Shown here piece by piece: positions 1 through 46,530 of a stretch of 46,530 nucleotides of DNA. Numbering within the stretch: position 1 is the first letter of the stretch; every line of letters begins with the position of its first letter. The translations under genes were made by a program, and so were the position numbers. Source of the stretch: Candidatus Hydrogenedentota bacterium (lineage in GTDB: Bacteria; Hydrogenedentota; Hydrogenedentia; Hydrogenedentales; SLHB01); assembly GCA_029552745.1 (NCBI GenBank), contig JAKPDK010000185.1, positions 1-46,530 on the forward strand. The letters are read 5' to 3'. Below the pieces are notes generated by a model, which was not told the DNA's origin, searched no databases, and saw nothing but the letters and a program-made list of their open reading frames with translations.

Positions 1-90
1 CACCCCCTCGAGTAGAAACGAAGCCGTCGGCAGAAACTGAGCAAGACGTTCAATGAACCCGAACTCACCCGTATCTTCTAACGTTTGCAT
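1..90 (-). CDS. thiL: Thiamine-monophosphate kinase, N-terminal 30 residues (cut by window edge)
   Basis: Reading the minus strand from an ATG at position 90 gives about 30 codons beginning MQTLEDTGEFGFIERLA. The GEFG-(F/L)-IERL signature near the start is typical of ThiL, the ATP-dependent kinase that converts thiamine phosphate to thiamine diphosphate. An AGGGAAAAGA purine tract lies directly upstream of the start. The gene follows nnrD by 25 bp on the same strand, so the two are probably co-transcribed. The catalytic body lies outside the window, so the call rests on the N-terminus alone. Confidence 0.72.
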   Translation of the reverse strand, partial: MQTLEDTGEFGFIERLAQFLPTASFLLEGV

Positions 91-115
91 TCTTTTCCCT
101 TACTGCGCCCTATAC

Positions 116-988
116 TTATGATTCAAGGCACCGCCAAGCATGCGGCATAGCATCGAGAAGATCTCTGGCCAGCATGGCACGGCCGGTCATTCTTTCCGCG
201 GCGAGGTCGCCCGCCAAACCATGCACATACACCCCCAATACAGCAGCGTTGACCATGCTTACTCCCTGCGCCATCAATCCGCCGATAATGCCGGAAAGCA
301 CATCACCCGTGCCACCGGACGCCATTCCTGGATTGCCCGTTGGATTACAAAACAATGCCCCGTCAGGCGTCGCAATGATAGTCTGTCGTCCTTTTAACAC
401 AACCACACAATTAAACTGTTGAGCAAAATGAGCAGCGGTCCCCGCACGATCGCCTTGAACGCTGGATGTAGAGATGCGTAAAAGCCGAGCCATCTCCCCC
501 GGATGCGGTGTAAGACAACTCGAACCTTTTCTTTCCCTCAATACATCCGGGTTTTCACTTAGACAATTTAGTCCATCCGCATCAATCAAAAGCGGCTTCG
601 GGCATTCTTTTACAAATCTCAAGACAAAATCCGTTGTTGCCGGTGTGCGTGACAAACCGGGTCCTAACACAACCGCCTGTTTTGTGCTCGCAAATTCAAG
701 TGCTGGAGAGAGTGCACCGACGGAAAGAGTATCCCCAGATGTCGCCGGAAGTGGAAACCACATCGCTTCAAGCAAGAAAGGAACGATGCAGGGCGCAAGC
801 GATTCCGGAAATCCCACGGTCACCAAGCCCACCCCTGAGCGCAGGGCTCCTTCACACGCTAGCTTCGGCGCGCCTGTAAATCCTCTTGAGCCCGCAATGA
901 TGAAGACGTGCCCAAAAGTGCCCTTATGCGCATCCAGAGGTCTCTCCGGTAACAAACTTGCCACGTATTCCTTAGTAACGCCTTGCAT
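116..988 (-). CDS. nnrD: ADP-dependent NAD(P)H-hydrate dehydratase (single-domain)
   Basis: This enzyme repairs hydrated NAD(P)H (NADHX/NADPHX) with ADP as energy source. The 290-residue protein is a complete ribokinase-like YjeF C-terminal domain. It has HKGTFGHVFIIAGSRGFTGA near residues 21-40, VLGPGLSRT near 106, the LLIDADGLN strand near 133, LTPHPGEMARLL near 159 and the nucleotide/catalytic loop GMASGGTGDVLSGIIGGL near 222-239, whose Asp is the catalytic base in the family. The N-terminal NnrE epimerase domain found in many bacterial fusions is absent. A GAGGA ribosome-binding site lies about 10 nt before the ATG. Two overlapping TATAAT hexamers on the minus strand at 1044-1054 could be its -10, but no good -35 accompanies them. 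thiL follows downstream. Confidence 0.93.
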   Translation of the reverse strand: MQGVTKEYVASLLPERPLDAHKGTFGHVFIIAGSRGFTGAPKLACEGALRSGVGLVTVGFPESLAPCIVPFLLEAMWFPLPATSGDTLSVGALSPALEFASTKQAVVLGPGLSRTPATTDFVLRFVKECPKPLLIDADGLNCLSENPDVLRERKGSSCLTPHPGEMARLLRISTSSVQGDRAGTAAHFAQQFNCVVVLKGRQTIIATPDGALFCNPTGNPGMASGGTGDVLSGIIGGLMAQGVSMVNAAVLGVYVHGLAGDLAAERMTGRAMLARDLLDAMPHAWRCLES

Positions 989-1143
989 AGACTAGGCTTC
1001 CTCAACGGTTAACAAACATATATGGCATCTCTACCAGCATGTTATTATATTATACGAACGTCTTCACGTTTTTGAGCGTCGAGCCATACCGGAAAAATAC
1101 GGGTGCGAGACTGAAAACGAACTTAACAACGGGAATCATCTCT

Positions 1144-2397
1144 ATGATGGAAATGTTTGAGCCTATCATGCCGCAAAACGAGAATGCACTTTGCCCGCAC
1201 TTTGGGATGTGCGGCGGCTGTTCGTTACAAGACAAAAAATATGAGGAGCAAATTCGAGTTAAAGAGAAACATCTCGAGACCCTATTGAAGCCGCACAACT
1301 TATATCCACGATCTATCCTTTCTTCACCGATAATATGGGGATACCGCAACCGGGTGGATTTCAACTTTGGCAGACGGTTTTATGACACGCCCCCGCCAAA
1401 AGAGTTCGATCGAGAAACCGTTTTAGGCTTCCGTCGAAAAAATCGCTGGTTTCATCTGATTGACATTTCCAAATGCCTGATTGGACCCTCTTTGACACCC
1501 ACCTTGCTTGAAACCGTGCGCTGCTGGGCGCGCGAAACAGGACTCAAAGGCTATGACAGCCGAACTCATCAGGGCACACTAAAACTGCTTCTTGTACGCG
1601 AAAGCAAAAGACTCAATGAGAAGATGGTGGTACTCGTGACGGGCGAAGACGTGCCCCGTTTGGAAGAATTCCGCGACGCTGTGCTGACGGTCTACCCCGC
1701 AACCAGCATTCACCACGCAGTCTCGAACAGCCGCGCCAATGTGGCGTTCGCAGAAACCACGACGTTGTTACATGGCAAACCCTATATCTCAGAACAATTC
1801 CAGATCCCTAAAGTAGCTGGAGAACGAAGGATCCAGATTCGAGTCACTCCTTTCGGCTTCCTTCAGTCGAACACATTCGTGGCAGAAATCTTGTACGCTC
1901 TTGTTCGTAACTGGGTAGAGTCGTTTGCCTTTACCCGACTCTATGACCTCTATGGCGGTAACGGTGCAATCGGCCTGGCCTGCGCTGACCTTGTCGAGCA
2001 CATCGTGACTGTCGAAAGTATGCCGGACTCCATTACGGCTCGCAGAGAAACAGCGGCAGATAACGGTGTGACACACATAGATTTCGTACAATCTAAAGTG
2101 GAGGATTATCTCCGAGATTTTTATGAAAAAGGCAACAAGTTTACTCCAGATGATATCGTAATCGTGGATCCGCCCCGAGCGGGTTTGCATCCTAAGGCAT
2201 TGAAGTATCTGATGCACCTCGCGCCTGATTATTTCATCTATATATCTTGTAAACCGGAAGTATTATGTCAACAAGACCTGCCTACCTTGTTGACTCAGTA
2301 CAAACTCATTGACATGGAGGCGTTGGACATGTTCCCGCACACTCCGCATGTTGAACTAGCGCTCCTGTTCAGAAAGAAATCGGAATATGACGATTAG
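1144..2397 (+). CDS. 23S rRNA (uracil-5-)-methyltransferase, RlmC/RlmD (TrmA) family
   Basis: SAM-dependent RNA methyltransferase that makes 5-methyluridine. From the ATG at 1144 it has 417 residues. Cysteines C17, C23, C26 (in CPHFGMCGGC) and C111 fit the [4Fe-4S] cluster ligands of the RlmC/RlmD group. The SAM site is LYDLYGGNGAIGLAC near 267-280. VDPPRAGLHP near 341 and ISCKPEVL near 367 form the catalytic region, with C369 as the nucleophile. No N-terminal TRAM domain is visible, as in RlmC, but the exact target uridine cannot be assigned. The frame stays open up to an ATG at 1039. The 1144 start is preferred because family homology begins just after it and the upstream residues look non-coding. 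Confidence 0.88.
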   Translation: MMEMFEPIMPQNENALCPHFGMCGGCSLQDKKYEEQIRVKEKHLETLLKPHNLYPRSILSSPIIWGYRNRVDFNFGRRFYDTPPPKEFDRETVLGFRRKNRWFHLIDISKCLIGPSLTPTLLETVRCWARETGLKGYDSRTHQGTLKLLLVRESKRLNEKMVVLVTGEDVPRLEEFRDAVLTVYPATSIHHAVSNSRANVAFAETTTLLHGKPYISEQFQIPKVAGERRIQIRVTPFGFLQSNTFVAEILYALVRNWVESFAFTRLYDLYGGNGAIGLACADLVEHIVTVESMPDSITARRETAADNGVTHIDFVQSKVEDYLRDFYEKGNKFTPDDIVIVDPPRAGLHPKALKYLMHLAPDYFIYISCKPEVLCQQDLPTLLTQYKLIDMEALDMFPHTPHVELALLFRKKSEYDD

Positions 2398-2430
2398 CCA
2401 AAATACGTGGGTCTCATGGACCGCTGATCT

Positions 2431-2772
2431 ATGACATTTGTGCGCATTGCAAATACAGCTGATTTTGATGGAAAACGATTTCGACGATACACCTTGCTGG
2501 CAAAAAAACTAGCAATTTTCAAAGAGCCCGACGGAACCTACTATGCCATCGAGATCGCTTGTAAACACCAAAACTGGGACTTAACCACGGGCAGAATCGA
2601 GGGAGATATTGCCACGTGCCCTCGCCACGGCTGGGTCTACAACATCAAGACCGGCGAATGTTTATCGCATAGCTCTGCGCCATTACGACGGTACACGGTC
2701 AAAGTGGAAGGTGATGAAATTTGGGTGTCACTCTCTCCAATCGAAACAGAGCAACGTCACGAAAACCATTAA
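2431..2772 (+). CDS. Rieske [2Fe-2S] ferredoxin-like protein
   Basis: A 113-residue single-domain Rieske protein. The cluster ligands are visible as C44-x-H46 and C63-x2-H66 (ACKH ... CPRHGW), separated by 16 residues, which is the normal NirD/ferredoxin-component arrangement. There is no signal peptide or membrane anchor, so it is cytosolic and probably an electron-transfer partner. The 33-bp gap after the methyltransferase suggests co-transcription, but no partner oxygenase is adjacent. Its stop codon overlaps the stop of the convergent CPBP-like gene by 3 nt, so no room remains for a separate terminator. Confidence 0.88.
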   Translation: MTFVRIANTADFDGKRFRRYTLLAKKLAIFKEPDGTYYAIEIACKHQNWDLTTGRIEGDIATCPRHGWVYNIKTGECLSHSSAPLRRYTVKVEGDEIWVSLSPIETEQRHENH

Positions 2773-3530
2773 AGGACCAGCATAAAGAGCAAAAGCTCCA
2801 TTTCAATTAGAAAATGGACGGTAAATGCGGGAAGCATGTTACGACGTTTCAACGTCCACCAACAAAGAATGATGGAAAGGAAAACCATCCCCAGCATTTC
2901 CAGCGGATGTTTTGTCAAGTGGTACACGCCCTCGACCAAGGGTACGATTAGCCACCCCCATTTCGGGAAAACGTCAGTGGCATGTTTCAGCAGCACATAC
3001 CGGTGCAAGAATTCCCAACCAACAATCCAGGAAAGCGTATAGAAAAATGTATGATAGGCAACTCTCCACTTGTCAACAACGGTAGCATTTCCTAAGGCTG
3101 GGTAATAACTGCGCAACCCGGGAATGAATGAAATCGTTGCGACTGCCAACACTCCCAAAAAAGCAAAGCAAAACAGAACATAGAAATCGGCTTTCTTGAG
3201 ACGCCGAATGCCAAAATACCCCCAATCCATTGTAGGCGAAACGATAATAAAAGGTATCACAAACCATCCAGCAAACTTGAAAATGTCCATACCGAGTAAG
3301 GGATACAGTATGGTGCCTCTTTCGGATGAAACTCGGATGGGAGCTTCTTCAAATACAATCCAACGAAAAAAAGTCCAGTTAAAAGGCTTCTTAACCCCAA
3401 GAATAGACAGCGTGTCTATAGAATGGACAACCACAACATAAAGAAGAAGAAATACGAAAAAAAGAAGCCTTCGTTTGTTCCCGGATGCATCGCGGAGACT
3501 AGTCTCAGCCTTCATGTGCTCTTCTGCCAT
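2769..3530 (-). CDS. CPBP-family-like membrane protein (degenerate Abi/CAAX protease motifs)
   Basis: A 253-residue protein with about six to seven hydrophobic segments. The C-terminal half resembles the CPBP intramembrane protease (Abi/CAAX) family: WEFLHRYVL near 170 corresponds to the first motif, EGVYHLTKH to the second, and VHFLIEM to the third HxxxN/D motif. The first Glu of the usual EExxxR is replaced by Trp and the last motif ends in Glu, so activity is uncertain. It is the last gene of the minus-strand parA-to-nth run and starts 15 bp after nth. An in-frame ATG at 3515 is an alternative start. It could be a non-proteolytic relative with a bacteriocin-immunity-like or unknown role. 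Confidence 0.6.
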   Translation of the reverse strand: MAEEHMKAETSLRDASGNKRRLLFFVFLLLYVVVVHSIDTLSILGVKKPFNWTFFRWIVFEEAPIRVSSERGTILYPLLGMDIFKFAGWFVIPFIIVSPTMDWGYFGIRRLKKADFYVLFCFAFLGVLAVATISFIPGLRSYYPALGNATVVDKWRVAYHTFFYTLSWIVGWEFLHRYVLLKHATDVFPKWGWLIVPLVEGVYHLTKHPLEMLGMVFLSIILCWWTLKRRNMLPAFTVHFLIEMELLLFMLVL

Positions 3531-3545
3531 GAAACCGCCGTGTTT

Positions 3546-4235
3546 CTATTTCGTCTTCGGGTTTTTTCGTGTCTGACTTGGCTTGTCAGGAAAAGGACAC
3601 ATATCTTTAACGACACACTCTTGGCACTTGGGCGACCGAGCGAGGCAGACGGATCTGCCGTGAAAAACCAACGTGTGAGAATAAGTCCCCCAATGTTCCC
3701 GGGGCCAGAGCTTCATAAGATCTTCTTCAATCTTAACTGGGTCTTCTTCTTTCGTAAATCCGAGACGTCTTGCTAAACGAGCACAATGAGTATCTACAAT
3801 AATTCCCGGGACGCCAAAACATTCGTTCAACAAAACATTCGCCGTCTTCCGGCCCACCCCATCTAACGACACTAACGAATCCATGTCCCCGGGAACCTGA
3901 CCTCCGAAGCGTTCCAAGATAGCTTTGCAAGCCCGCTGAATGCAGCGCGCCTTGTTTCGGTAAAACCCACACGAACGGATATCTTCCTCCAATTCCGTCA
4001 CATCGACGGCTACATAGTCTTCTGGAGTCTTATACTTTTGAAAAAGCGCAGGGGTAACTTGATTCACCCGTTCATCCGTGCATTGGGCGGCTAGGATTGT
4101 CGCCACGAGCAGTTCTAAAGGGTTTTTGTAGTTCAACGTACATCGAGCCTTAGGGTAAATGCTTCTCAGGCGTTCCATTACCTCAATACAGCGCGCCCGT
4201 TTATCTATCGCCTCGCTCTTTTTGCGCACAGCCAT
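3546..4235 (-). CDS. nth: Endonuclease III (DNA glycosylase/AP lyase)
   Basis: Base-excision repair enzyme that removes oxidised pyrimidines and cleaves the abasic site. The 229 residues contain the helix-hairpin-helix LDGVGRKTANVLL with catalytic K130, the catalytic Asp D148 in IIVDTHCARL, and a complete [4Fe-4S] loop C197-x6-C204-x2-C207-x5-C213. Length is normal for the family. Its start lies inside the last codons of polX, a 31-nt overlap, so translation is probably coupled to the repair polymerase that would fill the gap it creates. CPBP-like membrane protein follows 15 bp downstream. Confidence 0.96.
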   Translation of the reverse strand: MAVRKKSEAIDKRARCIEVMERLRSIYPKARCTLNYKNPLELLVATILAAQCTDERVNQVTPALFQKYKTPEDYVAVDVTELEEDIRSCGFYRNKARCIQRACKAILERFGGQVPGDMDSLVSLDGVGRKTANVLLNECFGVPGIIVDTHCARLARRLGFTKEEDPVKIEEDLMKLWPREHWGTYSHTLVFHGRSVCLARSPKCQECVVKDMCPFPDKPSQTRKNPKTK

Positions 4236-5920
4236 CGCTCTAATTCCTCAACTGTCCAACAATTTAAAATATCACGGGCTTCCAACCAGCCCTTCCGTGC
4301 AATACCCACGCCATAATCAATGTCGTTAAGTGCCTCTGCATTGTGTGCATCCGGAGAAATACAAAATCGAACTCCCTTTTCTTTTCCCCTTCGGATGTGC
4401 CGCCAATCCATGTCCAACCGGTGGGGATTCGCATTAATTTCCACAGCAACGTCATGCTCCACGCAGGCGTCAAAAACCCTTTCCATGTCCAAAGGGTACC
4501 CCTCCCGAGACAAAAGCAATCGACCAGTCGGATGTCCCAATACGGCCGTATAAGGATTCTCGATTGCCTTAATGACCCGAGAAGTCGCTTCTTCCATTGT
4601 CATGTTCAGTTTGGTATGTATGGAAGCAATCACAATTTCAAACACAGACAACACGTCTTCGGAATAGTCCAGACTACCGTCTGCTCGAATGTCCGATTCT
4701 ATACCATGGAAGACCCGAAAGGACTTAAGTTTCTTGTTGACCGCGGCAATTTCTTTCGCCTGTTCCGCTACAGCACTTTCTGAGAGTCCCCCAGCGTAAC
4801 CCGCGGACTTGCTGTGATCCGCGATAACAATATACCGAAAGCCTCTTTTTACGGCGGCTTGTGCCATTTCTTCGACCGAAGCAATGCCGTCGCTGTACGA
4901 CGTGTGACAATGGAAAACGCCCAAAAGATCAGACCGCTCCACAAGACGAGGCAGATCGCTGACTTCCAGTTCCCCCATGTCTTCCCTCAATTCGGGTGGT
5001 ATAAAGGGCAGATCTAACTGTGCAAAAATCTCCGCCTCGTCCTTGCAGAGAATATTCTCATCTCCTCGAAACAGTCCATATTCATTCATCTTAAGCCCGC
5101 GGTCTTTCGCTCGCTGCCGCATAGCGATATTGTGTTCCTTGCTACCAGTAAAATGATGAAGCGCGTAAGGAAACTCCAAATCCGATACAACGCGAAGGTC
5201 GGCGTTAATGCCCGACTTCAGCATAATACTCGACTTCGTGTCGCCGCGCGCTACCACTTTTTCTACTGCCTCAAAGGATACAAATCGTTCCATCAAAGAC
5301 GTCGAATCACGCGCAGAAGCAACGATATCAATATCCTTAACTACCTCTTTACGTCGCCGTAGACTGCCAGCGATTTCGATACGAATAAGACCTTTCTCTT
5401 TTTTCAAATGCTCGAGTAAACAACTCGCCGCTTCGTACGCCGTGCTAAATAGGTGCAAACCTCGTCCCCGTTTAAGGAAAGCTATACCTTCCAAAACGTT
5501 CTTTTGGATCTTGGGTCCAAAACGGTTCAGCGTCAAAAGGCGATTCTCGTTACACGCATATTCCAGCTCCCCGAGTGAAGAAATCCCCAGCTCCTCGTAA
5601 AGCGTCTTTATACGTTTTGCACCGAGTCCAGGAATCGCGAACAGTTCCAGCAACGTCTCCGGAAACTTGGAGCGAAGAGCTTCCAGGTATGACAGCCGCC
5701 CGGTGTTGACTAACTCCGTTATTTTTTCCTCGAGTGCCTCCCCCACTCCCTTGATCGTTCTTAAACGTTTCTCCGCCACGAGTACTTCTATCGGCTCTTC
5801 GAGTTGTTCAATTTGGCGGGCAACATTACTGTAAGACCGAGCTTTAAACGGATTCTCCCCTGCGAGTTCCAGCAAGACAGCGATTTCATCCAAAACTGCT
5901 GCGATTTCCTTGTTATTCAT
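4205..5920 (-). CDS. polX: Family X DNA polymerase with C-terminal PHP domain
   Basis: A 571-residue bacterial PolX for gap filling in DNA repair. Residues 1-150 hold the 8-kDa and fingers region with two helix-hairpin-helix motifs (IKGVGEALE near 56, IPGLGAKRI near 96). The palm nucleotidyltransferase motif GSLRRRKEVVKDIDIV starts at 185 with metal ligands D196 and D198, and D241 in INADLRV is the third acidic residue. The PHP phosphoesterase/3'-5' exonuclease domain occupies 333-571, starting FHCHTSYSDG (H337, H339, D344). It continues with ADHSKS, HGIESD, ASIHTK, LGHPTGR and SPDAHN metal motifs. Both active sites look intact. It overlaps nth downstream and follows serS by 112 bp. Confidence 0.95.
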   Translation of the reverse strand: MNNKEIAAVLDEIAVLLELAGENPFKARSYSNVARQIEQLEEPIEVLVAEKRLRTIKGVGEALEEKITELVNTGRLSYLEALRSKFPETLLELFAIPGLGAKRIKTLYEELGISSLGELEYACNENRLLTLNRFGPKIQKNVLEGIAFLKRGRGLHLFSTAYEAASCLLEHLKKEKGLIRIEIAGSLRRRKEVVKDIDIVASARDSTSLMERFVSFEAVEKVVARGDTKSSIMLKSGINADLRVVSDLEFPYALHHFTGSKEHNIAMRQRAKDRGLKMNEYGLFRGDENILCKDEAEIFAQLDLPFIPPELREDMGELEVSDLPRLVERSDLLGVFHCHTSYSDGIASVEEMAQAAVKRGFRYIVIADHSKSAGYAGGLSESAVAEQAKEIAAVNKKLKSFRVFHGIESDIRADGSLDYSEDVLSVFEIVIASIHTKLNMTMEEATSRVIKAIENPYTAVLGHPTGRLLLSREGYPLDMERVFDACVEHDVAVEINANPHRLDMDWRHIRRGKEKGVRFCISPDAHNAEALNDIDYGVGIARKGWLEARDILNCWTVEELERWLCAKRARR

Positions 5921-6032
5921 AGACCAACCTGTACAAAGGATGACCTTTTCGCGCCACGTTGAGAGCCTTGCTGCTTACGACTCGCGTACCCAGGGGTTTC
6001 TTTGTAAAACAACGACCGCTCGAAACGAAAAT

Positions 6033-7307
6033 CTATGCAACCTTTTCGATACGTTCCAGGCCATCAACAAAAGGTCGCAATGCCTGCGGAATAACCACGG
6101 AGCCGTCCGCCTGCTGATAATTCTCCAGTAGAGCTATCAATGTACGACCAACGGCGAGACCAGAACCGTTTAGGGTATGGACATACTCGGGCTTTTTATT
6201 TCTGCGGAAACGTATGTTTGCACGACGCGCTTGGAAATCCGTGCAGTTCGAACAGGAACTTATTTCTCGATACCGATTCTGCCCAGGCAACCAAACTTCA
6301 ATGTCGTAAGTCTTTGCAGATGCAAACCCCATATCACCGGTGGAAAGACACACGACGCGGTACGGCAATTCCAACCGCTGGAGAATACTCTCCGCATCCC
6401 TCGTCAACTTCTCCAGCTCTTCCCATGACTGTTCCGGCGTGGTGAACTTGAATAATTCCACTTTGTGAAACTGATGTTGCCGCATCATCCCCCGCGTGTC
6501 TTTCCCATAGGACCCGGCTTCACTACGAAAACATGGGGTATACGCAGTGTAATACAACGGCAGGTCGTCTTCCTCGAGGATCTCATCCCGGTGCATGTTG
6601 GTGAGAGGCACCTCCGCCGTAGGCACCAGCCATAAGTCACGATTACTCAGGGAAAATGCCTCTTCTGCAAATTTGGGTAGCTGTCCCGAACCCTCCATCG
6701 TCTGCGAAGATACCAGATACGGAGGCATGATCTCCGTATATCCGTGTTCCCGCGTATGAACGTGGAGCATGAAATTAATCAACCCTCGCTTGACGCGGGC
6801 GCCCACCCCCTTCAAAAGACTGAAACGTGCCCCTGAAAGCCGGGCGGCACGTTCAAAATCAATCACATCCAAATTCGTACCAATCTCGACATGGTCTTTG
6901 GGTTCAAAATCAAACGTACGAGGTTCCCCCCACGTCCGCACGACTTGGTTTGCCGTCTCATCCAACCCTATTGGCACCGAGGTATGTGGAATGTTGGGCA
7001 CAACCAATAACAAATCGCGTAAGCGTTGGTCGGTCTCTTGCACCTTATCTTCCAATTCCTTAATGCGTTCCCGCAGCTTACGCATGGCTTCAATCGCGTC
7101 CGAGGCGTCTTCTTTTGCCTTTTTCTTCGTAGCGATTTCAGCGGAGACCTTATTTTGTTCCGCTTTTAACTGTTCGCACTCATACAATAACTCCCGACGC
7201 ATGCGATCAAGAGACAATATGGGTTCAATGTCCAGCGGATTGTTGCGGTTTTTCAGGGACTCTCTAATGAGTTCAGGGGATTCCCGAAATAGTTTAATAT
7301 CTATCAT
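6033..7307 (-). CDS. serS: Seryl-tRNA synthetase
   Basis: Class II aminoacyl-tRNA synthetase that charges tRNA-Ser, such as the one encoded at 34649. The 424 residues start with a long N-terminal antiparallel coiled coil (about 30-105) that binds the tRNA long variable arm. Motif 2 [14 protein letters not shown] lies near 262 and motif 3 [16 protein letters not shown] near 379. It is normal length and has no visible frameshift. It sits 40 bp downstream of parB in the same direction, so it may be read from the parA promoter. No T-box leader is seen in the short gap. Confidence 0.97.
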
Positions 7308-7347
7308 TTAGAATGCTTTCCTTTCCATATCTAAAACCAAATAAGTC

Positions 7348-8229
7348 CTAACGACGAAACAACGCCAGTATCCTGTCCAAATCATCCAACGAATAATATT
7401 CAATCGTAATGCTCCCGCGCGCCTTACCTTGTACCCTAACGGAAACCTTGGTCCCAATTCGTTTCCGCAACTCTTCCTCTATTGCAAGAAGATTCGGGTC
7501 CTTATCCTGTTGTTTGGAAACTTTGTGACGAGCAGTTGCCAGCCGTTCGGTTTCTCGAACCGAAAGGCCCTTTTCCAAAACCTTCCTGCACGCGCTGCGC
7601 TGAGCATCGGCACTCGGCAAAGCCAGCAGGGCGCGCGCATGCCCCATAGAAAGCTCTCCATCAGCGACATGCCGCTGCACGTCCTCGGGAAGATGGAGCA
7701 ATCGTAACAGGTTCGTTACACTTACACGACTTTTTCCAACCTGCCGAGCAAGCTCATCTTGTGTCCAATGAAACTCTTCCAGTAATTTTTGATAGGCTTT
7801 GGCTAGCTCTATCGCATTGAGGTCCTCACGCTGCACATTCTCAATAATGCCAAGCCGCAGCATATCCGCATCAGAAACATCTCGCACAATGGCGGGCACC
7901 GTCGGCAAATCCGCCATAATAGCCGCCCGTACACGCCGCTCGCCGGTTACTAATTCATACTTATTGTTCCGTCGACGGACAATCACTGGTTCCTGAACAC
8001 CGTCTCTCCGAATAGAGTCGGCGAGTTCCTGCAATGATTCTTCACGAAACGACAAGCGCGGCTGCTGCGGGTTCGGATCGATTTCTCTCGGGTCCAGCTG
8101 GATGATACGTTCGCCTTGGCTCAACGGTTCCGAAGCCGCCGCCGTGCCTTTTTCTGCTTTCGGAATGGGGGAAAGCAACGCTTCCAAGCCTTTCCCCAAT
8201 ACTTTTTTCTTCGTGTCAGCCACGGGCAA
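7348..8229 (-). CDS. parB: Chromosome-partitioning protein ParB
   Basis: CTP-dependent centromere-binding clamp of chromosome segregation, 293 residues. The N-terminal nuclease-like domain has GERRVRAA, the CTP-binding motif, near 96-103, and ENVQREDLN near 135. The helix-turn-helix parS reader follows (about 150-200, DELARQVGKSRVSVTNLLRL), then a linker and a C-terminal dimerisation domain. Its start overlaps the end of parA by 14 nt, indicating translational coupling. No full parS palindrome is visible in this window. Confidence 0.96.
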   Translation of the reverse strand: MPVADTKKKVLGKGLEALLSPIPKAEKGTAAASEPLSQGERIIQLDPREIDPNPQQPRLSFREESLQELADSIRRDGVQEPVIVRRRNNKYELVTGERRVRAAIMADLPTVPAIVRDVSDADMLRLGIIENVQREDLNAIELAKAYQKLLEEFHWTQDELARQVGKSRVSVTNLLRLLHLPEDVQRHVADGELSMGHARALLALPSADAQRSACRKVLEKGLSVRETERLATARHKVSKQQDKDPNLLAIEEELRKRIGTKVSVRVQGKARGSITIEYYSLDDLDRILALFRR

Positions 8230-8977
8230 CTACCTCTCGTGTGAGCGCCAAATATGCCTTGGCACCAGAAGATTTGAGATCATAATATATCACGGGTTGG
8301 CCGAAACTTGGCGCCTCAGCCAGCGTCACATTCCTTGGGATTACTGTTTCATAAACCTTGTCGCCTAAATGCGCTCGGACGTTGTCCATCACCTGATTTG
8401 CCAGGTTGGTGTGTTGGTACATAGTGAAAACCACACCATTCAATTCCAGTCGCGGATTGAGTGTATCATGGACGAGTTGAATGGTGTTCAATAGCTCACT
8501 CAAACCCTCTAAAGCATAATACTCGCACTGTAAGGTGACCAGCACCCCGTCAGAAGCAGCCAACGCATTTAAGGTCAATAGGTTAAGTGCTGGAGGGCAA
8601 TCAATGTAGACCGAATCGTACTCTTCACGAACAGCTTGCAAGGCGTCTCGCAAACGATACTCACGGCCTTCCAAATCCACCAGTTCGACCAGGGCACCCA
8701 CCAAGTTCTTATTTGCCGGTATCAAATGGAGACGATCAACGCCCGTATCCGTGACCACATCGCGTATAGGTAGCGCCCCCAACAAGACTTCGTAAACTGT
8801 TTTCGAACAAGTATTTTTGTCGATACCTAAACCGCTGGTAGCGTTACCTTGAGGGTCTAAGTCGATTAACAACACACGCCGCCCCGCGGCCGCCATACAG
8901 GCACTTAAATTGACCGCGGTGGTCGTTTTGCCTACTCCTCCTTTCTGGTTGGCTATGGCAATAACACGTCCCTGCAC
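8216..8977 (-). CDS. parA: Chromosome-partitioning ATPase ParA (Soj)
   Basis: Deviant Walker ATPase that moves ParB-parS complexes, 253 residues. The P-loop NQKGGVGKTTTAVNL near 9-23 has the signature Lys, LLIDLDPQGNAT near 36 is the Walker A' segment, and VYIDCPPALN near 120 is Walker B. There is no N-terminal regulatory HTH, as in chromosomal Soj types. The start codon is GTG at 8977. A strong sigma-70-like promoter lies about 78 bp upstream. Neighbours are serS and DNA repair genes rather than the more usual rsmG/mnmG. Confidence 0.96.
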   Translation of the reverse strand: MQGRVIAIANQKGGVGKTTTAVNLSACMAAAGRRVLLIDLDPQGNATSGLGIDKNTCSKTVYEVLLGALPIRDVVTDTGVDRLHLIPANKNLVGALVELVDLEGREYRLRDALQAVREEYDSVYIDCPPALNLLTLNALAASDGVLVTLQCEYYALEGLSELLNTIQLVHDTLNPRLELNGVVFTMYQHTNLANQVMDNVRAHLGDKVYETVIPRNVTLAEAPSFGQPVIYYDLKSSGAKAYLALTREVVARG

Positions 8978-9054
8978 TTATTCGTCGATGCCTCTTAAGC
9001 TAAAAATAGAAATAATCCCAAGTGCGTGGTCAGATATCTTCGGAACAAGGTGCT

Positions 9055-9084
9055 ATGATACGAACCGCGGCGAATATAAGTCAA
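9055..9084 (-). promoter_or_regulatory. Candidate sigma-70 promoter for parA-parB-serS
   Basis: On the minus strand, -35 TTGACT (9079-9084) and -10 TATCAT (9055-9060) are separated by 18 bp. Both hexamers match the consensus at five of six positions. The predicted start of transcription is about 70 nt before the parA GTG. On the opposite strand the same -10 region reads TGCTATGAT, an extended -10, so promoter activity may be bidirectional. Confidence 0.5.
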
Positions 9085-9106
9085 TCGAATGCATCGAAGC
9101 GGTGAT

Positions 9107-9135
9107 TTGACATTCCTTAAAATGAACTCCAAAAT
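9107..9135 (+). promoter_or_regulatory. Candidate sigma-70 promoter for fabI operon
   Basis: A perfect -35 TTGACA (9107-9112), a 17-bp spacer and CAAAAT (9130-9135) as -10 lie about 50 bp upstream of the fabI ATG. A GAGGA ribosome-binding site at 9171-9175 precedes the ATG by 9 nt. The -10 is only a four-of-six match. Confidence 0.45.
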
Positions 9136-9184
9136 CTCACTACTTCTATTTACGAAACCATGCAACAGACGAGGATAAAAACTT

Positions 9185-10009
9185 ATGTTATCTGGCAAAA
9201 GAGGCGTCGTTTTGGGAGTGGCAAATGAACGGTCTATTGCCTGGGGCTGCGCCAAAGCATGCGCAGAACACGGCGCCTGTTTAGCATTCACCTATCTCGG
9301 TGATGCACAAAAAAAACGAGTCAGCCGATTGATCGAAAGTGAACTTCCCGGTTCTCTCCTGTTTCCGTGTGATGTCGCCCGAGATGAGGACATTATTTCC
9401 CTTTTCTCATCCATCGCGGATGCCTGGGGGACTCTAGACTTTGTTATTCATTCTGTGGCATTTGCCCACAGAGAAGACTTGGGCGGCGCTTTTGTAAAGA
9501 CCCCTCGCTCGAATTTTTTGCTCGCACTCGACATTTCCGCGTATTCGTTCGTGGCGGTGGCGCGTGAAGCCTCCCGACTTATGACCCAAGGCGGGGCAAT
9601 CGTCACCATGAGTTATTTCGGCGCGGAAAAAGTCGTCCCCCGTTATAATGTCATGGGCGTGGCGAAAGCAGCCCTAGAAGCTTGTGTACGCTATCTCGCT
9701 TACGACCTTGGGCCTGCGGGGATCCGCGTGAATTGCGTAAGCGCAGGACCTATCCGAACGTTGTCGTCATCCGCAATTCCAGGCATGAAACACATGTTGG
9801 ATATCGTCGAGAAATGGGCACCTCTTCAACGAAACGTCACCCAAGAAGAAGTGGGAAGAACGACGGCTTTTCTTGTATCCGACTTGTCTGCTGGAATCAC
9901 GGGTGAGGTGATTCATGTGGACTCTGGCTATAACATTCTTGGATTCACTGCGTTGGGTGAAGAGGGCAAAGAGAATGCGCGTCCAGATGAAAATGGAGCT
10001 GCCTCATGA
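9185..10009 (+). CDS. fabI: Enoyl-[acyl-carrier-protein] reductase (NADH)
   Basis: Last step of each fatty-acid elongation cycle in type II synthesis. The 274-residue SDR protein carries the FabI-type NAD loop GVANERSIAWG near 11-21. It has the MSYFGAEKV segment with Y144 and the catalytic Y154-x6-K161 in RYNVMGVAKAALEACVRYLA, very like classical FabI. The C-terminus has a short charged extension of about 20 residues. It heads a four-gene operon and overlaps the next gene by the ATGA of stop and start. The association with a kinase and a glycosyltransferase rather than with other fab genes is unusual. Confidence 0.95.
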   Translation: MLSGKRGVVLGVANERSIAWGCAKACAEHGACLAFTYLGDAQKKRVSRLIESELPGSLLFPCDVARDEDIISLFSSIADAWGTLDFVIHSVAFAHREDLGGAFVKTPRSNFLLALDISAYSFVAVAREASRLMTQGGAIVTMSYFGAEKVVPRYNVMGVAKAALEACVRYLAYDLGPAGIRVNCVSAGPIRTLSSSAIPGMKHMLDIVEKWAPLQRNVTQEEVGRTTAFLVSDLSAGITGEVIHVDSGYNILGFTALGEEGKENARPDENGAAS

Positions 10010-10965
10010 CTTCTTCAAGCGAGAAAACCTTACTACCCACAGAGTTACTCCAGGCTTGTGTCAGAGCATACCGTCCGTATCGCTCCATTCGGTTTCAACG
10101 AATATTTACCGGAAAATTCAATACATCGTTTTACGTCTCTGCCGACGACGAGGAACTCGTACTTCGCATTGCTCCTCCTTCCGATTCTGTCTTTCTTTTC
10201 TATGAGCGGGACATGATGAAGCAAGAACCCGCCATTCATGAGACGGTCTTAAAAAACACGGAGGTGCCGATAGCTCCTATCCTTTTTTTCGACGATTCCC
10301 GCAAAATCCTGGGAAGGGACTTTCTGTTGATGAAGCGCCTTCCCGGCAGACCGGTTTCTGAATGTGCCTCCCCAAATGTAGACAGCATTTATCACGAAGT
10401 AGGGCAGCACCTCGCCCGCGTACACCAAATAACCTCTTCAAATTATGGTTACATCGGCGCCCATCGGCCAATGGAGCCCCAGTCAACATGGAATGAAGCT
10501 TTTAGAATTATGTGGGGAAAACTCCTCCAGGATGTCGCGTCTGTCGGGTATTACAACCAAGAGGAGATCGAGTTTCTTACTGAATTACTCGAAGAAAAAT
10601 GGCACTATTTCGACCGCAATGTCCCGGCCTCTCTTTTGCACATGGATATCTGGGACCAAAATATCTTAACGGACGGCAATCACGTCACTGGTATTGTAGA
10701 CTGGGACCGCGCTTTGTGGGGTGACCCAGAAATTGAGTTTGCTGTTCTGGACTACTGTGGCATTTCAACGGATGCCTTCTGGGAGGGTTACGGCACGCGG
10801 CGCGATACTTCTGAAAAAGCCCGTATACGCAACCTTTTCTACCTGCTCTACGAAATACAGAAGTATATCGTTATTCGTCATGGCAGAAATCGTGACGCAA
10901 AGTCTGCCGCAGCTTATAAAGAACATTGCATGACGTTGGCGCGGCAAATCAGTTTGATAGGTTAG
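10006..10965 (+). CDS. Aminoglycoside phosphotransferase-family small-molecule kinase
   Basis: A 319-residue protein of the APH/choline-kinase-like fold. The phosphotransfer loop is LLHMDIWDQNIL, with D214 and N219 matching the family HxDxxxxN, and the metal-binding segment IVDWDRALWGDPEIE has D232. Substrates in this family range from antibiotics to homoserine, choline and sugars, and nothing here picks one. Its start overlaps the fabI stop (ATGA) and the glycosyltransferase starts 4 nt after it, so the proteins are made together. A role in phosphorylating a sugar or lipid precursor for the next enzyme is inference. Confidence 0.82.
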   Translation: MTSSSEKTLLPTELLQACVRAYRPYRSIRFQRIFTGKFNTSFYVSADDEELVLRIAPPSDSVFLFYERDMMKQEPAIHETVLKNTEVPIAPILFFDDSRKILGRDFLLMKRLPGRPVSECASPNVDSIYHEVGQHLARVHQITSSNYGYIGAHRPMEPQSTWNEAFRIMWGKLLQDVASVGYYNQEEIEFLTELLEEKWHYFDRNVPASLLHMDIWDQNILTDGNHVTGIVDWDRALWGDPEIEFAVLDYCGISTDAFWEGYGTRRDTSEKARIRNLFYLLYEIQKYIVIRHGRNRDAKSAAAYKEHCMTLARQISLIG

Positions 10966-10969
10966 ACGA

Positions 10970-11824
10970 ATGGATTACATTCATAAAGAAAGATTCCCGT
11001 TGCCCGATGTATCCATTATCATTCCAGTGCGTATAGACCACGCCGACAGAAAAGAGAATCTTCAAACATTATTACGCTATTTCTCCACGTTTTTTTCCAG
11101 TTTGGATATTTTTGTCGTGGAGGCAGGTACGGAGAAAACATGCGAAGAAATCGCTCACAATTTCCAGACCCAGTACGAATTCCTCTACACGGAGGACCCT
11201 TTCCCGAAATGTCGCCTAGTGAACCGAGCGGCAAGCGCCAGTCTGCGCAACATAATCGCAATGCATGACGTGGATGTTCTCTTTCATCCTCAAGCAATCG
11301 TCACATTGGTAGAAGCATTTCGTCAGAACCCCAGGTGTGCGTATGGCTTACCCTACAATGGAGTATTCTTAGACGTTGATGAACCTACAAGAAGCGCCCT
11401 GGTAGCCACGTTTGATTTTTCAAAGGTCCCCTTGGTCATTTCCGGTGAGCTGCACCGTAACTATGCACCCGGAGTGGTCTGCGTTAACCCTTATTCGGTC
11501 GGTGGAGCCAACTACTTTCGGAGCACAACATTTTGGGAACTCGGGGGCTTCAACGAACATTTTGTTTCGTGTGTTTGGGAAGACTATGAAATGGAAGCAA
11601 GATTTGTAAAAATGGGCTACCCCCCTGCCGTGATAAAAGATGCAAACGCACTCCATCTGCACCATAAACGCGTTAGTGACGAGGAAACGAAACAGTACGA
11701 AGAATTCAATAGGAGACTTTATGAGAGTATTTGTAACATGACACGGGAAGAATTAGCCGACTATATTCAAAAAGAATTGTTACCAGGCAACCCGCGACGT
11801 TCTGAAGTGACAAAGGAGGAATAG
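10970..11824 (+). CDS. Glycosyltransferase family 2-like, galactosyltransferase-type C-terminus
   Basis: A 284-residue GT-A fold protein. The start PDVSIIIPVRIDHADRKENL is the nucleotide-sugar binding strand. MHDVDVLFHP near 101-110 supplies the DxD metal motif. GGFNEHFVSCVWEDYEMEAR near 193-212 has the W-E-D acidic motif typical of the GT7 C-terminal/GT2 group. No membrane segment is visible, so it acts in the cytoplasm or peripherally. It sits 4 nt after the kinase gene and 2 nt before the cyclophilin-like gene, in the fabI operon. The acceptor is unknown. Confidence 0.82.
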   Translation: MDYIHKERFPLPDVSIIIPVRIDHADRKENLQTLLRYFSTFFSSLDIFVVEAGTEKTCEEIAHNFQTQYEFLYTEDPFPKCRLVNRAASASLRNIIAMHDVDVLFHPQAIVTLVEAFRQNPRCAYGLPYNGVFLDVDEPTRSALVATFDFSKVPLVISGELHRNYAPGVVCVNPYSVGGANYFRSTTFWELGGFNEHFVSCVWEDYEMEARFVKMGYPPAVIKDANALHLHHKRVSDEETKQYEEFNRRLYESICNMTREELADYIQKELLPGNPRRSEVTKEE

Positions 11825-11826
11825 AC

Positions 11827-12201
11827 ATGCGGATCCGCATTTCTTGGAAATCAGGCGAAGTCTATGGGACGTTGATAGATACACCGACATCTCGCGCAAT
11901 ATACAACGCGTCACCATTCACGTCCGTCGCCCATACTTGGGGGGAAGAAGTGTACTTTAGTGTACCTGTGGAAGTATCTCTTGAAAGTAATGCGAAGCAG
12001 GTTGTGGAACCGGGCACGATCTGTTTTTGGGTACAAGGATCCTCGTTGGCTTTGCCGTTTGGTCCCACTCCAGTTTCGGAGGGCAAAGAGTGTCGGTTGG
12101 TCACGGCTGTAAACGTGTTGGGAAAACTGGAAGGAGACCCGCGCGTTCTGGCTTCTATCCAAGAAGAAGACCGCATCTGCGTCGAAACGGTGGACGACTA
12201 G
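11827..12201 (+). CDS. Cyclophilin-like fold protein (TM1367-type)
   Basis: A 124-residue protein of the small cyclophilin-like family, whose structural prototype is Thermotoga TM1367. The conserved features are the N-terminal strand pair, NTWGEE-like AHTWGEEVYFSVPV near 36-49, the FWVQGSSLALPFGPTP loop near 67-82 and SAVNVIG-like TAVNVLGKL near 97. Prolyl isomerase catalytic residues are not evident and no biochemical role is known for the family. An AGGAGG ribosome-binding site lies within the end of the upstream glycosyltransferase. It is the last gene of the fabI operon and converges on the transporter gene 9 bp away. Confidence 0.8.
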   Translation: MRIRISWKSGEVYGTLIDTPTSRAIYNASPFTSVAHTWGEEVYFSVPVEVSLESNAKQVVEPGTICFWVQGSSLALPFGPTPVSEGKECRLVTAVNVLGKLEGDPRVLASIQEEDRICVETVDD

Positions 12202-12210
12202 CCGGAAATT

Positions 12211-13896
12211 TCAACTCACTCCATACAACATGAGCATCAAAAATTGCGCCGTCAGGATACGTAGAATCATCGTCAACGGATAAACAGCGGCATAAGCCAC
12301 GTAGGGCGATTCTGAACCTGTCAAGGAACCCGCGAATGCCAATGCCGGTGGGTCTGTCATAGAACCCGCCAATAAACCGCAAATCACTACAAAATTCATG
12401 TGCAAAACAATCCGTGCAAAAAACGACACAATCACCAAAGGCAGTAGGGTGACAACCGCCCCCCAAAGCATCCACGACAGCCCACCTTCATGAACCAGGC
12501 TTTCCACAAATCCGTCTCCGGCTTTCAAACCCACAGCGGCTAAAAACAGGATAATACCCAAGTCACGAAGCATAAAGTTGGCGCCCGCAGGTACAAACCA
12601 CATGAGGGGACCTATACGCCGCAAACTCCCCGCGATAATCGCAACGATCAACGGACCTCCCGCAAGCCCGAGTTTCACCGGGGCAGAAAGTCCCGGTACA
12701 GGTAACGGTAAAGTGCCCAATAAAACACCCACCGCAATACCGAGAAAAAACGGTATGATCTCCGTACGCTCCAAACGTTGTGCGGAATCTCCGAGTACTT
12801 TGGCTGCCGCGTCCAGAGATTTTTCCTCGCCCACGGCTATGACCGAATCTCCAAACTGAAGTCTTACCCCGGGACCGGGAGTGAGGTCAACATCCCCCCG
12901 CCGAACACGAGTGATCTGAACTGAGAGTTCGGCATCCAGGTCAAGATCATCAACCGTCTTTCCCACGACTTCCTTGCGCGTAACTAGGATACGACGGCTC
13001 CGGATAGCCCCATGCATTTCGTGCAAGTCGAGTTCACTCTCGCGCCCCAGAACAGATTCCAACGCTCGCAATTTATGCCGCTGCCCTACGGCTAAAACAA
13101 CGTCTCCCGTGTGCAACCGCGTCTCTGGGGTTATTACGGATACCTCACCCTGGTGAAAAAGTCGGGCAAGAACCAAACCGTCCCGCGCTTCAGGTATTTC
13201 TGTTATCAATGCCCCATCGTATTTTGGGTTTTCAATCTTGATGTTTCTCCTTTCCACTGGCCGGGCATCCCGGCACAACAAACGGCTCAGTTCGTGATTT
13301 TCGTGCGCCACGTCCACTCGAAAAACTTTCTTGACAAACAACATCGTTAGAATTATCCCGAATACACCAAAAGGATAGGCAACGGCATAACCCTGGGCTG
13401 GACGTTTGATCACCTTTTCCTCTTCCGACGCCAAGTCTTTCAATACTGTTTGCGCCGCCGCAAGGCTGGGCGTATTTGTGGTAGCTCCCGAAAAAACTCC
13501 TACGGCAATAGGCGCACCCAATTTTCCCCAAAAAATTGCCGCAACAATAAGGATAGCAGCCAGCGCGACATTGGCTGCCGCCAGCAAATTCAACGCCAAC
13601 CCTTCTTTGCGTAACGAAGAGAAAAATCCTGGCGCCACTTGCAATCCGACGGCATAGACAAAAAGGATCAAACCAAAATCGCGCACAAAATCAAAAACGT
13701 GATGTTCCACTTGGATATGAAAATGGCCAAAAAGCAAACCGACAAACAGAACACCTGCTATGCCCAGGCGAACACCAAAAAAACGAAAGGAACCTAAAGC
13801 ACAACCGGCAGCCGCAATAATCCCTATGAGAAAAACCGCGCCCGCAACTGTCTCCGGACGCAAGGCTTCAAACCAAGAGGACATAATCTCCCCCAT
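12211..13896 (-). CDS. AspT/YidE/YbjL-family transporter with two TrkA-C domains
   Basis: A 561-residue membrane protein built as two hydrophobic blocks (about 15-185 and 385-561) around a cytoplasmic centre holding two TrkA-C/RCK-C regulatory domains (about 215-290 and 300-370, each ending in a GD-x-V-x-A-V-G strand). This is the layout of aspartate:alanine exchanger AspT and its YidE/YbjL relatives. The glycine-rich GVFSGATTNTPSLAAAQ near 133-149 and its counterpart GLLAGSMTDPPALAFAG near 509 are the paired transport signatures. The substrate cannot be assigned. A second ATG at 13884 is an alternative start. It lies downstream of the fba terminator and so probably has its own promoter in the short gap. 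Confidence 0.85.
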   Translation of the reverse strand: MGEIMSSWFEALRPETVAGAVFLIGIIAAAGCALGSFRFFGVRLGIAGVLFVGLLFGHFHIQVEHHVFDFVRDFGLILFVYAVGLQVAPGFFSSLRKEGLALNLLAAANVALAAILIVAAIFWGKLGAPIAVGVFSGATTNTPSLAAAQTVLKDLASEEEKVIKRPAQGYAVAYPFGVFGIILTMLFVKKVFRVDVAHENHELSRLLCRDARPVERRNIKIENPKYDGALITEIPEARDGLVLARLFHQGEVSVITPETRLHTGDVVLAVGQRHKLRALESVLGRESELDLHEMHGAIRSRRILVTRKEVVGKTVDDLDLDAELSVQITRVRRGDVDLTPGPGVRLQFGDSVIAVGEEKSLDAAAKVLGDSAQRLERTEIIPFFLGIAVGVLLGTLPLPVPGLSAPVKLGLAGGPLIVAIIAGSLRRIGPLMWFVPAGANFMLRDLGIILFLAAVGLKAGDGFVESLVHEGGLSWMLWGAVVTLLPLVIVSFFARIVLHMNFVVICGLLAGSMTDPPALAFAGSLTGSESPYVAYAAVYPLTMILRILTAQFLMLMLYGVS

Positions 13897-13950
13897 TATT
13901 TTCTCGTAATTGTCAACACCATAAACTCTAGCACGGTACTAAAATGTAAG

Positions 13951-13974
13951 AAAAAAGCCCCTTTGCAGGGGCTT
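13951..13974 (-). terminator. Rho-independent terminator downstream of fba
   Basis: On the minus strand a perfect 7-bp stem AAGCCCC/GGGGCTT with a 6-nt loop is followed directly by a run of T residues. It lies 27 bp after the fba stop codon and before the transporter gene. Confidence 0.85.
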
Positions 13975-14001
13975 GGCTCGTGGTCTTAACTCTAAAAGAT
14001 T

Positions 14002-15051
14002 TTACTTTTTGGCAGATGCGTAGATCTTTTTCATGTCGTCCAGCGTCATCGGTTTGTAATCGCCGGCATGTCCAGCTTGCCCGAACGCAATCATCCGCTC
14101 GATGTATACTTTCTTGGCGGCTTCACGTGCCGGCCCCAGCCAGTCACGCGGGTCAAACTTCGAGGGATTCTCGAAGAGAAACTTGCGAACCGCACCCGTC
14201 ATTGCCAAACGACTGTCAGTATCCACGTTGATCTTTCTCACGCCGTGACGGATACCGTCCTGAATTTGTTCTAGCGGAATACCGTAGGTACCCGGCATTT
14301 TTCCGCCATATTGATTAATGATGTCAACCAGCTCCTTGGGCACCGAACTCGAGCCATGCATCACCATATGACAGTTGGGCATCCGACGGTGGATTTCGTG
14401 GATCCTCTCCATTGCCAACTTCGGAGGCAACACCTCCCCCGTTTTCGGATCTTTGCGACCAGACTTATAGGCGCCATGACTTGTACCAATAGCGACCGCA
14501 AGAGCATCGATACCCGTCTTTGCCACGAAATCAGCCGCTTGGTCCGGGTCGGTCAGATGGGCATTGAGATCATCGTCCTTTAAATTGGCACCATGGCCGT
14601 CCTCGATACCGCCCAAGCAACCAAGTTCACCCTCAACAGTTATCCCGAGGGGATGAGCCATTTCAACCGCTGCCAGCGTGATCGCAACGTTTTGCTCATA
14701 GGAATTGGGGGTTTTACCGTCCTCCGCTAAGGACCCATCCATCATGACAGATGTAAATCCCAAATCGATTGCCTTTTTCAACGTTTCTAAACTATTGCCA
14801 TGGTCGAGGTGCATCGCTACCGGGATATGCGGAAACTCCTCTACCGCCGCTTCCATAAGCTTCTTCAAATAGATCATGCGGCTATACTTGAGCGCTCCCC
14901 GACTGGCTTGGATAATCACCGGACTGTTCGTTTCATTGGCCGCTTCCATAATGGCTTGAATCTGTTCCATATTGTTGACATTGAAAGCGCCGACTCCATA
15001 ACCACCTTTAGCGGCTTCATCCAGAATCTGTCTCATCGGTACTAATGGCAT
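14002..15051 (-). CDS. fba: Fructose-1,6-bisphosphate aldolase, class II
   Basis: Zinc-dependent aldolase of glycolysis and gluconeogenesis. The start at 15051 is preferred over an ATG at 15057 because AAGGAG then stands 8 nt away instead of 2, giving 349 residues. VGAFNVNNMEQ near 20 and MHLDHGNS near 80 (zinc-binding His and catalytic Asp) mark the class II family. EGELGCLGG, AIGTSHGAYK (zinc His), MHGSSSVPKE (zinc His) and GVRKINVDTDSR (phosphate site) follow in order. It is a complete gene with a strong terminator and stands alone on the minus strand. Confidence 0.96.
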   Translation of the reverse strand: MPLVPMRQILDEAAKGGYGVGAFNVNNMEQIQAIMEAANETNSPVIIQASRGALKYSRMIYLKKLMEAAVEEFPHIPVAMHLDHGNSLETLKKAIDLGFTSVMMDGSLAEDGKTPNSYEQNVAITLAAVEMAHPLGITVEGELGCLGGIEDGHGANLKDDDLNAHLTDPDQAADFVAKTGIDALAVAIGTSHGAYKSGRKDPKTGEVLPPKLAMERIHEIHRRMPNCHMVMHGSSSVPKELVDIINQYGGKMPGTYGIPLEQIQDGIRHGVRKINVDTDSRLAMTGAVRKFLFENPSKFDPRDWLGPAREAAKKVYIERMIAFGQAGHAGDYKPMTLDDMKKIYASAKK

Positions 15052-15193
15052 GGTCATCTCTCCTTGCTCGAATTGCCTAAGAACGTTACAACACCACCTG
15101 TTGAGAAGAACGCATACAACATCACGCTCAAAAACCTCGCTTTGGGCGGGACATAGAACGGGGAATACTCTGCGTCTTCACACAGAAAGAACA

Positions 15194-15208
15194 GCGTATA
15201 GTATACGC
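15194..15208. other. 15-bp perfect palindrome in the fba-proS gap
   Basis: GCGTATA-G-TATACGC is a perfect dyad with a central G, lying about 140 bp upstream of fba. The rest of 15058-15355 shows no gene. Part of it (near 15275-15295) resembles the flank GAGGTA..CCAGGCTT that precedes the palindromic repeats elsewhere in the window. The dyad could be an operator, but nothing else supports this. Confidence 0.35.
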
Positions 15209-15355
15209 CTGCCGCAAACCAATCGCAAATTAAATCTCTTGGCAAGGGCGTCACCGAGTGAAGCAGAAAATGGGCTGATGGGTTTCTGTAGAGGTACCAG
15301 GCTTTGCATATTCCCATGTTTACAGGCAGAGGGCTTTTCCCTGCACATAGACCCG

Positions 15356-15510
15356 TTGTCATTGCGAGGAGCGAGTCCCTGACGCGACGAATCAATCCCC
15401 TCGTGTCCTTGTAGGGGCGCACCGCTGTGCGTCCTGTCCTGTCCCCGGGCTATCTCCCATCCCCCCAAGGGGATTGCCACGTCGTGCCTAACAGCACTCC
15501 TCGCAATGAC
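15356..15510. repeat. Dispersed palindromic repeat (CATTGCGAGGAGCGA type), copy D
   Basis: The segment opens with GTTGTCATTGCGAGGAGCGA and closes with the inverted form CTCCTCGCAATGAC. It contains GGGGATTGCCACGTCG and a TAGGGGCGCA block in between. Related segments occur at 31164-31424 and 41583-41838. This repeat type is widespread in unrelated bacteria and produces spurious short reading frames in all frames. It sits in a gene-free gap upstream of proS. Confidence 0.85.
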
Positions 15511-15581
15511 AACAGCAGGTTCCAAAAAAGGAAAAGGCTTAACTTCTAAAACTCCCATTAATTCGCAGCCCTTTTCGTCGC

Positions 15582-15611
15582 TTGCGTCAATACCGATTCG
15601 AAAGGTATCCT
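15582..15611 (+). promoter_or_regulatory. Candidate promoter for proS
   Basis: TTGCGT (15582-15587) and TATCCT (15606-15611) with an 18-bp spacer lie about 45 bp before the proS start. Both hexamers are imperfect. GAGGA at 15640-15644 is the likely ribosome-binding site. Confidence 0.35.
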
Positions 15612-15654
15612 TTTACCTTCTAATAACTTAACAACCAGTGAGGATCACGTAGCT

Positions 15655-17397
15655 ATGCGAATGAGTCGTTTAGTTGGCGCACGATACAAAGAACGTCCGG
15701 CTGAAGCAACGTTAGACAGCCACGCCTATCTCTTGCGTGGGGGATACGCCAGACAGGTAGCGAACGGAATCTATTCCCTCTTGCCCCCCGCACTTCGTGT
15801 AGCAAGAAAGATTGAGCAGATCATCCGAGAAGAAATGAACCGAATCGGCGGCCAGGAAGTCTTGATGCCCGTGGTATTACCCAAAGAATTGTGGGAAGAG
15901 TCCGGCAGATACGCCGCCGTCGGAAGCGAACTGGTGCGGTTCAATGATCGAACAGGACACGGCATGGTTCTCGGCATGACCCATGAAGAGGCTGTGGTAC
16001 ATTTGTGTCGAAACGAGATTAAAAGCCACACCCAACTTCCGTTCATGGTCTACCAGATTCAGACCAAATTCCGAGATGAGCCCCGTTCCCGAGGCGGGTT
16101 AATCCGTGTCAGAGAATTCACCATGAAGGATGCCTATTCCTTTCATGCAAACCAGGCAGACCTGGAAGTGTTTTACCGAGAATGCTACCGCGCGTACCAA
16201 CGTATATTTGCGCGTGCGGGGTTACCCCAAGTCGTGGCGGTAGAGTCGGACACGGGGATGATGGGAGGGAAAGTCGCCCACGAGTTCATCCTGTTGACCG
16301 ATGCGGGCGAAGACACGATCGTTATCTGCGAAGAGACAGGGTATATGGCAAATCTGGAGGTTGCTCAGGGGCACATTCAAGCTTACCCCGAGCCCCCGAA
16401 ACCGTTGGAAAAAGTACATACGCCCAACTGTTCTAGTATCGAGGAAGTGGCTAGCTTCTTAGGCATATTGCCTAGACAAACAGCAAAAGTCGTCTTCTAC
16501 GATCAAGATAGCGACGGTAAACTGGTTATGGCTATTATTCGTGGCGACAGAGAAGTCAACGAGGCAAAACTGGCGCGGATTATTCGGGCATTACCACAAC
16601 CAGCGTCGGAAGAGCGCATTCGGAGCGTCGGCGCAGAGCCCGGCTTCGCCTCTCCCATGGGGCTTGATCTGGACAAAATACATTTGGTGGTTGACCATAC
16701 GGTCCGTGAATCAAACAATCTCGTAACCGGCGCCAATGAACGAGATTACCACTATAGAAACTTTAATCTTGACCGAGATGTTCCTGGGGTCGAGACAGTC
16801 GACATTGTGAAGGTGCAACAGGGAGATTTTTCAGCTGATGGGAAAGGCGTGCTGAAGCTAAAACGGGGTATTGAGGTCGGCAATATCTTTCAACTGGGCG
16901 ATAAATACACGCGTGCCATGGGGATGTCTTACACGGACGAACAAGGCAAATCCTGCATTCCAATCATGGGTTGCTACGGCATCGGAGTCGGTAGGCTACT
17001 GAGTTCGACCATGGAGGTTTACCATGATGAGCATGGTCCCATATGGCCCATAACGATCGCCCCGTGGCAGGTGCATTTAAACGCCATAAAAATGGACGCC
17101 CCTGGGGTTCGGGAGACTGCTGAGAGCCTTTACGATCAGTTGAATCAAGCGGGAGTCGAAGTATTATTTGACGACCGTGATGCCCGTCCTGGAGTGCAAT
17201 TCGCAGATGCGGATTTACTCGGCATCCCCTTCCGCCTCATCGTCAGCGAGCGGAATGTAAAGTCCCATGTCGTCGAACTGAAGTATCGCGCCACAGGACA
17301 ATCTGAGAACATAGCGGTCGACACAGCCGTACAGACCGTCAAAAAAGTCATTGAAAACGCCCGACAATCCATAGAATCGGTTGCCGATCAGTACTAA
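15655..17397 (+). CDS. proS: Prolyl-tRNA synthetase, bacterial type with editing insertion
   Basis: Class II synthetase charging tRNA-Pro, 580 residues, which is normal for the bacterial form. Class II motif 2 lies in RSRGGLIRVREFTMKDAYSF near 143-162. The YbaK-like INS editing domain lies at about 240-380 (LPRQTAKVVFYD, IIRGDREVNEAKL), and motif 3 is CYGIGVGRLLSS near 440. The anticodon-binding domain follows (about 470-570). It opens the long plus-strand run and is followed after 45 bp by the amidohydrolase gene. The run may share its transcript. Confidence 0.97.
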   Translation: MRMSRLVGARYKERPAEATLDSHAYLLRGGYARQVANGIYSLLPPALRVARKIEQIIREEMNRIGGQEVLMPVVLPKELWEESGRYAAVGSELVRFNDRTGHGMVLGMTHEEAVVHLCRNEIKSHTQLPFMVYQIQTKFRDEPRSRGGLIRVREFTMKDAYSFHANQADLEVFYRECYRAYQRIFARAGLPQVVAVESDTGMMGGKVAHEFILLTDAGEDTIVICEETGYMANLEVAQGHIQAYPEPPKPLEKVHTPNCSSIEEVASFLGILPRQTAKVVFYDQDSDGKLVMAIIRGDREVNEAKLARIIRALPQPASEERIRSVGAEPGFASPMGLDLDKIHLVVDHTVRESNNLVTGANERDYHYRNFNLDRDVPGVETVDIVKVQQGDFSADGKGVLKLKRGIEVGNIFQLGDKYTRAMGMSYTDEQGKSCIPIMGCYGIGVGRLLSSTMEVYHDEHGPIWPITIAPWQVHLNAIKMDAPGVRETAESLYDQLNQAGVEVLFDDRDARPGVQFADADLLGIPFRLIVSERNVKSHVVELKYRATGQSENIAVDTAVQTVKKVIENARQSIESVADQY

Positions 17398-17442
17398 CAT
17401 ATTTATTGCAGCTGAGGGGAATGAGGTGAAACGAGGACCTCG

Positions 17443-18240
17443 ATGATCATTGATGCTCATACACATATTCATCAAGATGTAGACGGATTAGGAACAAAAT
17501 ACGACGCGCGGATTGATCACTTGCTACAGGCTATGGACCAGGCGGGCGTAACCAAAGCCATCGTTATGGCTGAAGAGGTGGACGTCCCTTATATAAAGCG
17601 AATTAGTAACGAGTTCGTTGCCGAAATCTGTGCGAAACATGAAAACCGTCTCATAGGGTTTGCCTCGGTTCACCCCGGTGACCCAGACGCTCCACGACAG
17701 TTAGAATACGCTTTAGACACCTTGGGACTAAAAGGTCTGAAACTCCATCCGAGGTTTCAGGGCATTGCCGCAGATGATCCACGATGCGTGGAACTGGTGC
17801 AAATAGCAACTTCCCGAAATGTTCCCTGTGCAGTCGACGCTTTTCTGTGGAAACCTTACCCTTTACGCGTTCAGCTTCCTTTGAACATCGACTCGTTGTG
17901 CAAACAAGTCCCAGATGCACGGATCATCATGAACCATGCCGGAGGTTTCCATTTTCTGGATGCCCTAGCCGTCGCAATTGCAAACGACCATGTCTACTTG
18001 GAGCTGTCGGTCACACTCCCCTTCTTTGCCGGCACCCCTTTTGAAGAACAATTCTTATTCGTGCTGAAACAGCTTGGACCTCGGCGTCTTATCTTCGGCT
18101 CGGATCATCCTCAAAAAAGTTTGCCGGTAGTGCTCCAGACCACCCGGGATATGCTTGGAAAGGCAGGGTTCTCCGAAGAGGATGCCCAATGGGTATTAGG
18201 CAAAAATGTCATGAACCTGCTTGGAAATGAAGAATCCTGA
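17443..18240 (+). CDS. Metal-dependent amidohydrolase (Amidohydro_2, TIM barrel)
   Basis: A 265-residue cytosolic TIM-barrel hydrolase. IDAHTHIH at the N-terminus provides the HxH metal ligands (H6, H8), KGLKLHPRF near 92-100 the next ligand region, MNHAGGFHF near 164 another His, and IFGSDHPQ near 216 the conserved catalytic Asp. The family includes decarboxylases and amide or lactone hydrolases, so the reaction is open. Only 5 nt separate it from the ATP-grasp gene, and GAGGT precedes its own start. Together with the ligase and aldolase it forms a likely three-enzyme pathway. Confidence 0.85.
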   Translation: MIIDAHTHIHQDVDGLGTKYDARIDHLLQAMDQAGVTKAIVMAEEVDVPYIKRISNEFVAEICAKHENRLIGFASVHPGDPDAPRQLEYALDTLGLKGLKLHPRFQGIAADDPRCVELVQIATSRNVPCAVDAFLWKPYPLRVQLPLNIDSLCKQVPDARIIMNHAGGFHFLDALAVAIANDHVYLELSVTLPFFAGTPFEEQFLFVLKQLGPRRLIFGSDHPQKSLPVVLQTTRDMLGKAGFSEEDAQWVLGKNVMNLLGNEES

Positions 18241-18245
18241 TTGTC

Positions 18246-19448
18246 ATGGACGAAACGATACTTATCGCAGGCGCTGGCCAAAACCAAATCAGCATTATAC
18301 GTAAAGCAAAGTCGTTAGGCTTTCGGACGGTCGCCGTAGATGGCTTCCCAGACGCCCCCGGGTTGCCCTTCGCTGACGAAAAAGTTGTCGCTGACATACG
18401 AAATCCAGAAGTCATACTTGCCGTTGCTGAAAACGTCAAAGCTACCGCTGTCTATCCTGCCGCAGAACACGCGGTAGAAGCCTGTGCCCACGCGACGTCT
18501 CGCTTAAACCTCCCCGGTGTATTGCCTGAAGTGGCGCATCGGGTTCGGAACAAATTTGCGATGCGGGAAGCCCTTGCCGCCAGGGAGGGATTCAATCCCA
18601 GATATATTTGTGTGGAGACGCTACAGGAAGCGCGCCACGCCGCCCAAATGATCGGATTTCCGGTGATTGTGAAACCTGTGGACGGAAATGCCAGCCGCGG
18701 TGTCCGCAGAGTTGAGTCACCGGGAGATCTCAACGAAGCTTTTGGGCTTGCCTCTCAAGTCTCTAACAAAGGTGCCGTGTTGATTGAAAGTTACCTGGAG
18801 GGTGAAGAATACAACGTGGACGGTTTGGTATTTAATGGACGATATATTCCAGGTGCGGTGACCGGCAAAATACGCTCTCCACTACCCTATAGATACGATG
18901 AAGCCATTTTTACGCCCGGCGCGGACCCTGAACTTGAGGACCGGATTTTCAGTACTGTCGCGTCAGCGCTACAGTGTATTGGCTTTTCGCTCGGTACAAC
19001 CCATATCGAAGTTATTGTCACGCCTAAGAATGTTTATATCGTTGAAATGGCGGGTAGACCGGGTGGGGGGCGTATTCCAAGCGACCTGATTCCTTTAGCA
19101 TACGGCATGGATTACTTGGCAGACAGCCTCCGCATTGCAGCGGGGAAACAACCGACGTCCAAAAGGTTGTTCCGAAAAGGCAGCGTGCTTTTATGGTTAA
19201 AGGCAAAGCCCGGAATCGTGCGGGAAATCCGTGGAGTGGAACAGGCTGCGGCTGTGCCGGGCGTTCACGATATTTGGCTGCAAGCTTCAGAAGGCAAAAC
19301 CATACCTCGCGTTGTCGATTGTGCAACCCGCGACAAGATCGGGTATGTTATAGCTGCTGGAAATACGGTGGATGAAGCTTTTTCTGCAGCACACCGTGCC
19401 GCAGAGAAAATCGAGATCATCACGACGGCAGAGCACGTCCCAATATAG
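18246..19448 (+). CDS. ATP-grasp carboxylate-amine/thiol ligase
   Basis: A 400-residue ATP-grasp enzyme. A Rossmann-like pre-ATP-grasp domain (1-105, starting DETILIAGAGQNQ) is followed by the ATP-binding lobes. Their motifs are GFPVIVKPVDGNASRGVRRV near 138, LIESYLEGEEYNVDGLV near 179, and the magnesium-binding HIEVIVT...YIVEMAGRPGGGR near 258-280. A C-terminal subdomain of about 100 residues completes it. The order of domains is that of PurT/carbamoyl-phosphate-like and L-amino-acid ligases, which join a carboxylate to an amine through an acyl phosphate. Substrates are unknown. It lies between the amidohydrolase and the aldolase fusion. Confidence 0.85.
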   Translation: MDETILIAGAGQNQISIIRKAKSLGFRTVAVDGFPDAPGLPFADEKVVADIRNPEVILAVAENVKATAVYPAAEHAVEACAHATSRLNLPGVLPEVAHRVRNKFAMREALAAREGFNPRYICVETLQEARHAAQMIGFPVIVKPVDGNASRGVRRVESPGDLNEAFGLASQVSNKGAVLIESYLEGEEYNVDGLVFNGRYIPGAVTGKIRSPLPYRYDEAIFTPGADPELEDRIFSTVASALQCIGFSLGTTHIEVIVTPKNVYIVEMAGRPGGGRIPSDLIPLAYGMDYLADSLRIAAGKQPTSKRLFRKGSVLLWLKAKPGIVREIRGVEQAAAVPGVHDIWLQASEGKTIPRVVDCATRDKIGYVIAAGNTVDEAFSAAHRAAEKIEIITTAEHVPI

Positions 19449-19482
19449 CTTACCCGTCTTGGGTTGAACAGTAGGACGCGAA

Positions 19483-21534
19483 ATGACGACGACTTTTGGT
19501 TCAGAGCCGTTCATTTTGGATTGCACCCTTCGAGACGGGTCGTATGCCATTGATTTCCAATTCACTTCTGATGACACCGCTCTGATTGTCTCTGCTCTGG
19601 ATTCTGCCGGGATAAGACACATTGAAGTCGGACATGGACTTGGACTCGGGGCAAGCCGTAAAGGCAAGGGGCAAGCCGCTGCTTCGGACGAGGACTACAT
19701 CCGGAGCGCCACACGGGCGGCAATCTATGCAAAAATCGCCGTCTTCTTCATCCCGGGCATCGGGACCGAAGACGATATTCGAATGGCTGCAGACCTTGGC
19801 CTTGCCGTCCTTCGGATAGGGACCGATATCGTTCAATCAGAATCGTCCGAACCCTTTGTCCGCGTCGCAAAACGTTGCAACCTGCTGGTTTGTTGTAATT
19901 TCATGAAATCCTATGCGGTGACCCCGGAAGAATTCGCACAACGCGCAAAGAAGGCAGAGGATTGGGGAGCAGATGTCGTCTATCTTGTTGACTCAGCTGG
20001 TGGCATGCTGCCCGAAGAAATTGCCGAGTATCTTGCCTGCACCAGAAGCCTTTCCAAGATATCCTTGGGGTTTCACGGTCATGACAACTTACGAATGGCG
20101 TTGGCAAATACGTTGGCGGCATACGAAGCCGGTGCCGTCGCATTGGACGCTTCTTTACAGGGCATGGGAAGGTCGGAAGGGAACTGTCCTACTGAGGTTC
20201 TGGCGGCGGTTTTGCAGAAAAAGGGTGTATTGGCAACATTAAACGTGGATAGTCTGCTCGACATCGGGGACGCATTTATCGCGCCCTTGGCATTTTCTAG
20301 TAAACCTTCTCCGCTGGGTGTAACTGCTGGAAGAGCCCAGTTCCATTCTTCGTTTTTGACCACCGCGATGGAAGTCGCACACCGTTTCAATCTGAATGTA
20401 CGACAGCTCATCTTAGCCCTGGGCGACCAAGGCAAACTCACGGTCTCGCGTGACATCTTAGAACAAAAAGCCGAACAACTTATCGGAAGAAAAGAAGCCC
20501 GCTTCTGGCACGTTGTCTTCGAGAACGATAAAACCGGAACAACCGCATCTTTAACCGAACAAGCACGTGACTTGTGTCACAAACTTCGTTCTGAAGCCAA
20601 AAAGAAAGGTCTGCCGTCTGTTCTCAATGTGGTGCTGAGTTCGTACGAACCCTCTCATGTGTCCCCTTACGTAGAAAGCTCTTTCGGTTGCGCCATTTCG
20701 AACGTCATGGTCGAAACACCACAACTCGGCAACGAGATCTTGAATGCATGCGATAGTATAGTCGATTTTTTCTTAATCGATTTGCAGGGAAACCTAATTC
20801 CAAGGTATTCAGACTATAAAAGCGGTTTGCTTATGTACAGCGACCCGACCATGTGGTGTCACGCCGTCGTCTCGCAAATCGGCGCCATTCTTGGTCCCTG
20901 CCTGACGGGCACGTGCATTGTAGTTCTCGGTGATCAAGTCCTTTCCGCGATAGTGGCAAGGCTTCTCATGGAACATGGCGCCGATGTAGCAACCAAGACG
21001 CCCTTGCCTCAAAACTTGCCCGATAGGACACATGGGAGAACTTACCGCGTGGAAGAGGTTACAACGCGCGCAGAGTGCGTCGTCGGTATGTCGCAGAGAA
21101 AGCCATGTATTTACCGTGAACTTGTGGAACAATTAGCTCCAAACACCTTAATCTTCGACGGCGGCATAGGCTCTATCCACGCCGACGCGCTTGCTGTCAG
21201 CAGAGAAAAAGGCCTAAGAGTTGTTCGAGTGGATTTGCGCCCTACCTTAGCGGCAAAAGCGCTGGAACTCATAGGAATGAAAAAAGTGGTCAATGCCCAC
21301 ATGGGACGAGCCGTTTGGGAGGAAATACCTGTTGTTGCCGGAGGCATTATCGGTAACGCCGGCGATATAATCGTTGACAGCATTACCTCCCCGACGAGAA
21401 TAATCGGCGTAGCCGACGGATATGGAGGTATAACAGCGGCTGACCCAAATGATGACCGCGTGAGGACAATAAGGAAAGTGATTGCTTTACACCTGTTAGG
21501 CGAGAAAAAACTGCCACCGAAAGAACAAAGTTAG
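19483..21534 (+). CDS. DmpG/HMGL-like aldolase fused to a Rossmann dehydrogenase-like domain
   Basis: A 683-residue two-part protein. Residues 8-310 form a DRE-TIM barrel of the HMG-CoA-lyase/4-hydroxy-2-oxovalerate aldolase type. CTLRDGS has the catalytic Arg-Asp at 17-18, LGFHGHDN supplies the metal His pair H198 and H200, and DASLQGMGRSEGN near 222 matches the DmpG glycine loop. After a helical link the C-terminal 330 residues are unlike the DmpG communication domain. They contain a beta-alpha-beta unit starting CIVVLGDQVLSAIVARLL near 478 and IFDGGIGSI-like loops, resembling a FolD/shikimate-dehydrogenase layout. The aldolase partner DmpF is not encoded nearby. The second function is not recognised. 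Confidence 0.72.
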   Translation: MTTTFGSEPFILDCTLRDGSYAIDFQFTSDDTALIVSALDSAGIRHIEVGHGLGLGASRKGKGQAAASDEDYIRSATRAAIYAKIAVFFIPGIGTEDDIRMAADLGLAVLRIGTDIVQSESSEPFVRVAKRCNLLVCCNFMKSYAVTPEEFAQRAKKAEDWGADVVYLVDSAGGMLPEEIAEYLACTRSLSKISLGFHGHDNLRMALANTLAAYEAGAVALDASLQGMGRSEGNCPTEVLAAVLQKKGVLATLNVDSLLDIGDAFIAPLAFSSKPSPLGVTAGRAQFHSSFLTTAMEVAHRFNLNVRQLILALGDQGKLTVSRDILEQKAEQLIGRKEARFWHVVFENDKTGTTASLTEQARDLCHKLRSEAKKKGLPSVLNVVLSSYEPSHVSPYVESSFGCAISNVMVETPQLGNEILNACDSIVDFFLIDLQGNLIPRYSDYKSGLLMYSDPTMWCHAVVSQIGAILGPCLTGTCIVVLGDQVLSAIVARLLMEHGADVATKTPLPQNLPDRTHGRTYRVEEVTTRAECVVGMSQRKPCIYRELVEQLAPNTLIFDGGIGSIHADALAVSREKGLRVVRVDLRPTLAAKALELIGMKKVVNAHMGRAVWEEIPVVAGGIIGNAGDIIVDSITSPTRIIGVADGYGGITAADPNDDRVRTIRKVIALHLLGEKKLPPKEQS

Positions 21535-21577
21535 TATGTCCGGTATGTAGAAAACATCCCCTTTGGGAGAGGATTTC

Positions 21578-22573
21578 ATGAACGGCAACTCCGACAGTGA
21601 ACTTTTATCTCATCCGTACATTTCTGTTTTAATTCCCGTTTTCAATGAAGAACCGAACCTGGAAGAACTGTATAAGCGCCTGAAACAAGCCCTGGACCTA
21701 TACGGCAAATCCTATGAACTGCTGTTCATCGATGACGGCAGCACGGACAACTCCTATGAAGTTCTCCGATGGCTTCACTCAAGCGATTCGAAGGTGCGTG
21801 CCATAAAATTCGCGCGTAATTTCGGACAACAGATGGCGATCGCCGCTGGCCTGAAATACTCCCGAGGAGATGTCGTCGTGCTTATCGATGCTGACCTACA
21901 AACCATGCCGGAAGAAATCCCAAAACTTGTGGATAAGCTGCTCGAAGGCTACGACATTGTCTATGGTATTCGGCAACGCCGAAAAGACCCTTTGCTTCGT
22001 CGCATAGGGTCGTGGTGTATGTCGCATCTTCTCTATCGCATCACCAATATCGAGATTCCGGACAGTGCCAGCGGTTTCCTAGCCCTGAATCGAACGTTCG
22101 TAGATTCCATCAATCTGTTCAATGAAAAATCTAAATATTTCAGCGGGCTTTTCGCTTGGCTAAGTTATGGGCGCTGGGGGTCGGTCCCCGTGACGCATGC
22201 CCCCCGCCGCGCTGGCGTGTCTAAATACTCCATTCCAAAGCTGATTGGATTGACGCTCAACTTCGTCTGCAATTTCACCACACTGCCTTTGCGCTTCGCT
22301 TTCTACACAGGGGGAGTTTTGGCGACGATAGGCGGTGGTGCTTTCGCTGCGATCCTTGCATTGCGCTTGTTAGGGATATTAGGTAGGTTACCTGCGGTTG
22401 AAACTCTTGGTGCTTTGATAATTCTGTGCACGGGATTGCAAATTTTTTTCATCGGGATTGTAGGAGAGTATCTTGGCAGAGTCTATGTCGAAGTCAAGGA
22501 AAGACCGCCCTACGTCGTGAAAGAAGTATTGGACGCACAAGTAAGTGGTTCGCACGACTACGCTGGGAACTGA
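21578..22573 (+). CDS. Polyprenyl-phosphate-type glycosyltransferase (GT2, DPM1/GtrB/ArnC-like)
   Basis: Transfers a sugar from a nucleotide donor to a lipid phosphate at the inner membrane. From the ATG at 21578, with GGGAGAGGA just upstream, it has 331 residues. The GT-A domain shows VLIPVFNEEPNLEEL, the FIDDGSTDNS strand, LIDADLQ as the DxD motif and RRAGVSKYS, which is characteristic of this family. Two hydrophobic helices at the C-terminus (about 235-310) form the membrane module. A TTG at 21563 is a poorer start. It follows the aldolase fusion by about 43 bp and precedes the ceramidase-like gene by 15 bp. Confidence 0.9.
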   Translation: MNGNSDSELLSHPYISVLIPVFNEEPNLEELYKRLKQALDLYGKSYELLFIDDGSTDNSYEVLRWLHSSDSKVRAIKFARNFGQQMAIAAGLKYSRGDVVVLIDADLQTMPEEIPKLVDKLLEGYDIVYGIRQRRKDPLLRRIGSWCMSHLLYRITNIEIPDSASGFLALNRTFVDSINLFNEKSKYFSGLFAWLSYGRWGSVPVTHAPRRAGVSKYSIPKLIGLTLNFVCNFTTLPLRFAFYTGGVLATIGGGAFAAILALRLLGILGRLPAVETLGALIILCTGLQIFFIGIVGEYLGRVYVEVKERPPYVVKEVLDAQVSGSHDYAGN

Positions 22574-22588
22574 ATTGGAGAGAGGTTT

Positions 22589-24166
22589 ATGACACAATTT
22601 CTGGGAAAACACAAGATCCTTACAGCCATCACGCTTCTCGTTCTCTTGTTGTTTATTTTCGCTGCCTATCGTATGAAAGGACCCTACCGGTCTTACCACA
22701 TTGACTTCGTTTTGCCACAACAGAATACGACCGCGCCCGGCGTGTTGGAAGTGGGTGTAGCGATGAGGAAAATCACGCCGGACTTGACGCAATACGATTC
22801 CTGGACGGACGCTGATAATGACGCCCACTACAATCCACGAAAAGGAGACTCCTACCAGGACCGTAACAGCAATGGGCGATTCGACGCCGTGTGGTTGGCC
22901 GGTTTTTCGAATAATCGCCCTGCCAAAGGTGTACACGATGATCTGTGGGTTCGCTCTATCGCTCTTCGAAACAATGGCGTTACCTTGGTTATGACCACCA
23001 TTGACAGCATCGGGATTTTTCATGAGAAGTTCATTCGGGTACGAAAAATGTTAGACCCAACGCTTCATATAGACCATGCGATGTTCTCTTCCATTCACGA
23101 TCATGAAGCGCCGGACACCATGGGAATTTGGAGTTATAGCCCCTTCCGCCCGTTATTTGACCATCAGTACATGGAACAAGTAATTCAAGCTTGCAAGGAA
23201 TCAACAGAAGAAGCGGTACGCAATTTGCAGCCTGCAGAAATGATCTGTGCCGAAGTGAAAATTGATCCCAAGGGACTCGTAAAGGATACGCGCGCCCCCC
23301 AGTGCTTTGATCGCAGCCTCTGCGCCATGTGGTTTCGAAATCCCACGACCCAAGCGACCATTGCAACCTTAGTTTCCTGGGGTAACCATCCCGAAGCGCT
23401 TGGCAGCCGAAATAGTCTCATAACTGCAGATTTTGTACACTATCTCCGACAGGGACTGGAAGACGGTGTCCCCGATCCGAATGGAATAGAGGGCTTCGGA
23501 GGGATGTGCCTATACTTTCAGGGGAGCCTGGGCGGTTTAATGACACCGCTCCATCTTGAGGTGCCACACCGAGATGGCGTCGGAGTATTTAAAGACGACA
23601 GTTTCCAAAAAGCTCAAGCGCTGGGCGAAAACGTGGCTATTCTCGTCGGAAAAGCGTTGCGCTCGGATGCCGCATGGAAAAACGAAAACCCCAGACTACG
23701 CGTTGCGGCTAAGACAATTTACGCACCCATGGCGGGCCTATATAAATACGCCATCATGCTGGGGCTGATACACCCGGGTTATTACTGGGGTGGGAAAGCT
23801 CGAACAGAAGTTAATGCGTTTCGGATCGGCGATGTGGAAATACTCACCTGTCCCGGGGAACTCTATCCGGAGATAGCGGAAGGAAAAGCAGAAGCTCCGC
23901 CAGGAAACGATTTCAATCTATCTGCACCGTTGGAAGTGCCCGGACTACGACAGGTGATGAAAGGGAAAATGAACCTCGTTATCAATCTTGCAAATGACGA
24001 GATTGGTTACATCATCCCGAAAAGCCAATGGGACACAAAACCCCCGTTCACCTATGGCCGCGACAGCGCCCCCTACGGCGAGGAAAACTCCGGTGGGTTT
24101 GATGTGGCGCCAACTTACCACCGAGAGGCATTGGCGTTACTAGAGCGTCTACACCAAAACAATTAA
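22589..24166 (+). CDS. Membrane-anchored neutral/alkaline ceramidase-like hydrolase
   Basis: A 525-residue protein with a single N-terminal hydrophobic helix (about 9-27) and an outward-facing catalytic part. GVAMRKITPDLT near 56, the SSIHDHEAPDT segment with H170 and H172, and SWGNHPEALGSRNSLITADF near 265 resemble the zinc-site regions of the neutral/alkaline non-lysosomal ceramidase N-terminal domain. Residues 74-99 (DADNDAHYN ... DRNSNGRFD) look like calcium-binding loops. The C-terminal Ig-like ceramidase domain is not evident. The hydrolysed bond is probably an amide in a lipid-like substrate, but this is inference. It follows the glycosyltransferase by 15 bp, suggesting a linked role. 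Confidence 0.7.
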   Translation: MTQFLGKHKILTAITLLVLLLFIFAAYRMKGPYRSYHIDFVLPQQNTTAPGVLEVGVAMRKITPDLTQYDSWTDADNDAHYNPRKGDSYQDRNSNGRFDAVWLAGFSNNRPAKGVHDDLWVRSIALRNNGVTLVMTTIDSIGIFHEKFIRVRKMLDPTLHIDHAMFSSIHDHEAPDTMGIWSYSPFRPLFDHQYMEQVIQACKESTEEAVRNLQPAEMICAEVKIDPKGLVKDTRAPQCFDRSLCAMWFRNPTTQATIATLVSWGNHPEALGSRNSLITADFVHYLRQGLEDGVPDPNGIEGFGGMCLYFQGSLGGLMTPLHLEVPHRDGVGVFKDDSFQKAQALGENVAILVGKALRSDAAWKNENPRLRVAAKTIYAPMAGLYKYAIMLGLIHPGYYWGGKARTEVNAFRIGDVEILTCPGELYPEIAEGKAEAPPGNDFNLSAPLEVPGLRQVMKGKMNLVINLANDEIGYIIPKSQWDTKPPFTYGRDSAPYGEENSGGFDVAPTYHREALALLERLHQNN

Positions 24167-24228
24167 GACGAATTTACGGTACAATACCTGTGATACGGGA
24201 ACTTCTGGATTAAAACGATTTGCTTAAC

Positions 24229-24873
24229 ATGGAACCCTCCGAACAAGATACACCGTACAGGGTTTTCTGGTGCACATGCGGGCAAAAAATGCGGGTCCCC
24301 TTAAAACGTTTGGGACGCGTAGGCCACTGCGTCCATTGTAAAAAAGAGATTTTGCCCACTTTGAGCAACACCACTTTGCCGGGCGAAGGACCTTTAACCC
24401 CACCTCCTCAAAGACAAGCACCTCGCCAAGCCCTCCAACTTTTCAAGGATATCCAGTCAGAAGACTTCGATGTGACGCCGCCACCGGAAAAGCCCCCGGC
24501 CGGTCCGCCAAGGTACGAGCCTACCCCCACTCCCGTTGAACCGTTTCCTCTTATCGTTCAGCAAAACAAAGAGGCGCCAAGAGAAAAGCAAAAACCTCTC
24601 CCAGCAGAAATACCCGAACAACACGAAGAGACCAAAGAGAAAACTCGGCAGACACAAAACTTTCAAAGTCTCAAGGAACTTCTTGGCAGACTAAAAAAGA
24701 AGAGAGAAAGCCTATATACAGAACTGGGAGCCGCTGCATATCGTCTGCGAGATCAGCTCCCCAAAGATCCCGAGATCGCGAGAATTATTGAAGCCATTTC
24801 AAAATGCAATGACAGAATATCAAAATATGAAGATGTTCTAGCGGAAATAGAGAACCCGTCTCTTACGGACTAA
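24229..24873 (+). CDS. Zinc-ribbon / proline-rich / coiled-coil protein of unknown function
   Basis: Function not recognised. The 214 residues from the ATG at 24229 fall into three parts. The first is an N-terminal zinc ribbon with CTCGQKMRVP and, 17 residues later, CVHCKKEI. Next is a proline-rich, probably disordered middle (about 45-135). The last is a C-terminal charged helical region (about 145-210) with heptad-like spacing. The ribbon followed by an unstructured linker is common in planctomycete-like bacteria. It lies between the ceramidase-like gene and the ADP-ribosylglycohydrolase gene, with gaps of about 60 bp each side. Confidence 0.6.
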   Translation: MEPSEQDTPYRVFWCTCGQKMRVPLKRLGRVGHCVHCKKEILPTLSNTTLPGEGPLTPPPQRQAPRQALQLFKDIQSEDFDVTPPPEKPPAGPPRYEPTPTPVEPFPLIVQQNKEAPREKQKPLPAEIPEQHEETKEKTRQTQNFQSLKELLGRLKKKRESLYTELGAAAYRLRDQLPKDPEIARIIEAISKCNDRISKYEDVLAEIENPSLTD

Positions 24874-24929
24874 AAGGTATTCGTAGGCGACTTGGTGAAT
24901 TCATGTAGTTTAACCCATAAAGGAATCTG

Positions 24930-26213
24930 GTGTTTATGCCCTATTTTGCGAAGATTCAGAAGGCTTTGGAAGAGACTCTCCTTTGGGCAGACCTCCGAAA
25001 AGAACAACAAGCAGCAGTTGCTCCCATAGTGAAAGACCTCGAGCACGCGATTACGAAAGCGCAAAGACGCCTCGTTCATATGCCTCCATCGTCTAAGACG
25101 ATGAAATCAGAACCGGATGATTTGGAAGCCATAAGAGCGCTACGTCCGAAAGGGCCCAGGCGGTTAACGACCAAGATCTCGTTTCGTGAACTAAATGCCA
25201 AGATTGCTGGCGCGTTCTTAGGCAGAGCGGCTGGATGCACGCTTGGCCATCCTGTAGAAGGTTGGGCAGTGGCAGACATGGAACAACTCGCAAAACGGGC
25301 AAAAACCGCATTTCCTCCCACTGATTATTGGCCCGTTCACCCGAAGCCCGAAGAGATGAAAGACTATCTTCGGGGCAATATCCGCGCTGTACCTGTCGAC
25401 GATGACATCGCCTACACGCTTTTGGGCTTGCTCATTTTGGAACAATACGGACAAGGTTTTACCACCGATCATGTCGCTGCCGCGTGGAAAGACTATTTGA
25501 CCTTGGCATACACCGCGGAGCGTGTCGCACTGGACAATTTACAAAAAGGAATACCACCCTCAAGAGCCGGAGAAATGAACAATCCCTATCATGAATGGAT
25601 CGGTGCCGACATACGAAGTGACCCCTGGGCATACGCCGCACCCGGTTTCCCCGAACGCGCAGCGGAATTTGCTTATCGCGACGCTTATCTATCCCACCGT
25701 AGAAATGGCATCTACGGGGCCATGTTTTTCGCCGCGGCGATCTCAGCCGCCTTTATCGTGGAGGATCCTATCGAAGCGATAAAAATCGGTCTGACAGAAA
25801 TACCCCGGGGGTGCCGACTTGCCCACGATATTACATGGGCACTAAAGACGGCTCCAACCTTAAAAAGTTGGCGTGAAGCCCGCGAAGCCGTAGATAAACG
25901 CTTCTCGGGAATGCACCCCGTGCACACCAACAATAATGCATGTCTAACAGTCTTCGGCTTGTACCTTGGACAAGGTGATTTCACCACCACGATCGGCGTC
26001 ACCGTAGCGATGGGACTCGACAACGATTGTACCGCAGCCACTGCCGGGTCGTTGCTCGGCGCGGTATTAGGAAAAAGCCGAGTCCCCGCTCATTGGTGGA
26101 AACCGTTTCGGAACAGAGTCAACACGTACTTACGAAATGCCGAATCATTTTCCATATCCGATGTTATCGATCGTTTCGTGCGTGTGGCCTCGTCCGTCAT
26201 CTCTTCCGCCTAA
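24930..26213 (+). CDS. ADP-ribosylglycohydrolase (DraG/ARH) family protein
   Basis: Removes ADP-ribose from protein or small-molecule substrates, or may hydrolyse related N-glycosides. The 427-residue protein has a helical N-terminal extension of about 85 residues with amphipathic character, then an ARH domain beginning KIAGAFLGRAAGCTLGHPVEG at about 91. VPVDDDIAYTLLGLL near 155 supplies one magnesium-binding acidic motif and GLDNDCTAATAGSLLGA near 365 the second. The GTG at 24930 is 5 nt from AAAGGA, while an ATG at 24936 is 11 nt away, so both are possible starts. No DraT-like transferase is encoded in the window. Confidence 0.85.
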   Translation: MFMPYFAKIQKALEETLLWADLRKEQQAAVAPIVKDLEHAITKAQRRLVHMPPSSKTMKSEPDDLEAIRALRPKGPRRLTTKISFRELNAKIAGAFLGRAAGCTLGHPVEGWAVADMEQLAKRAKTAFPPTDYWPVHPKPEEMKDYLRGNIRAVPVDDDIAYTLLGLLILEQYGQGFTTDHVAAAWKDYLTLAYTAERVALDNLQKGIPPSRAGEMNNPYHEWIGADIRSDPWAYAAPGFPERAAEFAYRDAYLSHRRNGIYGAMFFAAAISAAFIVEDPIEAIKIGLTEIPRGCRLAHDITWALKTAPTLKSWREAREAVDKRFSGMHPVHTNNNACLTVFGLYLGQGDFTTTIGVTVAMGLDNDCTAATAGSLLGAVLGKSRVPAHWWKPFRNRVNTYLRNAESFSISDVIDRFVRVASSVISSA

Positions 26214-26219
26214 GAGAAT

Positions 26220-27374
26220 TTACTGGCTACGGGGTGTCTCTGCGGCATCAGGAGATGACTTGACAAGATTGACCGCAAGACATTCATTTCTACCCACGTA
26301 AGCATTCGTAATCAAGACGTCACCACTCGGCTTGAAAGGAAGCACGTGCGATGCGCTGTCTTTGGGCCCCAGATATACGCGACCGCGCATTTTCGCTTCT
26401 TTACTCTCGATGACGAACGGAATATCAGAAAGATTACGAACCGTGACTCTGAATTTGGAGCCGTCGCCTTCAGGGACAACTTCCCATTCAAGACAGGCGC
26501 GCACTAACGCAGTCAGGTGCTCCTGCTTTCCGGCTAATTGATCTCCAAACCACGCAACCGTCCTACCGGCGCGCAATGCTTCATGGAGATCCTCCTCCGT
26601 TTTCGCCTTTGCAAAAACCAGAGTCATAGGACGGTGCCGTTGCGTCAAATCATACTTTTCGGAGACAATCCCATGAATATCGGTGTTTGCGAAGACTGTT
26701 AAATTGCGCTTCTGCGCCCATTGGAGAGCATCTGGATACCATTCCTCCCCATTGAATACCTCAATGCCATGGAGCAGTTTTTCCGCCAAGAGTTTCTCTT
26801 GAATTTCGCACCAAGGAGACTGTTCAGGGGGACGCAAGCTAAACGGGTGATTCCAAAAGATGAAAGCCCCTTGTGCCGCCGCTGCCTTAACAGCCTCAAA
26901 AAAGTCTTTTGGGTTCAGGGCGTTCGCATCAGTCAGGAATAGGGCGTTGTAGTGTCCCTCCTGGCCTCGAGTTATCTCGGCACCGTGAATCAGAAGGATG
27001 TTGCGGTTTTTTGCCTCCTGTAAAGCAACCTCATACGACGAATTTTGGTCGCCTCCCACAAATTTCTTGCTCGGATGTTCCTCGATGTGATCCGTAATGG
27101 CGATGGCATCAAGACCATCCCGCCATGCCTCCTCAACACGGAAAGTCGGCCAAACCAAGCCATCCGAGAAAACCGTATGAATATGAAAATCACACTTGAG
27201 AACAACGTTACCGTCTACCGACGGTATGTCAATATAATTTGGCTGGCTTCCACGAAGGAGCTCGTGTACGGCGATGCCGTTGGGCTGCTGCGCATAGGCA
27301 ACTTTTGCCCCAAAAACAACGCTGACGAGTAATACCACTAATACGATCGGCAGAATTGATTTTCTGTTCCACAT
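26220..27374 (-). CDS. Exported PHP-domain phosphoesterase-like protein
   Basis: A 384-residue protein with an N-terminal signal peptide (hydrophobic 8-23, likely cleaved near AYA at 28), so it acts outside the cytoplasmic membrane. The PHP metal motifs are complete: CDFHIHTVFSDG with H64, H66 and D71, AITDHIEEHP near 93, IHGAEITRG near 130, FWNHPFS near 175 and FANTDIHG near 230. The last 100 residues form a beta-rich domain of unknown type. The substrate is not known, but a secreted PHP hydrolase suggests phosphate or phosphodiester scavenging. It is convergent with the ADP-ribosylglycohydrolase gene, only 6 bp apart. Confidence 0.8.
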   Translation of the reverse strand: MWNRKSILPIVLVVLLVSVVFGAKVAYAQQPNGIAVHELLRGSQPNYIDIPSVDGNVVLKCDFHIHTVFSDGLVWPTFRVEEAWRDGLDAIAITDHIEEHPSKKFVGGDQNSSYEVALQEAKNRNILLIHGAEITRGQEGHYNALFLTDANALNPKDFFEAVKAAAAQGAFIFWNHPFSLRPPEQSPWCEIQEKLLAEKLLHGIEVFNGEEWYPDALQWAQKRNLTVFANTDIHGIVSEKYDLTQRHRPMTLVFAKAKTEEDLHEALRAGRTVAWFGDQLAGKQEHLTALVRACLEWEVVPEGDGSKFRVTVRNLSDIPFVIESKEAKMRGRVYLGPKDSASHVLPFKPSGDVLITNAYVGRNECLAVNLVKSSPDAAETPRSQ

Positions 27375-27544
27375 AGTTCCTCTTTTCCTTCCTTTTTCTA
27401 CGCCCAGCAGTCATAGAAAATCACCTTAGTAGATACTCTATACCCCAAAAATGAAAATCGTATGAGCATAAGATGAGGAAAAAAAAAGACAGGAAATCAT
27501 CTTAGCGTAGAAACGCAAACCCAAAGGGGACAAAGATTTGAGGT

Positions 27545-28084
27545 TTAGGGTAAGCCACCTTCATACTTGGCTTTTGCATATTGATACTCTTGAGAATCTT
27601 CAGGAAAGGCATCCATCATGCGGCGATAGACTCGGCGTGCCTTTTCCCAGTTCTCCATGCGTTCGTAACAACTCGCCAGCTGGACATAGACGCTGCGAAT
27701 ATTTTCCCAATCAGGATACGTCCCCAATACCTCTTCGTAGCATTGAGCGGCTTTTTCGTAATCCAGAAGCTTTTGATAATAAAGATTGCCGGCAGCAGTT
27801 AGTAACGAAGGCGCATCAGCGGAGTCCGGATGGTCGGCGGCTAAACGTCTATACTCTTCAATTTGTTGTTCCGTTCGTTCGCGGTCATCCTTAACACCAG
27901 CAGCCGCCTCGGGCACAGGTTCAGGCGAAGCAGAAATTGCCGCAGAATTTGACAAATCTAAACTGGCAGGAGATACAGCATAAGACCGAATAAAATAACC
28001 TATGAATCCCAATATCGTGACAGCAAGTAAAACAACAAGATACCAGTTGTTCTTGAAGGCATCGAGCCAGAACTCTTTGTTCAT
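27545..28084 (-). CDS. TPR-containing inner-membrane protein
   Basis: A 179-residue protein with one N-terminal transmembrane helix (about 14-31), a low-complexity linker rich in Ala, Ser, Pro and Glu (about 38-65), and tetratricopeptide helices from about 70 to 175 (NLYYQKLLDYEKAAQCYEEV; YVQLASCYERMENWEKARRV). The start at 28084 overlaps the stop of the upstream prepilin-like gene by ATGA, which favours it over the ATG at 28102. It closes the prepilin operon and may be a pilus-assembly scaffold, but that is inferred from position. Confidence 0.72.
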   Translation of the reverse strand: MNKEFWLDAFKNNWYLVVLLAVTILGFIGYFIRSYAVSPASLDLSNSAAISASPEPVPEAAAGVKDDRERTEQQIEEYRRLAADHPDSADAPSLLTAAGNLYYQKLLDYEKAAQCYEEVLGTYPDWENIRSVYVQLASCYERMENWEKARRVYRRMMDAFPEDSQEYQYAKAKYEGGLP

Positions 28085-29763
28085 GTGGGAATTTCCCTCC
28101 ATGACACCTGCGAAAAAGCAAGGATGGGATAGGCTCCTATCATTCCGTAAGGAAGATTGTCCGCCAATGTTGGGACTTGATAGATTTCTGGAACGTTTGT
28201 ACCCATATCAAAATAGTTGGAGACAAACGTTCCCATTGTAATAGTCTGTTTCTCGCTCTTTATCTGGTTTTGGGCATAGAACGCCCCCATAAGCTGCAGC
28301 TGGGACAATGAGCCCACCGTCATATTCCCCTGTGCCATAATCCCGATGATATTTTTGGGAAAACTGTTCGCGGCAGAACCATCTGCATTTAGGGTCAGCA
28401 AATCTGTATCCAGCGTAACGTCCCCATTCACTAAAATCGCCGCCTTACCTGTGTAATAAATAGTTTTGTCGTTTCCCGCTCCACGCGTAAACGTAAGATT
28501 CCCGTTTATCTGAATTTGCCCATTGATTTCCATACGATTCGTTGTAGCATTGAATAAAATATAGTCATCGGTAGGTTGACGGTTTGCTGGGTTGGGATCC
28601 CCCGGACGTGTGGCGTTAAAGTAAAAATCCTGGTTGGCTTTAATGGTCAAGTTCCCGTTATACGGGGTGCCGCAAAGTGTTTGGAAATATTCACTATGGG
28701 TATAGTTACGGCCTGTCACCGGATTTAAAACCGTTTGCCCTGTATACATGTCTTTCCAGTCATCAGATAAAACGGGTAAAGGCACTCGATTCCCGAGGTC
28801 ATATAACATATCCCAACCGTTATCACTCCAAACGCTTCTCGGATCGCCTCTGCCGCCATCAGGCACCACAGCATTTCCAGTCCACCCGTCGTTGACGTAG
28901 ATGCCATCCATGGTCTCCTTATACCCATTGCCGGGGGTATCAATTTCGCCGATTTCCGAATTGCCTGAAAGGCCAACATAACCTTTACGAACTCGCAGAG
29001 TGGCGTTAAGTGTTTCGACAACCTCACCATTGAACACCCGTGTCGGTAAAGGCGGAACCCTTTGTTGTAACGCCGCTGGGATACCCACATAGTTGTTGTG
29101 AATAAGACTTGTCCCACTTAAATCCAGCGCTGTGACCGCGGTACCTCCGGGAACAATATTATCGCCCAACAAATGCACCGAGCCATGAATGCTCACATTG
29201 CCGTTGATTAAGCCGCCGGACTGTCCCGTGCCTCCGAAGATAGCGTTTCGCCATACGTTTACATCTTGTCCGTGAACAACCACCTCAACCGCACGCTCGA
29301 CACGTTGCCCGAGACGCGACAGACCGTAAATCGTGTAAAACCAATTCTCTTGAGGGTCGTCCACCACCCCATCGCCGTTGTTATCCCTGCCATCATTACC
29401 CCAATCAACTAGATACCCCATATATTGCAGCCTGGGCATCGAGGCTAAGGTCAACGGTGCAACACGCGGATCATCAAAAGAAGGCAGCACAATCTCCGTT
29501 GTTGACGGTGGTGTCCATGTCCCAAGACCGACCAACCCCGTTCCGCCCATTTCAAGACTGGCTTTGCTCGCGGCAACACCCGTTTCTGCCCCCCAAAAAC
29601 AGTTGCGGCAGACAACGTAGTTATCCACCTGCCGCGCTTGATTGACCACCCGCATGGTTAGAGCCCCAAGTAGAAGAGCTGCCACCGTGATGAAAATCAC
29701 GGCGGTCAGTAAAGCCATGCCATGCTGTGATGCCCTATGACGGTATCTGTAAGACTTGCCCAT
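28081..29763 (-). CDS. Large PilX-like prepilin-associated protein
   Basis: A 560-residue protein with a type IV prepilin-like leader. A basic N-terminus is followed by QHGMALLTAVIFITVAALLL (processing expected after G15), and the Glu at +5 of typical pilins is absent, as in several PilX proteins. Residues 40-95 include CRNCFWGAETGVAASKASLE, the conserved PilX N-terminal region. The rest is a long beta-rich passenger with repeated NGN- and NGD-type turns (residues about 180-500). It starts 2 nt after the PilW-like stop and overlaps the TPR gene by 4 nt, so the operon is coupled. Confidence 0.72.
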   Translation of the reverse strand: MGKSYRYRHRASQHGMALLTAVIFITVAALLLGALTMRVVNQARQVDNYVVCRNCFWGAETGVAASKASLEMGGTGLVGLGTWTPPSTTEIVLPSFDDPRVAPLTLASMPRLQYMGYLVDWGNDGRDNNGDGVVDDPQENWFYTIYGLSRLGQRVERAVEVVVHGQDVNVWRNAIFGGTGQSGGLINGNVSIHGSVHLLGDNIVPGGTAVTALDLSGTSLIHNNYVGIPAALQQRVPPLPTRVFNGEVVETLNATLRVRKGYVGLSGNSEIGEIDTPGNGYKETMDGIYVNDGWTGNAVVPDGGRGDPRSVWSDNGWDMLYDLGNRVPLPVLSDDWKDMYTGQTVLNPVTGRNYTHSEYFQTLCGTPYNGNLTIKANQDFYFNATRPGDPNPANRQPTDDYILFNATTNRMEINGQIQINGNLTFTRGAGNDKTIYYTGKAAILVNGDVTLDTDLLTLNADGSAANSFPKNIIGIMAQGNMTVGSLSQLQLMGAFYAQNQIKSEKQTITMGTFVSNYFDMGTNVPEIYQVPTLADNLPYGMIGAYPILAFSQVSWREIPT

Positions 29764-29765
29764 AG

Positions 29766-30383
29766 TCAGTTCCTCGGAATGATGACCTCAACCAAATGAG
29801 ATACAACCTGAAGACGGCGTGCGTTTGTAGCCCTTTGGGTGTCCACTGTAATCTGAAGTCCGGGATTCGCCGGAGCGAACCAAATGCCCCGTTCCAACCT
29901 GCCATTCGCATTTCGATCTTCGCCCGGGTCCAAGACTCCATTGTTGTTCACGTCTTCGTTTGGTGCGAGACCATTTGCAATTACCCTCGCACTCGTACCG
30001 TCTGTCCAAATCAACTGAGTGACCGTAAGACCATCACCATTTAAATCGGTCATGTCTCTCGAAATAGTGCAAACCGGACCTAGCTCCAAAAAGCCAGAAG
30101 CATCTACCGCCGTCCCATTGCCGTCAATATCGGTAGCAGCACGGTAACTGATTCGGTCCGCCGGAAGGGATGCCCAATTAATCGAACCAATAGAAGCTTG
30201 GCGCAGTTCCCTCTCCAAAAAGAGCATCGCCGTTCTGACATCGTCAGAGGTGGTCACTTTGCTTTCTTGAATTTGTGTGGACTGTGCAAGGGCAGACGAA
30301 AGAGCAAAAATCGCACCCACTACCAACGTGAGTACCGTCACTGTAATCATCACTTCGAGTAAGGTAAACCCGTACCTTTTCAT
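29766..30383 (-). CDS. PilW-like minor prepilin
   Basis: A 205-residue protein with a classic type IV prepilin leader, MKRYGFTLLEVMITVTVLTL: cleavage after G5, Phe at +1 and Glu at +5 (E10), then a hydrophobic helix. The body contains acidic loops typical of calcium sites (DIDGNGTAVD near 74, DLNGDGLTV near 114, DVNNNGVLDPGEDRNANG near 149-166). It is probably a minor pilin of a type IV pilus or type II secretion pseudopilus. It lies between the PilV-like and PilX-like genes with gaps of 5 and 2 bp. Confidence 0.82.
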   Translation of the reverse strand: MKRYGFTLLEVMITVTVLTLVVGAIFALSSALAQSTQIQESKVTTSDDVRTAMLFLERELRQASIGSINWASLPADRISYRAATDIDGNGTAVDASGFLELGPVCTISRDMTDLNGDGLTVTQLIWTDGTSARVIANGLAPNEDVNNNGVLDPGEDRNANGRLERGIWFAPANPGLQITVDTQRATNARRLQVVSHLVEVIIPRN

Positions 30384-30388
30384 ACCCC

Positions 30389-30838
30389 TTATCTCCCAAT
30401 CATAGCTGATACACTTCTGGAAAAAGGTTTCCCACTGGGATCCACCCAGAATACGGTCACTTGCACTTCAACGGGATTGGGGAAAACCGGCTGAGGCGTT
30501 GAAGTCACCGGCAGAGCTATCGGCGCACCTGTTTGATCAAAGCAAAACACCCGGATCCTTTCCGTGGAACCTAAAAGTCCATGCGGTGTCGGTTGATACG
30601 CCAGGAGCTGCTCAAAAGAAAGAGGGCGAATTTCTTCCAAAACGCTAGACAAAGCGGCAACCGCTAGCGTTTCATCGGACACAATTTCGCGAGTGGATGA
30701 AATACTAACCATCGATTGCATAATGACAATGAACGCCACTGCCATCACCCCAGCGGCAATAGACAACTCCAAGAGCGTAAACCCTCGAGACCTATTCAGA
30801 TTATGACTCATGGAACCTACTTTCCCCTTCGGTTGCAT
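30389..30838 (-). CDS. PilV-like minor prepilin
   Basis: A prepilin-like protein of about 150 residues (from the ATG at 30838, supported by GAGGGG 7 nt upstream). SRGFTLLELSIAAGVMAV carries the G-F-T-x-x-E processing motif with Glu at +5. The hydrophobic helix is followed by a short C-terminal globular part ending in VFWVDPSGKPFSRSVSAMIGR-like sequence. An alternative start at 30811 would leave a shorter leader. It is the first gene of the prepilin operon (PilV-, PilW-, PilX-like, TPR protein). Confidence 0.78.
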   Translation of the reverse strand: MQPKGKVGSMSHNLNRSRGFTLLELSIAAGVMAVAFIVIMQSMVSISSTREIVSDETLAVAALSSVLEEIRPLSFEQLLAYQPTPHGLLGSTERIRVFCFDQTGAPIALPVTSTPQPVFPNPVEVQVTVFWVDPSGKPFSRSVSAMIGR

Positions 30839-30896
30839 ACCTCTTCCCCTCGGGATGAGCAAGAAATGTACCGAAAGGCAATACAAGACAAGTAGA

Positions 30897-30926
30897 ACTA
30901 TAAGTTATTGTATATGAACTAGTTAA
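30897..30926 (-). promoter_or_regulatory. Candidate promoter for the prepilin operon
   Basis: On the minus strand TTAACT (30921-30926) and TATAGT (30897-30902) are separated by 18 bp, about 60 bp before the PilV-like start. The -10 matches consensus at five of six positions and the -35 at four. Nothing recognisable lies in 30927-31083. Confidence 0.4.
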
Positions 30927-31163
30927 GTTGCTCGAGTTGAAACCTTCCTCATAGGCATCGAAATGAACTCGTGATATTCCCCAGGATATGAGTGAAAATC
31001 CCCAATACTTTCCATCCCAGAGAAAAACTCATCTGATCTATTTTCTAGATATATAACAGTCCGCTGAATACCTCGCAGTAAGATGCAGAAAGAAGTCCAG
31101 AACGCAGGTTTACAAACCTTTGGCGTTACGTTGAGGAGGTAGACCTGGGCTAATACGCCCCGC

Positions 31164-31424
31164 TGTCATTCCGAGGAGCGAACCGCCAAGCGCCAAAGTA
31201 ATGCCCTCAACCGCACAGCGCAAGAGGGCACCACACAAAGATGGAGACTTCCCCGAGTTCCCGCGGGGATTGCCACGTCCCCGCTTCGGGGCTCCTCGCA
31301 ACGACACCGTGGGCACGCAGCGCAAGGGGTCACAGGCAAGAATGCCTGTGTCACCTTAGGGTGTCATCCCCGAATTGCTGAGGAGATTGCCACGTCGCGC
31401 CTGTTGGCACTCCTCGCAATGACA
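31164..31424. repeat. Dispersed palindromic repeats (CATTGCGAGGAGCGA type) inside copy B
   Basis: The block starts TGTCATTCCGAGGAGCGA and has two inverted closures, CTCCTCGCAACGAC at 31305 and CTCCTCGCAATGAC at 31424. Both are preceded by GATTGCCACGTC. A small hairpin, CACAGGCA-agaa-TGCCTGTG, lies between them near 31331-31350. Compare 15356-15510 and 41583-41838. Confidence 0.85.
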
Positions 31425-31559
31425 GGAGTGGGAACATAGCGCAATAAAACGCAGTACATAAAAACGAGTAATCCCGAGTGGTCACGGAGGTTCGAAATTG
31501 ACTTGAACCCATCTCTGGTTTCTACGGGTCTGCGCCCTTTTTTAATGACCTTTCTGGAG

Positions 31560-31622
31560 AATCCTCTTTTTGATTTCTTAACCCAACATAACAAAAAGCG
31601 CCAAAGGTACTGGACTTATACA
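31560..31622 (+). pseudogene. Decayed transposase C-terminus (copy B)
   Basis: The plus strand encodes NPLFDFLTQHNKKRQRYWTY, matching HSPLQFLIQQNKKCQRYWTY of the transposase at the window end in most positions. Upstream sequence no longer encodes a catalytic core, so this is only the tail of an IS3/IS481-like integrase-core transposase retained in a non-autonomous element. Confidence 0.7.
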
Positions 31623-31629
31623 AGTTCTT

Positions 31630-31657
31630 TTGCCAGAGACAAAACCTATGATATAAT
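31630..31657 (+). promoter_or_regulatory. Promoter for yebC-ruvC, formed at the element end
   Basis: TTGCCA (31630-31635) and a perfect TATAAT (31652-31657) have a 16-bp spacer. Transcription would start about 53 bp before yebC. The -35 is the last six bases of element copy B and the -10 lies just outside it. Confidence 0.6.
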
Positions 31658-31716
31658 TGTGCTGTTTCAGAAAATAATCGCCTAATCAAACAGCATGTGT
31701 CAGGAGAAACGGCTTT

Positions 31717-32469
31717 ATGTCAGGACATTCGAAGTGGAGCACCATTAAGCGAAAAAAAGGCGCTGCAGACGCCAAGCGTGGGCAAATCTTTTCGAAATTG
31801 GCGAAGGAAATCACTGTCGCCGCTAAAATAGGAGGTGGCGATCCGGAAAGCAATGCACGTCTGCGAACGGTGCTCATGGCGGCAAGGGCTCAGAATATGC
31901 CCAAGGAAAATATTGATCGGGCGATTAAACGTGGCACGGGGGAATTGCCGGGCGTCACGTACGAAGAGGTGCGGTATGAGGGCTACGGTCCGGGGGGAGT
32001 CGCTTTAATCATAGATGTCTTGACTGATAATAAGAACCGGACGGTATCCGAAATTCGTCACCTTCTAAGCAAGAATGGCGGAAGCCTTGCCGAAACCGGC
32101 GCGGTGAAATGGAATTTTGAGATGAAGGGTCTTATCACGGTGCCTCGTTCTGGATTGAGCGATGATGAACTCTTCGAAAAGGCTATCGAAGCGGGTGCTG
32201 AAGATGTAGACACGGAAGGCGAAATGATCGAAATCCGCACCGAGCCGCAGCAAGTCCACGCCGTTGCAGAAGAACTCACCAAACAGGGGCTGCAGCCTGA
32301 AAATGTTCAATTGACCATGGTTCCCAAAACAACCATAAAGGTTTCGGGAAAAGACGGCGCCGCGTTGCTACGTCTGATCGAGATTTTGGAAGACCATGAC
32401 GATGTCCAAAACGTCTACGCCAACTTCGACATGTCCATGGAAGAGATGGCTGCGTTAATGGAGTCATAG
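31717..32469 (+). CDS. yebC: YebC/PmpR-family protein
   Basis: A 250-residue member of the TACO1/YebC family, now linked to relief of ribosome stalling at polyproline stretches and in older work to transcriptional regulation. The N-terminus MSGHSKWSTIKRKKGAADAK and the segments RLRTVLMAARAQNMPKENI and GYGPGGVALIIDVLTDNKNR are strongly conserved. AGGAGA stands 9 nt before the ATG. Length is normal. ruvC starts 1 nt after its stop, the common yebC-ruvC order. The likely promoter is provided by the insertion element immediately upstream. Confidence 0.96.
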   Translation: MSGHSKWSTIKRKKGAADAKRGQIFSKLAKEITVAAKIGGGDPESNARLRTVLMAARAQNMPKENIDRAIKRGTGELPGVTYEEVRYEGYGPGGVALIIDVLTDNKNRTVSEIRHLLSKNGGSLAETGAVKWNFEMKGLITVPRSGLSDDELFEKAIEAGAEDVDTEGEMIEIRTEPQQVHAVAEELTKQGLQPENVQLTMVPKTTIKVSGKDGAALLRLIEILEDHDDVQNVYANFDMSMEEMAALMES

Positions 32470-32470
32470 G

Positions 32471-32953
32471 ATGCGTGTCCTGGGCTTCGATCCGGGCACG
32501 GCTACTACAGGCTACGGCATTGTCGAGCGACGAGGGACTCGGCTCCGGCATATCGCCCATGGATGCATCCTAACAGCAGCCCATCTGCATTTTTCAGAAA
32601 GATTACGGTTGATTTACGATGAAGCGACCGCGCTCGTCGCGCAGTTTTCTCCTGAAGCCATCGCCATCGAAAAAATCTACTTTTCACGCAACGTAACAAC
32701 GGCGATAAGCGTCGCCCAGGCGCGGGGTGTCATCGCGCTGACAGCATCTCAAGCCCACGTGCCCATCAGCGAATATAGCCCATTAGAGGTCAAGAATGCG
32801 GTCGTCGGCTATGGAAAAGCCACCAAGAGACAGGTTCAGGAAATGGTAAGAATCCTGTTGAATCTGCCGGAAATCCCAAAACCAGATGATGCGTCCGACG
32901 CCTTGGCACTGGCGATCTGCCGCCTCCATGATAACGCCCCTTCCATCGAGTGA
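32471..32953 (+). CDS. ruvC: Holliday-junction resolvase RuvC
   Basis: Endonuclease that resolves four-way junctions in recombination. The 160 residues contain all four catalytic acids: D7 (LGFDPGTATTGYG), E67 (AIAIEKIYFSRN), D140 and D143 (PKPDDASDALALAICRLH). Length is normal. It is translationally adjacent to yebC. ruvA and ruvB do not follow and must lie elsewhere, because the next gene, asd, is convergent. Confidence 0.96.
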   Translation: MRVLGFDPGTATTGYGIVERRGTRLRHIAHGCILTAAHLHFSERLRLIYDEATALVAQFSPEAIAIEKIYFSRNVTTAISVAQARGVIALTASQAHVPISEYSPLEVKNAVVGYGKATKRQVQEMVRILLNLPEIPKPDDASDALALAICRLHDNAPSIE

Positions 32954-32977
32954 ACCATCCCCCAAACCTGTCCGCAT

Positions 32978-33015
32978 AAAACAACAAGAGCGAGCTCCGC
33001 GTGCTGAGCCCGCTC
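32978..33015 (-). terminator. Terminator downstream of asd
   Basis: On the minus strand a 10-bp stem GAGCGGGCTC/GAGCTCGCTC with one mismatch and an 8-nt loop is followed by TTGTTGTTTT. It lies 26 bp beyond the asd stop, between asd and convergent ruvC. The T tract is interrupted, so it may be moderate in strength. Confidence 0.65.
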
Positions 33016-33040
33016 CAAAATCTATTACGATTTACCAAAA

Positions 33041-34045
33041 CTAAAGAAGTTCTGCAATCTGAACGGCGTTCAACGCAGCTCCTTTGAGTAGGTTGTCAGC
33101 CACAATCCACATGTCAAGCGCCCTCGGATGCGATATATCTTCACGGATCCTTCCTACAAATGTCTCCCCTTTGCCTGCGGCGTGGATCGCCAAAGGATAT
33201 TGTTGTTTTGACGGATCATCCATGACGACCACGCCGGGCGCCTTGCGTAAAATTTCGCGCGCTTCCGCCGCGGTCAACTTCTCCACAGTTTCGATGTTGA
33301 CCGATTCGCTATGGCCAGTATGTACGGGAACACGAACCGTGGTTGCCGTCATACGAATGGAGTCGTCTCCCATGATCTTTTTTGTCTCGTTGACCATTTT
33401 CATCTCTTCGGTGGTATAACCGTTCGATTGAAAAGCATCACTCTGAGGGATCTGTGGAATACAGTTAAAGGCAATGGGATGTGGGAAGACCTCGCACGTC
33501 GGCTCCTTACCTTGGAGCACGTCTTGAATCTGCTTGTATAATTCATCTAGCGCTTTATTGCCCGCACCGGAAACCGCCTGATACGTTGACACTACAACGC
33601 GAGTTATCCGCGCTCTATCATGCAGAGGTTTCAACACGACAACCATTTGAATCGTAGAACAATTCGGGTTGGCAATGATTCCCTTATGTTTCTTAATCTC
33701 GTGAGGATTGACTTCCGGAACGACCAGGGGCACTTCCGGATCCATCCGCCACGCGCTTGAGTTGTCCACTACCACGCAACCATCTTTCGCAGCACAGGGG
33801 GCAAACTTCTTGCTCGTACCACCGCCCGCACTGAATAAGGCGATCTCGACACCCTTGAAAGAAGTCTCCGTCAAAACTTCAACGGGCAACTGCTCCCCAC
33901 GAAATGGGAGTGTCTTTCCGCGTGAACGCTCGGAAGCCAAAAGTTTGATAGTGCGAATTGGGAAATCCCGCTTTTCCAAAGTCTCCAACATTTTACGGCC
34001 TACAAGACCCGTTGCACCTACTACGGCGACATTTCTGGGATTCAT
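33041..34045 (-). CDS. asd: Aspartate-semialdehyde dehydrogenase
   Basis: Reduces aspartyl phosphate to the semialdehyde, the branch point to lysine/diaminopimelate, threonine and methionine. The 334 residues begin with the NADP site VAVVGATGLVGRKML. The catalytic cysteine is C129 in ANPNCSTIQMV, TYQAVSGAGNKALDEL near 154 follows, and the catalytic His region is RVPVHTGHSESV near 238-249. Length is normal for the bacterial form. It has a terminator downstream and trxA upstream, 89 bp away on the same strand. Confidence 0.96.
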   Translation of the reverse strand: MNPRNVAVVGATGLVGRKMLETLEKRDFPIRTIKLLASERSRGKTLPFRGEQLPVEVLTETSFKGVEIALFSAGGGTSKKFAPCAAKDGCVVVDNSSAWRMDPEVPLVVPEVNPHEIKKHKGIIANPNCSTIQMVVVLKPLHDRARITRVVVSTYQAVSGAGNKALDELYKQIQDVLQGKEPTCEVFPHPIAFNCIPQIPQSDAFQSNGYTTEEMKMVNETKKIMGDDSIRMTATTVRVPVHTGHSESVNIETVEKLTAAEAREILRKAPGVVVMDDPSKQQYPLAIHAAGKGETFVGRIREDISHPRALDMWIVADNLLKGAALNAVQIAELL

Positions 34046-34134
34046 GCCATCTGTACTCCTAATCCGAAATCAACAAAAAAATACAAGGATATCGTGGGAC
34101 AATACATTACGAATTTCGCGACAAAGAAAAGTTT

Positions 34135-34452
34135 TTACAAAACAGAGTTCAGCGCTTCCGCAAGCTTGGTTTTTTGAGTTACCCCGACAAATCGCTTTTG
34201 TTCCACACCATTTTTGAGTATGACCAGCGTCGGAATGCTCTGTACGCCAAATTTTTCCGCCAATTCCCCTTCGTTATCGACGTTGATCTTTCCGATCGTG
34301 GCTTTTCCCGAAAATTCTGCGGCCAGCTCATCGATAATGGGATGCATCATTCTACACGGGCCACACCATTCCGCCCAAAAATCTATTAGGGCGACACCCG
34401 CCCCGACCATAGTTTGAAAATTACCACTCGTCACTTCGACTGGATGTGACAT
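34135..34452 (-). CDS. trxA: Thioredoxin
   Basis: A 105-residue cytosolic thioredoxin with the WCGPC redox site (C30, C33), the cis-Pro region SIPTLVILKNG near 73-83 and the G-x-x-x terminal helix. The start at 34452 is chosen because GGAGG stands 6 nt upstream; an ATG at 34491 has no such site. There is no signal peptide. It is followed downstream by asd on the same strand. The tRNA-Ser gene upstream is on the opposite strand. Confidence 0.96.
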   Translation of the reverse strand: MSHPVEVTSGNFQTMVGAGVALIDFWAEWCGPCRMMHPIIDELAAEFSGKATIGKINVDNEGELAEKFGVQSIPTLVILKNGVEQKRFVGVTQKTKLAEALNSVL

Positions 34453-34648
34453 AAAAACCTCCCTCTTTCTCTTTGGTACCGCTTTATTCACGGCCTTGAA
34501 TCAGAAAACCGACGCCGTACTATTCGAAAACGCCGTAACGAAACGACGTGAAACAGTTAAAATGATACTACACTCTCATGCGGTTATGCAAAAAGGATTT
34601 CAGTTTGACTTCAGGAAGTGAGGATGCTTACAATCATCGCTCTACTTC

Positions 34649-34741
34649 GGAGAGATGGCCGAGTGGTTGAAGGCGCACGCTTGGAAAGCGTGTGAGCGTC
34701 CAAAAGGCGCTCCGCGGGTTCAAATCCCGCTCTCTCCGCCA
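34649..34741 (+). tRNA. tRNA-Ser (anticodon GGA), CCA encoded
   Basis: A class II tRNA. The acceptor stem GGAGAGA/TCTCTCC is perfect, and the D stem is GCC/GGC. The anticodon stem CACGC/GCGTG holds the loop TTGGAAA with anticodon GGA, which reads UCC and UCU. The long variable arm has stem AGCG/CGCT, and the T arm is GCGGGTTCAAATCCCGC. Discriminator base G738 is followed by encoded CCA at 34739-34741. The long variable arm matches serine identity. Confidence 0.97.
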
Positions 34742-34808
34742 CTACGTTATCCCAGCTGCCAATTGCTCAACTGAATCCTCGCACACATGTGCTTCCCTTT
34801 TTTTTCAG

Positions 34809-34876
34809 AAAAAATGCACCTTTCCTTTGGAGAAAAGATGCATTCCAAAAACCCGGGCTGTAAGTTTTTCAGCCGG
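34809..34876 (-). terminator. Two tandem hairpins downstream of the PKD lipoprotein gene
   Basis: On the minus strand a hairpin with CCGGCTG/CAGCCCGG arms (34853-34876, one bulge) is followed by GTTTTT. A second hairpin with AATGCA/TGCATT outer arms and an interrupted inner stem (34813-34844) is followed by a T run. Together they separate the PKD gene from the tRNA gene. Confidence 0.6.
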
Positions 34877-34882
34877 AAATAA

Positions 34883-36139
34883 TTACCGAACTGCTATCTC
34901 ACCAGTGACTGTCACGGTCACGGTGTCGGGAGCACTCTGAAGTCCGTCGTCGTCCACTACAACCAACGTGAACGTGTGCACACCCCACGTCAGAGACACG
35001 GTAGGTTGAGCCACATCTTCCGGATCGGGCGTTCCCGTCCAAATATACTGCACTATTGACTTCGCCAAAGCACCGGTTGGGTCAAAGGAACCGGTCCCAT
35101 CCAGCGTAACATCAACCGCATTTGACTCACCTAGAAACACCACCTGGTCATCACCGGCGTCAGCCACAGGCGGTCGGAGAACGCTCACATGAACCGTATC
35201 CGGAAAACTCTGAAGACCGTTATTGCTCACAACAACAAGTGTAAAATCATACTCGCCCTCTCCTAAGACCAGCGTGGGCTGCATGGTGTTATCTGGGTCA
35301 GGAGTTCCTGTCCATATGTATTGCACAATTGACTTTTCATGCCCATGGTCCATTGGATCATACGACGAACTTCCGTCCAATGTAACCTCTCCCGTGTTTT
35401 GACCCACTGGAAGTATGATGCGCTGGTCAGGTCCGGCATCTGCCACAGGAGGAAGGGCTACAGTAATAGTTACGGTGTCGGGATCACTCTGAAGCCCATC
35501 ATCGTCGACCACAACCAACGTAAACGTGTGCACACCGAGTGTTAACGAAACGGTAGGTTGAGGGATGTCTTCGGGATCTGGAGTCCCTGTCCAGATGTAT
35601 TGTACTATCGACTTTCTGGGTGTGTCGTCCGGGTCAAAGGAAGCTGTCCCGTCCAACGTAACATTGACGGCGGAAACATCACCGAATGGAACAACTTGAT
35701 CGGGCCCCGCATTAGCAACGGGCGGCGTCTGTCCAGCGGCTACCGTAATAGCAGCCGTAGCTGATACTGACGGACAGTTCAAGAAATTGGCTGTGACCCG
35801 TGCCGTGTAGTTACCTGGCGTATTGTACGTGTAATTAACGGTGGGACTGAAATTAGTTACCACCTGGCCGTCGCCAAAATCCCACGTGTAAGACAACAAA
35901 ACACACAGAGGCGCTGGCGCTACCCCTCCCAACGGCGGAAAATTGGGGACAGTGCCAGGGTCCCTGTATTTAGCCCCCCATGTCAGCGAAGCATCTAATT
36001 CAACACTCAATGGCGCTACCCCCGCATTGGGAGTGGCAACCAAGGTTATGGCTGGATTTGTACCAGTCCAAGGACAACCTACGATAAACAAAAGACTCGT
36101 AAGACAAACAACTACACCCCACACTGCTGTTTTTTTCAT
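34883..36139 (-). CDS. PKD-repeat lipoprotein
   Basis: A 418-residue exported lipoprotein. The signal peptide ends FIVGC, with C22 as the lipidated cysteine. A PKD domain (about 30-134, with LLSYTWDFGDGQVVTNFSPT) comes first. It is followed by three near-identical repeats of about 91 residues (139-229, 230-322, 323-413). Each has PPVA(N/D)AG(P/D)DQ, VTLDG and KSIVQYIWTGTPDP. No catalytic domain follows, and the protein ends five residues after the last repeat. Such proteins usually act in adhesion or as surface spacers. A sigma-70-like promoter lies about 145 bp upstream and tandem hairpins lie downstream. Confidence 0.82.
   Translation of the reverse strand: MKKTAVWGVVVCLTSLLFIVGCPWTGTNPAITLVATPNAGVAPLSVELDASLTWGAKYRDPGTVPNFPPLGGVAPAPLCVLLSYTWDFGDGQVVTNFSPTVNYTYNTPGNYTARVTANFLNCPSVSATAAITVAAGQTPPVANAGPDQVVPFGDVSAVNVTLDGTASFDPDDTPRKSIVQYIWTGTPDPEDIPQPTVSLTLGVHTFTLVVVDDDGLQSDPDTVTITVALPPVADAGPDQRIILPVGQNTGEVTLDGSSSYDPMDHGHEKSIVQYIWTGTPDPDNTMQPTLVLGEGEYDFTLVVVSNNGLQSFPDTVHVSVLRPPVADAGDDQVVFLGESNAVDVTLDGTGSFDPTGALAKSIVQYIWTGTPDPEDVAQPTVSLTWGVHTFTLVVVDDDGLQSAPDTVTVTVTGEIAVR
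34901..35725 (-). repeat. Three tandem PKD-like coding repeats
   Basis: Repeats of about 275 bp encode residues 139-229, 230-322 and 323-413. The first and third share the long stretches GVHTFTLVVVDDDGLQS and SIVQYIWTGTPDPED almost unchanged and are closer to each other than to the second. Intragenic recombination could expand or contract the array. Confidence 0.8.
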
Positions 36140-36253
36140 GTTGTGCTCCCTTTCTTTCGATCGACTCCGTCAGCTTGGAGAGCTGACTCGATTGTTTTGT
36201 TGCTATTACGGGGCGGGACAAACCATTCCTCCCACCTCATTAGCCCTCTCACA

Positions 36254-36273
36254 CTTTGTATGCCTTTGTATGC
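36254..36273. promoter_or_regulatory. Tandem 10-bp direct repeat, possible operator
   Basis: CTTTGTATGC occurs twice with no gap, so the two copies are one helical turn apart. It lies directly downstream of the predicted PKD-gene promoter, at about +2 to +21 of the transcript, where a bound protein could block transcription. No binding protein is identified. Confidence 0.4.
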
Positions 36274-36281
36274 TGTAAACA

Positions 36282-36310
36282 AGTATCCTACATATTGTCG
36301 GAATTGTCAA
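36282..36310 (-). promoter_or_regulatory. Candidate promoter for the PKD lipoprotein gene
   Basis: On the minus strand a perfect TTGACA (36305-36310), a 17-bp spacer and GATACT (36282-36287) form a sigma-70-like promoter. The leader to the gene start is about 135 nt, long enough for control in the untranslated region. Confidence 0.55.
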
Positions 36311-36387
36311 CCTTGCATATTTGTTTTTTCAATAGCGGTTTTAGGAAAAACTTTTAGATGAAAAATACGACACAGAATTTGTAAAAG

Positions 36388-36404
36388 GGGGGCCTATAGC
36401 CCCC
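36388..36404. other. GC-rich perfect hairpin between divergent genes
   Basis: GGGGGC-ctata-GCCCCC forms a perfect 6-bp stem with a 5-nt loop. On the minus strand it is followed by CTTTTAC, so it could stop antisense transcription running towards the PKD gene. It lies just upstream of the promoter-like TTGACA at 36415. Confidence 0.4.
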
Positions 36405-36414
36405 AAAGAAACTC

Positions 36415-36441
36415 TTGACATGTTTTATGGTCTGTGATAGC
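36415..36441 (+). promoter_or_regulatory. Weak candidate promoter for the large pseudopilin gene
   Basis: A perfect TTGACA at 36415-36420 is followed after 15-16 bp by TGTGATAGC, an extended -10-like sequence at about 36434-36441. The -10 is poor and the spacer short, so this is tentative. The gene starts 90 bp downstream. Confidence 0.3.
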
Positions 36442-36530
36442 GTGATAGGTGAGATAGAAACTCGATTGAAAGATGTGACTACATGCATCGTGAGCGAGCT
36501 TTTGTCCAAGAACAAGAAGGGGGTAGCGCC

Positions 36531-37673
36531 ATGAACAACAAACGCTCTGTGCGGGGTTTCACCCTGATTGAACTCCTCGTGGTTATCACAATCATCAGCA
36601 TTCTAGCGGCGATTCTTTTGCCCGCTTTAGCAAGGGCACGAGAAGCCGCTCGAAAGGCTTCCTGTGCAAACAATATGAAACAACTCGGTTTGGTGTTCAT
36701 TATGTTTGCTAATGAAAACAAAGATGCCTTTCCTCCGGGCTGCCCCAACGATTACTGGGGTGAACCCGATTTAAATTATCCGCCTGAATTCACCGACTAT
36801 TACTATCCGCGTTTTTCCTATCCTAGAAGATTGATGCGTAACAACTTCACTTTTGATCCTAAAACCGTCATTCCAGACTATTTGAGCGACATCCGTGTTT
36901 TGGCTTGCCCCTCCGCGCTAGGGAACACCCGGTCGGCGCGGGAGTCCTGGGGCATGGATATGACCTTCTCTAAGGAACACATCGACCCCGTGCTTTTCCA
37001 AGACCCGAGAAATGAGCGCCCTCTTTCCCGACTGCAAGGAGAAAGACCCGATCCGCTTTGCATCACAAGCGAGATGTATACTTACTTGCCGTACGCAGTT
37101 TCCACCGAGGAAGAAGCCCTCTACCTGTGGGATGAACTTTGCCGAAGGATGTATATCCGGGACGTTGACTTTATGAAGGAAGATTTGACCATCCCTTGGG
37201 ATTACGACGATTACGGTCGCCCGATAGGACATGCACCTGGCGGTGGCACGGTGTATTTCAGAACAAAGATTGGCGCAGGTCGCTTCTTTATTCGCGACAT
37301 CAACAACCCTGAACAACATGCATATGCCGATTCCATGTTACCGGTGTTATATGACTCAACCACCTATTTCGGGCGGAAAGTTCTCAATCACTATCCGCTG
37401 GGCGGTAACGTTCTTTATCTGGATGGGCATGTTGAATTTCAAAAATACCAGCAAGATACGGAACAGATTCCGCGCCGGTTCTCGTTCAACAAGTTGCCCT
37501 ATACGACAACCTTCGTCGACTTCCAGCAGGCTAATGTATACGACAACTCCGTGCTGATGAATATTCCACCCTGGTGTGGCAATCGAGACCCCGGAGTTGC
37601 GTTTGAGCCCCGCTACTGGTATTACCCCAGAGACAACATGTATTCCGATTTGTACTTCACACGGAAGTATTAA
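36531..37673 (+). CDS. Large pseudopilin with C-terminal DGH motif (prepilin-type / DUF1559-like)
   Basis: A 380-residue secreted protein from the ATG at 36531, chosen because GAAGGGGG lies 8-16 nt upstream. The leader [20 protein letters not shown] has cleavage after G9 and Glu at +5 (E14). [20 protein letters not shown] near 35-54 is the conserved stretch after the helix. Near residue 305 [18 protein letters not shown] is a variant of the H-x9-DG motif with ten rather than nine residues between H and DG. Such proteins occur in large families in planctomycete- and lentisphaera-like genomes, where the function is unknown. The gene is single here and has no pilus machinery beside it. Confidence 0.85.
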
Positions 37674-37705
37674 TGAAACCTGTGAGGGCCTTGCCTAGTA
37701 TTTAG

Positions 37706-37735
37706 TTGACAGAATTGGCAATGGCGTGTCATCAT
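37706..37735 (+). promoter_or_regulatory. Candidate promoter for the PLC/P1-like TPR protein gene
   Basis: A perfect TTGACA at 37706-37711 is followed after 18 bp by CATCAT at 37730-37735 (four of six matches). The leader to the gene at 37921 would be about 180 nt and would contain the hairpin at 37819-37839. Confidence 0.35.
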
Positions 37736-37818
37736 GCTTTAGAAACAATGGGTTATCACCGTGGGGATACTAACAGTTTTCCTCATGATCAAAATGCGTC
37801 TTTGGGATATCTTGTCTG

Positions 37819-37839
37819 GCGAGAGGTAGAACCTCTCGC
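37819..37839. other. Perfect 9-bp stem-loop in the leader of the 37921 gene
   Basis: GCGAGAGGT-aga-ACCTCTCGC is a perfect stem with a 3-nt loop. It is not followed by a T tract on either strand, so it is not an ordinary terminator. It lies about 80 bp before the start codon and may be an RNA control or stability element. Confidence 0.45.
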
Positions 37840-37920
37840 ACAAAAAAGAGCGAATGTTGTTCGGATAGACAAATCGCTGGAAGTAACAAATTGGTGAGAC
37901 GAAACGTAAGCGAGGTGTAC

Positions 37921-39651
37921 ATGAAACAGAGCACAGTGAAAATAATCCTTGGGGCTGCTATTACGCTTTTTGCTTGCCAGGCATACGCCTGGGGACCGGA
38001 GACACGTCGGGCTATCATGAATACGGCTTTGCAGCTTGTGCGTCAAGAAATGCCCCAAGGATACTTCCAAGCCACCCGATTCCGCTACCAAGACGATTTG
38101 CTGCGGGGAGCATCGGATGGTCCCGCGGCGTTCCTTGAACACGACTTACGGTCGATACATGACACCATTTCTGCGATTACCACCCAAATGCAATTGCTAC
38201 GCCAAGCCCGTGAGTTCGGTGTAGGCAGCTATTTCAGTTATCGAATGGGGGCTTTGGGAGCCCTAGTGGCAGACCTGTATCTACCGTTTTCCATCGTGTA
38301 TGGCGGGAGCCCCCAGGAACAAGAACTCAAACGTCGCATCGAAGCCGATGTTGACGCTCAAGTGGCAACGTTTTCCTTTAAGCCGACACAGAAACGCGTG
38401 CAATACATGCGTGTTCCATCAGACTATTTCCTTGGAGAAAGCCGGCAGTTCCAAAATGAAGCCGCTGAAATGATTTCTGCGGACTACGCTAAAGGGATAG
38501 GTTACAAGGGATACTTGCAGAAAGGTGCCCAGGCTTTTTATCAACGTGCTGTACAGGCGGTTGCCGATACATGGTACACACTTCTCACCCCAAGAGAAAG
38601 CATACAAGGGGGTATTGCAGGCGCGACGCCTTCACGAGAAGCCTTGACCTGGTACTTTGTAGACGAAATTGAGTATCTCCTGCTGGTAAAACAAAACCTA
38701 AAAGAAGCGGAGACCGCTTACGCTCATTTCTCAAAGGTCAATCCTGGAATTCCCAAAGCTTATGAAAGAGTCGGCGATCATTTTTACGCTTTTGGCGCCA
38801 AAGCACGCGCCGTTGAGGAATATCGCGTAGCTGCGGGTTTCGACACCCCGGAACGCCAAAGCAGTATCAAGAAGCTAGCGAGGCACTACATCGATTTAGG
38901 CAAAGAACTCATGGCCAAAGCCAAAGGGCCTGACGCACCAGAAACAGCCCTTGATGAAGCAGTGGATGCGTTCCGCATGGCTTTGGAAACCGACCGTACC
39001 AGCCGAGAGGCGGGTGAATTGCTGTCCCAGGCTCAAATAGCGAAGAAAGAACGTGACGAACGCCTTCAAATGACCATGGAAATATTGGCTTCGGCTGAAA
39101 AGACGATGATGGAAGCGGACCAAATGGCCGATAAACGTATGTATGATCACGCTATCACAACCTACCGCAAGGCGATCGCTCTCTGCAAGAGCGTCTCGGA
39201 TGAATTCAAGGCGCAACGAGATATCGCCAAGGAAACATCTGCAAAAGCCGAAAACCAAATCAGTAAGATTATGAACCAGGTACTCGACGATGCCCAAGAC
39301 GCGATCGATGAAGGGCAAAAACTGGTTGATGACAACATGTTCGACGAAGGTGTCGCGAAATACCGCTCCGTGGAGGGTATACTTGCCGTAATCCCGGATG
39401 ACCCATCCACTACACATGGAAAGACGCGACAAAAGCTTCTCGAACAAGCCAGCAAGAAAATCGAAGAGGCCGAAACCGCACGGCGGCGGTGGGAAGAAGA
39501 ACAAGAGCGTTTGCGTAACCAACCGCCGGGAGCCGCTACAACCGCAGGGGCAACACCAGCTGCACCTCAGGCGCCCGCGGCAGCGCCGGCTATGAATCCC
39601 TTAGCTAATGCCTTCCAAAACCGCATGCAACAACGTAACGAAGAAGAATAG
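37921..39651 (+). CDS. Exported protein with PLC/P1-nuclease-like N-terminus and TPR/coiled-coil C-terminus
   Basis: A 576-residue exported protein from the ATG at 37921. The signal peptide probably ends AYA before W24, so the mature protein starts WGPETRRAIMNTAL. This resembles zinc-dependent phospholipase C and S1/P1 nucleases, whose N-terminal Trp binds zinc. GALVADLYLPF near 108 is like their H-x3-D-x3-P segment. The usual His ligands are replaced (R29/R30; no His before D), so catalysis is doubtful. TPR-like helices follow (about 240-345), then a long charged coiled coil (about 370-535) and a Pro/Ala-rich tail. The lipobox-like LFAC at 16-19 is a weak alternative. No close named family is recognised. 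Confidence 0.65.
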   Translation: MKQSTVKIILGAAITLFACQAYAWGPETRRAIMNTALQLVRQEMPQGYFQATRFRYQDDLLRGASDGPAAFLEHDLRSIHDTISAITTQMQLLRQAREFGVGSYFSYRMGALGALVADLYLPFSIVYGGSPQEQELKRRIEADVDAQVATFSFKPTQKRVQYMRVPSDYFLGESRQFQNEAAEMISADYAKGIGYKGYLQKGAQAFYQRAVQAVADTWYTLLTPRESIQGGIAGATPSREALTWYFVDEIEYLLLVKQNLKEAETAYAHFSKVNPGIPKAYERVGDHFYAFGAKARAVEEYRVAAGFDTPERQSSIKKLARHYIDLGKELMAKAKGPDAPETALDEAVDAFRMALETDRTSREAGELLSQAQIAKKERDERLQMTMEILASAEKTMMEADQMADKRMYDHAITTYRKAIALCKSVSDEFKAQRDIAKETSAKAENQISKIMNQVLDDAQDAIDEGQKLVDDNMFDEGVAKYRSVEGILAVIPDDPSTTHGKTRQKLLEQASKKIEEAETARRRWEEEQERLRNQPPGAATTAGATPAAPQAPAAAPAMNPLANAFQNRMQQRNEEE

Positions 39652-39694
39652 CCTAAAGCTCCTCAGACAATATTACGCAGCATTCGCGAAATCT

Positions 39695-41209
39695 TTAGAG
39701 CTTTTGAGAAAACCGGGCTACGAGCTCATTTTTCTTGATTTTCCCTGTAGCGGTTTTAGGAAACGAGTCCAGAAATCTGACATGGCGCGGACATTTGTAG
39801 GCGGCTAGCCGTTCTCTGCAAGTCCGGATGATTTCTTCTTCAGACAACGAAGTACCATCAGTAGTCTTAATAAGGGCAAGTACTTCCTGCCCCCAACGCG
39901 GCTCTTCAATCCCGACCACACAGCACTCTTCTACTCCTGGAATTCGCGATATGACGTTTTCCACTTCCTGGGGATATATGTTCATGCCGCCCCGGATAAT
40001 CATATCCTTAACTCGCCCTACAATGAACAAATATCCCTCTTCATCAAAACGTCCCAAGTCTCCCGTGTACAACCAGCCATTTCGAATCGTTGCCGCGGTG
40101 GCTTCGGGTTTTTTGTAGTACCCTTTCATAACGGTAGGCCCAGCGATAATAATTTCACCCGTCTCTCCGTCTGGAACATCAACCCCTTTTTCATCAACCA
40201 GGCGTATCCTCGTGTAAGGCAACGGCGAACCCACCGAGTCCCACTTGACGGGGTCCAGAGGATTTGCCACCGCACTCGCACAGGTGGCTTCCGTTAAGCC
40301 ATATCCCATAATGAGGTCGCGATGAAAAACGTTCTGTACAAGTCGGAAAGTCTCCTCCGGCAATGGCGCTGCTCCCGAGGCAAAAATCCTAATAGAACTT
40401 ATGTCAAACTGGTCTGCCCGAGGTATTCGCGCCATGACGTTGTAGATTGTTGGAACAGCGCTCAACAAAGTCACCTTATGCTCTTCTATCATGGGAAGAA
40501 TTGCAAAAGGATTGAACTTTTTCATCAGTACAGTTGAGCCCCCAGCCATCAAAGGAGTCAACAGGCTCACCACTTGAGCATTTACATGGAATAAAGGCAA
40601 AACACAAAAGAAACGATCTGCCTCGGTCACGTCCACGCCCCTTACCAACATCCGTGCGTTCCACAAATAGTTGGAATGGGTTAGCATCACGCCTTTTGGC
40701 GCACCGGTGGTTCCTGAGGTGTAAATCAGGCACGCGTCATCTTGCGGGTGCGCCTCGTGGTGCGAACGTATCGTTGTCGGTTTCATGAGTTCTTTGAAAG
40801 ACATCGCGTTCCCCGGAGCATCCCCTGTAACGATAACGTGTTTCAAGCTGGGCGATGCTGCTCGAAAATCTTCCAGCTGCGAAGAAAACTCTGGAACGCA
40901 AATCAACGCATCCGCATCCGAATCCGTCAGGATATAGACAATCTCGTCACGCTTCAGGACCGGATTTATCGGAACAGCAACGGCACCTATTCTTCCCAAC
41001 CCGAGGAAGGCGAAAAGGAACTCCATGCAGTTCCCCATAAGAAGAACCACCTTGGAACCCTTTTGGAGCCCCATCCGGGCGAGGTTCTCGGCCACCGTTG
41101 CGGACAATTCTGCCATCTGAACATAACTGTAGATCCCATCTTCGGATATGATAAGGGGTTTTTCCCCATAGACTTTCGCTTGTTTGTCTAAAAGCTCGCT
41201 AATAACCAC
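39695..41209 (-). CDS. AMP-forming acyl-CoA synthetase (long-chain fatty acid / coumarate ligase type)
   Basis: Activates a carboxylic acid, probably a fatty acid, to its CoA thioester through an acyl-adenylate. The 504-residue enzyme starts at GTG 41209, with AAGGGA about 9 nt upstream. [20 protein letters not shown] near 165 is the P-loop-like motif. [14 protein letters not shown] near 298 and [20 protein letters not shown] near 380 are the other core motifs. [20 protein letters not shown] near 401 is the hinge, and [10 protein letters not shown] near 488 contains the catalytic lysine. All are intact. It is convergent with the exported TPR gene. The chain-length preference cannot be read from the sequence. 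Confidence 0.93.
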
Positions 41210-41520
41210 GTTTTAATTCCCTTTCCATCAGTTACTAACCAGGGCTGCAAACTATCTACCCCACTCGCAGCAGATCCCAGAAACCAAATTACTCCTTCGC
41301 TAGAAAACATACCATTCGGTACCGAACTATTTGACCCACATCGGTTGGTAAAAAAATTTAACAAACGGTGGAAATTTTGACACGAACGGGAAGCGCCATT
41401 CAACACTGCTCCCGTGGTCTTTTACCTTCTGCGCTGATAGTGTTCTGTTGGATGCCCAACAGAAATGCCCCTCGCTACCTCCCTTTAAAAGAATCCGACC
41501 GCGCAAGAAGATTTAGCGAG
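41210..41520. other. Gene-free region upstream of the acyl-CoA synthetase and element C
   Basis: No coding region is supported. TGTTCTGTTGGATG at about 41439-41452 is identical to part of the transposase-tail sequence at 46421-46434 and in the same orientation, so it may be an inverted remnant relative to copy C. The rest holds the leader of the acyl-CoA synthetase gene. Confidence 0.4.
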
Positions 41521-41582
41521 TGCATAAGCTCACAAACGTTTGGCACTGCATCGAGGAGGTATACCAGGCTTATACGCCCGGT

Positions 41583-41838
41583 TGTCATTGCGAGGAGCGA
41601 GTCTTCGAAGCGACGAAGCAATCCCCTTGACTTCTTGTAGGGGCGCAATGCGTTGCGCCCCAACGAAAGGCAATCCCTTCCCGCTCAGTACCCCTGCTGT
41701 CATTGCGAAGAGCGAGTCCTCGACGCGACGAAGCAATCCCCTCACCCGCATAACGCAAAAGGACGCAGGGCGGAGAAGAGTCATTCCCGAATCCCCAAGG
41801 GGATTGCCACGTCGCCCCTTCGGGGCTCCTCGCAATGA
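41583..41838. repeat. Dispersed palindromic repeats (CATTGCGAGGAGCGA type) inside copy C
   Basis: GTCATTGCGAGGAGCGAGTC near 41584 and TGTCATTGCGAAGAGCGAGT near 41698 are two left arms. CTTCGGGGCTCCTCGCAATG at 41818-41837 is the inverted right arm. GGGGCGCAATGCGTTGCGCCCC-like hairpin sequence (near 41639-41660) lies between. The same unit types occur in copies B and D. Confidence 0.85.
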
Positions 41839-41965
41839 AAAGAAGTCGCCAAATAGCGGAATAGACGGTGGTGCGGAAAAACGACTGATCCTGAGCGGGC
41901 AGAGGGGGTGGTAAATGAACTCTAACGCACTTCAAGGTGCCACGTGTCGGTAGCTTTCCCTTACT

Positions 41966-42037
41966 GACCTTCATGCAAAACTCTCTCTTCATTTTCTCGT
42001 GCAACATAACAAAAAGTGTCAAAATTACTGGACCAAT
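41966..42037 (+). pseudogene. Decayed transposase C-terminus (copy C)
   Basis: The plus strand encodes KLSLHFLVQHNKKCQNYWTN, matching LQFLIQQNKKCQRYWTY of the window-end transposase. Compared with copy B, one base appears to be missing near 41990, shifting the frame. It is a remnant within a non-autonomous element. Confidence 0.65.
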
Positions 42038-42045
42038 AGGCGAAG

Positions 42046-42075
42046 TTGCAAGAGACAGAGGCTTTCTGCTAAAGT
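42046..42075 (+). promoter_or_regulatory. Promoter for rpsT, formed at the element end
   Basis: TTGCAA (42046-42051) and TAAAGT (42070-42075) have an 18-bp spacer. TG at 42067-42068 makes the -10 an extended one. The -35 coincides with the right terminus of element copy C. Transcription would begin about 35 bp before rpsT. Confidence 0.45.
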
Positions 42076-42117
42076 ATCCGAACGTATTATGATAGGTAGT
42101 TGTGGAGATTACATGCA

Positions 42118-42381
42118 ATGGCAAATATCAAGTCCGCCAAAAAACGGATTAAACAAAACGAACGAAATCGTCTACGCAATATATCCGTGCGTTCCCGCAT
42201 GAAAACCTTCATGAAAAAGGCCTTGGAAGCTATTGCCGCGAAAGACACGGAGAAACTGGGCACAACCTTGCCTCAGGCTTTGTCTGAAATTGATCGGGCG
42301 GCATCGAAAGGCGTTATCCACAAGAACAGTGCAGCACGCAAGAAATCGATGCTTCAGAGAAGAGCAGCACTCCTGAAATAA
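42118..42381 (+). CDS. rpsT: 30S ribosomal protein S20
   Basis: An 87-residue basic protein that binds 16S rRNA early in 30S assembly. MANIKSAKKRIKQNERNR and SRMKTFMKKALEAI are typical of S20, as is the C-terminal KGVIHKNSAARKKSMLQRRA. The start is the ATG at 42118. GGAG lies 11 nt upstream, which is rather far. It is transcribed alone from a promoter that appears to come from insertion element copy C. It is convergent with the 616-residue exported protein gene. Confidence 0.97.
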   Translation: MANIKSAKKRIKQNERNRLRNISVRSRMKTFMKKALEAIAAKDTEKLGTTLPQALSEIDRAASKGVIHKNSAARKKSMLQRRAALLK

Positions 42382-42420
42382 CCTAAGCTTTTCCAAAATG
42401 TTGGTCTGTTTGGCCGGCCA

Positions 42421-44271
42421 TTAGGACTCTCGACAGAGGCTTTTAATTAATTCCAGCAGTCTACCATCGACGTCATAGAATCGGAGGTGTCCTTTCTTGT
42501 CGATGAGCACCGTTTGCGGAATTACATTCGTACAGTAGCGGTCAAACGTTTCCGCTGTATCCATATCAAAACCAACGGGGAAGGTAACTCGGTACTCCAG
42601 GATATATTTCTGTGCTAGCTCAGGTTCTACGCCGCTGTCGTGAACCCCGAGAAAAATGACGTCGTCCACACCACGGAACAAATCATATAAGGCTCTGAGC
42701 TCCTCAATTCTGTCACGAGCGGGTCCCATGGTGGCAAAGCCTCCCCAGAGCGTCAGGACGATCACCTTACCCCGAAGCCCCTCTATGGTGATAGGTTCGG
42801 AATTGAACCATTTTTGACAAGCTAGCTCCGGCGCTGGTTTGTCTACAAGGGAGTCTAGATTATTGGATGCGCGGGATGGGTCGTTCGGGCGGAGATCTGG
42901 GTCAAATGGACGAATCTTCACTTCTAACATTTTCATCTTGCGAAAATCCGCAGTAAAATCCGCCCTCAAAAAGCGCAACCTATGTTCTGCCCGAAAGGAC
43001 ACCTTGCCATCGTCCGGCACGCGACGAATGAACACATTAAACTGCCCCTCGTCATCCGTGAATGTCCACAACGGCGGGGTCAGGTTTAGTGAAGATATCA
43101 ACACCTTGGGTGCAGGTTCACCCTTTTCATCGCGAACAATTCCTGTAATCTTGGGGATCGGAACGACTCGGGTTTCACCCACATCGGTTTCAGGAACGTC
43201 AATAATAGTTACTCGAACGTCAAAGGGAACTTCCAACATGAAACCATCAGGGGGAACTACATGAACGTTTCCATCCCCTTTTGGAACTTTCAGCACATAA
43301 TTGCCTTCATAGTCCGTCATCGTGTCTTCTACAGAAAAACCCTCCATGAGATAAGAGATTTTCACCCCCGGGAATGGAGCATTGTTCTTTCCAACCACCT
43401 TGCCTTTGATGATGTGTGCTTTGCGCAAAACGAGATTCACATTTTCCTGGTCTGTCTTCGCTAACAACGACAAACGGTGCGAAGAAGAGGGCGCAAAATC
43501 GTTATGATGTGCATTCACACTGTACTCGGAGGGTTTCAGATTCACCTTGTAAAAACCCTCATTATCTGAAAAAACCTCTTTAAACTTTCTCGGCGTCTCC
43601 TGCGTAATGTCCCAGAAGACGACCTCGGCACGCGCCACACCCTTGCCCGCTTCATCCGTGACTCTTCCCCGAACCGCAATTCCGGGGTATAGCTGAATAG
43701 GGTAAATGCGTTCGTCAACGGGCAGATACGGTATACGCGTGTCCGCATATCTGAGGTGAGAAACCTGAAAACCGACAAACCCTCCCTTGGGCAACGCCGG
43801 TATCGCAAGGAGACCGTTGGCATCACTGCGAACAACTGGGAAACCCTGCTCCTCCAAATCCACCACCGGAATGACACAGGCATCCATCAGCGTCAATTCA
43901 ATTACAGCGGCCCCTTCTACGGGTTTATAGAGATGATCGATGAGTCGGAGGCTTAACACACCTGGCTCCCCTAACACGACACGGATTGTGTCAGGTCCCA
44001 GCACATAGCCAGATACCCCGCCAAGAGAATACCCCTCTTTCATTACCACAAGCGAGGAAAAAACGTTTCGAACACCCGAAAAAGCAAACGACCCTTGCAC
44101 GTCGGAGACTGTTTTACTTACATCATGTCCTTGAGCGAGCCACACGACCGCTTCCGAAATAGGTTTACCCCCAACATCTACCACCGCCCCGTGTAAATCA
44201 AGAGCACTTGCAGCATAGGGGATGCCCGCAACGACTAACCCAATATAAAAAAGACTGCGTACATGTACCAT
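42421..44271 (-). CDS. Exported carboxypeptidase-regulatory-domain protein with redox-dead thioredoxin-like domain
   Basis: A 616-residue exported protein. The signal peptide (about 1-24) ends AASA. Roughly five carboxypeptidase-regulatory-like beta-sandwich repeats follow (LHGAVVDVGGKPISEAVV, VRGRVTDEAGKGVARAEV, IKGKVVGKNNAPFPGV, ITGIVRDEKGEPAPKV and one more). The C-terminal 130 residues resemble a TlpA/AhpC-type thioredoxin fold (LRGKVIVLTLWGGFATMGPA, then FPVGFDMDTAE, VIPQTVLIDKKGHLRFYDVD). The WCxxC positions are occupied by non-cysteines, so no disulfide chemistry is possible. It starts 1 nt after the stop of the related upstream gene. The role is unknown, possibly structural or binding. 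Confidence 0.72.
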   Translation of the reverse strand: MVHVRSLFYIGLVVAGIPYAASALDLHGAVVDVGGKPISEAVVWLAQGHDVSKTVSDVQGSFAFSGVRNVFSSLVVMKEGYSLGGVSGYVLGPDTIRVVLGEPGVLSLRLIDHLYKPVEGAAVIELTLMDACVIPVVDLEEQGFPVVRSDANGLLAIPALPKGGFVGFQVSHLRYADTRIPYLPVDERIYPIQLYPGIAVRGRVTDEAGKGVARAEVVFWDITQETPRKFKEVFSDNEGFYKVNLKPSEYSVNAHHNDFAPSSSHRLSLLAKTDQENVNLVLRKAHIIKGKVVGKNNAPFPGVKISYLMEGFSVEDTMTDYEGNYVLKVPKGDGNVHVVPPDGFMLEVPFDVRVTIIDVPETDVGETRVVPIPKITGIVRDEKGEPAPKVLISSLNLTPPLWTFTDDEGQFNVFIRRVPDDGKVSFRAEHRLRFLRADFTADFRKMKMLEVKIRPFDPDLRPNDPSRASNNLDSLVDKPAPELACQKWFNSEPITIEGLRGKVIVLTLWGGFATMGPARDRIEELRALYDLFRGVDDVIFLGVHDSGVEPELAQKYILEYRVTFPVGFDMDTAETFDRYCTNVIPQTVLIDKKGHLRFYDVDGRLLELIKSLCRES

Positions 44272-44272
44272 A

Positions 44273-46285
44273 TTATTCGCGAACCGTCTCGCACACTTCC
44301 TTCAGCGCTGCCAGAGGCGGAATCCCAAAAGTTTCGAGACACGTCACTCCATCCTTGTTAATGAGATAGGTGCCCGCTAGAGATGGCCTGTCTCCCACAA
44401 AAACAGGTATGGTTGTAACGGAGGGTGCAACAGAACCCTCTGAAACGATTACAGAATTACACGACAAGAACGACTCACCTCGCAGCGTTTCCAATACACT
44501 CCCAATAATTGCAACCTCTTGTGGCGGACAATACATCACAAGTGTCGGATTTTTTAGACCGAACGATCCCACAGCACTTCCATCAGCCTGTTGGAGAGCC
44601 TTCCAAGGGAACGCCTCTCCGTAAACCGATGTCATCCGTTGCGTCGTGTCTAGCATCATTTTCCCTGCGTTATTCATCCTTTCGGCCTCCACATTCAAAA
44701 CCACGGCGGCCGTTTGAACGTTCTTGCCATCACTGGCCTTGCATTCTACAGCTATGTCCGTAGGGCACCACTCCCAACAGAATACGCCATCCGTCCTGGA
44801 CAGCGTCCTCCACAGGATTATAGGTTCTGTGGCAGACACGGATTTCAAAACGCCAAAAACGATTGCACCTGGGATAGGCTTACCTTTCTTATTCACAACT
44901 GTGCCAGACACAGCGCCGTAAGGCTTCAAGGTGACTGGATATTCCCGACTTGTCCCCGCGTCTACCTGAAAAACGGCACCAAGTTTTTCCCGGGGATGTT
45001 GCACCAACCCGACAATGATTCCGTCTGTAGGAATAGCCGCTACATCAACACTCACACGGCCATCGGCGTTTCCTCTCTGCAATCCCAATTGTGCTGGACG
45101 CAACAGAGTTACCACGGCACCCGGGACAGGTTCCCCTGCACTAGTAATCGCCGATATAGAAATAGAAGGATTTTTTACCAGCCAAAAAGTGGGTAACTCG
45201 ATATCCTCCGAAGCAGAAACATGAACTTTGATTACTCTGGAACGCGGCAGTTGATAACCGGGAGCTGAGACTAACTCCACCAAGTTTTCCCCCTCTACCG
45301 CCCGTAACTTATAACCGCCAGTAGAACCCGTTTTCGCCATATCAGACGGCTTATCCATACTCCGGAGCGCGATCCGCGCACCCGCAACAGGCGCCTTCGT
45401 CGAGGCATCAAGAACCCTGCCATGAACATAACCGCTCCGAACAACGTATAGCACAACGTCTTGTGCTCCTGTTGATCCAAGAACGGAAAACTTCTCCCAC
45501 CCAGGACTACGCATTTCATCGCTGTCGACCCGGCATGCATAGATACCGGGACGTAACTGTGTCACAAACTTCCCCTGAAAATTCGTGGTCGTTGTAACCG
45601 TGTCATAGGGCGGCATATCGCTTCTGATCATCACTACGGCATTCGCAACAGGGCTGTCGGTTCCGCGAGACTTCACTGTACCTTGAACGATGGTCCCCGT
45701 CTCCATAGTCACTTGTAAAGATGTCCCGACTTCGGCACTTTCCACAACAGTCGGTGCATAGGACGGGTGGATGATTTTTAACGCCACTTTTTGCCCCTCA
45801 GGAAGCCCCCGCACCTCGACGTTGCCAGAAGAGTCACTCGTAGGTTCCGAGAATCCATAGGAACCCAACTTGCCTAACGGGATCCCCACCTTCTCCGATC
45901 CTAAAAGTGCCACCCTTTCTATTCGCGCCCCGCTCACAGGACTTCCCGACGTATCACGAATCGTCACATGTAGCATCGCCGGCTGCTTAAGAATAAGCGT
46001 AAGCGAAACCTCGGGCTCTTCAAACCCAATCGAAACAGTAGACCCTCCAAAAGCGGTACCTGGGGAAATAGCAAAAACCCCCATCTGACCTTCCGGAGTA
46101 TTGGAAAAGCGGAAAGTACCGTCTTCTGCCGAGTTGATGGCTAAAACAGGCTGGGTAAGGCTTGGTTCCAGGAAAACTTGGGCTCCTGTTACGGGTTTTC
46201 CTGTTTCATCCACCACTTTCCCGGTAATTTCCGCTCCGCTGATGAGAATTAACGAAACCGCAGCAACATGCACAAATACAGACAC
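44273..46285 (-). CDS. Exported carboxypeptidase-regulatory-domain protein with thioredoxin-like C-terminus
   Basis: A protein of about 670 residues. The GTG at 46285 is the favoured start because AAGGAG lies 8 nt away, giving MSVFVHVAAVSLILISG as signal sequence; the frame extends to a GTG at 46327 with no properly spaced site. About six carboxypeptidase-regulatory beta-sandwich repeats follow (ITGKVVDETGKPVTGAQV, LHVTIRDTSGSPVSGARI, VHGRVLDASTKAPVAGARI, VSGTVVNKKGKPIPGAIV and others). The last 90 residues (NPTLVMYCPPQEVAIIGSVL to TYLINKDGVTCLETFG) look like another degenerate thioredoxin-like domain. It is paired with the downstream gene, a likely tandem paralogue. A strong promoter lies upstream, at the end of a transposase gene. 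Confidence 0.72.
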   Translation of the reverse strand: MSVFVHVAAVSLILISGAEITGKVVDETGKPVTGAQVFLEPSLTQPVLAINSAEDGTFRFSNTPEGQMGVFAISPGTAFGGSTVSIGFEEPEVSLTLILKQPAMLHVTIRDTSGSPVSGARIERVALLGSEKVGIPLGKLGSYGFSEPTSDSSGNVEVRGLPEGQKVALKIIHPSYAPTVVESAEVGTSLQVTMETGTIVQGTVKSRGTDSPVANAVVMIRSDMPPYDTVTTTTNFQGKFVTQLRPGIYACRVDSDEMRSPGWEKFSVLGSTGAQDVVLYVVRSGYVHGRVLDASTKAPVAGARIALRSMDKPSDMAKTGSTGGYKLRAVEGENLVELVSAPGYQLPRSRVIKVHVSASEDIELPTFWLVKNPSISISAITSAGEPVPGAVVTLLRPAQLGLQRGNADGRVSVDVAAIPTDGIIVGLVQHPREKLGAVFQVDAGTSREYPVTLKPYGAVSGTVVNKKGKPIPGAIVFGVLKSVSATEPIILWRTLSRTDGVFCWEWCPTDIAVECKASDGKNVQTAAVVLNVEAERMNNAGKMMLDTTQRMTSVYGEAFPWKALQQADGSAVGSFGLKNPTLVMYCPPQEVAIIGSVLETLRGESFLSCNSVIVSEGSVAPSVTTIPVFVGDRPSLAGTYLINKDGVTCLETFGIPPLAALKEVCETVRE

Positions 46286-46313
46286 TAATCTGTCTCCTTT
46301 TCTCTCCTCAGCG

Positions 46314-46530
46314 TTACAAACTTTCACTCCTTTTCAGACGCTGATGACACGTTGCGGATTGTAGACCCTCATGAGGAGGGATGCAACTGAATGTATAAGT
46401 CCAGTACCTTTGGCACTTTTTGTTCTGTTGGATGAGGAATTGAAGAGGGGAATGTCCGTTAAGGGAATGATGGGGGAGGACGGTATTGTATGCCAGTAAC
46501 CATTGAGCGAGTTTCCTATTGAATTCCTTG
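46314..46530 (-). CDS. C-terminus of an IS3/IS481-like integrase-core transposase (cut by window edge)
   Basis: The minus strand entering from the window edge encodes EFNRKLAQWLLAYNTVLPHH followed by SLNGHSPLQFLIQQNKKCQR and YWTY. The pattern W-x3-YN-x3-PH-x-L-x-G-x-SP is the end of the DDE integrase-core domain. The reading frame then runs to a TAA at 46314 through sequence outside the conserved tail, so the original stop may be lost. The element's end is probably near 46382, by comparison with copies B and C. The catalytic DDE residues are beyond the window. Confidence 0.78.
   Translation of the reverse strand, partial: KEFNRKLAQWLLAYNTVLPHHSLNGHSPLQFLIQQNKKCQRYWTYTFSCIPPHEGLQSATCHQRLKRSESL
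46358..46386 (-). promoter_or_regulatory. Promoter for the two exported-protein genes, formed at a transposase-element end
   Basis: On the minus strand TTGCAT (46381-46386) and TACAAT (46358-46363) are separated by 17 bp, both close to consensus. Transcription would start about 65 bp before the GTG at 46285. The -35 coincides with the predicted terminus of the transposase element. Confidence 0.55.

Follow-up and report, generated by a model that had tools for sequence, protein, structure and literature searches.

A conserved gene module of Hydrogenedentota containing a DmpG-like aldolase fused to a Rossmann-type unit: a possible route to tailored surface glycans

The window analysed here, a contig of 46,530 nucleotides from a Candidatus Hydrogenedentota bacterium, carries five consecutive genes on the forward strand, and the question is whether these form one pathway and, if so, what it makes. 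The five open reading frames (Table 1) and the gaps of 5, 34, 43 and 15 bp given for them by an earlier sequence-only reading were reproduced, the 43-bp gap applying when the GT2 gene, given from 21563 or 21578, starts at the ATG at 21578 (preceded by GGGAGAGG). A terminator scan identified no terminator-like stem in any forward-strand gap among the five. A prolyl-tRNA synthetase gene lies 5′ of them, and genes encoding a 217-aa protein without a Pfam match and an ADP-ribosylglycohydrolase lie 3′. Scanning of roughly half of the open reading frames in the 46.5-kb contig turned up neither NeuB nor any O-antigen exporter or nucleotide-sugar genes. Of the families named in the earlier reading, Amidohydro_2, ATP-grasp, HMGL-like (fused to a Rossmann-like unit) and GT2 were all recovered, while the match of the fifth protein to neutral ceramidase (Ceramidase_alk, PF04734) falls below the gathering score (22.7 vs 32.1 bits).

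Table 1 Features of the five-gene stretch (positions in the window).
Feature	Position	Strand	Basis
Amidohydro_2 (ACMSD-type TIM barrel) metallo-enzyme, 265 aa	17443..18240	+	PF04909, E 4.7e-27
ATP-grasp carboxylate-amine ligase with L-amino-acid-ligase C-terminal domain, 400 aa	18246..19448	+	ATP-grasp_4, 3e-16; LAL_C2, 2e-15
Fusion protein, 683 aa: DmpG-like aldolase + Rossmann-type C-terminal unit	19483..21534	+	PRK08195, 298 bits
Aldolase domain of fusion, residues 1-340	19483..20502	+	R17, D18, H198, H200 kept; Tyr21/His288 replace DmpG His/Tyr
C-terminal unit of fusion, residues 350-683: small leading domain + Rossmann core	20530..21531	+	AlphaFold2 pLDDT 83; DpaA matches
Membrane GT2, ArnC/PgfS/sll0501-like polyprenyl-phosphate glycosyltransferase, 331 aa	21578..22573	+	PF00535, 1.2e-32
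N-anchored ceramidase-like hydrolase, 525 aa (neighbour)	22589..24166	+	Ceramidase_alk sub-threshold; homologs in 60/68 Hydrogenedentota

Comparative analysis of 68 Hydrogenedentota genomes revealed that genes 1–3, together with the GT2 gene in this phylum, are evolutionarily linked. The fusion gene and a close homolog of the amidohydrolase gene are each found in 10 of these genomes, nine of which have both (hypergeometric p = 2e-9); in the window's own family each is present in 9 of 25 genomes, with eight in common (p = 7e-5), a test that partly controls for kinship. The two co-occur even where they are unlinked. With identity cutoffs picked after the scores had been seen, ATP-grasp orthologs (≥48%) were found in seven genomes, all fusion-bearing, and GT2 homologs (≥46%) in 9/10 fusion genomes and a few others; the GT2 gene adjoins the fusion, ATP-grasp or amidohydrolase gene in at least seven genomes. 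Gene order is kept for all five genes in G013 and for the first four in G005, other genomes repeat the module order with overlapping genes, and partial adjacencies are seen elsewhere (fusion-GT2 in G014; amidohydrolase-GT2 in G016 and G022; amidohydrolase-ATP-grasp-GT2 in G015). Some genomes carry the fusion gene without an adjacent ligase gene, G052 (94% complete) has no close ATP-grasp homolog, and the fusion gene is absent from G015 (66% complete). Genes 1–4 (amidohydrolase, ATP-grasp, fusion and GT2) are a real module, and the search for conserved neighbourhoods proposed with the earlier reading comes out in its favour for these four, both in co-occurrence and in recurring order. A chance neighbourhood of unrelated genes would accommodate the unlinked partners in some fusion genomes (e.g. 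G016, G022 and G004), but these genomes still carry the partners, the trio recurs across phyla and the co-occurrence statistics disfavour chance, which is highly improbable.

The earlier reading also placed the ceramidase-like hydrolase in the pathway, making all five genes one lipid-linked system, as would suit the arrangement that the window and G013 have in common. However, this gene is found with or without the fusion gene, elsewhere lies on other contigs, and shows no association with the module (p = 0.44). Being phylum-wide and unassociated, it was dropped and is probably not part of the module, and a single five-gene pathway is quite unlikely. Genes for a ComB-type phosphatase and a SPASM radical SAM protein, each adjoining module genes in several genomes, were likewise dropped, because they are phylum-wide (61/68 and 57/68, respectively).

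Full-length homologs of the fusion protein are found in Hydrogenedentota and two Desulfobacterales. The window protein matches Pfam HMGL-like (E 2e-35) and passes the broader subfamily model NF006049 (298 vs 229), but is below the TIGR03217 (DmpG) equivalog cutoff (276.5 vs 286). In common with DmpG/BphI (considered with DmpF) it has an HMGL TIM barrel, Arg17/Asp18, an HxH metal site and a joined Rossmann-type unit, and a DmpG_comm-like tail was found in Desulfobacterales members of the fusion family. The Arg/Asp/His/His pyruvate and metal site is present, with R17, D18, H198 and H200 conserved. In contrast, two other DmpG active-site residues, His21, the catalytic base in this family, and Tyr291 (stereocontrol), are replaced by Tyr21 and His288, the GGQED motif is absent, a GxGRSxGN-type motif replaces GxGAGAGN, and the C-terminal unit is not DmpF. 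Alignment with solved or annotated HOA aldolases revealed the Tyr/His swap in all members of the subfamily, fused and unfused, in which the position could be read; these members likewise carry the GxGRSxGN-type motif and have no GGQED. His21 is present in most, not all, reference DmpG proteins; one Rhodococcus protein annotated as dmpG is also without it, so that position 21 alone is not diagnostic. In a tree with weakly supported deep branches and two long rows, reference DmpGs lie apart from the Tyr/His group. Judged from its sequence, the domain is a DmpG-like aldolase of a distinct subfamily and not a standard 4-hydroxy-2-oxovalerate aldolase.

The C-terminal unit (residues ~350-683 of the window protein), taken alone, matches no Pfam family. 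A profile of nine homologs matches SAH hydrolase and dipicolinate synthase A, and a profile of the Rossmann core alone matches DpaA (E 2.9e-7). The AlphaFold2 model of the unit aligns with DpaA at Z 14.3 (135 residues, 3.1 A), and its predicted Rossmann fold gives Z 12-14 to DpaA, PHGDH and SAHH; the model of the full-length fusion is modest (pLDDT 71, pTM 0.48) and was left uninterpreted. The unit thus has a Rossmann core in common with DpaA and the NAD domain of SAH hydrolase (Z 14 across 135 residues, and the best match by profile), but differs from them in low identity, in being joined to an aldolase and in keeping the first loop glycine only. Its invariant motifs are DGGxGS, RxDxR, MG, AGG and ADG; of the dinucleotide-binding motif GxGxxG, the first Gly alone is invariant. 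The ‘aldolase-dehydrogenase’ label of the earlier reading goes beyond this: since the glycine motif is degenerate and the unit has no match to an aldehyde-dehydrogenase family, a ‘dehydrogenase’ role is unproven and is the weakest point of the mechanism proposed below. Of the structural and active-site features that were to be checked, the Rossmann fold and the aldolase metal site were found, the nucleotide-binding glycine motif was not.

In a catabolic pathway of the meta-cleavage type, on the DmpG/DmpF pattern, decarboxylation or hydration would fall to the amidohydrolase, cleavage of a 4-hydroxy-2-oxo acid to the aldolase and oxidation of the aldehyde to the Rossmann unit. This scheme would fit the DmpG-like fold and metal ligands, the inclusion of ring-cleavage-pathway decarboxylases and hydratases in Amidohydro_2, and a LigK/RraA-like gene in the operon of one Desulfobacterales genome (G068). 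It is nevertheless unlikely: no DmpF (acylating acetaldehyde dehydrogenase) was identified in the fusion C-terminus or the adjacent genes scanned, ring-cleavage genes are absent, aldehyde dehydrogenase families gave no match to the C-terminal unit, the His/Tyr pair of the active site differs from that of DmpG, and such a pathway would need neither an ATP-grasp ligase nor a GT2. Unlike DmpG/BphI, the fusion family is found in glycan-type, not catabolic, loci.

In the partner enzymes, amidohydrolase H8, K100, H102, H165, E201 and D221 are invariant in eight module homologs, Desulfobacterota included, as are ATP-grasp K143, E181, E255, E267 and R271 across module homologs, the ligase thus having both its domain above cutoff and the conserved Lys/Glu/Arg. 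Its ATP-grasp_4 + LAL_C2 architecture and catalytic residues are those of ATP-grasp L-amino acid ligases of the BL00235 and BacD type, from which it differs in that its relatives sit in glycan loci. The GT2 protein has the fold and C-terminal membrane helices of ArnC, PgfS and sll0501 (PDB matches: sll0501, 1e-60; ArnC, 3e-60), but scores far below the equivalog cutoffs (212 and 204 vs 529 and 500; 211.8 for ArnC, NF007986). Hydrogenedentota are predicted to make lipopolysaccharide (PMC11406978), and the GT2 suggests that they use an undecaprenyl-phosphate carrier.

Relatives outside the phylum indicate where the product of the module may go. A GTDB scan with two short peptide patterns identified at least 10 loci, a lower bound because it missed G275, and one Desulfobacterales genome, G068. 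Here genes for a class I aminotransferase, amidohydrolase, fusion, RraA-like protein and ATP-grasp ligase follow one another with 4-bp overlaps (identity to the window: amidohydrolase 32%, fusion 37%, ATP-grasp 29%). In G275, the second Desulfobacterales genome, fusion and ATP-grasp genes overlap by 4 bp and adjoin an O-antigen-type ABC-2 exporter and DegT, AsnB (asparagine synthase) and epimerase genes. A wider search of Desulfobacterota identified aldolases of this subfamily that are not fused. In G453 one lies with ATP-grasp and amidohydrolase genes (36%, 26% and 27% identity to the window, respectively) in a locus with NeuB, a cytidylyltransferase, a PseB-type dehydratase and a PIG-L deacetylase, and in G397 another lies in a second NeuB locus, where an AMP-dependent ligase replaces ATP-grasp. 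NeuB or O-antigen exporter genes are found near the relatives in G275, G453 and G397. Viral contigs searched with the G275 C-terminal unit gave no match, and plasmids gave ordinary dmpG only, none of their records extending over 80% of the fusion.

Nonulosonic acids carry varied N-acyl groups. A precedent is sfmABCDE, a NeuB-bearing operon of Shewanella oneidensis for nonulosonate modification of flagellin, which includes an ATP-grasp_4 gene, SfmE (PMC3765264), and so has in common with these loci an ATP-grasp_4 ligase together with a NeuB-type gene and a role in surface-glycan decoration. It uses a TPP enzyme and a reductase, not an aldolase-Rossmann fusion or an amidohydrolase (PMC3765264); the comparison is one of gene context.

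A soluble small-molecule or dipeptide pathway, with the fusion making a non-standard amino or hydroxy acid, the ATP-grasp ligase a dipeptide-like metabolite and the GT2 incidental, draws on the LAL_C2 domain, the BacD/L-amino-acid-ligase matches and the aminotransferase gene 5′ of the module in G068. Surface-glycan contexts and GT2 adjacency are both repeated, however, and no NRPS, transporter or resistance genes were seen with the module, which leaves this pathway rather unlikely. Tailoring of surface-glycan amino sugars is instead favoured, because the related genes are found within loci for O-antigen or nonulosonic acid; it is most likely the class of function to which the module belongs, each reaction step being inferred. 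Specifically, we put at about one in two the probability that genes 1–4 are a glycan-tailoring module in which an acid made by aldol chemistry is amide-linked to a surface-glycan amino sugar. Against it count the lack of glycan-locus genes in the scanned part of the window, the fusion genomes with no adjacent or close ligase gene, and G015, which has the partners but not the fusion.

In this tailoring module an unusual hydroxy/oxo acid would arise at the aldolase domain, either by addition of a pyruvate-type enolate onto an aldehyde or by cleavage of the adduct, and would be handed to the fused Rossmann unit for possible oxidation or reduction. The amidohydrolase could trim either this acid or one of its precursors, through decarboxylation or hydration, by opening a lactone or by removing an acyl group. 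From their families, the ATP-grasp ligase would convert the acid via an acyl phosphate to an amide on an amino group, most likely that of an amino sugar linked to a nucleotide or a lipid, and the GT2, in Hydrogenedentota, would transfer the sugar, decorated or to be decorated, to undecaprenyl phosphate, for the outer surface. The earlier suggestion of making an acyl or amino group, ligating it and linking it to a glycan or lipid therefore fits the comparative evidence for genes 1–4, with the ceramidase-like gene left out. That reading knew of no named pathway with this set, and none was found here: the literature searched, chiefly open-access, yielded no description of the fusion or of these families linked as a pathway, and the Hydrogenedentota literature checked yielded no mention of aldolases. 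Each family is known; the fusion seems to be undescribed.

Inversion of the His/Tyr pair may mean opposite C4 stereochemistry. Tyr290 of BphI, at the equivalent position, controls C4 stereochemistry and restricts the enzyme to the (4S) enantiomer (PMC3962088), so that the swap makes a clear stereochemical prediction. More tentatively, the fusion may be a new type of enzyme, a His/Tyr-inverted pyruvate-family aldolase with a covalently attached DpaA-like Rossmann unit acting on the aldol product, and would supply a previously unknown acyl group that the ATP-grasp ligase attaches to lipid- or nucleotide-linked amino sugars. The TLRDGSY...FHSS signature is a marker for finding further members of the subfamily. 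Many acyl groups on bacterial surface sugars have no known biosynthetic origin, and a module that combines, across phyla, this aldolase subfamily and an ATP-grasp ligase offers a testable route to them.

The membrane-anchored ceramidase-like hydrolase is a phylum-typical enzyme of Hydrogenedentota, with about 50-65% identity across most members and often several copies per genome. In G013, which has all five window genes in order, the fusion gene (locus L034, contig C474) contains a single in-frame TAA near its start (about 1770-1986), which may reflect an assembly error or a pseudogene. Besides the full module, G013 carries a second amidohydrolase and ATP-grasp pair elsewhere (contig C8, L110), adjoining radical SAM and ComB genes. 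ComB-type (2-phosphosulfolactate phosphatase) and SPASM radical SAM genes are near-universal (61 and 57 of 68 Hydrogenedentota genomes, respectively), and several genomes keep them as a conserved pair.

Coordinates of the hydrolase and of genes at other loci
Feature	Locus	Position
Ceramidase-like membrane-anchored hydrolase	window	22589-24166
TPP enzyme, DmpF-like acetaldehyde dehydrogenase, DmpG-like aldolase	L012 (G038)	3-3566
TPP enzyme, DmpF-like acetaldehyde dehydrogenase, DmpG-like aldolase	L140 (G399)	1782-9942
PMT_2/GT39-type membrane glycosyltransferase	L032 (G005)	5146-6567
ComB-type gene, then SPASM radical SAM gene	L127 (G000, contig C78)	8361-10249
ComB-type and SPASM radical SAM genes	L100, L103, L110	

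In G005, which has the first four window genes, the PMT_2/GT39-type glycosyltransferase lies two genes past the module GT2 and could use the lipid-linked sugar made by the latter. Nucleotide-sugar genes adjoin the TPP enzyme/DmpF-like/DmpG-like trio in both G038 and G399, which suggests a biosynthetic, not catabolic, use of the DmpF/DmpG pair at these loci.
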